A DNA stretch of 34,532 nucleotides from Gluconobacter sp. Dm-62 (GTDB lineage: Bacteria; Pseudomonadota; Alphaproteobacteria; Acetobacterales; Acetobacteraceae), in the NCBI RefSeq assembly GCF_018256155.1, contig NZ_JAERLY010000023.1, forward strand, positions 1-34,532, in the 5' to 3' direction. The position numbers and the translations under genes were made by a program. Below, piece after piece: positions 1 through 34,532 of this stretch. The notes under the pieces are model-generated. The model searched no databases and had not been told where the DNA came from. It saw nothing but the letters and a program-made list of their open reading frames with translations. Numbering within the stretch: the first letter of the stretch is position 1; each line of letters begins with the position of its first letter.

Positions 1-76
1 ACCTTACCCATAAAACCCGTCCTCGTTCAGGCCAGATGATAGCTTATCGCCCTGTCCGAAAAATGGGGACCACCTC
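1..76 (-). mobile_element. Left end of an IS3-family element (partial, runs out of the window)
   Basis: These 76 bases are an exact reverse complement of 33221-33296, the left end of the complete element at the other edge of the window. They comprise the terminal inverted repeat (its outer edge at 76), the leader, and the first four codons of the OrfA gene (ATG at 9-11 on the minus strand). The element is therefore oriented leftward and its body lies outside the window. Its intactness cannot be judged. The host sequence next to it begins TGACC at 77. Confidence 0.93.
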
Positions 77-226
77 TGACCTATCCACAAGAACATGCCC
101 TGCTTCTGTGACTCTGTCGGCCAAGATCTTACCGGAAATGTCGGTTTCTAAATTCCGACTATCCGAAATGGTGAGAATTGCAATCCGAACGGGTATAGAG
201 TTGTTCAAGTTATTATCTTTCTACTT

Positions 227-2314
227 TTATTCCGGACGCGACTTTAGCTTCCCCGACTCAAGTTCATCCGCAAGAGCATCAGCGTGATACACTGTCCTCA
301 ACGCAGCCATGATGGCACTTGTATCCGTGGAAACAGCACGATTGCGCTCGATGTCGTAATAAAGATCGCCCGCCAGGCTATCGAGGTTACCGTCAAAAAT
401 CAGGCCAACGACATCGCCTTGACGGTTAATAACAGGGGAGCCTGAATTGCCGCCGACAATGTCATTGGTCGACACATAATCAAGCTTCGTAGAGAGGTTT
501 AGATGTGGCTTCGCATCCAACCAGACTTGCGGCAGACGGAACGGATCACTGCCCGTTGCATGTTTGTACATCCCTGCAAAATCCGTGAAGGGTGCAATGG
601 CCTTTGCGCCATCCTGGAAGCCTTTAACCGTGCCGTAAGACAGTCGCGGCGAGAACGTGGCATCCGGATAAAGTGTATCAGCCTTTCCTTCTGCCTGAGC
701 ACGCGCGAACTGGGCCCGTGCAATCGTACCCTGGGCTTCGTGCATCGGTGCTTCAATCTGGTCACGGCTGCGATTGCGGATCGTGTCCAGAACCAGCTGT
801 AAGTGACGTGCCAGAACGATCATTGGATCTTTGGATGCTTCAATGGCCTTGACGCCACCTTTGTAAAGCGCAAGACGCTCTGCGGGATCCGCCAGTTTCG
901 TGCCCTGTATCAGTTCTACGGCGCGCTCATCCGGGCTTTTTGTTCCCAGAATCAGATGGACCGCTGCATCATCCTCACCGAGTATCTGGCGCATGGTCGT
1001 CATACCTAACGCCAAAGTCGTAGTTTCCAATTCAGTATGCACCGGCACTTTCGCAGCGATCTCGGTTTCAAGTGCGGCTAATTCCGCCTCATGGTAACCG
1101 GCCCGACGCTCTGTATCTGGCTTCTTTCGTTCATACGCCGCTGACACCAGCATAACAGCGTCCCCCAGCAGACCATGGACTGTGCGTGTTATGGCATAAT
1201 CATGCACATAATACTGACGCTGCACAGCAAGAGCGGCTTCTACTTTTTTGTACGGCTCACCATAAGTCTTGCGACGTTCTGCATCTGCGTCAATCCACGC
1301 CTGAAGGGCTTGATCTTCCGCCTCGCGCTTTTCTATCACTTCAGGTTCACGCAAAGCCTTTGCTGTACCAGACAGAGATTTCAGTGCGTTCTGAACACCG
1401 AAAAGCGTGTTCTGTGCGTCAATCAGATGGGTCTTGCTTTCTCTGGAATATTGCCACAGCGCTCCTTCAAGGGTCGAATAGGCAGCAATAATGGTTGGCA
1501 GGCTGACATCTCGTTGAAATGTCAAGGCGCTGGCCGGAAGGGACCGTTGTGTGCGTCCTGGGTTTCCGGATGTGAAGACCAGATCACCAGCCTTGGGGCC
1601 CTTTGGATCGAATTTAAAAAACGGCGTATGAACCGGCTTGCCGTCTTCAAACACCCGCAGCATCGATAGATCAATATCATAACGCGGGAATGTAAAGTTA
1701 TCGGGATCACCACCAAAGAATGCTATATCCTGATCAGGCGCCATCACGAGACGGACATCCTGATAACGGCGGTAGCGATAAAGCGCCGTCTGTCCACCAT
1801 GATAGAGTGTCACGACATCGCAACGCCAGTGTGAGGCATCACCCACCGCGCATTCCTTGGTCAGGACACTATTGGCAACCTGCAAAGCCTTGGCATATTC
1901 CGCGCCATGTTTTCCTGCGGTCATTTCTGCGACACGACCCGTTACATCTTTCACCTGATCCAGACGATCCAGTTCCATCCCCGGACACTGAGGCTCTTTT
2001 GAGACCTCTCGAGCCGAGAAACCATCATGGAAATAATCGTGATTTTTATCAGACAGATCCGTGAGACACGTATTGGCACAATGATGATTTGTCATCACCA
2101 AACCATCACCTGATACGAACGAGGCAGAGCAGCCTTCCGCCAAGCGTGCCGAAGACTGAATGACATGATTAATCCATTCTACAGAGGGTTCAAACCCATA
2201 TTGCTGCTTCATCTGACGCACAGGCAAATGATCAAACGTCCACATGCCTTCTTCAGCCTGAGCGGATCCAATAAACGCAGGGATAACCGCAAACAAAATT
2301 GATTTTTTTCTCAT
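227..2314 (-). CDS. Exported S46-family dipeptidyl-peptidase (DPP7/DPP11 type)
   Basis: Serine exopeptidase predicted to release dipeptides from peptides in the periplasm. The N-terminus has a signal peptide (MRKK, a hydrophobic stretch, then a cut near SAQA-E). The chymotrypsin-like triad is visible: His in MTNHHC (residues 75-79), Asp in the FPRYDID segment, and Ser in GGNSGSPV near the C-terminus. About 695 residues is normal for S46. The residue 18 positions after the catalytic Ser is Gly (FDGN). In characterised enzymes Gly here goes with DPP7-like hydrophobic P1 preference, whereas DPP11 has Arg. I chose the ATG at 2314; a TTG at 2326 is possible. No clear Shine-Dalgarno sequence is seen. 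It is a single gene reading toward the left IS end, with a Zur-like palindrome about 140 bases upstream of the start. Confidence 0.9.
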   Translation of the reverse strand: MRKKSILFAVIPAFIGSAQAEEGMWTFDHLPVRQMKQQYGFEPSVEWINHVIQSSARLAEGCSASFVSGDGLVMTNHHCANTCLTDLSDKNHDYFHDGFSAREVSKEPQCPGMELDRLDQVKDVTGRVAEMTAGKHGAEYAKALQVANSVLTKECAVGDASHWRCDVVTLYHGGQTALYRYRRYQDVRLVMAPDQDIAFFGGDPDNFTFPRYDIDLSMLRVFEDGKPVHTPFFKFDPKGPKAGDLVFTSGNPGRTQRSLPASALTFQRDVSLPTIIAAYSTLEGALWQYSRESKTHLIDAQNTLFGVQNALKSLSGTAKALREPEVIEKREAEDQALQAWIDADAERRKTYGEPYKKVEAALAVQRQYYVHDYAITRTVHGLLGDAVMLVSAAYERKKPDTERRAGYHEAELAALETEIAAKVPVHTELETTTLALGMTTMRQILGEDDAAVHLILGTKSPDERAVELIQGTKLADPAERLALYKGGVKAIEASKDPMIVLARHLQLVLDTIRNRSRDQIEAPMHEAQGTIARAQFARAQAEGKADTLYPDATFSPRLSYGTVKGFQDGAKAIAPFTDFAGMYKHATGSDPFRLPQVWLDAKPHLNLSTKLDYVSTNDIVGGNSGSPVINRQGDVVGLIFDGNLDSLAGDLYYDIERNRAVSTDTSAIMAALRTVYHADALADELESGKLKSRPE

Positions 2315-2454
2315 AAATAAACCCAACTAAAAGACCTTAAAGATACGTTAATATAAATTTTCTTAACGTTTTACATTGTAATAATTCCCGTTCCTTGTTT
2401 AACGAGTCGTAGTTTGTTGATTCGCGTCGAAAAATTTTATTTTCGGTGGCAACA

Positions 2455-2472
2455 AATACGTTATAACATAAC
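2455..2472. promoter_or_regulatory. Second Zur-like box, upstream of the S46 peptidase gene
   Basis: The sequence AATACGTTATAACATAAC matches the strong box at 5839-5856 in 16 of 18 positions and differs only in the first two bases. The inner palindrome TTATAA and one full outer half-site are intact. It lies in the 374-base gap between the S46 start (2314) and the 3' end of thrS (2689). The only gene start facing away from it is the S46 peptidase; rightward it faces the tail of a gene on the opposite strand. The rest of the gap is AT-rich and holds a hairpin (2615-2645). I see no gene in it. Confidence 0.6.
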
Positions 2473-2614
2473 GAATAGCCCTACCTCTCAATGTTCGTCA
2501 AGCATGAGACTAACGCATTCGATCCCAGACTTAAGTTGCGTAGAAATAATCAAGCGTTTCTGTGTATCGATTAGGCTTTCGAAATCGACGTCGGGAAGTA
2601 GTTAGAAATTCAGG

Positions 2615-2645
2615 AATTATTATAAATATTGTTCGTATAATAATT
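2615..2645 (-). terminator. AT-only hairpin downstream of thrS
   Basis: A perfect 10-bp inverted repeat (AATTATTATA / TATAATAATT) with an 11-base loop lies about 45 bases past the thrS stop codon on the minus strand. It could end the DUF1826-zur-thrS transcript. The stem is entirely A/T and therefore weak, so a chance structure in AT-rich DNA is possible. Confidence 0.35.
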
Positions 2646-2688
2646 TATCCCGATGATGACTCACAACCAAAGAAATCGTATCTACAAG

Positions 2689-4557
2689 CTAAAAGACTTG
2701 TGCCAAACGAGACTCCGATGCTTTGGAGATTAAATTGATAGCGGAGTCCATATCCAACATTGGTGTTTCTGAGCTTCCATATTCCCGGATAGACACGGTG
2801 CCTGCCTGTGCTTCCTTCTTCCCGACGATCAGCAACATGGGTACTTTCGCGAGGCTGTGTTCGCGGATTTTGTAAGCGATTTTTTCATTGCGCAAATCGG
2901 GCTCTGCTCGGACTCCACGTTGGCGGAGCGCTTTAATCAGATCGACTGCGTAATCGTTCGCAGCGCCGGTGATTGTTGCCACCACGACCTGAATGGGTGC
3001 AAGCCAGAAAGGCAGGTGGCCGGCATGGTGTTCAAGGAGAATGCCGATGAAACGTTCAAGCGAACCGAACAGGGCGCGATGCAGCATGACGGGCGGATGT
3101 TTTTCTCCATCCGCGCCAATATAATGCGCGTCCAGACGCTGAGGCAGATTGAGATCGACCTGAACGGTACCGCACTGCCAGTCCCGGCCGATTGCATCAC
3201 GCAGTACGAACTCCAGCTTGGGACCGTAAAAAGCGCCTTCTCCTGGATTGCGTGTGTAGGAGAGGCCTGAAGCTTCGACCCCGCGCTGTAACGCTTCCTC
3301 CGAGCGATCCCAGATCTCGTCCGATCCGACACGTTTGTCAGGCCGGTCGGAAAATTTGATACGGACATCTTCAAAACCGAAGTCCTTATAGATCGAAAGC
3401 ACGAGATGGCAGATCCGCTGCGTCTCGGCCTCCATCTGTTCCGGTGTGCAGAAAATATGTGCGTCATCCTGCGTGAATGCACGTACGCGCATCAGGCCAT
3501 GCAACGCTCCTGACGGTTCAAAGCGATGGACTTTGCCGAATTCGGCCATCCGCAGGGGCAGGTCGCGATAGCTCTTCAGGCCTTGGCGGAAAACCTGCAC
3601 GCCACCAGGACAGTTCATGGGTTTGAGGGCATAGATGCGCCCTTCGGTTTCGGTGGTGAACATGTTCTCCCCGAATTTTTCCCAATGGCCGGAGGCCTGC
3701 CAGAGCGACAGATCCATGATGTCGGGTGTATTGATCTCCACATAGTTCTCGGCCTTCTGACGTTCGCGCAGATAAGCGAGCAGGGTCTGGAACAGTGTCC
3801 AGCCGTTCGGATGCCAGAACACCGCGCCTGGAGCTTCGGCCTGGAAATGGAACAGATCCATCTCGCGCCCGAGACGACGATGATCACGCCGTGCTGCTGC
3901 TTCCTGACGCTGCTCCCACGCGGCGAGTTCGTCGGCATCACGACAGGCCGTTCCGTGAATCCTCTGCAGCATTGGATTGCTGCGATCACCTTTCCAGTAG
4001 GCACCAGCCGTACCGAGAAGTCGAAAGGCGTGTCCGATCTGTCCTGTGCTGACGAGATGTGGCCCTCGGCAGAGATCGACGAAGTTGCCTTGTCGATAAA
4101 AGCTCAGGGTGGCATCAGCAGGCAGGGACATGATGATCTCGGCCTTGTAGGGCTGTCCATTCTCCCTGCACCAGGACAGCGCTCTCTCGCGATCCCATTC
4201 TTCCCTGACGATTGTTTCATCACGATCAATGATCTCGTGCATGCGGGATTCGATCCGGATGAGGTCGTCATCAGTAAAAGCGTGCTCAGCCGCGAAATCG
4301 TAGAAAAATCCCTGCTCCGTGGCGGGTCCTGTCGCGAGCGCGGTATTGGGAAACAGTTCACTGACGGCCTGCGCAAGGACATGCGCTGTGTCATGGCGGA
4401 TCAGGGAAAGCGCCTCAGTGTCTGAACGGAAGACAGGATCAGCCAGTTGGTCACCAGCTGTGGACGAGAGATCGTTGATAATTCCGTCCACACGGCAGGC
4501 AAGCATATCCTTTGGTTGATGGGATGAAGGACGGGAAGAGATGGTGGTCGATAACAT
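2689..4557 (-). CDS. thrS: Threonyl-tRNA synthetase, Zur-cluster paralogue with truncated TGS domain
   Basis: Class II synthetase charging tRNA-Thr. Domains in order: a remnant of the TGS domain (about residues 18-50, only its second half aligns); the editing domain with HDTAH (HxxxH) and DLCRGPH; the catalytic core with PMNCPGG, the motif-2 Arg region (MRVRAFTQDDAH) and MLHRALFGSLERF; and the anticodon-binding domain. The three zinc ligands known from E. coli ThrRS (one Cys, two His) are all retained, so it is still a zinc enzyme by sequence. At 622 residues it is about 20 shorter than usual because of the missing TGS start. It is last in the operon after zur (40-base gap). Its position beside zur suggests a back-up copy expressed under zinc limitation. 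A housekeeping thrS should exist elsewhere in the genome. Confidence 0.93.
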   Translation of the reverse strand: MLSTTISSRPSSHQPKDMLACRVDGIINDLSSTAGDQLADPVFRSDTEALSLIRHDTAHVLAQAVSELFPNTALATGPATEQGFFYDFAAEHAFTDDDLIRIESRMHEIIDRDETIVREEWDRERALSWCRENGQPYKAEIIMSLPADATLSFYRQGNFVDLCRGPHLVSTGQIGHAFRLLGTAGAYWKGDRSNPMLQRIHGTACRDADELAAWEQRQEAAARRDHRRLGREMDLFHFQAEAPGAVFWHPNGWTLFQTLLAYLRERQKAENYVEINTPDIMDLSLWQASGHWEKFGENMFTTETEGRIYALKPMNCPGGVQVFRQGLKSYRDLPLRMAEFGKVHRFEPSGALHGLMRVRAFTQDDAHIFCTPEQMEAETQRICHLVLSIYKDFGFEDVRIKFSDRPDKRVGSDEIWDRSEEALQRGVEASGLSYTRNPGEGAFYGPKLEFVLRDAIGRDWQCGTVQVDLNLPQRLDAHYIGADGEKHPPVMLHRALFGSLERFIGILLEHHAGHLPFWLAPIQVVVATITGAANDYAVDLIKALRQRGVRAEPDLRNEKIAYKIREHSLAKVPMLLIVGKKEAQAGTVSIREYGSSETPMLDMDSAINLISKASESRLAQVF

Positions 4558-4597
4558 GAGAGAGCCTTAACGGAGAAGAGCGGCGAGGGGCCGCGGT

Positions 4598-5095
4598 TCA
4601 TTTGGGCGCGCGGGTCGGAAGCTTGTGCTTTTGTTGTGTCGGCAAGAAAGACGGGCAGACGCTGCATCGTGCGCAGACGCCCTGGACTTCGATGACCCGA
4701 TGCCGGACCTGAAATCCAAGGGTCTCGGCCGCAGCGTCGATCAATTGACAGGATAGTGTATTTTCCACTGCTTGCGCGGCACCACACTGGTCGCAGATAC
4801 AGTAGACAAGGCGAGAGGGGTCGTTTGCCCGGATCCGCACGAAGGCATTTCGGCTTTCGAGCCGCCCCACCAATCCGCTGGCGATCAGCTTTCCGAGAGC
4901 TCGATAAATCATAGTCGGGGCGATTCGTCGGCAATCCGGATGACTGACACACCGAAGGATGTCGTAAGCCGAGAGTGGCACATTTGCCCTCGTCAGCACG
5001 TCGAGCACATCATTCCGTAAAGCCGTGGCCCGCCTTTTGAAGGCATCGCAACCTTGATGTGCGTCGCGAGACGACGGCATGACACGCTCTATCAT
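4598..5095 (-). CDS. zur: Fur-family zinc uptake regulator (Zur)
   Basis: A 165-residue Fur-superfamily repressor. It has an N-terminal winged helix (RNDVLDVLTRANVPLSAYDI..., with APTMIYRALGKLIASGLV as recognition region). The C-terminal metal and dimer domain contains two Cys pairs, CDQC and CARC (followed by SVC), the structural-zinc signature of this family. Start: the ATG at 5095 overlaps the DUF1826 stop as ATGA. A longer frame begins at 5173 but would overlap DUF1826 by 82 bases, and its extra N-terminus does not look like Fur. Assignment as Zur rather than Fur or PerR rests on the neighbours and on the Zur-type palindrome at the head of this operon, which also implies autoregulation. 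Confidence 0.88.
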   Translation of the reverse strand: MIERVMPSSRDAHQGCDAFKRRATALRNDVLDVLTRANVPLSAYDILRCVSHPDCRRIAPTMIYRALGKLIASGLVGRLESRNAFVRIRANDPSRLVYCICDQCGAAQAVENTLSCQLIDAAAETLGFQVRHRVIEVQGVCARCSVCPSFLPTQQKHKLPTRAPK

Positions 5096-5799
5096 CGGGA
5101 AATTGTATCCATCACGAGGACCGGCCCAGGCCTTGTACCGTTTGCGATATTTGCCGGGAGACGATGAAGGCATCCGGGTTTGCCTTCAGCCGCCCCTTTA
5201 ATGAACGCTACTGCGAACGGTGTCAGGGTACTGACAATACCACTCTTTGGATTTTGACTGCCGCACCACTCTGGTCCGGCGCTTCCATAGGCGCAGATCA
5301 GCCGAAGTGCATCGGGGGGTAACTCGAACGCAGTCTCCTCACGGGATGGCGTTATTAGCTGGATGTGCTGCCGGACGCCTCCTGTCAGCGCACCGAACAG
5401 TGCGGATAGGTCCCTGACATCAGTCAGGATGAGCGGAAACCAATCCTGCTGCAAAGCCGGGTTTACAAGGGAATCCGAGATTTCCGAAGGTGTGCCGGCG
5501 AGAGTGAAAGCAGATGGGGCTTGTGAGCAGTTTGTGAGAGCTCCTTCCCATGTTTCCGGAATCCGGCGCCCCCACACGACCATATCGACATCCGGTCGCT
5601 GCAGATCCATCAAGACTGTCGCGTGGGCACAGGCGACCACATGCGGTGCAAGACGGCCCAGAGTACTGTTTTCCGGTGGGTCGATTGTTGGCGCGGGCCA
5701 GCTCTCCATGAATAGTATGGCGCCGAGACTTTCCTCCGGTGCGCGCGCGGGTGGAGTCATATCCGTCGAGACAGGATGTTGCTGTGAGGGAGGGGGCAT
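5092..5799 (-). CDS. DUF1826 family protein, zinc-cluster associated
   Basis: A 235-residue protein of unknown biochemical function, first gene of the leftward operon, starting 40 bases from the Zur box. Family signatures are seen in the second half: LRLICAYGSAGPEWC corresponds to the RL-x-TY-x-GPGTEW stretch of DUF1826. Near the C-terminus, AFIKG followed by GCLHRLPAN corresponds to the KG...HRSP stretch. The first half has VVWGRRIP, like the family's early W-R motif. No signal peptide or membrane segment is seen, so it is probably cytoplasmic. Members of this family are often found next to Zur and COG0523 genes. A role in zinc sparing or metal handling is inference from context only. The His usually found before the RL motif is not obvious here. 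Confidence 0.75.
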   Translation of the reverse strand: MPPPSQQHPVSTDMTPPARAPEESLGAILFMESWPAPTIDPPENSTLGRLAPHVVACAHATVLMDLQRPDVDMVVWGRRIPETWEGALTNCSQAPSAFTLAGTPSEISDSLVNPALQQDWFPLILTDVRDLSALFGALTGGVRQHIQLITPSREETAFELPPDALRLICAYGSAGPEWCGSQNPKSGIVSTLTPFAVAFIKGAAEGKPGCLHRLPANIANGTRPGPVLVMDTISR

Positions 5800-5838
5800 G
5801 GTTCCCGAGCTTGACGATAGGTGGCGAACGTCCTTATG

Positions 5839-5856
5839 GTTACGTTATAACATAAC
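5839..5856. promoter_or_regulatory. Zur box in the divergent promoter region
   Basis: The 18-base sequence GTTACGTTATAACATAAC is a palindrome with a single unpaired position per half, and it closely matches the Zur operator style of alphaproteobacteria. It sits in the 81-base gap between the divergent starts at 5799 and 5881, so one site could repress both operons. A TTGACT hexamer on the minus strand (5864-5859) is a possible -35 element just beside it. The only other near-copy in the window is at 2455-2472. Confidence 0.88.
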
Positions 5857-5880
5857 ATAGTCAATAGCAGATAAACCTCA

Positions 5881-6492
5881 ATGGACACACTGATGGACAT
5901 TCCACGGCAAGTGAGAACCCGGCCGAGCCGTGCTCAGGCGGAAGAGGCGGTGCGAACCCTGCTCGCCTGGACCGGTGACGATCCTGATCGCGAGGGGCTT
6001 GTCGATACGCCTGACCGCGTGGTGCGGGCCTATGAGGAGTTTTTCGAGGGATATCAGGACGACCCGGTCGCTCTTCTGGAGCGGACCTTCGAAGAGAGCG
6101 GTAACTACAACGAGATGGTGGTGCTACGCGATATCCGTCTGGAATCCCATTGCGAGCATCATATCATTCCGCTGATCGGTAAGGCGCATGTGGCGTATCT
6201 GCCCGACAAGCGGGTAGTTGGCATCAGCAAGCTGGCGCGTCTCGTGGACGTCTTCGCCCATCGTCTACAGATCCAGGAAAAACTGACGGCCCAGATCGCG
6301 GATACAATCCAGAGCGTGCTTCAACCGCGTGGCGTCGCGGTCGTGATCGACGCGGCTCACCAGTGCATGACCACACGCGGAGTACATAAGCCAGGCGTGA
6401 GTATGGTGACTAGCCGCCTGCTGGGCGAGTTCGAGACGTCGGAATCTCTGCGGCGCCAGTTCTTCACCATGGCGGGAATGGGTGGCGTGTGA
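5881..6492 (+). CDS. folE: GTP cyclohydrolase I (zinc-dependent type IA)
   Basis: Converts GTP to dihydroneopterin triphosphate, the first step of tetrahydrofolate synthesis. The 203-residue protein carries the hallmark ESHCEHH motif and [11 protein letters not shown]. Together these supply the zinc ligands (Cys, His, Cys), so this is the classical zinc enzyme and not the metal-flexible FolE2 type. It is the first gene of the rightward operon, 24 bases after the Zur box. The ATG at 5881 is taken as the start; ATG 5893 is also possible. It overlaps hisI by one base (TGATG). The context suggests extra copies are made under zinc shortage to keep folate synthesis running. Confidence 0.95.
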
Positions 6493-6998
6493 TGGGCACA
6501 ACTGTATCTTCTGTGTCCACGGCATTTGGGTCGCGCGTCTCAATTGAGCAGGTCGAGGAGGGGAGCGATCTCGCCCCACGTTTCGACGCCAGCGGACTGC
6601 TGACCGTGGTCACAACGGACGCAGAAAGCGGTGATGTCATGATGGTTGGCGTCATGAACGCAGAGGCGCTCGCACGCACTATCGCAACCCGTGAGGCGCA
6701 TTACTGGAGCCGGAGCCGTCAGTGTCTCTGGCGAAAGGGCGCCACGAGCGGGCTGGTCCAGCATGTCCTCGAAATGCGGATCGACGACGATCAGGACGCG
6801 ATCTGGCTGCGCGTTCACACTGCGGGCACAGGAGCGAACTGCCATGTGGGTTATCGAAGCTGTTTTTATCGGCGTGTTGATCTCACTTCTGAGGAAGGCA
6901 TTCCGTCATCATCGGCAGCACTCCTCTTTTGCGAAACGCACAAAATATTCGATCCGCTCGCCGTCTATGGCGACGCCCCAAACCCGACAAAGCTTTAG
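6492..6998 (+). CDS. hisI: Phosphoribosyl-AMP cyclohydrolase paralogue lacking one zinc cysteine
   Basis: Third step of histidine synthesis: opens the adenine ring of phosphoribosyl-AMP. The family core is clear: [26 protein letters not shown], and [15 protein letters not shown] with two of the three zinc Cys (C117, C124). The third zinc Cys normally sits inside the D-C-D-x-D motif. Here that motif reads DDDQD (residues 98-102), so the Cys is replaced by Asp, and there are two extra residues between it and C117. Length is 168 residues from the ATG at 6492. A GTG one codon earlier (6489) is an alternative. There is an N-terminal extension relative to short HisI. It lies between folE and the COG0523 gene in the Zur-headed operon, consistent with a stand-in for the housekeeping HisI. 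Confidence 0.92.
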
Positions 6999-7011
6999 AG
7001 GAAAAATCCCC

Positions 7012-8241
7012 ATGGATGACCAACTTCCCGTTACCGTGCTGTCCGGCTTTCTTGGCGCGGGAAAGACGACCTTGCTCAATCACGTACTGAATAACCGCCA
7101 GGGCTATAAGGTCGCGGTCATCGTGAATGATATGAGCGAGGTCAACATTGACGCCGCTCTGGTGCGCGAGGGCGGCAGCAATCTGTCGCGTACCGATGAA
7201 AAGTTGGTTGAAATGACCAATGGCTGCATTTGCTGCACGCTCCGCGACGATTTGTTGCAGGAAGTACGGAGGCTCGCAGAGGAGCGGAAATTCGATTATC
7301 TGCTCATTGAATCTACAGGCATTGCGGAACCGCTGCCCGTAGCCGCAACGTTTGAGTTTCGTGACGAGAGTGGCGTCAGCCTGAGCGATATCGCACGGCT
7401 GGATACGATGGTGACGGTCGTTGATGCGGTCAATCTCCTGCGCGATTATTCTTCCAGCGATTTCCTGAAGGATCGGGGTGAAACGGCCGGGGAGGACGAC
7501 GAGCGTACCCTGGTCGATCTGCTCGTCCAGCAGATCGAGTTTGCGGATATCGTGGTGATCAACAAAGTCTCCACCGCTACACCGGATCAGGTTGATGCGG
7601 CGAGGCAGATCATTCGTGCGTTGAATTCGGACGCTGATATCATTGAGACCGACATGGGGTCTGTTCCTGTTGAGCGGATCCTGAATACAGGCCGTTTCGA
7701 TTACGACAAGGCACATCAGCATCCGTTGTGGTTCAAGGAACTTTACGGCTTTTCCAGCCATGTTCCTGAAACAGACGAATATGGCATCCGTAATTTTGTC
7801 TATCGTGCGCGCCGTCCGTTCCAACCAGCGGAATTCCAGGCCTTCCTTGATCGGAGCTGGCCTGGCGTCGTACGCGCCAAGGGCCATTTCTGGTTAGCTA
7901 CGCGCCCGGACTGGGTAGGTGGAATGAGTCAGGCTGGAGCTCTGGTTCGAAGCGAGGCGATGGGGCTGTGGTGGGCGGCGATCCCGAAAAATCAGTGGCC
8001 GGATACTGATCAGTGGCGGGACTTCGTATTGGGAAACTGGGATCCGGTCTTCGGCGACCGTCGTCAGGAAATCGTCTTCATCGGCAATGGAGATATGGAT
8101 GAATCCGGACTTCGGCAGGAACTTGATGCCTGTCTTGTTCCAGATCTCGGAGACACCCCTTTTGAGCCGTCACGCTATGCACGCCTCCCTGATCCCTTTC
8201 CGCTTTGGCGTCGCCAGTCGGAAAGCCTTGAGTTGGCCTGA
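7012..8241 (+). CDS. COG0523 GTPase, CobW/ZNG1-like zinc metallochaperone
   Basis: A 409-residue G3E-family P-loop GTPase. The N-terminal domain has Walker [12 protein letters not shown] (about residues 12-22), the metal-binding GCICC motif of COG0523 proteins, ESTGIAEP (Walker B / switch region) and an NKVS base-recognition motif. The C-terminal CobW_C domain begins near [12 protein letters not shown]. In this family GTP hydrolysis drives metal transfer to client proteins. Members under Zur control are linked to survival in low zinc. A possible client is one of the zinc enzymes in the same operon (inference). The ATG at 7012 follows AGAGGAAAAA, a good ribosome site. A longer open frame upstream (from 6691) is only overlap with hisI in another frame. 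Confidence 0.94.
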
Positions 8242-8277
8242 ACGAATTACCACACGCTATTATTGAGGAATATTTTC

Positions 8278-9441
8278 ATGAAAACCCGAGCTGCAATTGC
8301 GTGGGAACCTAACATGCCGCTTGAGATCGATCTGGTTGATCTCGAAGGCCCGAAAGACGGCGAGGTTCTGGTCCGTATCGTGACCACGAGCCTGTGTCAT
8401 ACGGATATGTTTACCCTGTCGGGACATGATCCGGAAGGACGTTTTCCATGTATTCTTGGTCACGAGGGGGTGGGGATCGTCGAGGATGTGGGTAAAGGTG
8501 TTACCTCTGTCGCTCCGGGTGATCATGTCATTCCGCTCTATATTCCCGAAGACCCGAACTGCCCGATGATCCGTTCGGGCAAAACCAATCTCTGCTCGAC
8601 TATCCGCGAGACACAGGCGCTCGGTCTGATGCCAGACGGCACCAGCCGTTTTTCATATAAGGGCCGCCAGATCTTTCATTACATGGGCACCAGCACGTTC
8701 AGCGAGTACACCGTGCTGCCCGAAATTGCCGTGGCGAAGATCACCAAAGAGGCGCCGCTTGCGAAAGCCAGCGTCATGGGGTGCGCCGTCCCGACAGGTA
8801 TGGGAGCCGTGCGGAACGCCGCGAAAGTGGAAGCGGGATCGACTGTGGCCGTCTTTGGTCTCGGTGCGATCGGCATGGCCGTCATTCAGGGGGCTGTCAT
8901 GGCCGGTGCTGCAAGGATCATCGGCATCGACACCAATCCGGCGAAGTTCCTGCTGGCCCGAAATCTGGGGGCGACCGATCTCGTCAATCCGACCGATCAT
9001 ACCGATCCAATCCAGAAAGTTATCGTGGAGATGACGGGTGGCGGCGTGGATTATTCCTTTGAGGCGATCGGTCGGGTCGATGTCATGCGAGCGGCCCTTG
9101 AGTGTTGCCATAAAGGCTGGGGTGAATGCACAGTCATCGGTGTCGCTGGGGCTGGCGAGGAGATCTCGACGCGGCCTTTCCAGCTGATCACGGGACGGGT
9201 CTGGCGGGGCACGGCCTTTGGGGGGGTAAAAGGGCGTTCGCAGTTACCCGGTATGGTCGATGAATGGCTAGCGGGGAAGTTTAGCGTTGACCCTTACATC
9301 ACCCACAACATGACTCATGATCGGATCAATACGGCATTTGACCTTCTGCATCGGGGAGAGGCCATTCGTTCTGTCATGCACTATCAGCCAGGCGAAACCC
9401 TGTCGAATAACCTGCCCGGCAAAATTCTGACCGATCTTTAA
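8278..9441 (+). CDS. Class III alcohol dehydrogenase-like protein with degraded structural zinc site
   Basis: Medium-chain dehydrogenase closest to S-(hydroxymethyl)glutathione dehydrogenase (FrmA/AdhC), which oxidises the glutathione adduct of formaldehyde. Catalytic zinc residues are present: C40 in SLCHTD, H62-E63 in LGHEGVG, and Cys in MGCAVPTG. The NAD site is GLGAIG. The lobe that holds the structural zinc normally has four Cys (C-x2-C-x2-C-x7-C). Here the aligned residues are D92, C95, I98 and C106, so two ligands are gone. Length (387) is normal. The ATG at 8278 follows GAGGAATATTTTC. It is the fourth gene of the Zur-headed operon, so a version needing one zinc instead of two fits the setting. 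Substrate is inferred from family only. Confidence 0.9.
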
Positions 9442-9452
9442 GGAGACGAAAC

Positions 9453-10019
9453 GTGGCTATGCTGAGACCTAATCCACGTGGTGATTTTCCCGTGGTTTCT
9501 GAAAGCGCCTTTGTCGATCCGACCGCGATCCTGTGCGGTCATGTGATTGTCGAGGACAATGTGTTCATCGGTCCTTATGCTGTTATTCGTGCCGATGAAG
9601 CCGATGAAAATGGCCATGTCGAGCCCATCCTGATCGGGAGTGGATCAAACATTCAGGATGGTGTTGTCATCCACTCGAAAGACGGCGCGGCCGTGACGAT
9701 CGGGTCGCGCACGTCCATTGCACATCGCTCGATCATTCACGGTCCCTGCGCTGTTGGAGACGAGGTATTCATTGGCTTCAATTCCGTGATCTTCAACTGC
9801 ACGGTCGAGCGTGGCTGCGTTGTGAGGCATAATTCCGTTGTCGAAGACTGCGTCTTGCCGGAGCAGTTTTATATTCCGTCCACGACAACAATTCATTCGA
9901 ATACAGATCTATTGACGATTACGCAGGTCACTCAGGATGCGACGGCATTTTCTGAGAGCGTCGCGGAGATGAATGTTAGTCTGGCACACTCCTATCGACG
10001 TATAGCCAATCAACTTTAA
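9453..10019 (+). CDS. Gamma-class carbonic anhydrase-like left-handed beta-helix protein
   Basis: A 188-residue hexapeptide-repeat protein of the gamma-CA/PaaY family, predicted to interconvert CO2 and bicarbonate in the cytoplasm. Repeated turns such as VDPTAILCGHVIVEDNVFIG form the beta-helix. The three metal-binding His are seen in VVIHSK and in AHRSIIHG (two). Gamma enzymes can work with iron or cobalt, which would suit replacement of a zinc-only beta-class enzyme during zinc shortage (inference). The start is taken as GTG at 9453, seven bases after AGGAG. An ATG two codons later would be spaced less well. It is the last gene of the rightward Zur operon and begins 11 bases after the dehydrogenase stop. 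Confidence 0.9.
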   Translation: MAMLRPNPRGDFPVVSESAFVDPTAILCGHVIVEDNVFIGPYAVIRADEADENGHVEPILIGSGSNIQDGVVIHSKDGAAVTIGSRTSIAHRSIIHGPCAVGDEVFIGFNSVIFNCTVERGCVVRHNSVVEDCVLPEQFYIPSTTTIHSNTDLLTITQVTQDATAFSESVAEMNVSLAHSYRRIANQL

Positions 10020-10092
10020 AACTTCCGTCAAGGGACGCAATTAAAGAGGTACGAACCAATTTTGGCTGAATGGGGACCTTATTCTCCTGGAA

Positions 10093-10123
10093 AAACCGGA
10101 GGGTTTTTAGAGCCCTCCGGTTT
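10093..10123. terminator. Strong hairpin after the zinc operon
   Basis: A perfect 11-bp stem (AAACCGGAGGG / CCCTCCGGTTT) with a 9-base loop lies 74 bases past the carbonic anhydrase stop and 78 bases past the end of the reductase remnant on the other strand. On the minus strand it is followed by a run of five T (including the stem end), so it looks like a rho-independent terminator in that direction and may serve both convergent units. The stretch 10020-10200 otherwise shows no gene. Confidence 0.7.
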
Positions 10124-10200
10124 GTCGGTTCGGTGAACACCACGGGCGCCAGGAAATCCAGTTGGAACCGCATATCTGGCGATCATCTGCTAAGTGGACA

Positions 10201-10616
10201 CTATCGTACCATGAGCAGTGGCCCACGAGGTTTTGCCTGACACGCCAGGATGTAGCCCGCCTTCTTGTCTGCCGCCGATAGACCGACTTCGCAACCGGTT
10301 GTGATGGTGCCTTTTATGAGCTTGACTTTGCAGTGTAGGTTGTGCCCGATAGCGAGAAGCTGATCGGATATTCCTTGGTGTCCGGCAGGTTATCTCCGTG
10401 CGACAGAACGCCGCCGAACGATTCACAGGCGATCCGTTCAGGTGAAGTCCCGAGTTCATCACACAATACAAGCGCCGCGGCGACCATAGCAACTGGGCCG
10501 CAAATACGCATATGATGATCGGCGATAAAACGGAAGGGAAGCCGTTCACCTACCAGCGGGCGTCGTCTGAACGAACGGATATCTGGCGTTTCGGCTCGCA
10601 CGTGAATGATATACAT
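10201..10616 (-). pseudogene. Eroded flavin/[2Fe-2S] reductase remnant (FNR plus ferredoxin domains)
   Basis: Pieces of a phthalate-dioxygenase-reductase-like protein survive in two frames. From 10616, VRAETPDIRSFRRRP resembles the start of a ferredoxin-NADP reductase (FNR) fold. It jumps directly to MRICGPVAMV...ERIACESFG, which is the end of the NAD-binding lobe, so most of the flavin domain is missing. Then ISFSLSGTTYTA is the first strand of a ferredoxin domain, and this frame stops at 10314. The following bases in another frame give CKVKLIKGTI...AGYILACQAKP, the end of the same ferredoxin, with stop at 10201-10203. The Cys-rich cluster loop is deleted. At least two deletions and a frameshift are needed to explain this. 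It directly follows the MOSC gene, which may once have been its partner or N-terminal part. Confidence 0.75.
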
Positions 10617-10625
10617 GGTGCCCGC

Positions 10626-11474
10626 TCAGAATCCTGCGGGGCGTTTGTTTTCTTCCAACGCCGTGCATGCCGCTGCATTGTTATACGTTGTAACGATATC
10701 GTTCAGTGCGATCCTTGTGTTAACGCCGGTGCGTGCAGACCGAGTATTGATCGCTACACGAAAAAAATGATTAAAGCGCGCGGGATTAGACCATGCCGGC
10801 TGCGTCCGGCGCCTGTACTCTGCGAAGCGGCGGGCAAAAGCATTGTCTCTCTGACCAGTTAGCGGATCGCGAGACGGCACGACACAACGCTGACAGGGGT
10901 TTATTCCCAACCACTCTGTGCCACCAAGGTGAAACTCGACTTCGTCTCCAAGTCCTCCGAACAGTGCATCTTCCCAAAAAGCCGGGACGCCCCCGATCTC
11001 GATATTGGTCCGAAAGCGGGCCCGAACTTGCTCGACTGGCAACCCGAACCATATTCCAATCGTCTCTAGCGTCGCAACGCTGATGATAGTCGGACCAGGC
11101 GAATCCGTATCATCAGGATGTCCCGTAGTGGTATCCGCCCGAAGGTGGACTGGAAAACCGAAAAACCGACTTAGCCATGCCTCTATTGGTCTTGCAGTGC
11201 CATCAAGATTGAACAGAACAGTAGGCAGACCTCGACCAGAGTCATCTCGTAGGCTTACGGTCCGTTTATCAAGATCGAAACCAGCGCGGATGCGATGAAT
11301 CTCTGCGTGGTTCTTGCCGTTAACCACACGCCCCTGTGCGTCAAATAGAGCCCAGCACCGGTCGTCTGCCAAGGCCCCGCTAGTAAGAACCCGCGCATTT
11401 GTGACTTCCACCGGATCCAATGATTTAATCGGAAAGATCAGAATGCGGGAGATAAACGGAACCGATCTGGTCAT
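10626..11474 (-). CDS. MOSC-domain protein (YcbX-like molybdenum cofactor sulfurase C-terminal family)
   Basis: A 282-residue protein with an N-terminal MOSC_N barrel (ILIFPIKSLDPVEVTNARV..., then DDRCWALFDAQGRVVNGKNH) and a MOSC domain with the conserved Cys in GINPCQRCVVPSRDPLTG. MOSC proteins bind the molybdenum cofactor, and YcbX-type members reduce N-hydroxylated compounds together with an electron-donating reductase. E. coli YcbX carries its ferredoxin in the same chain. Here the frame stops at 10626, and reductase/ferredoxin fragments follow after a 9-base gap. The protein therefore appears to have lost its electron donor and may itself be non-functional. The ATG at 11474 has only a weak ribosome site. 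Confidence 0.82.
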   Translation of the reverse strand: MTRSVPFISRILIFPIKSLDPVEVTNARVLTSGALADDRCWALFDAQGRVVNGKNHAEIHRIRAGFDLDKRTVSLRDDSGRGLPTVLFNLDGTARPIEAWLSRFFGFPVHLRADTTTGHPDDTDSPGPTIISVATLETIGIWFGLPVEQVRARFRTNIEIGGVPAFWEDALFGGLGDEVEFHLGGTEWLGINPCQRCVVPSRDPLTGQRDNAFARRFAEYRRRTQPAWSNPARFNHFFRVAINTRSARTGVNTRIALNDIVTTYNNAAACTALEENKRPAGF

Positions 11475-11539
11475 TTTTCATAATCTCGCGAGGAAATTTC
11501 AGATGTTAGAAACTATGTTGGAGCGGCGGATCTAATACG

Positions 11540-11850
11540 TCATGGCAGCCTTGTTTTGAGGACTGTATTGGTGATTGCAATGAGACGCCGTACGATAGCG
11601 ACGATCACCAGTTTGTGTGGTTTACCCGATTGTTTCATGGGTTTGGAAACATCTTTCAGAAGGGTTTATGGCACGCAGTTGCCAATCCTGCCTGAAACAG
11701 GGGCTGACGGAGAAATCTTCCTCCCCTTGAAATGACACGTTTTCTATGCATCACGCCATTGTCATGAGCCATTGGTGCAAGTCCGGCCATGGCAGAGGCT
11801 TCTGTTGCCAGAATACGATCAAGTCCTGGCATTTCAAACGGATAGTGTTT
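11540..11850 (-). pseudogene. IS110-family transposase remnant (C-terminal part, frameshifted)
   Basis: Read on the minus strand, one frame gives AGLAPMAHDNGVMHRKRVI, then SRGGRFLRQPLFQAGLATACHKPF and a stop. This matches the transposase_20 domain of IS110-family enzymes (GLAP...G....R..I..GGR..LR). A neighbouring frame then gives LKDVSKPMKQSGKPHKL and VIVAIVRRLIAITNTVLKTRLP, ending at 11540-11542, which matches the C-terminal GKP.K.....MRKL...N tail of the same family. A frameshift and an in-frame stop separate the two. Upstream to about 11960 only broken frames are seen, probably more of the same gene. No full-length ORF or clear element ends are found. Confidence 0.72.
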
Positions 11851-12006
11851 CTTTTTCTAACTGATCCTGGCCACTCGGCCCCTCTGTTCTGACGTCGACA
11901 TCCAAGGCTTGAATCACATCAGACCGATTTTCCAAACAGACTCTCAAGCCGTCGATGCCCGCCCGAGCCTGATCTTATACGGAAAAATGGAATAAGCGCT
12001 TGAATA

Positions 12007-12024
12007 TAAGTGAGCGTTCACTTA
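12007..12024. promoter_or_regulatory. TetR-type operator upstream of the tetR-nmrA-fdx operon
   Basis: Arms TAAGTGA and TCACTTA form a perfect 7-bp inverted repeat around a 4-base centre, ending 23 bases before the tetR ATG. Its position and form are typical of an autoregulatory TetR site. The ribosome site TAAGGAG (12036-12042) follows. Confidence 0.75.
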
Positions 12025-12047
12025 CCTTACTTCCGTAAGGAGAACCC

Positions 12048-12758
12048 ATGCCGACCTCACGCCGTTCCAGATTGTCCGCGACTGACCGCAAGCAGGCCAT
12101 CCTGTCCGCTGCAGCTCCCATTTTCGCCCGGCTCGGTCGGGACGGTGCGACGACCAAGGAAATCGCCAGAGCCGCTGGTGTTTCCGAAGCTTTGCTTTAT
12201 CGGCACTTTACCAGCAAGGACGTGCTTTATGCGGCGCTTGAAACTCACTGCGTTGAAGCGAATGCAGTTGGCAGCCGTATTCTCGCCGAGGCGACGCCTT
12301 CGACTGAAACATTGGTCATGGGTGTTGCCATACTCGTACACGCGGTGTTTCCCGGGATTGGCGATGCGCAGTCTCACGAAGACACCAAACGCCTTGTGAC
12401 GGCCAGCCTGCTTGGCGATGGCCAGTTCGCAAAGGCGTTCCTCGACCAGCATGTAAAGCCGTGGGTCAGCGTTTTTTCGCAATCATTCAGGGCGGCTCAA
12501 GACGCGGGAGACGTCGAATCTGGCATTCATATCGGTCATGCAGAGATATGGTTCGTCCATCATCTAGCGAATACTTTGCATCTCATCAGCCTGCCCGACA
12601 TCACGGTCGTTGAATACGGCATCACACGAGACAAGCTGGTCGAGAACACTATCCGGTTTCTGTTGCGCGGGCTCGGCCTCCAGAACGCCGTCATAGACCG
12701 GCATTACGACCCGAAAAAACTCAAGATGATCATTATATCAATGGATCAGAAAATATGA
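12048..12758 (+). CDS. TetR/AcrR-family transcriptional regulator
   Basis: A 236-residue regulator. The N-terminal helix-turn-helix is clear (KQAILSAAAPIFARLGRDGATTKEIARAAGVSEALLYRHFTSKDVLYAAL, about residues 15-65), followed by a divergent all-helical ligand domain. The ATG at 12048 is preceded by TAAGGAGAACCC. It overlaps the next gene by four bases, so regulator, reductase and ferredoxin form one translationally coupled operon behind the palindrome at 12007-12024. The inducer is unknown; genes it serves are probably the two downstream. Confidence 0.92.
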   Translation: MPTSRRSRLSATDRKQAILSAAAPIFARLGRDGATTKEIARAAGVSEALLYRHFTSKDVLYAALETHCVEANAVGSRILAEATPSTETLVMGVAILVHAVFPGIGDAQSHEDTKRLVTASLLGDGQFAKAFLDQHVKPWVSVFSQSFRAAQDAGDVESGIHIGHAEIWFVHHLANTLHLISLPDITVVEYGITRDKLVENTIRFLLRGLGLQNAVIDRHYDPKKLKMIIISMDQKI

Positions 12759-13663
12759 TGGAACCGATCAGGACTATAGGCGTCATCGGTGCAACGGGGC
12801 GGCTTGGCGCGCCAGTTGCAGCGGAACTGGCAAAACATTTTCAGGTGAGGGCAATCGTTCGTTCGCCAGACAAAGCTCGGAGGATACTGCCGCCTAATGT
12901 CGAAATCGCCCAGGCAGATCTGCGGGACATTGCGGGGTTGCACAAGGCGCTCGACGGGGTGGATGCGCTCTATCTCAACCTTGCGACCGACACGGCGGAT
13001 TTGACGCTTCCCTTCTACGAAGAGAGGGAGGGTGTGCGGAACTTGATGAGCGCCATCAAAGGGTTGAATATTAATTATATTGCTAAAATCGGTGCTCTGG
13101 GCGCCTATCCTCCCGCGCTCAACACTATCAGACATAACATCGTGCCCAATATTATTCGGATGGAAGGGCACAAAATCATCGCGGATTCCGGTATTCGTCA
13201 TACGTTTTTCGCGCCGACCCATTTCATGGACCTGCTCCCAAATATGATCAGCGGTCGAGCGCTCCAGTGGATCGGGAATACACACATCAAAATCTGGTGG
13301 ATCAGCTCCGCCGATTATGCGCGCTGGGTGATTGAGGCGTTTCAGAATCCTGAGGCAATGCCTGTACATTGCCCCGTACAGGGGCCGGAAGCGATCTCCG
13401 TCAGGCAGGCGCTGGAGCGGTTTGTCCGAAATTATGATCCGACACTTAAAATTCGCGTGGCTCCACTTTGGATCATGCGGATGATCGGTCTTTTTAATCC
13501 GAAAATGAAGTTCGTCGCGCATTTGTTTGCGTATTTCGGGGATCACGAAGATCCGTTCTATGCCGAAAAAATCTGGCAGGAACTGGGCAAGCCCACAACG
13601 ACGCTCGAGATGTTCGCGCAGGAGCTGCGGCAAAGTCGGCATTTACAACAAGGCGCGAAATGA
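12755..13663 (+). CDS. NmrA-like NAD(P)-binding oxidoreductase (atypical SDR)
   Basis: A 302-residue protein with an N-terminal Rossmann fold: glycine motif GVIGATGRLGAPVAAELAK (residues about 8-26), an Arg-rich NADP-type stretch VRAIVRSPDKA, and then ADLRDIAGLHKAL...VDALYLN. This is the pattern of the NmrA/atypical SDR group, which act either as quinone or other reductases or as redox sensors. The usual YxxxK catalytic pair is not evident, as in many NmrA-like members. It overlaps both neighbours by ATGA (12755 and 13660), so it should be made stoichiometrically with the ferredoxin. Substrate unknown. Confidence 0.83.
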   Translation: MMEPIRTIGVIGATGRLGAPVAAELAKHFQVRAIVRSPDKARRILPPNVEIAQADLRDIAGLHKALDGVDALYLNLATDTADLTLPFYEEREGVRNLMSAIKGLNINYIAKIGALGAYPPALNTIRHNIVPNIIRMEGHKIIADSGIRHTFFAPTHFMDLLPNMISGRALQWIGNTHIKIWWISSADYARWVIEAFQNPEAMPVHCPVQGPEAISVRQALERFVRNYDPTLKIRVAPLWIMRMIGLFNPKMKFVAHLFAYFGDHEDPFYAEKIWQELGKPTTTLEMFAQELRQSRHLQQGAK

Positions 13664-13974
13664 GCGGGTCAGGGAATAAAGCGATGATCACACCTAAATG
13701 TCTGAAAGACGGCCAAACAGGACGGGTCATGCCGGTCGTAGACTTTAATCGCTGTGAGGGAAAAGACGCCTGCGTCGCCGTATGTCCTTACGACGTGTTT
13801 GAAGTGCGCAAGATCGATCCGTCCGATTATCGCGATCTTTCATTTGTGGGCAAAATCAAGAGCTATGTCCACGGAGGGATGGTCGCCTATACCCCGCATG
13901 CTGATCAATGCCGTGCTTGTGGTTTGTGTGTGAAAGCATGTCCTGAGCGCGCAATCAAATTGGTAAAAATTTGA
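13660..13974 (+). CDS. Dicluster ferredoxin with one incomplete cluster motif
   Basis: A 104-residue ferredoxin-fold protein. The C-terminal motif CRACGLCVKACPERAI is a complete [4Fe-4S] site. The N-terminal motif is C-EGKDA-C-VAV-CP, which lacks the second Cys of the usual C-x2-C-x2-C-x3-CP. That site probably holds a [3Fe-4S] cluster, or gains its fourth ligand elsewhere. There is a 30-residue insert between the two motifs. It is the last gene of the tetR operon, coupled by ATGA to the NmrA-like gene, and is a likely electron carrier for it (inference). A hairpin at 14061-14107 follows. Confidence 0.85.
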   Translation: MSGSGNKAMITPKCLKDGQTGRVMPVVDFNRCEGKDACVAVCPYDVFEVRKIDPSDYRDLSFVGKIKSYVHGGMVAYTPHADQCRACGLCVKACPERAIKLVKI

Positions 13975-14060
13975 CGTTCATACAAAGATGACTGCGCATT
14001 TTTTTCTATAATCAGAATTTCTGCTGATGTAAGTCGTCATGACTCCTCGTGCTTTGGGGA

Positions 14061-14107
14061 AGCTATGACAGCCTATCTCTTTCTGGAGAGATTTATCTGT
14101 CATAGCT
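14061..14107. terminator. Long two-part hairpin between convergent genes
   Basis: The outer stem is 11 bp and perfect (AGCTATGACAG / CTGTCATAGCT). The inner stem is 6 bp (ATCTCT / AGAGAT) around a 6-base loop, and TATTTT follows on the plus strand. It lies between the ferredoxin gene and the convergent LysR gene and probably terminates both. The rest of 13975-14130 shows no gene. Confidence 0.65.
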
Positions 14108-14130
14108 ATTTTGAGCGCCCATTAAAAATC

Positions 14131-15060
14131 TCACTTTACATGACTACCCAATACTGATGCGACAGCATCGCGCAGCCATACTGCGGCAGGATCACGATCA
14201 CTCCGGGCTGACCAGATCATCGATACTGCCGGGATACGCAAGTTCAGTGGAACGGGACGGATCGTTAAACCGAAATGCGCGGCATGTTGCTGAGCGATCC
14301 GGCTGGGAAGCGTAGCCAGAACGGGGGCGGCTGCTGCGGCAGCAAGTGCCGTCAGAAAATCTGATGCAGCGAGGACCACGTTGAGTTCCTGACCAATCTG
14401 CATCAGTGCGTCTGACAGGCATCCCTGGATGTCATCTTTCAGCGTCATGAGAACATGGGGCAATGCAAGATAACGCTCAACCGTGATTGGAGCATCCGGA
14501 TCGATCAGCTTCGGGTTGAAGCAGCAGACGAGAGACTGCTCATACAACGATACCCCACAATGGCGTTCCAAACCGAAATCAAAACACCCAACTGCGATAT
14601 CCAGCGCCCCCGTATCCAGTAATGTATAGACCTCACTCCGAGGAGATCCACGTGACAGCAGTCGTATTCCAGGTGCATGCCGTTGCAAATAGGCCGTCAG
14701 TTTAGGCATCAGAAAGACTTCAAGTTCGGACGAAAAGCCGAAACGAAAGATGCGCTGTTCCGTCGCAGGATCAAATTGTTCCTCAGACATCAGGATGTGC
14801 TGAGCCTGCCTTAACAACTCCGCAACATGTGACGCCATGGTTGACGCTTTGGCGGTCGGTTGCATGACAGCACCGGTTCTGACGAGCACATCATCGTCCA
14901 GTAACATTCGGAGGGTGGCGAGTGCATGGCTCATTGCGGGTTGTTGAATGCGAAGGCGTCGTGCCGCCTTTGTGACGCTGCGTTCTGAAACGAGGGCGTC
15001 GAAAGCAATCAGAAGATTGAGATCGAAGGAACGAAGATTGAAATGATCAATGGGTTTCAT
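14131..15060 (-). CDS. LysR-family transcriptional regulator
   Basis: A 309-residue LysR protein: N-terminal winged helix (LRSFDLNLLIAFDALVSERSVTKAARRLRIQQPAMSHALATLR, about residues 8-52) and a periplasmic-binding-protein-like effector domain to the end. The N-terminal form LNLLIAFDAL is that of the NodD/NahR/LinR-like branch, which often senses aromatic compounds. It is divergent from the metallo-beta-lactamase-fold gene at 15138, with 77 bases between them holding the palindrome at 15065-15076. It therefore probably controls that gene pair and itself. Confidence 0.92.
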   Translation of the reverse strand: MKPIDHFNLRSFDLNLLIAFDALVSERSVTKAARRLRIQQPAMSHALATLRMLLDDDVLVRTGAVMQPTAKASTMASHVAELLRQAQHILMSEEQFDPATEQRIFRFGFSSELEVFLMPKLTAYLQRHAPGIRLLSRGSPRSEVYTLLDTGALDIAVGCFDFGLERHCGVSLYEQSLVCCFNPKLIDPDAPITVERYLALPHVLMTLKDDIQGCLSDALMQIGQELNVVLAASDFLTALAAAAAAPVLATLPSRIAQQHAAHFGLTIRPVPLNLRIPAVSMIWSARSDRDPAAVWLRDAVASVLGSHVK

Positions 15061-15064
15061 ATTT

Positions 15065-15076
15065 CAAATCGATTTG
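15065..15076. promoter_or_regulatory. Candidate LysR binding palindrome
   Basis: CAAATCGATTTG is a perfect 12-base palindrome four bases upstream of the lysR ATG, in the intergenic region shared with the divergent MBL-fold gene. LysR sites usually follow T-N11-A; the palindrome fits loosely. Function is inferred from position. Confidence 0.45.
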
Positions 15077-15137
15077 TATGATGTTTGCGCGCACCCTAAC
15101 GTCTGATGCGACGTAAAACAATCGTATTGAGTCAATC

Positions 15138-16082
15138 ATGGCAGCAGCTTTTCAAGTGGGTGACGCCCGTGTCACGCGTATTCCCGAACTTCATTGGGAT
15201 AACGCGCGCCCTCACAAACTGTATCCGGATATCGACGCTGAGGCACTTGCAATATTCGGTCCGTATTTGACGCCAGGATCATTTAACCCCGTGACCGGTG
15301 GGCTCGCGCAGGGAACTCATGCGTGGCTTGTTCAGGTTTCTGGTCTCAATATCCTGGTTGATACCGCCACAGGAAACGACAAGCCGTTACCTGCCGCACC
15401 GGCACTGGATCATCTGCATACGTCGTTTCTCGAACATCTTGCAGCCGCAGGCGTACAACCGGAGCAGGTTGATACCGTTCTGCATACGCATATTCATGCC
15501 GATCATGTTGGATGGAATACGCGTTTGCACAACGGAAAATGGGTGCCGACCTTTCCGAAAGCCCGTCATGTTTTCTCAGTGATTGAGGCCCGATACGGCG
15601 CCAGCAATGACGGTATTGACCCTGCTCCAGACCTACCTCCAGAGATCTTAGGGCGCCCGGACCATCGCCCACTCCCACGTGTCTATACAGACAGCATGCT
15701 CCCCGTTATCGAAGCCGGGCTGGGAGAGGCGATTATCATCGACGGTCAAGATCTTCTTGCAGGTTTCTCTTTTCATCCGACCCCTGGGCACAGCATCGAT
15801 CATGCCTCGATCCGGCTGCGGTCGGATGGTGAAGACGCGTGGTTTACAGGAGATGTCATGCACCATCCTCTGCAGGTTTATCGTCCGGATCTGCGGTCCG
15901 TTTACTGCGAATTCGTTCAGCCTGCCGAGCGCTCGCGGCAGTGGTTTCTTGGAGAAGCGGCTGAAAGCGGGAGTCTCTGCTTTACCAGTCATTTCGCGGA
16001 AACGGGTGCCGGATATGTCAGGCGTCGTCCAGAAGGTTTTGCATGGGAATTTGCGCAACTAAATGTAGGAGACGCCAGATGA
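15138..16082 (+). CDS. Metallo-beta-lactamase-fold hydrolase
   Basis: A 314-residue MBL-fold enzyme. The dinuclear metal site is clear: HTHIHADHVGW (HxHxDH, about residues 115-125), a later His in PTPGHSIDHA, Asp in WFTGDVMHH, and a C-terminal His in TSHFAETGAG. No signal peptide is seen, so it is probably cytoplasmic. The family includes lactonases and other ester- or phosphodiester-cleaving enzymes. The long N-terminal part before the HxHxDH motif resembles the AHL-lactonase-like/YtnP type, but the substrate cannot be read from sequence. It overlaps the alpha/beta hydrolase start by ATGA at 16079, so the two are likely to act on one pathway. Confidence 0.88.
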   Translation: MAAAFQVGDARVTRIPELHWDNARPHKLYPDIDAEALAIFGPYLTPGSFNPVTGGLAQGTHAWLVQVSGLNILVDTATGNDKPLPAAPALDHLHTSFLEHLAAAGVQPEQVDTVLHTHIHADHVGWNTRLHNGKWVPTFPKARHVFSVIEARYGASNDGIDPAPDLPPEILGRPDHRPLPRVYTDSMLPVIEAGLGEAIIIDGQDLLAGFSFHPTPGHSIDHASIRLRSDGEDAWFTGDVMHHPLQVYRPDLRSVYCEFVQPAERSRQWFLGEAAESGSLCFTSHFAETGAGYVRRRPEGFAWEFAQLNVGDAR

Positions 16083-17044
16083 CAAATCTGCTTATGGAAA
16101 ACCTGTTCATTCCGAGTGATACGGACAATATCTCGCTTCATCTGCGCCATAAACGACGTGCAGACATCCAGATATTTGGTTCACAGCGCACTATCTTGCT
16201 GATGCATGGCGCGACGTTGCCGGCAGAAAGTCTTTTCGATGTTCCTGTTGGGGAGGGGGCATTCATGGATGTTCTCTCGCGGGAAGGATTTGACGTTTAT
16301 GCGCTCAACGTGCGGGGCTTCGGAGGATCAACGCGTCCTGATGGAATGGGAGGTGCACCTGAAGCTGCGCTGCCTCAGGTCAGGACCGAAACAGCAGTAC
16401 GCGATCTGAGTACTGCTGTTGACTATCTTCTCGCAACGCTTGCCATCCCACGTCTTTGCCTGATCGGAATGTCCTGGGGTGGCACGGTTACCGGCGCATA
16501 TACGGCTGCTCACAATGACAAGGTGGAGAAATTAACGCTGATTGCACCGCAATGGATCAATGACGGGGTTTCTCGTCTGGATCCGGGTGGTCCAGTGCCT
16601 GCTTATCGCCGCTTTAATGTTCAGGCATTTCGCCAGCGCTGGCTTGAAGGCGCACCTGAGCAGAAACGCGAAGAGATTCTGCCAGCAGGGTGGTTTGAAC
16701 AGTGGGCCGCAGTTATTCTTGCGAGCGATCCCGCAGAGCAGGATGGAGTGATCCGGGCGCCTGCGGGTGTCATTCAGGATGTGCGTGACTACTGGTCCGC
16801 AGGGAAGGCGTTTTACAGTCCCGAAAAGATCACGGTCCCGGTTCTTCTGCTTCATGCTGAGTGGGATTTGGATGTAACTACTCAGCAGATGGGAAACCTG
16901 TTTCCACGTTTTCTCAATGCCCCGTATCGTCGCTGGACGGAGATTGGGGAAGGAACGCATATGGTGGTTATGGAGAGAAACCGATGGCAGGTGCTTGAAG
17001 AAATTCTGATCTTCCTGCGGACTGCCCCTCATTCAAAGGGTTAA
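16079..17044 (+). CDS. Alpha/beta-hydrolase
   Basis: A 321-residue alpha/beta-hydrolase fold protein. The oxyanion segment is LMHGATLP, the nucleophile elbow is GMSWGG (Ser near residue 129), the acid is probably Asp in HAEWDLDV, and the catalytic His is in EGTHMVVME. The start is the ATG at 16079, overlapping the MBL-fold stop codon and preceded by TAGGAGACGCC. A longer frame from 16043 has no ribosome site. Co-expression with an MBL-fold hydrolase under a LysR regulator suggests breakdown of an ester, lactone or ring-cleavage product (inference). Confidence 0.88.
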   Translation: MTNLLMENLFIPSDTDNISLHLRHKRRADIQIFGSQRTILLMHGATLPAESLFDVPVGEGAFMDVLSREGFDVYALNVRGFGGSTRPDGMGGAPEAALPQVRTETAVRDLSTAVDYLLATLAIPRLCLIGMSWGGTVTGAYTAAHNDKVEKLTLIAPQWINDGVSRLDPGGPVPAYRRFNVQAFRQRWLEGAPEQKREEILPAGWFEQWAAVILASDPAEQDGVIRAPAGVIQDVRDYWSAGKAFYSPEKITVPVLLLHAEWDLDVTTQQMGNLFPRFLNAPYRRWTEIGEGTHMVVMERNRWQVLEEILIFLRTAPHSKG

Positions 17045-17178
17045 ATTCTAGGAAGTGTCCTGATCTGTCGCGTGTTTGACCTGTTCTAGCGGGATAGACG
17101 CGATCCATCATTGAAGTGGATCTCGTCGGGATTGCTTGCAAAACGAGCTGCTTTCTCGTCCAGGAAAAATGAGCACTC

Positions 17179-18132
17179 TCAGGTCGCCTCGGCCGCAGCA
17201 TTTCGCCTGATAGCCTGAGGCGGCTGATGGAACTCCCGCAGGAAGGCGCGTCGCATCCGTTCGGGATCATGAAAGCCTGTCATGACGGCGATGGCTTCAA
17301 TGGGGAGGGTAGATCTCTCCACCTGCTCGCGTGCGGCTTCGAGACGCAGTCGTTCGACTGCTTTTGCGGGGCTCATCCCCACCGCTGCCCGGAAACTGCG
17401 AGAAAAATTTCGGGGGCTCATGCCGGCCTGACTGGCCAGAATATCCACGGTCAGGCGCTGTTCCAGGTTGGACCGGATCCATCCCAACAGTTCGGCAAAG
17501 CGTTCCTGAGGGCTCGTCATCTCGAGGAGTGCCGAGAACTGGGACTGTCCTCCGGGACGGTGATAGAACACCACCATTTGCTGCGCCGTACGACGGGCAA
17601 TATCGGCCCCAAGATCTTCGGCAATCAACGCCAGCGCCATGTCGATGCCAGCGCTGATCCCCGCAGATGTCCAGATCAGGCCATCATGAATATGAATGGC
17701 ATCTGCCGAAACCCGGATTTTAGGGAACTGTGCTGCCATGGCCGGGGCTTGTTGCCAGTGTGTCGTCACACGACGGCCATCAAGCATGCCAGCTTCTGCC
17801 AGCAGGAAAGCCCCTGTACACACACTGCAGATACGTCGCGCATTTCTGGCCTGATGCCTGATAAAGTTCAGTAATTCTGGGCAGCTCATAGCCTGCCTGT
17901 GGCCTTCGCCTCCGACAACGATAAGCGTATCGAACGACCCTGCCGCCGCGAGCGGAACCGTCTCGATCGTCATCCCGGAAGACGACCGGACCAGACCACC
18001 ATGGTGGGACAGGGGCGTCATCTCATACGGAGCCGCCCCAAATCCTCCGGCAAGCTCGAAGGCTGCCGTCACTCCGGCAGCGTCGAGCAACTGGAAGTCT
18101 GGATAGAGAAGAATACCGATCTGTCTGGTCAT
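17179..18132 (-). CDS. GlxA-family AraC-type transcriptional regulator (DJ-1/PfpI + HTH_18)
   Basis: A 317-residue two-domain regulator. The N-terminal DJ-1/PfpI-like domain (IGILLYPDFQLLDAAGVTAAFELA..., with the nucleophile-elbow-like CSVCTGAFLLAEAGML) is followed by an AraC helix-turn-helix domain from about residue 215 (LTVDILASQAGMSPRNFSRSFRAAVGMSPAKAVERLRLEAAR...). In this family the first domain senses a small ligand rather than acting as a protease. It is divergent from the NTF2-like gene at 18241, which it may control. The gap to the upstream convergent gene (17045-17178) holds only a short hairpin at 17102-17122. Confidence 0.92.
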   Translation of the reverse strand: MTRQIGILLYPDFQLLDAAGVTAAFELAGGFGAAPYEMTPLSHHGGLVRSSSGMTIETVPLAAAGSFDTLIVVGGEGHRQAMSCPELLNFIRHQARNARRICSVCTGAFLLAEAGMLDGRRVTTHWQQAPAMAAQFPKIRVSADAIHIHDGLIWTSAGISAGIDMALALIAEDLGADIARRTAQQMVVFYHRPGGQSQFSALLEMTSPQERFAELLGWIRSNLEQRLTVDILASQAGMSPRNFSRSFRAAVGMSPAKAVERLRLEAAREQVERSTLPIEAIAVMTGFHDPERMRRAFLREFHQPPQAIRRNAAAEAT

Positions 18133-18240
18133 GGCTTGAAATGAGGGATCGTTGTCCTTTCGTCAAATGCTCTTTTGGAAAACACTGACAGGTCTCGGAT
18201 CAACTCGTGATCCGTCCCCGAACCAGAGGCGGAATTCCCT

Positions 18241-18705
18241 ATGTCCCGACCCCCATTGCCTCCCTTCAATGCTGAAACGGCTGCTCAGAAAGTCCGCCTC
18301 GCGGAAGATGCCTGGAATGGCCAGGATCCTGAAACGGTGGCGCAGGCCTATACGACCGATAGCCAGTGGCGCAATCGCCTGGAATTCATCCACGGACGAG
18401 AGGACATCGTGGCGTTCCTGACGCGCAAATGGGAGCGCGAGCAGGAATACCGCCTCATCAAGGAACTCTGGGCTTTTCAGGAGAACCGGATCGCGGTCCG
18501 CTTTGCTTATGAGTGGCAGGATCAGGCCGGGCAGTGGTTCAGGTCTCATGGGAATGAAAACTGGGAGTTCGATGAAAACGGGTTGATGCGTTACCGCGCA
18601 GCGTCAATCAACGACCAACCCATTTCAGCGACCGACCGCCTGTTCCGCTGGCCTGAGGGACGGCGTCCGGACAGTCACCCCGGTCTTTCGACACTGGGAT
18701 TGTAA
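18241..18705 (+). CDS. NTF2-like protein, DUF1348/SnoaL-like family
   Basis: A 154-residue single-domain protein. The NTF2-like cone fold is suggested by the helix-rich start ([36 protein letters not shown]) and the strands [23 protein letters not shown] and [17 protein letters not shown]. The latter stretches are characteristic of DUF1348. Function is unknown; SnoaL-like relatives include small isomerases and cyclases. It is divergent from a GlxA-type regulator, and its stop codon lies inside a 13-bp-stem inverted repeat (18663-18717). The ATG at 18241 is chosen because it begins the conserved part; only a weak ribosome site is seen. Confidence 0.8.
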
Positions 18706-18717
18706 CTGTCCGGACGC
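18663..18717. terminator. Long inverted repeat spanning the end of the DUF1348 gene
   Basis: Perfect 13-bp arms, GCGTCCGGACAGT (18663-18675) and ACTGTCCGGACGC (18705-18717), are separated by 29 bases. The left arm is coding and the right arm begins at the last base of the stop codon. It lies between convergent genes (next stop at 18724), so a bidirectional terminator is the simplest reading. There is no T-run. Confidence 0.5.
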
Positions 18718-18723
18718 GCTTCC

Positions 18724-19632
18724 TTAAGGCGTTGACTGGAACGCCTTGCGGCCTTCTGCGTCCAGCGCCGCGAAGTCTTCATCGGATAGGGTGATGTCGG
18801 CTGCCGCGACATTCTGTTCCAGATGGGCGACCTTGGACGTGCCGGGGATCGGAAGCATCGCCTTGCTGCGCATCAGGACCCAGGCAAGAGCAATCTGGCT
18901 TGGATGCGAGCCGTATTTCTTCGCCATCGTGTCCAATATGGATCCCGGCCTGGCGAGGTCGCCGGCGGCGAGAGGGAACCACGGGATGAACCCGATGTTC
19001 TGCTGCGTGCAGTAGTCGAGTACGTCCTCGCTGGTGCGATCGACGAGATTGTAGCGGTTCTGGACGGTCGCGACCTCGAAGAATTTCGATGCTGTTTTGA
19101 TGTTGTCGACAGAGACCTCGCTCAGTCCTGCATGACGGATCAGTTTCTGATCAATGAAGGAGCGGATCGCGTCGAACTGTTCGTCTGCCGGGACTCTGGG
19201 ATCGATCCGGTGGAGTTGCCACAGATCAATCTGCTCGACGCCGAGGTTGCGCAGGCTTTTGTGCACCTGCTGCAATAGATATTCCGGCCGTCCGACCGGT
19301 TTCCAGATGTCGGGGCCGGATCGGGTGAGGCCGCCTTTCGTCGCGATGACCAATCCTTTGGGATAGGGATGCAGAGCTTCCCTGATCAGCCATTCGGAGA
19401 CGTCCGGACCATAGGAATCCGCCGTGTCGATGAAATTGACGCCGAGTTCTGGGAGGCGCTTCAGTGTGCGGATGGCCTCGTCGTGATCGGCGGGCGGTCC
19501 CCATATACCCTGGCCAGTGATGCGCATCGCACCGAAACCAAGCCGGTTGATGCCGAGATCGCCGCCAATCCTGAATGTGCCTGATCGGGAAGCGTTAGAG
19601 GGGGACTGGATCATGGGTTTAGGTTCCTTCAT
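18724..19632 (-). CDS. Aldo/keto reductase
   Basis: A 302-residue NADPH-dependent aldo/keto reductase with the TIM-barrel family signatures: [21 protein letters not shown] (catalytic Asp and Tyr), IATKGG (catalytic Lys), and LWQLHRIDP (active-site His). The C-terminal NADP-binding stretch [19 protein letters not shown] is also present. The start at 19632 overlaps the stop of the SRPBCC gene as ATGA. A longer frame from 19758 lies entirely over that gene. A second in-frame ATG is at 19614. Third gene of the SDR-SRPBCC-AKR operon; reduces carbonyl compounds, exact substrate unknown. Confidence 0.92.
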
Positions 19633-20081
19633 GACAATGTCGTCTCTGAGGCCAGTATCTCGGCCAGTCTGTCGAAAGCTGGCTGGTAGATCTGTGTCGG
19701 CATCCGGGCCTCCATACTGGCGGCATGTTCGGCTGGGGCCTCGAACTGCCCCCGCCATTGGATGAACGTGTGGTCGCTCTTCGTTATGGGAAGAAGGCTG
19801 ATGGTAGAGCGATAGTTCCGGACCGGCAGGGCTGATTCAACGATCGAGAACGTGACCGCGTGATCCACGTCGGAGAGTGCCAGAAGCTGTTCGCGGATGA
19901 GTCCGACATCCCCCATCTCAACCAAGCGGATTGCGCCGACGCGGTCACCGGACTCATTGCCTTCGATCGCGCAGCTTCTGACGCCCGGCAACCAGCGTCC
20001 AAGGGCGCCAAAATTACGGACCAGCCGCCAGACAGAGGGAAGGGATGCAGGAATGATACTACTGGCCATAACGTGGATCAT
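19629..20081 (-). CDS. SRPBCC (START-like, polyketide cyclase 2) family protein
   Basis: A 150-residue helix-grip-fold protein. The first strand-helix [35 protein letters not shown] and the later strand [13 protein letters not shown]...[13 protein letters not shown] are typical of the polyketide_cyc2/SRPBCC group, which bind small hydrophobic ligands in a deep cavity. No catalytic residues can be named. It sits between an SDR (31-base gap) and an aldo/keto reductase (ATGA overlap), so it probably handles the same ligand. An alternative start is the ATG at 20069. Confidence 0.83.
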
Positions 20082-20112
20082 GAGGCTGGCTTCGCTTGGA
20101 ATTGTGTGGCCC

Positions 20113-20874
20113 TCATAGCGACTGCCCTCCCGTCACCTCGATGCGTTGGCCATTCATCCAGCGCATGTCGTCCGACAGAAGGGCACGGACCGCAGCTCCG
20201 ATATCGTCGGGCTGTCCGACACGCCCGAGGGGTGTGATGTCTGCAAGGCTTTTATTGATCGTGGCATCGTCACGGACCAGACCACCACCGAAGTCCGAGG
20301 CGATCGCACCAGGGGCGACGGCGTTGACGGTAATGCCTCGCTCTCCCAGTTCTTTTGCCATGTAGAGTGAGATGACTTCGGTAGCGGCTTTCATGGCTGA
20401 ATAAGGTCCATGATCCGTTAGGTAGAAACGGGTCGCGGCAGAGGTAATGTTGAGAATACGACCGCCGTCCCGAATCAGGGGCAGGAGGGCCACCGTCAGA
20501 AGATAGGGGCCTTTGAAATGGATGTTGTACTGGTTATCGAGCTGTTCGGATGTCGCAGCATCGAAGCGAGTGTGAATGATATTGCCTGCGTTCTGAACGA
20601 CATAACTCAGTGCACTGTGCTCGAACTCATGTGAGAGAAGTGCTCTGACCTGTCCGGAAAAATCCGCGAACGATTCATGGTCCACGATATCCAGCTTCAG
20701 CATGCGCAGTTTTGCATTTTGGCCGACGAGGGCTGCTTCGGCAGCGTTCGCCTCGTCTTCGTTGGAGTGATAGGTCCCGATCACGTTGATGCCCGAGGCA
20801 ATCAGATGTTTCGCGATACTGTATCCGATGCCGCGATTGGCACCCGTGACGAATGCGATGTCCTGTTTGCTCAT
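20113..20874 (-). CDS. Short-chain dehydrogenase/reductase
   Basis: Classical SDR of 253 residues: TGANRGIGYSIAKHL (cofactor glycine motif), NAGNI, catalytic Ser in LNITSAA, and YSAMK (YxxxK). PGAI and the C-terminal TGGQSL match the family closely. The residue pattern after strand 2 (GTYHSNEDEA) suggests NADP preference. The start is ATG 20874, which follows CCAAGGAATCCAGTT; the frame continues to 20898 without better support. First gene of an operon with SRPBCC and AKR genes. A promoter-like TTGACC...TTATGG pair (16-base spacing, 20964-20937 on the minus strand) and a palindrome at 20911-20925 lie upstream. Confidence 0.93.
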   Translation of the reverse strand: MSKQDIAFVTGANRGIGYSIAKHLIASGINVIGTYHSNEDEANAAEAALVGQNAKLRMLKLDIVDHESFADFSGQVRALLSHEFEHSALSYVVQNAGNIIHTRFDAATSEQLDNQYNIHFKGPYLLTVALLPLIRDGGRILNITSAATRFYLTDHGPYSAMKAATEVISLYMAKELGERGITVNAVAPGAIASDFGGGLVRDDATINKSLADITPLGRVGQPDDIGAAVRALLSDDMRWMNGQRIEVTGGQSL

Positions 20875-20910
20875 AACTGGATTCCTTGGCCGAGACACGG
20901 CGATGTGTTC

Positions 20911-20925
20911 CGGAATTTAATTCCG
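20911..20925. promoter_or_regulatory. Palindromic operator in front of the SDR operon
   Basis: CGGAATTTAATTCCG is a perfect 7-1-7 inverted repeat, about 37 bases upstream of the SDR start codon and just downstream of the promoter-like pair. That is where a repressor would block transcription. The nearest regulator gene is tetR at 21045-21662 on the same strand, the likely but unproven partner. A partial match, GGAATTAACGG, occurs at 20985-20995. Confidence 0.6.
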
Positions 20926-21044
20926 TACTGGATGGTCCATAATATGTGCGCAAAACAGGGTCAAGGAGTTATGGAGTGGTCGATATGGAATTAACGGCAT
21001 AAGGCTTGGCCTGTTGCAGGCTCATCAATGTCTGGCAGACCGTT

Positions 21045-21662
21045 TCACGGCGTGGTGAGCAGCGCGTTGGCATCCCATAAGGTCAGAAGCGAAGTGATGG
21101 CGGCATCCAGATGTGTTGACGTCATCCCGTCCCGCGCTTCGCATGTCATGCCATGGAAAAATGTCGCGAAAATATCGGGCAGGGCCGCTGTTGTCGCGCA
21201 ATCGCGCAGTTCGCCGCGGGCAATCGCGCGCTCCACGCAGACCCGGATTCCGGTCCGCGTCCGCTGGCGCTCTGCAGCGAGAAGGGCCTGAACGGCTTCG
21301 TTTTCGGGCGAACAGTTACTGGCGCCCGAGACGACCAGACAGCCACAGGGATGCGTCCGGGTCGCCTGCATACGCGCTGAACCGCGCAAAGTCCGTTCAA
21401 TCGCATCCCGCGGTATCAGGTTTTCGTCCCATAAGGGCGACATCACCTGTCCGTAGGTCGCCAGATAATGCTGCACGACTTCGCGAAACAAGGCTTCCTT
21501 CGAGCCGAACGCGGCATAGAAACTTGTCGGCGAAATATTGCCCATGCAGGATTTGAGCTGTGTCAGGGAGGTCGGTTCGTAGCCCTGCGCCCAGAAAAGC
21601 GTCATGGCGGCATTGAGTGCTTTGTCCCTGTCAAACTCCCGGGGACGCCCTGTTCGCGCCAT
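21045..21662 (-). CDS. TetR/AcrR-family transcriptional regulator
   Basis: A 205-residue TetR protein with an N-terminal HTH (RDKALNAAMTLFWAQGYEPTSLTQLKSCMGNISPTSFYAAFGSKEALFREVVQHYLA). The ligand domain contains THPCGCLVVSGAS, a stretch seen in the YxaF/AcuR-like branch of TetR proteins. The Cys pair there could be redox- or electrophile-sensitive (inference). It lies upstream of and co-directional with the SDR operon and divergent from an MFS transporter gene. Both intergenic regions contain palindromes, so it may control both. Confidence 0.9.
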   Translation of the reverse strand: MARTGRPREFDRDKALNAAMTLFWAQGYEPTSLTQLKSCMGNISPTSFYAAFGSKEALFREVVQHYLATYGQVMSPLWDENLIPRDAIERTLRGSARMQATRTHPCGCLVVSGASNCSPENEAVQALLAAERQRTRTGIRVCVERAIARGELRDCATTAALPDIFATFFHGMTCEARDGMTSTHLDAAITSLLTLWDANALLTTP

Positions 21663-21725
21663 GGTATTGCTCCTTTTGAAAGATTTTCATATTAAGTGAT
21701 CCAGAAGTAATTGCCAAGAATTTAC

Positions 21726-21763
21726 GCTCTCATATATAGATCATTCGATCCATATATGAGAGC
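21726..21763. promoter_or_regulatory. 38-base inverted repeat abutting the MFS start codon
   Basis: Arms of 12 bp, GCTCTCATATAT and ATATATGAGAGC, plus an internal GATC pair flank a short centre. The repeat ends three bases before the ATG of the MFS gene, so no separate Shine-Dalgarno sequence exists. In RNA the structure would hide the translation start. In DNA it could be the operator for the divergent TetR. Confidence 0.6.
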
Positions 21764-21766
21764 CGC

Positions 21767-22981
21767 ATGACCTCCAAGACGATACCCCTTCGCAGAAGTC
21801 CCGATGACAGATTACCTATGGCCGGCTTACTCGCCTTGGCGATGACTGGCTTCATCTGCATTATGACTGAAACTCTTCCTGCAGGTTTGCTGCCTGAGAT
21901 CGGGGCTGGGCTGCATGTTTCCCCCGCCTTGGCAGGGCAGATGGTCACGGCTTACGCCTTGGGCTCCCTGAGTGCTGCGATCCCGCTAACATTGGCCACA
22001 CAGCGCTGGCGGAGAAGGCGGGTTCTACTGCTGGCGATCATTGGTTTTGTAGTTTTTAACTCCATCACAGCATTCTCGACGGATTATGACCTGACCCTCG
22101 TGGCGCGATATGGCGCGGGTGCAGCGGCAGGGCTCGCCTGGGCCCTGCTGGCCGGCTATGCACGCAGAATGGTGACACCCGCTCAGCAAGGACGTGCTCT
22201 GGCTATCGCCATGGTTGGCACGCCGATCGCGCTTTCTGTAGGTGTTCCGGCGGGCACTTGGCTGGGCGCGGCTGTGGGATGGAGACTGGCCTTCTGGATC
22301 ATGTCGGGTGCCACCTTGCTGTTAATTGTCTGGGTTCTGGCGAAGGTTCCTGATTTTCCAGGCCTTGCACATCATGAGCGCCAGCCGTTCGGTCATGTCC
22401 TGCGAACACCGGGGGTGCGATCTGTTCTGGGCGTCGTGGTAACATGGATGCTCGCGCATAACGTTCTCTACACTTATATCGTACCGTTCATTACACCGGC
22501 AGGGCTGGCAGGAGAGGCGGACCGCATCCTCCTGCTTTTTGGCCTTGCTGCCCTTGCAGGCATCTGGCTCACCAGTTGCACGGTCGATCATGCCCTCCGG
22601 CTTTCTGTTCTGGTCAGTCTGGCAATATTCGCTGCTGTTGCAGTTTTTTTTGCAATTGGATCAGCATCGCCTGCGGTGATCATGATTGGCGTTACGATAT
22701 GGGGTCTGACTTTCGGAGGGGCCGCGACGTTGCTCCAGACGGCTCTGGCTGATGCAGCCGGGGAGGGTACAGATGTTGCGTTATCGATGAATGTCGTCGT
22801 CTGGAACAGCGCCATAGCCGGCGGTGGCCTGTTGGGTGGTGTGTTGCTGGAAACGTGGGGAGCTCTGTCATTCCCCTGGATTGTGATGGCACTCGCTGCT
22901 GTAAGCTTCCTGATCGCATGGCAAGCCCGCTCCTATGGGTTCCGACCTGGCCATCGGCTCGGGCATGGAAAAGAAAACTGA
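21767..22981 (+). CDS. MFS transporter, DHA1 drug/sugar-efflux type
   Basis: A 404-residue inner-membrane protein with about twelve hydrophobic segments. The first is LLALAMTGFICIMTETLPAGLLPEI, and the motif-A-like loop after helix 2 is LATQRWRRRRVLLL. The TETLPAGLLPEI stretch and overall length match the AraJ/YdhP/NepI-like efflux group driven by the proton gradient. It probably exports a drug or metabolite. It is divergent from tetR at 21045 and begins directly after a long inverted repeat. Substrate cannot be read from sequence. Confidence 0.9.
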   Translation: MTSKTIPLRRSPDDRLPMAGLLALAMTGFICIMTETLPAGLLPEIGAGLHVSPALAGQMVTAYALGSLSAAIPLTLATQRWRRRRVLLLAIIGFVVFNSITAFSTDYDLTLVARYGAGAAAGLAWALLAGYARRMVTPAQQGRALAIAMVGTPIALSVGVPAGTWLGAAVGWRLAFWIMSGATLLLIVWVLAKVPDFPGLAHHERQPFGHVLRTPGVRSVLGVVVTWMLAHNVLYTYIVPFITPAGLAGEADRILLLFGLAALAGIWLTSCTVDHALRLSVLVSLAIFAAVAVFFAIGSASPAVIMIGVTIWGLTFGGAATLLQTALADAAGEGTDVALSMNVVVWNSAIAGGGLLGGVLLETWGALSFPWIVMALAAVSFLIAWQARSYGFRPGHRLGHGKEN

Positions 22982-23019
22982 GTATTCGATGACAAGCAGC
23001 GGATTGCGTTACCGCGTGA

Positions 23020-23913
23020 TCACGCCCTGGCTAAAGATTGGTGCGCCGCTATACCTGCCAGGACACCCGACGCTGCTGCGACCGTTGCATTATGCATCGG
23101 GCTAGCCGCATCCCCAGCTACATAGACCCCGGACACAGAGGTTGCGCCCCAGGTATCGACCTTGATGAACGGACCGGTAGGTCCGTTTTCCAGAATACAG
23201 CCCAGATCCTCGGCAATCGGGCTGGCAGGTCTGGTTTTCGGTACCGTGAACACAGCTGCGACTTCAATGAGCCGTCCATCCGCCAGCTTCACGGCATCCA
23301 AACCAGGAGCATCTCCGATGAGAGAAATGATTGGAGTACGTTCGATCACGACGCCGCGCTTGTTAAGCAACATTGCCTGCTCTGGATCAGGCTCGTAAAT
23401 TCCCTGAGTGAAGTAAGTTGTTGGCCCCCAATCGGGTATTAATGTTGCCTGATGGATTGACATTGGGTTTGTGGCGATAATTCCAAGCTGATGATTGCGG
23501 ACCTCATATCCGTGGCAATAAGGACAATGAAGAACGGTCTTGCCCCATCGTTCCGCTACACCAGGGATATCGGGCAAAGTATCGGAAACGCCAGTAGCGA
23601 GTATCAGCCGCTTCGCCTGAAATTTTGCTCCGTTGGCTAGAGACACAGTAAACGTCTTGCCATTCCGTGCCACCTTCTGCGCGTCGTTCTGCAAGATCTG
23701 CGCAGTTGGATATCGCCGTAATTGTGCAGTGGCTTCACGCATAATGGTGTTCGGCGCTTTGCCGTCCTGGCCGAGGAAACCATGAGACGCGTCTGCGAAG
23801 CGGTTTCGCGGTAAGCCAGCATCGATCAGCAAAACGCTCATGCGAGCCCGTGCCAGCTGAATAGCTGCCGCTTGTCCGGCAAAGCTGCCGCCTATCACGA
23901 TCACATCATACAT
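23020..23913 (-). CDS. Thioredoxin-reductase-like FAD/NAD(P) oxidoreductase
   Basis: A 297-residue flavoprotein with the N-terminal FAD motif DVIVIGGSFAGQAAAIQLAR, the redox-active pair CPYC (in LHCPYCHGYE, about residue 130), ATGV, and the C-terminal FAD motif VYVAGDA. This is the compact thioredoxin-reductase-like group. Many members act with bacillithiol- or glutathione-type systems or unknown acceptors rather than true thioredoxin. It is divergent from an Rrf2-family gene with a palindrome between them, a common arrangement for this pair, suggesting Rrf2-controlled induction by oxidative or disulfide stress. Confidence 0.9.
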   Translation of the reverse strand: MYDVIVIGGSFAGQAAAIQLARARMSVLLIDAGLPRNRFADASHGFLGQDGKAPNTIMREATAQLRRYPTAQILQNDAQKVARNGKTFTVSLANGAKFQAKRLILATGVSDTLPDIPGVAERWGKTVLHCPYCHGYEVRNHQLGIIATNPMSIHQATLIPDWGPTTYFTQGIYEPDPEQAMLLNKRGVVIERTPIISLIGDAPGLDAVKLADGRLIEVAAVFTVPKTRPASPIAEDLGCILENGPTGPFIKVDTWGATSVSGVYVAGDAASPMHNATVAAASGVLAGIAAHQSLARA

Positions 23914-23934
23914 GGTTAAATCCTATTCAACTTC

Positions 23935-23959
23935 ATATGTAATGTCTGAAGTTACATAT
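23935..23959. promoter_or_regulatory. Inverted repeat between the flavoprotein and rrf2 genes
   Basis: ATATGTAA (23935-23942) and TTACATAT (23952-23959) form a perfect 8-bp inverted repeat with a 9-base spacer, in the 107-base divergent intergenic region. An overlapping AACTTC/GAAGTT pair (23929-23934 and 23948-23953) adds symmetry. It is a likely Rrf2 operator. Confidence 0.6.
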
Positions 23960-24020
23960 ATGCATATCAGCTTTTTGCAACTCTTGATGTGACATGATAG
24001 AAGAGCCTAAAGGGCAGGCG

Positions 24021-24464
24021 ATGCAACTGGACGGGCGATTATCGAGAATGATGCATTTGCTGATCCATATGGATCGCGCGAATGGGCCCATCACCTCCGG
24101 TGAAGCAGCGGAAATGCTGCATACCAATCCGGTTGTTATTCGGCGTACGATGGCAGGCCTGCGGGATGTGGGGTTCGTTCGTTCCATCAAGGGGCACGCT
24201 GGCGGGTGGACGCTTCTGAAGCCGCTGGAAAGTATCTCGATGCTTGATGTCTACAAAGCCGTGGGGCAGCCACGTATTTTCGCAATTGGCCTGGCCGACC
24301 CGGCGCCCGATTGCCTCGTCGAGCAGGCCGTAAATGCGTCAATGACTAGCGCACTCGAAAAAGCTGAGGCGCTTCTGATTGCTCAACTAGGCGAGGTCAC
24401 TCTTGCAGCAATCGCCAAAGATTTTGACCGGCGCTTTTCTGCGTCTTGTGCGAACTCTCCCTGA
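24021..24464 (+). CDS. Rrf2-family transcriptional regulator without cluster cysteines
   Basis: A 147-residue Rrf2 protein: DNA-binding winged helix (MQLDGRLSRMMHLLIHMDRANGPITSGEAAEMLHTNPVVIRRTMAGLRDVGFVRSIKGHAGGWTLLKP) and a short helical tail. Iron-sulfur-type Rrf2 proteins (IscR, NsrR) have three Cys in the C-terminal part; here only one is seen near that place (PAPDCLVEQ) plus one at the end, so cluster binding is unlikely and a thiol or other signal is more probable. The start is ATG 24021 with GGCAGGCG before it, which gives the usual family N-terminus. A longer frame from 23994 lacks a ribosome site. It is divergent from the flavoprotein at 23020-23913. Confidence 0.87.
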   Translation: MQLDGRLSRMMHLLIHMDRANGPITSGEAAEMLHTNPVVIRRTMAGLRDVGFVRSIKGHAGGWTLLKPLESISMLDVYKAVGQPRIFAIGLADPAPDCLVEQAVNASMTSALEKAEALLIAQLGEVTLAAIAKDFDRRFSASCANSP

Positions 24465-24586
24465 ACCAGGGTAGTCTGCCGCTTTAGAGCTCAAAAAGCT
24501 TTGCAGTTACTCGATGGAATGAAGCTCAAACGTAAAGCCGCACAATGCATAAAAATGGTAGCGGCTGTTTGCACGGGACCCTTCTT

Positions 24587-25480
24587 CTATGTGAGGTGTG
24601 CTTTGAGAGACCTTTTTGCCATAAACCTGTCTTTCATTGCGGAAACAAACGTTCGAACATTTACGGACTGACGTTCTTTGGCAGGGAACAGGATGAAGAC
24701 CGGAAGTACTGAGGCGGGGGTGTCAGTCAAAATTCTTCGAAGCTGCCCATTTTCAACAAATTGGTGAGTTTGGTAGGATAATGCCGTGACGATGCCTAGA
24801 TCTTCGATGGCGGCTGTGAGAGCCGCATCGACACTGTTCACGAAAAGCCGGGGCGAGACTTTTATCGAAAAACCAGATTTCCCGCCCTGTCGCCACTCAG
24901 AATATCCCGCTGCATATTCATTAACCTCAATGAGGCTATGCGTTGCGAGATCCTCAAAGACCTGTGGCTCTCCGTGTTTCTTCAGATAAGCTGGGCTGGC
25001 AACAAAAATTTTCTGGACCTCTCCGATTTTCTGCATCTTCAGGGCGCTGTCTTGTGGAGGCGCAATCCGGATGGCGAGATCAACTCCTTCTTCCACAAGA
25101 TGAACAACCCGGTCTGTCAAAAAAAGCCTGATGTTCAATTGCGGCCAGACTTTTAAAAGTTCTGTGACAACGGGAAGGACGTGTACCCGTCCAAAAATAA
25201 CGGGAGCGGTAATCGACAATACTCCTTGGGGAGCAGTCCTCGCACCTTGCGCTATAGCAATCGCACCATCTAGGTCGAAAATCGCTGCCCGACACCGAGC
25301 CAGAAACTCCACGCCTTCAGTGGTCAGATGTACAGAGCGGGTTGTACGGTTGAATAAGGAGATTCCGAGAGCTGTCTCGAGGCTTCTCACCGTCCGTGTT
25401 ACCGTTGTTGCGGAAAGACCCAGCTTTCGGGATGCTCCGACAAAACTGGCGTGATCGGCCACGGCCATAAAGATCCGCAA
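24587..25480 (-). CDS. LysR-family transcriptional regulator
   Basis: About 297 residues. The winged helix is ALRIFMAVADHASFVGASRKLGLSATTVTRTVRSLETALG, followed by the standard LysR effector domain (LSITAPVIFGRVHVLPVV..., VDLAIRIAPPQDSALKMQKIGEVQKIFVASPAYL). The start is uncertain. The end given is a TTG at 25480 without a ribosome site. Six codons earlier a CTG at 25498 is preceded by AGGAGAGAGAT and would give the family-like N-terminus MIDLPALRIF. The first ATG (25468) would cut into the conserved helix. It is divergent from the GST-VOC pair and probably regulates it. Confidence 0.88.
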   Translation of the reverse strand: MRIFMAVADHASFVGASRKLGLSATTVTRTVRSLETALGISLFNRTTRSVHLTTEGVEFLARCRAAIFDLDGAIAIAQGARTAPQGVLSITAPVIFGRVHVLPVVTELLKVWPQLNIRLFLTDRVVHLVEEGVDLAIRIAPPQDSALKMQKIGEVQKIFVASPAYLKKHGEPQVFEDLATHSLIEVNEYAAGYSEWRQGGKSGFSIKVSPRLFVNSVDAALTAAIEDLGIVTALSYQTHQFVENGQLRRILTDTPASVLPVFILFPAKERQSVNVRTFVSAMKDRFMAKRSLKAHLT

Positions 25481-25530
25481 TGCCGGAAGGTCGATCAGAT
25501 CTCTCTCCTGTAATCAACAAATTATAGCCA

Positions 25531-25558
25531 CAAAACGCAATAATGAAGTGCGCTTTTG
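25531..25558. promoter_or_regulatory. Imperfect inverted repeat in the lysR/GST intergenic region
   Basis: CAAAACGCA (25531-25539) and TGCGCTTTTG (25549-25558) pair with one bulged base around a 9-base centre, between the divergent lysR and GST genes. This is the expected position for a LysR site controlling GST. Supported by symmetry and place only. Confidence 0.4.
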
Positions 25559-25629
25559 GTAGATTATCGCACGCTTTGTTGCGTGAGAAGACAACGTATC
25601 TGTTCAACCGTTTTTTTCGGGAGTTCCCC

Positions 25630-26256
25630 ATGAAGCTCTATTATCATCCCCTTTCGGGGCATGCGCATCGGGCGCACCTCTTTCTCTCTCTTGTCGGCTT
25701 GCCTCACGAATTGACGCTTGTCGACCTTGCCGCGGGTGAGCAGAGAACTCCGGAATTTTTAAGGCTGAACGCCTTTGGAGAAATTCCCGTTCTAGATGAT
25801 GACGGGACTATCATTGCGGATTCCAATGCCATCCTTGTTTATGTCGCGCGAAAAATGGGGCCATCTCATTGGCTGCCAGAGGACCTAGTAACAGAGGCGG
25901 AAATTCAACGCTGGCTGTCTGTTGCGGCAGGAAAAATCACATATGGATGCTGTGCTGCGCGTCTTGTGACAGTCTTTGGAGCCCCCTTCAATCCGGAAGA
26001 GGTCATCCAGCGTGCTCATGACACACTCAAAGTGATCGAGCAAACCTTGCTGGGCCGGACCTGGATCGCAGGAACCCAAGAACCGACAATCGCGGATGTC
26101 GCGCTTTACAGTTATGTCGCGAGAGCTCCGGAAGGAAATGTTGATCTATCAGAATACAAGGCCATTGGTAGATGGTTGCAGCGCACGGAACGCCTGGAGG
26201 GATTTGTTCCATTCGCGAATATTGTAGCGGATTTAAAAACAGGAGAGGCGCAATGA
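25630..26256 (+). CDS. Glutathione S-transferase family protein
   Basis: A 208-residue soluble GST. The N-terminal thioredoxin-like domain runs from [33 protein letters not shown], with Ser/His near residue 9 in the catalytic region. The conserved cis-Pro and glutathione-binding stretch is [27 protein letters not shown]. The C-terminal helical domain carries the N-cap motif [10 protein letters not shown]. The start is ATG 25630 after GGGAGTTCCCC; the frame upstream to 25543 is not coding-like. It overlaps the VOC gene by ATGA. Probable role: conjugation or reduction of electrophiles in the cytoplasm, under the divergent LysR. Confidence 0.92.
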
Positions 26257-26660
26257 ACTTCTCTCATCTGAGTCTAGATCATGTAGGCATTCGTGTGACG
26301 GATCTCGCCGTTTCCGAACGGTTTTATGCCAAATTTGGCTTCATCCGTGATCCAGAAGAATACGCTCCAGCGGTGAAAGCCTGTGGTCTACATCACCCAT
26401 CCGGGCTTCGTATTCATCTTATTTTTAATGGTGTGTCAGACCCGGCTGGTAATATTCTGATGGATGTTCCTGTCAAATATCCAGGATACACACATGCGGC
26501 ATTTATTATCGAAAGTATGGTGGGTCTTGTGGCCTGGCTGAAACAGGAACGGATTACGATCACAGAAGGCCCAGTGCATATGGGGCATGACAGACGCGTC
26601 GTCTGTTTTATTCGTGATCCAGACGGGAACGTTTTGGAATTTAACGAAATTCTCCAGTAA
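26253..26660 (+). CDS. VOC-superfamily (glyoxalase/dioxygenase fold) protein
   Basis: A 135-residue single-domain vicinal-oxygen-chelate protein. The first beta-alpha module is [26 protein letters not shown] with a metal-ligand-type His (residue 10). The second has YTHAAFII and ends [18 protein letters not shown] with the usual C-terminal Glu ligand. The family covers glyoxalase I, fosfomycin-resistance enzymes and ring-cleaving dioxygenases. With a coupled GST upstream, a thiol-conjugate or aldehyde detoxification role is likely (inference). The ATG at 26253 overlaps the GST stop. Confidence 0.88.
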
Positions 26661-26879
26661 TTTGTCTTTCTGGAACTCTGAATTTGATAGCCGAATGAGG
26701 ACACCGATAATAAAATTCAGCCGATATCACTTAGATCGAGTACTACCAAGGTAGATTGTTCGACGCATACGCTGAACGAATGAATCAAGAAGGTCGACGC
26801 CGGTAAGCAGACTAGTCTTGAATTTCTATCTGTTCGTGCATTTTAAACCAGATCAGGGACGGAGAGAATGGAGCAGGGT

Positions 26880-28076
26880 TCATGAGGCGGCATGCCTACC
26901 ATTCGTGGCGGCAAAGAGCGCGAGGGAGGCGAGGCACATGAGCGTTCCTGCGATCGCAAAGCCCCACCAACCTGCAATGCTGTAGAGTGCGGCCCCGCAA
27001 GACGATCCGAGCGCACCGCAGACGAACACACCGCCCATATAAGCAGCATTCAGGCGTCCGCGCGCAGTGTCGTTGAGACTGTAAACCACGCGCTGGCTGA
27101 TGACCTGATTGGTTTGCACCCCACCATCCAGCAGCAGCGCAAGTACCGCGAGGACGATAATCCAACCTGCAGCGACGGCCCAGCCCGAGGTGAGAGACGT
27201 TGCGCCTACGAGTGCGATTGCGCTCAGTGTCGCCGGACGGGTCAGTCCGGCGTCAGCCAAGCGTCCTGCGAGAGGAGCGGCCAGTGCGCCGCCTGCTCCC
27301 GCGAGTGCGAAGAGGGCAATCTTGCTCTGGCTAAAGCCGAACTGGGCATGAAGCAAAAGCGGAATGGCGGTCCAGAACATGTTGAAGACAGCGAAGACGA
27401 GACTATGACAGGCGATGCGAACCCTTAACGTCCTGTATTGGACCAGAAGATGCATGATCGACCGCAAGAGGCTTCCGTAAGACATGCGACGGGTTGGGGC
27501 CTGAACGGGCAGAACGCGCGCCAGCCCAAGACCCGCGAGCATCATGACGACAGCAGAGACCCAGAACACGGCTCGCCAGCCGAACGCGGCCGCCATAGCG
27601 TTTGCGACGGGCCGCGAGAGCATGATCCCCGACAGCAGACCGCCCATGATATTGCCGATCGTTCTGCCACGTTGACCGGGTTCCACGAAATGCGTGGCGA
27701 GCGGCAGCAGAATCTGCGATCCCACGGAACACAGACCGATGGTGACGGAAAACAGCATGAATGTCGCGACTGAGGTGCTGAGCGCCGCTCCGATCAGACT
27801 GACGACAAGCCCGGCAATCGTTAGGAGGATCAGACGACGGTTTTCGGACTGGTCGCAGAGCGGCACGATCAGGACCAACCCAGCCCCGTAGCCGAGTTGG
27901 GTCAGCGTGACGATACTTCCCGCCCATGTGGAGGAAATGGCCAGTGCACCCGTGATGGGGCCGATCAGAGCCTGCGCGTAGTAGATGTTCGCGACCGTCA
28001 GGCCGCACACCCCGGCGAACAGTCCGGTTATCGCCGGTGTCAGACGGAATGTCGTGTGAGCGGTAGCGTTTGTCAC
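26880..28076 (-). CDS. MFS transporter
   Basis: A 398-residue membrane protein with about twelve hydrophobic segments, beginning with ITGLFAGVCGLTVANIYYAQALIGPI. The cytoplasmic loop between helices 2 and 3 is PLCDQSENRRLILL, and a typical FVEPGQRGRTIGNIMGGLLSGIMLSRP stretch of the YgaY/YdhP-like DHA1 group follows. The frame is open back to 28376, but that part overlaps the nitroreductase gene. A GTG at 28076 gives a normal length, although its ribosome site is weak. It is second in an operon with the nitroreductase (37-base gap). The 219-base gap on its other side (26661-26879) shows nothing I can assign. Confidence 0.87.
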   Translation of the reverse strand: MTNATAHTTFRLTPAITGLFAGVCGLTVANIYYAQALIGPITGALAISSTWAGSIVTLTQLGYGAGLVLIVPLCDQSENRRLILLTIAGLVVSLIGAALSTSVATFMLFSVTIGLCSVGSQILLPLATHFVEPGQRGRTIGNIMGGLLSGIMLSRPVANAMAAAFGWRAVFWVSAVVMMLAGLGLARVLPVQAPTRRMSYGSLLRSIMHLLVQYRTLRVRIACHSLVFAVFNMFWTAIPLLLHAQFGFSQSKIALFALAGAGGALAAPLAGRLADAGLTRPATLSAIALVGATSLTSGWAVAAGWIIVLAVLALLLDGGVQTNQVISQRVVYSLNDTARGRLNAAYMGGVFVCGALGSSCGAALYSIAGWWGFAIAGTLMCLASLALFAATNGRHAAS

Positions 28077-28113
28077 GGGCAGCTTTCTGGTAACATTAGA
28101 CCGGGGTAATGGC

Positions 28114-28722
28114 TCAGAACGTATTTCTGAAAATAATCTCGTTCGTCGGAAGGATGCCGCCCGTCGGGTGAGGAGCCTTGGCGCATTTGCCGACCGCGAC
28201 GAACATGACGATTTCATAGTCCGTGGGAAGATTGATGAGCTTGCCCACTGCGTCGAAGTCAAACCCGTCCATCGGGCATGTGCCGTAGCCCATGCTTTCG
28301 GCCTGTAGCATGATGGCTGCCGCTGCCATACCGCACGAGCGCATGCCTTCGTCGCGCTGGACCTGTTCGCGTCCACGATAATACTGATCGATCGCGCCGG
28401 TCATGAATTGCTGCACTTCGGTGGAGGCGTTTTCCCAGTAGCGCGTGGTGGATTTTTCCCACGCCTTGATGTCAGCGCAGAGAACCAGAAGCACGGAAGA
28501 GTCGGTAACCTGAGCCTGATCCCATGAGACGGCGCGGATCTTGGCGCGCAATTCTGGATCGGTCACGGCGACGAAGCGCCAGTTCTGGATGTTGAACGCC
28601 GTTGGCATACGACGGGCGAGACCGAGCAGTGTGTCGAGTTCAGCGTCCGTCATGCGGTGGTCGGGATCGAAGACTTTGGTAGCGCGGCGTTGCAGAATGG
28701 CACTGGCGACGTCGAGGGACAT
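28114..28722 (-). CDS. Nitroreductase-family NAD(P)H-dependent flavoenzyme
   Basis: A 202-residue FMN enzyme of the nitroreductase family: N-terminal ILQRRATKVFDPDHRMTDAELDTLLGLARRMPTAFNIQNWRFV, where RR..K and the S/T-A-x-N-x-Q-x-W motif bind FMN. Later, GMAAAAIMLQAESMGYGTCPMDGFD is the helix and loop common to the family. Family members reduce nitro-aromatics, quinones or flavins. It is co-transcribed with the MFS pump downstream, an arrangement suited to detoxifying and exporting quinone-like or nitro compounds (inference). Confidence 0.9.
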   Translation of the reverse strand: MSLDVASAILQRRATKVFDPDHRMTDAELDTLLGLARRMPTAFNIQNWRFVAVTDPELRAKIRAVSWDQAQVTDSSVLLVLCADIKAWEKSTTRYWENASTEVQQFMTGAIDQYYRGREQVQRDEGMRSCGMAAAAIMLQAESMGYGTCPMDGFDFDAVGKLINLPTDYEIVMFVAVGKCAKAPHPTGGILPTNEIIFRNTF

Positions 28723-28744
28723 GAAATTTCTCCTGTTGTGTGGC

Positions 28745-29115
28745 TCTGTTGTACAATTTACCCTGTCAACGCGGAGAGGGCATTAAGGGTGCTTAGGCCT
28801 ATGAGACGGCCTGTCTGATGGGTGTTCCATCGTTCCCCTTGGCCCGTCCGGGATAGCCGTAGGCCTACAGAGTTTCATTTCGGGTGATGGCATCTTTGCT
28901 GATGCGAGGCGCCATAACACTACATTCTTTTTGGGAGGTATGATCAACCATGTATCAGGGCTGGTAATGGTTTCATAAGATCGCCTTGTGTCATACACAC
29001 TATCAGCCGTGACGCTGACTGGCGATCTCTTCATCGTCGGGGATCTGTTCCCGAGACTTGGGCCGGAGCAGAGCATCACTGACATCGCTTCCTATCATGT
29101 CTATGCTCCTGATTT
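28745..29115 (-). pseudogene. IS5-family transposase remnant
   Basis: This part of the 489-base gap between the nitroreductase and PEP-hydrolase genes holds a broken DDE transposase on the minus strand. One frame gives SREQIPDDEEIAS. Another continues VTADSVYDTRRSYETI and LIIPPKKNVVLW, the diagnostic IS5-family core (VTADGAYDTRK...IIPPRKNA..W). A third gives KDAITRNETL and YPGRAKGND, matching the next conserved block, and LSTLNALSALTG resembles the end. Several frameshifts and at least one internal deletion are needed. No intact ORF or terminal repeats are recognised. The edges are approximate. Confidence 0.72.
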
Positions 29116-29145
29116 ATATGGCTATTCATGGAATTTTTCAAATGT

Positions 29146-29200
29146 ACGGAAAGAAAAAGAAAGGCATGTTTAAGACATTACTATTTCCTAACATGCCCTT
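29146..29200 (-). terminator. Rho-independent terminator after the PEP-hydrolase operon
   Basis: On the minus strand, AAGGGCATGTT and AACATGCCTT pair with one bulge around an 18-20-base loop. They are followed by a T-rich tract (TTTCTTTTTCTTT), starting 12 bases past the stop codon at 29212. This is a clear terminator form for the leftward cluster. Confidence 0.75.
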
Positions 29201-29211
29201 CAGGAAGAATA

Positions 29212-30042
29212 CTAGCGCGTCATAGATTTAAACAATTGTGTCTGTTCGACCAGCGCGCGTTCGGTTGGCAACCGTTCCATACTCGATGCACCATAAAATC
29301 CATGGCAATCAGGGCAAGCCTTGAGGACTTTTTGGGCATCTTCAGGCATTGCAATCGGTCCGCCATGGCAAAGAACGATGACGTCGTCTCTCACACTTTT
29401 GGCAGCATCCGTCATCTGGTTGATCAGCGTTATACAGTCGTCCAGTGTGAATGCTGTTTCTGCACCAATATTGCCACCAGTTGTCAGGCCCATGTGGGCA
29501 ACCAGAACATCCGCGCCCGCTTTTGTCATGCTGATAGCTTGCTCTGGGTCGAAGATATAAGGGGTCGTGAGCAAATCTTTCTTGCGGGCCCGAGCGACGA
29601 CATCCACTTCCATAGCATAGCTCATGCCGGTTTCTTCAAGGTTTTTCCGGAATGTACCGTCAATCAGCCCGACTGTCGGGAAGTTTTGTATACCAGAAAA
29701 ACCCACTCTGCGTATTTCGTCGAGGAATACATCAAAGTCCACAAATGGATCAGTCCCATTCACGCCGGCAAGTACTGGTGTGTTTGGGACAATTGGCAGC
29801 ACCTCACGTGCCATATCCATAACGATCTGATTAGCATTGCCATAGGCAAGCAACCCCGCAAGTGAACCGCGTCCAGCCATGCGGTAACGACCGGAGTTGT
29901 AAATGACGATCAGATCGATGCCACCCTCCGCCTCACATTTGGCGGAAAGACCTGTTCCTGCTCCGCCTCCAACGATAGGGCGCCCTTCTGCGATGAGGCC
30001 GCGCAAACGACCAAGAATAGTTTCGCGTGCAATGCTAGGCAT
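29212..30042 (-). CDS. Phosphoenolpyruvate-hydrolase-family TIM-barrel protein
   Basis: A 276-residue TIM-barrel protein of the PEP_hydrolase / IGPS-like family. Characteristic stretches are [77 protein letters not shown], and [12 protein letters not shown]. The start is ATG 30042, overlapping the end of the Tm-1-like gene by eight bases (ATGCCTAG). In fungi and plants this domain is fused to the Tm-1-like domain, and in bacteria the two are commonly adjacent, so they act together. The reaction is not established for most members. Last gene of the mocR-abm-tm1 cluster, followed by a terminator. Confidence 0.88.
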
Positions 30043-31261
30043 TGAATTCTGTCTCCTTGAACATTGTCTGAAATTCGTCCGCCATTGCCTGAGCAAAAGC
30101 AGAATCATTGAGCGCATATGGCAGGCGTATCAGCCTTCGCCTTGCGCTTTCGCGCAGCATCCCTGATAACGCCGCGACGAATGCTTCATCGGCTTCGGGA
30201 TCGAAAAAGACCTCTCCAGCCGCATCAAGTAAAGAAAAGCCGCCTTCCGGTATAAAGAATGCGACGGGGCCTTCGCAGTGATTCAGGCGTTCGGCAATCA
30301 TTTTCCCAATCTGACGACATTCTTCGGCTGATGTACGCATCAGTGTGATGTGTGGGTTATGCTCTACCAGAACACGATTTCTATAATTTTGTGGAACCGT
30401 ATCTCGGGCAGCGAAATTGACCATGTCGAGACCACCGCAACTGCCGATATAAGGCACTTTAGTGCGTGCAACTGCGCCGAGCCGGTCTTCTCCACAAGGA
30501 AAAATACCATTCGCAATGAGGTCGCAGAATTCCGTTGTCGTAACGTCAATTACACCGCGTATGACTCCACGATCAATAAGCTGTTCCATCGAACGACCAC
30601 CCGTGCCGGTGGCGTGAAACACCAAACAATCAAACTGATGATGCAAGGTATCAGTCAGGTGTGTGACGCAGGGTGTCGTGACACCAAACATCGTCAAGCC
30701 AATCGCAGGGCGTTGGTCTTCGGGTTCATGCGTCGCAGAACGCACCATACCGGCCATGGCATTCGCTGCGTTTTCGAGCACCCGCCGCGACACACGGTTC
30801 AGCCCTTGCATATCGACCACGGAATATAGCATTGCTATATCGGATCCACCAACATAAGGCGCAACGTTTCCAGATGCCACGGTGGACACAAGAATTTTTG
30901 GAACACCGATGGGCAGTGCCTGCAAAGCAGGTGCTACCAGTGCGGTGCCTCCAGACCCCCCGAGTGCCAGTACTCCTGCCACATCAGGGCGCGAGGAGAG
31001 ATAGTGCAACAACGCATCAGACATTCCTGCAATTGCTGGACCTCTGACATTCCCGAATACGGCATCGGGCCCACGCGGGTGGCATGACGCGACGTCCCAT
31101 GCCACGACATCGGTGGCTTGAATGGCACCGGTGCAATTGCGTCCTGTGGAGACATCGACAACTCTGGAGAGCACACCACGTTCCGACAATTTGGTTTGCA
31201 AATAACAGAGTTCTGCGTCCTTGGTGTCTCGCGTTCCGATGATATAGACGTATTTTGCCAT
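30035..31261 (-). CDS. Tm-1-like ATP-binding domain protein (UPF0261)
   Basis: A 408-residue protein of the Tm-1-like family. Plant Tm-1 is a viral-replication inhibitor with an ATP-binding N-terminal domain. Conserved stretches are [66 protein letters not shown] and [13 protein letters not shown]. The start is taken as ATG 31261, two bases after the stop of the ABM gene (TGACGATG). A GTG at 31282 would overlap that gene. Coupled at both ends within the operon. Bacterial function is unknown; a small-molecule ligase or kinase acting with the TIM-barrel partner is a guess. Confidence 0.9.
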
Positions 31262-31263
31262 CG

Positions 31264-31581
31264 TCAGGCCATCCGGGGACACGGCTCAAGCAATGTGACC
31301 GTCAATGGTCTTTCCAGTCCTGCCGTAAACGTCTCTTTCATGGCCAGGAAATGTGCCGTCTTCTCATGAATTAGAAGCGCGTCGAGGCTCTCCCACTGTT
31401 CGATAAACACGAGATGCTGCGGGTCGTTTTGGTCACGCTTGCAGTCATAGGAGATATTGGACGGCTCTAAACGCGACGCGATAACGCATGCCGCAACCGC
31501 GCCGAGGACGGCATCTTGGTGTTCAGGTTGGATGTAAATTTCGGCAATGATAGTAAGGACATTTGTTGATAGGTCTGACAT
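31264..31581 (-). CDS. Antibiotic-biosynthesis monooxygenase (ABM) domain protein
   Basis: A 105-residue dimeric alpha/beta ferredoxin-like-fold protein. The ABM core is seen as TIIAEIYIQPEHQDAVLGAVAACVIASRLEPSNISYDCKRD, then HLVFIEQWESLDALLIHEKTAHFLAM, the usual E-x-W...H pattern of the family (YgiN-like quinol monooxygenases and related isomerases). The start ATG at 31581 follows GCGGAGAGAAAGC. It lies 53 bases after the mocR stop and two bases before the Tm-1-like start, so it opens the three-enzyme unit. Role in the pathway unknown. Confidence 0.86.
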   Translation of the reverse strand: MSDLSTNVLTIIAEIYIQPEHQDAVLGAVAACVIASRLEPSNISYDCKRDQNDPQHLVFIEQWESLDALLIHEKTAHFLAMKETFTAGLERPLTVTLLEPCPRMA

Positions 31582-31624
31582 GCTTTCTCTCCGCCGCCTG
31601 ACTGTTCTTGTCAGACTAACGTGG

Positions 31625-31665
31625 AGTGACACTTTCAGCCTACGACTATAGTGTCGCGTGACACT
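31625..31665 (-). promoter_or_regulatory. Candidate MocR operator (direct AGTGTCAC repeats)
   Basis: On the minus strand AGTGTCAC occurs twice, starting at 31665 and 31633, exactly 32 bases (about three helical turns) apart. The first copy is also part of the palindrome AGTGTC-ACGC-GACACT (31650-31665). MocR regulators commonly bind spaced direct repeats. The site overlaps the last codons of mocR and precedes the abm start by 44 bases, so it probably drives abm-tm1-pephydrolase. Confidence 0.6.
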
Positions 31666-33011
31666 TTTCTTTCTACTAGTTCGCATGCCTGACGTATGCG
31701 CGTCAGCGCTACGGTCAGATTTTTGAAGGATACGGCACCCAGAGCGAGCCTCACGCCTGTTGTTTGCAGGGTGTCGCAACTGGCAAAAGCGCTTGGCGGT
31801 GCGATTGACACACCGAGTGCCCTTGCGTTTGCAGCGACGTTTTCTGCTGTGGATACATCCATGGGCAGCCACAGGTGAAAGCCGTCTCCACCCGGTTCTG
31901 TCATGCGTTTACCCAATATATTACGCGCAAGATTCCGTCGTCTTACGGCTTCGGCACGTAATGATTGACGGATGCTGCTAGCCGTCCCATCGCTTAACCA
32001 CTGAGCCATCATCGCATAGGACAGGGGAGCGATCATCAGGGATGATGCAAGCAGTACTGGAAGTGTCTGCGCTGCGAATGCAGCTGGGGGAGCCAGCGCG
32101 CCTATGCGCAAACCTGGACTGATGATTTTTGACAGACTGGAAACATGAAAAGTCCGTTCCGGAATGAGCGCCGCGAGAGTGTGATTTAGCTTGCTCTGTC
32201 CAGCATAGACACCATCTTCGATGACCAGAGCATCGAACCGGCGGCATAACTGGGCAATGGCATGTACTCGATCGCTATCCATGCAAGCGGTGGTTGGATT
32301 ATGCAGGGTGGGCGTTACATACACTAATGCCCGTCCAGTTTGGGGTGACGATAAGGCGGCTTCCAGCCCATCAGGCATCATCCCGCGCGCATCCATGGCA
32401 ATACTTTGCAAGGTTTTTCCTTCGCGACGTACTGTGTCCAGCATGCCGGGGTAGGTCACCTCTTCGGTTATAACGCTGCGCACATGTGGGCGCGCGACGG
32501 TGAACGCCACGCTGAGTGCCTGTTGCGCTCCACCAGTCAGTAACAGATTTTCCGGATCGATTTCGATACCGCAACCTGTCAGCCAGTGCGCCATAATTCG
32601 ACGGTGTTCGATATGTCCAGCAACAGGTGGATAAACGTTAAAAAGGGCGGCGTCGACGGTACGGGCCAGACGTGATAGGGTGCGAGCGAGTGCTCGATCA
32701 CTAAACATGGGCGGGGGCATATTGGTGGACATATCCAGCAAAATCGACCGATCATCCGCCCGTGCTGCAACGAAAGATCCACGCCCATGCTCGGCCCGCA
32801 CTAATCCGCGTCTTTCAAGAATGGCATAAGCACGCGTAACGGATCCAATGCCGATGCCCAGACGCCACGCGAGGTCACGGTGTGCTGGCAGTCGATCGCC
32901 AACAGACAAAATACCATGGAGTATGTCTGATCCCAGCACGTCGGCTAGGCGTTCCGCCGCCGGTCCAGTTCCGTCTGGGAGACGTGCATTCCAAGGTGAC
33001 TGGCTTCGCAT
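31635..33011 (-). CDS. MocR-type GntR/aminotransferase-fold regulator
   Basis: A 458-residue two-domain regulator. The N-terminal GntR winged helix is in LADVLGSDILHGILSVGDRLPAHRDLAWRLGIGIGSVTRAYAILERRGLV. It is linked to a class I aminotransferase-like domain (from about residue 120: LLLTGGAQQALSVAF, YVTPTLHNPTTACM, and the PLP-Lys in SSLSKIISPGLRIGAL). Such proteins use bound PLP, sometimes with an amino compound, to sense rather than transaminate. It is co-directional with abm, Tm-1-like and PEP-hydrolase genes and is likely their activator. A strong 11-bp-arm inverted repeat lies upstream at 33040-33066. Confidence 0.92.
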   Translation of the reverse strand: MRSQSPWNARLPDGTGPAAERLADVLGSDILHGILSVGDRLPAHRDLAWRLGIGIGSVTRAYAILERRGLVRAEHGRGSFVAARADDRSILLDMSTNMPPPMFSDRALARTLSRLARTVDAALFNVYPPVAGHIEHRRIMAHWLTGCGIEIDPENLLLTGGAQQALSVAFTVARPHVRSVITEEVTYPGMLDTVRREGKTLQSIAMDARGMMPDGLEAALSSPQTGRALVYVTPTLHNPTTACMDSDRVHAIAQLCRRFDALVIEDGVYAGQSKLNHTLAALIPERTFHVSSLSKIISPGLRIGALAPPAAFAAQTLPVLLASSLMIAPLSYAMMAQWLSDGTASSIRQSLRAEAVRRRNLARNILGKRMTEPGGDGFHLWLPMDVSTAENVAANARALGVSIAPPSAFASCDTLQTTGVRLALGAVSFKNLTVALTRIRQACELVERKVSRDTIVVG

Positions 33012-33039
33012 TGTTTTGCCTAATTAATTTTAGAAAGCT

Positions 33040-33066
33040 CAATAGTGGGGGAATACCCCACTATTG
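33040..33066. repeat. Perfect inverted repeat upstream of mocR
   Basis: CAATAGTGGGG (33040-33050) and CCCCACTATTG (33056-33066) are perfect 11-bp arms with a 5-base centre, ending 29 bases before the mocR start codon. Possible autoregulatory operator or attenuator-like hairpin. The rest of the 209-base gap to the IS element shows no gene. A small palindrome (TATCTT-AGG-AAGATA, 33206-33220) directly abuts the IS. Confidence 0.6.
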
Positions 33067-33285
33067 ATGGCAGATGGAGAGTGGTTAGGACTATTCTATC
33101 GTATCGTCCCGCCCCCGCGAAGCAAGAAGCCAATCGTCATAGCTCCCTAATTATACCAAACGAGACGAAATATTAGGTTCGGGATCTGGAAGGGTTCGAA
33201 GAACCTATCTTAGGAAGATAGAGGTGGTCCCCATTTTTCGGACAGGGCGATAAGCTATCATCTGGCCTGAACGAGGACGGGTTTT

Positions 33286-33597
33286 ATGGGTAAGGTTACG
33301 CGGAAACGGTATGCGGCAGAGTTCAAGTCACGGGTTGCGCTGGAGGCGATCCGTGGGGAACTGACGCTGGCGGAACTGGCTTCGAAACATGGCGTGCATC
33401 AGACGATGATCGCCCAATGGAAACGGCAGGCGATCGAGGGCATGGCAAGCCTTTTTTCTGGTAAGTCAGTAACGGAACCTTCAGTCAGCCCTGCTGATGT
33501 AGAGAAACTGCACGCCAAGATCGGCCAGTTGCTGGTGGAACGGGATTTTTTGCGGGATGCCTCTGCTCGGTTGGGCGTGATCAGAGGCGGCAGATGA
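33286..33597 (+). CDS. IS3-family OrfA (DNA-binding transposase subunit)
   Basis: A 103-residue protein with the HTH_Tnp_1 domain: RKRYAAEFKSRVALEAIRGELTLAELASKHGVHQTMIAQWKRQAIEG. A leucine-zipper-like helix follows toward the C-terminus (VEKLHAKIGQLLVERDFL) for multimerisation. It binds element ends and, fused to OrfB by frameshifting, makes the active transposase. It ends with an ATGA overlap with OrfB. A TTTTTTG heptamer lies at 33546-33552 in the right phase for -1 slippage. Confidence 0.95.
   Translation: MGKVTRKRYAAEFKSRVALEAIRGELTLAELASKHGVHQTMIAQWKRQAIEGMASLFSGKSVTEPSVSPADVEKLHAKIGQLLVERDFLRDASARLGVIRGGR
33546..33552 (+). other. Slippery heptamer for -1 programmed frameshifting
   Basis: T-TTT-TTG lies in OrfA phase (codons GAT TTT TTG). 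From it the -1 frame is open without a stop through 33594 and into OrfB, so slippage would give one OrfAB protein of about 380 residues, as in other IS3-family elements. Termination-reinitiation at the ATGA overlap is a second route to OrfB. Confidence 0.65.
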
Positions 33598-34472
33598 TTG
33601 ACCCGAAGAGAGCATGCCTGCCGATAATCCGGCAATGCACGCTGCTGCAACTCAACCGGTCGGGCGTTTACTATCGGCCTGTGCCACAGAGCGAGGCCAA
33701 TCTGGAGCTGATGCGGCTGATCGACGCCCAGTTCCTGGAAACGCCCTATTATGGCTCACGGCAGATGACATGGCATCTGCGCCGCCTGGGACATGAAGTG
33801 GGCCGCAAGCGGGTCCGGCGGATCATGGCGATCATGGGCCTGCGGGCGATCTACCAGAAGCCGCGCACGACCGTGCCTCATCCGGAGCATCGGAAATATC
33901 CATATCTGCTGCGGGATCTGGTCATCAATCGGCCTGACCAGGTCTGGTGTTCCGATATCACATATATTCCCATGAAACGGGGATTTCTCTATCTCGTGGC
34001 GATCATGGACTGGTTCACGCGCAAGGTCCTGTCCTGGCGTCTATCGAACACGATGGACGTGGAGTTCTGTATCGAGGCGCTACAGGATGCCCTCATGCGT
34101 TATGGCGCCCCGGACATTTTCAATACTGACCAGGGGTCGCAATTTACGACACCCCGTTTCAGCGGGATACTGGAAGAGCGTCAGATCCGCATCAGCATGG
34201 ATGGGCGCGGTCGCTGGCTGGACAACGTGTTTATCGAGCGTCTGTGGCGGTCGCTGAAATATGAATGCGTCTACCTGCACGCGTTCGAGACCGGATCAGA
34301 GCTGAGGGCCGGGCTTGGCAGATGGATCGCCCATTATAACGAAAGGCGTCCGCATATGGCGCTGGCTGGACGTACGCCCGATGAGGCGTATCATGACGTG
34401 CCGACATCATCTGGTCCGGGGTTAACCCCGGACCAGATGGCCAACAGCAACGCTGTCAGAAGGGCGGCATAA
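33594..34472 (+). CDS. IS3-family OrfB (DDE transposase catalytic subunit)
   Basis: A 292-residue rve-type integrase-core protein. An N-terminal HTH_21 region (LMRLIDAQFLETPYYGSRQMTWHLRRLGHEVGRKRVRRIMAIMGLRAIYQKP) is followed by the catalytic triad: Asp in WCSDITYIP, Asp in NTDQGSQFTT, and Glu in DNVFIERLWRSLKYE with the usual Lys seven residues later. It ends with HYNERRPHMALAGRTPDEAY, typical of the family. It appears intact, so the element may be active. Confidence 0.96.
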   Translation: MIDPKRACLPIIRQCTLLQLNRSGVYYRPVPQSEANLELMRLIDAQFLETPYYGSRQMTWHLRRLGHEVGRKRVRRIMAIMGLRAIYQKPRTTVPHPEHRKYPYLLRDLVINRPDQVWCSDITYIPMKRGFLYLVAIMDWFTRKVLSWRLSNTMDVEFCIEALQDALMRYGAPDIFNTDQGSQFTTPRFSGILEERQIRISMDGRGRWLDNVFIERLWRSLKYECVYLHAFETGSELRAGLGRWIAHYNERRPHMALAGRTPDEAYHDVPTSSGPGLTPDQMANSNAVRRAA

Positions 34473-34532
34473 CGACAACCGGGTATAGCTTATCAAGCCC
34501 GCAAAACTGTCCGAACGGACGGGACCACCTCA

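What the first reader, a model, noticed from the sequence alone, without database searches (positions are those of the whole stretch)
5092..10019. Bidirectional Zur cassette of eight genes from one palindrome
Seen: a near-perfect 18-base palindrome lies between two divergent operons that include zur itself. Known: thrS, folE, hisI, gamma-CA and COG0523 genes recur as extra copies near Zur. Inference: this is a compact zinc-starvation module in which all products are stand-ins or metal-delivery factors; the presence of a class III ADH and DUF1826 within it is less common. Its place between inverted IS copies suggests it could be acquired as a unit.
Basis: partly seen in the sequence, partly recalled or inferred. 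Interest (0 to 1): 0.75.

Follow-up and report, generated by a model that had tools for sequence, protein, structure and literature searches.

The report
Plasmid zinc-starvation cassette with blind regulator
Vinegar bacteria carry, often on plasmids, a ready-made set of genes for coping with zinc shortage, and the zinc-sensing switch gene inside the set has lost its zinc-sensing site, which suggests it works as a brake or partner for the cell's real zinc sensor.

Summary
The cassette lies on Gluconobacter and Acetobacter plasmids and was found in 19 further acetic-acid-bacterial loci. Most of this is a known kind of system: the Zur/COG0523 cassette described in 2009.

What looks new is that the cassette's "zur" is not a normal Zur. 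In 20 of 20 copies the regulatory-site ligands H77, C88 and E111 are gone; the structural Cys4 site stays in 20 of 20 and the DNA-contact residues in 19 of 19 readable. In 47 of 47 other Acetobacteraceae Zurs aligned with them the three ligands remain. All 26 Gluconobacter genomes searched have a ligand-complete Zur; 8 also have the cassette version. Other cassette proteins lost metal ligands too: the class III ADH lacks two of four structural-zinc cysteines, HisI2 one of three conserved cysteines, DUF1826 an HxD motif.

Best reading: the host Zur opens the cassette in zinc starvation, and the zinc-blind paralogue then acts as a feedback brake (inferred). The flanking IS is a late insertion, not the vehicle.

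The parts
5839..5856 (.). Zur box between the divergent operons (palindrome; canonical 15-mer TGTTATnnnATAACA fits at 5843-5857 with 1 mismatch)
   Evidence: recognisable in the same intergenic place in 24 of 24 loci printed; at no more than one mismatch in 18 of 19 named loci (not L149) and 5 of 5 plasmid loci
2455..2472 (.). second Zur box, in front of the S46 peptidase
   Evidence: box-like sites at this place also in L136, L137, L139, L142 and in the plasmid loci L023, L024, L027
227..2326 (-). S46 family peptidase (Dpp7-like), probable own Zur-controlled unit; likely ATG at 2314
   Evidence: PF10459, 660.6 bits; found in 6 of 7 named Gluconobacter loci (L138 ends before it) and in none of the 12 other named loci as held
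2689..4557 (-). thrS2, second threonyl-tRNA synthetase; no TGS domain hit; zinc-site C/H/H residues kept
4598..5095 (-). zur-like regulator lacking the regulatory zinc site (alternative start 5173)
5092..5799 (-). DUF1826 protein, HxD motif lost; overlaps the start of zur-like
   Evidence: low-confidence model resembling 2OG-oxygenases
5881..6492 (+). folE2, GTP cyclohydrolase I FolE (PF01227; not the FolE2/IB family), metal-ligand motifs kept
6489..6998 (+). hisI2, phosphoribosyl-AMP cyclohydrolase; first conserved Cys replaced by Asp
7012..8241 (+). zigA, COG0523 zinc metallochaperone GTPase
   Evidence: NF038288, 612.4 bits, cut-off 600
8278..9441 (+). class III alcohol dehydrogenase lacking two of four structural-zinc cysteines; catalytic ligand motifs kept
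9453..10019 (+). gamma-class carbonic anhydrase-like protein, His motifs kept
1..77 (.). end of an IS3-family element at the contig edge; not part of the cassette
33220..34472 (+). IS3-type transposase gene (recognised by eye) and the inverted copy of that end; not part of the cassette

Best explanation
This is a plasmid-borne zinc-starvation cassette of acetic acid bacteria. The host's own zinc-loaded Zur represses both operons through one operator that overlaps two divergent promoters (inferred from conserved boxes). In zinc starvation Zur lets go, and the cell makes second copies of enzymes plus ZigA, which hands zinc to essential clients. The spare enzymes divide into lower-zinc versions (ADH without its structural zinc site, HisI2 with one zinc ligand changed) and full-ligand versions (ThrRS2, FolE, gamma-CA) that would rely on ZigA or on another metal. 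The cassette also makes a Zur paralogue that keeps the fold, the structural zinc site and the DNA-contact residues but cannot use the normal regulatory zinc site. Because it would be made only after Zur lets go, the most likely role is a zinc-insensitive brake on Zur boxes (feedback), perhaps through mixed dimers with Zur. Shown: gene content, conservation, operator, lost ligands, a separate ligand-complete Zur. Inferred: control by that Zur, zinc response, and the brake (about 0.4 by itself).
Against: No expression or binding data. Pattern counts at up to 2 mismatches barely exceed the reversed-pattern control (41 against 31 per strand), so weak sites mean little; one 1-mismatch place (C16:28209) lies by genes with no obvious zinc link. 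ThrRS2, FolE and gamma-CA keep their metal-ligand motifs, so they are not zinc-free stand-ins. The brake is one of several roles the loss allows. That the window contig is a plasmid rests on collinearity of bases 78-20000; 20001-34532 was not compared. Zur-like and DUF1826 are the fastest-evolving cassette genes in the comparisons with dS 0.3-0.8; against close relatives the zur-like dN/dS scatters from 0.15 to 0.67. Zur-like appears broken in A. cibinongensis. The 47 other Zurs are partly close kin, and the 24 from the family sample were the better-scoring ones of that search.
Confidence: 0.6

Rival explanations
1. Anti-repressor: the zinc-blind paralogue forms inactive mixed dimers with the host Zur and so keeps the whole Zur regulon open (positive feedback favouring the plasmid's own genes).
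For: Predicted fold and Cys4 site kept; co-residence with a ligand-complete Zur in 8 of 8 Gluconobacter carriers.
Against: Its base-contact residues Y45 and R65 are kept (19 of 19 readable), which a pure anti-repressor would not need; it is only about 28% identical to the local Zur, so mixed dimers are uncertain.
Confidence: 0.22
2. A sensor with a new input: the paralogue uses other residues (for example the extra Cys next to the CxxC pair, or other Cys/His) to sense another metal or thiol/redox state.
For: Cys99 and Glu111 (window numbering; Glu111 lies two places after the lost ligand position) are invariant in the 14 clade members aligned in A3.
Against: No recognisable second metal site was found; the model is a monomer without metal.
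Confidence: 0.2
3. An ordinary Zur/COG0523 cassette whose own regulator is decaying; nothing new in control.
For: The kind is known (PMC2770081); zur-like is one of the two fastest-evolving genes in the cassette; one copy appears broken.
Against: The loss is shared by the whole clade across four genera, with selection on the rest of the protein (dN/dS about 0.25) and kept DNA-contact and Cys4 residues.
Confidence: 0.15
4. A composite transposon carried by the inverted IS3 copies.
For: 77-base exact inverted arms at 1-77 and 33220-33296.
Against: 33 kb apart with many unrelated genes between; the plasmid match starts at base 78 and runs in one piece to 20000 in two Gluconobacter plasmids.
Confidence: 0.03

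Closest known systems
Zur-regulated COG0523 (yciC/cobW/zigA) clusters of gamma- and beta-proteobacteria (Haas et al. 2009, PMC2770081)
   Same: Zur box, COG0523 GTPase, paralogues of HisI, ThrRS and gamma-CA, DUF1826 and a GTP cyclohydrolase; a plasmid-borne Zur-regulated cluster (on a Klebsiella plasmid) is mentioned there (passages)
   Different: Here alphaproteobacterial; FolE is of the FolE I family and not FolE2/IB; class III ADH and S46 peptidase added; HisI zinc-site Cys lost, where that paper reports kept sites in HisI paralogues; regulator is a zinc-blind paralogue
E. coli Zur (4mtd; PMC4219657) and Xanthomonas Zur (7dh8)
   Different: Regulatory-site ligands replaced (H77 by G or A, C88 by I, H96 mostly by R, E111 by A or S)
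Plasmid Zur-type clusters of Rhodobacterales (Paracoccus sp. MA, P. versutus, P. ferrooxidans, P. seriniphilus, Sagittula stellata, Tritonibacter mobilis)
   Same: DUF1826 and the same ADH variant (EDP[DN]CP) close together in 6 of 6, COG0523-type GTPases in the five annotated ones; HisI with the same Cys-to-Asp change in Paracoccus sp. MA
   Different: Different gene order; zinc or metal ABC genes in the stretch shown for four of the five annotated ones; Sagittula regulator keeps H77 and C88; DUF1826 keeps HxD in the four aligned

Membership tests
Zur-regulated COG0523 cassette | Zur box in the promoter | tested here: met
Zur-regulated COG0523 cassette | COG0523 GTPase of the ZigA kind | tested here: met
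   612.4 bits against cut-off 600
Zur-regulated COG0523 cassette | paralogues of zinc enzymes, with another copy elsewhere in the genome | tested here: met
   thrS, folE, hisI, adh, and a second zigA; gamma-CA not tested
Zur-regulated COG0523 cassette | induction by low zinc or loss of Zur | not testable with these tools
   needs expression data
Zur (zinc sensor), for the cassette regulator | regulatory site His77/Cys88/His96/Glu111 | tested here: not met
   H77, C88, E111 absent in 20 of 20; a His at the H96 position in 2 of 20
Zur (zinc sensor), for the cassette regulator | structural Cys4 site and base-contact Tyr45/Arg65 | tested here: met
   20 of 20 and 19 of 19 readable
Zur (zinc sensor), for the cassette regulator | NCBIfam Zur equivalog NF008646 over its cut-off | tested here: not met
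   71.3 bits against 167
Class III alcohol dehydrogenase (FrmA) | TIGR02818 over its cut-off and catalytic zinc ligands | tested here: met
   622.6 against 543.95 bits; Cys/His/Cys motifs present
Class III alcohol dehydrogenase (FrmA) | four-Cys structural zinc lobe | tested here: not met
   two of four Cys replaced; all four present in the 6 class III ADHs from other contexts compared and in the two solved ones shown
Fe(II)/2OG oxygenase fold, for DUF1826 | double-stranded beta-helix fold | tested here: inconclusive
Fe(II)/2OG oxygenase fold, for DUF1826 | HxD...H metal triad | tested here: not met
   HxD absent in 12 of 12 window-type sequences (genomic context known for few), present in 9 of 10 others
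IS-flanked composite transposon | unit bounded by two IS copies in relatives | tested here: not met
   for the left copy; the right end was not compared

The most novel reading that the evidence does not exclude
A mobile accessory layer for zinc economy: a plasmid brings not only low-zinc enzyme versions but also a zinc-blind Zur that rewires the host's own Zur regulon (brake or anti-repressor) across all chromosomal Zur boxes, so that carrying the plasmid changes how the whole cell reads zinc. Within it, several proteins (regulator, ADH, HisI, DUF1826) have each shed metal ligands while remaining under selection.
Probability: 0.35. Interest if true: 0.72.

Novelty: new variant of a known kind. 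Interest (0 to 1): 0.52.

Why it matters
Zur clusters are known, but a clade-wide zinc-blind Zur paralogue built into a Zur-boxed, plasmid-carried cassette would be a new layer of metal regulation. It makes a clear question testable: can a Fur-family repressor that lost its regulatory metal site act as feedback brake or anti-repressor of its zinc-sensing relative? The ADH and HisI variants give direct tests of the idea that Zur-regulated paralogues save zinc, where the 2009 study noted that HisI and ThrRS paralogues keep their zinc sites.

Tried and rejected
Tried and rejected: (a) IS-driven acquisition: the left IS end is absent from the collinear plasmids. (b) DUF1826 function by fold: only a low-confidence model; the 2OG-oxygenase likeness is a lead, and the cassette version lacks the HxD anyway. 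(c) Published Paracoccus denitrificans RNA-seq (PMC5387054): a search of its main text for alcohol dehydrogenase, DUF1826, phosphoribosyl, glutathione and threonyl found none; supplements could not be read. (d) Print searches for a plasmid Zur paralogue without a regulatory site, a Zur study in Gluconobacter, or a zinc-starvation class III ADH: 20 of 116 listed; 11 of 11; 7 of 7; 20 of 24; 5 of 5; 20 of 120. None of the listed titles and abstract starts describes it; of these papers only PMC2770081, PMC6103462, PMC8000910, PMC4866751 and PMC5786701 were opened, in passages or (PMC4866751) abstract and outline only. Subscription papers are not held. (e) Zinc ligands of HisI (Cys93/109/116), the numbering of ADH structural cysteines, and the ligand motifs of FolE, ThrRS and gamma-CA are recalled; the residue alignments are. 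(f) Not tested: a second gamma-CA; whether the second Zur of non-Gluconobacter carriers keeps its ligands, except those among the loci read; the right end of the window against plasmids. (g) The E. coli dimer-dimer salt bridge (D49/R52) was looked at by eye only and is not used, because the other Gluconobacter Zur also lacks D49.
Full report
What is there. The window is contig C15 of a 3.46 Mb genome. Its genus mates include a genome (G279) whose contig C49 has the same length (8775 bases) as Gluconobacter oxydans NBRC 14819 sequence049 and a Zur-like gene of the same 98% identity, so the host is taken to be a Gluconobacter. Between 2689 and 10019 lie eight genes in two divergent operons: DUF1826, a Fur-family gene and thrS leftward; folE, hisI, zigA, a class III alcohol dehydrogenase and a gamma-carbonic-anhydrase-like gene rightward. 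The palindrome GTTACGTTATAACATAAC sits between them at 5839-5856. A second copy with two mismatches lies at 2455-2472, in front of an S46 peptidase; shuffles give 0.01 matches. Read in the other register, the site is TGTTATGTTATAACG, one mismatch from the Gram-negative Zur core TGTTATnnnATAACA (core recalled; search). Of the 12 named loci outside Gluconobacter, 10 carry that core perfectly (not L149 and L153).

Is it a Zur box? In the whole own genome, places with 0-1 mismatch to TGTTATnnnATAACA are five: between two receptor-like genes on C11 (one a TonB-receptor match below its curated cut-off; the other judged by eye); between a second zigA (72% identical) and a TonB-plug gene on C11; the cassette; one beside a ZnuA gene on C51 (PF01297, 117 bits); and one on C16 without an obvious zinc link. 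At two mismatches the count (41 per strand) is close to the reversed control (31), so weak sites carry no weight. Box sequences like those on C11 and C51 also occur in Gluconobacter genomes G054 and G302, which have no cassette regulator (the list was cut and context was not checked). Across 24 cassette loci (19 and 5 plasmids) the intergenic region keeps a recognisable box and keeps TTGAC at both outer ends, one on each strand (read by eye), as expected of two promoters facing one operator. The one-mismatch core is found in 18 of 19 named loci and 5 of 5 plasmids. The sigma-70 scan found one weak promoter-like site, on the folE side.

Where it travels. DUF1826 of the window finds 7 plasmids, 3 Gluconobacter and 4 Acetobacter; five of these were opened. 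Window bases 78-20000 match two Gluconobacter plasmids end to end, one typed conjugative and one mobilizable. On two Acetobacter plasmids the core lies close to repC. In GTDB genomes 21 loci were found, 19 of them acetic-acid-bacterial and two weak hits elsewhere: 7 Gluconobacter, 10 Acetobacter, Novacetimonas hansenii and Komagataeibacter nataicola. All 19 hold folE, hisI, zigA, DUF1826 and zur-like; thrS2 is in 18 of 19; the ADH signature is readable in 14 of 19; S46 is in 6 of 19, all Gluconobacter (several contigs end inside the cassette). The IS arms at 1-77 and 33220-33296 are not the vehicle: the plasmid match begins at 78, where the IS end stops.

Enzymes that shed metal ligands, and enzymes that did not. 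The ADH keeps the catalytic ligand motifs but has EDPNCPMI...C where class III ADHs have ECxxCxxC...C: two of four structural-zinc cysteines are gone, in 14 of 14 named loci where it could be read and in 3 plasmids. Its nearest kin on plasmids, at 79-82% identity on six Rhodobacterales plasmids, share this. In all six a DUF1826 gene is near; the five annotated ones also have COG0523-type GTPase genes, and four of those five have zinc or metal ABC transporter genes in the stretch shown. Six class III ADHs from other contexts keep all four cysteines: two beside fghA, one unannotated, and three from Gluconobacter. HisI2 has DDDxD instead of DCDxD, losing one of three conserved cysteines, in 19 of 19 loci and in Paracoccus sp. 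MA; the housekeeping HisI keeps it. The window-type DUF1826 lacks an HxD in 12 of 12 sequences read, which is present in 9 of 10 other DUF1826 proteins aligned (L172 is the exception), while the later His-Arg stays in 15 of 15. ThrRS2, FolE and gamma-CA keep their ligand motifs wherever read. FolE belongs to the FolE I (type IA) family, the zinc-dependent kind by PMC10882993 (abstract and passages), not the usual metal-flexible IB.

How it most likely works. In replete zinc, the host Zur holds the shared operator. In starvation both operons open; ZigA supplies clients, spare enzymes run with less or differently delivered metal, and the zinc-blind paralogue accumulates. Since it keeps the DNA-contact residues but cannot be switched off by zinc loss through the usual site, a feedback brake is the most natural role; an anti-repressor through mixed dimers and a new sensing input remain open. 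No expression, binding or metal data exist here, so control and role are inference.

Known or new. The cassette type is known: PMC2770081 (passages) lists HisI, ThrRS and gamma-CA paralogues and DUF1826 in Zur/COG0523 clusters, with one on a plasmid; PMC5786701 (passages) shows a Zur-regulated DUF1826 gene; PMC6103462 (passages) lists thrS2 and alcohol dehydrogenases in other Zur regulons. The zinc-blind Zur clade, the structural-zinc-less class III ADH and the HisI change were not seen in the listings, some of them cut; that is a limited search of an open-access library.

Noticed in passing
window 2455-2472 and 227-2326: A serine peptidase (S46) with its own Zur-like box, seen next to the cassette in Gluconobacter loci only; why such a peptidase should answer to zinc is unexplained.
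   Followed up: partly
L061 7454-7927 (genome G094): A 43% identical Fur-family protein that also lacks the regulatory ligands, beside genes that by eye look like TonB/ExbB/ExbD parts and a nickel/cobalt transporter.
   Followed up: partly
L158 8923-9429 (Paracoccus sp. MA plasmid): A Zur-like repressor near the related cluster with H77 and C88 replaced but the Glu at the E111 place kept: possibly an intermediate or an independent loss.
   Followed up: partly
L157, L159, L161, L167-L170, L173, L174: DUF1826 proteins outside the cassette carry FHxD...HRSP; the cassette DUF1826 model resembles 2OG-Fe(II) oxygenases (low confidence), so DUF1826 may be an oxygenase-like family.
   Followed up: partly
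L025 and L026, about 9054-9460: On two Acetobacter plasmids the ADH is reduced to a remnant (41% of the query covered) and gamma-CA was not found, close to repC.
   Followed up: no
L172 1020-2561 (Lichenicola cladoniae plasmid): A Fur-family gene with the regulatory His and Cys kept stands divergently beside a DUF1826 gene on a plasmid.
   Followed up: no
L027 15478-17564 (G. oxydans ATCC 9937 plasmid): The S46 peptidase is annotated in three pieces there, with an IS5 element close by.
   Followed up: no
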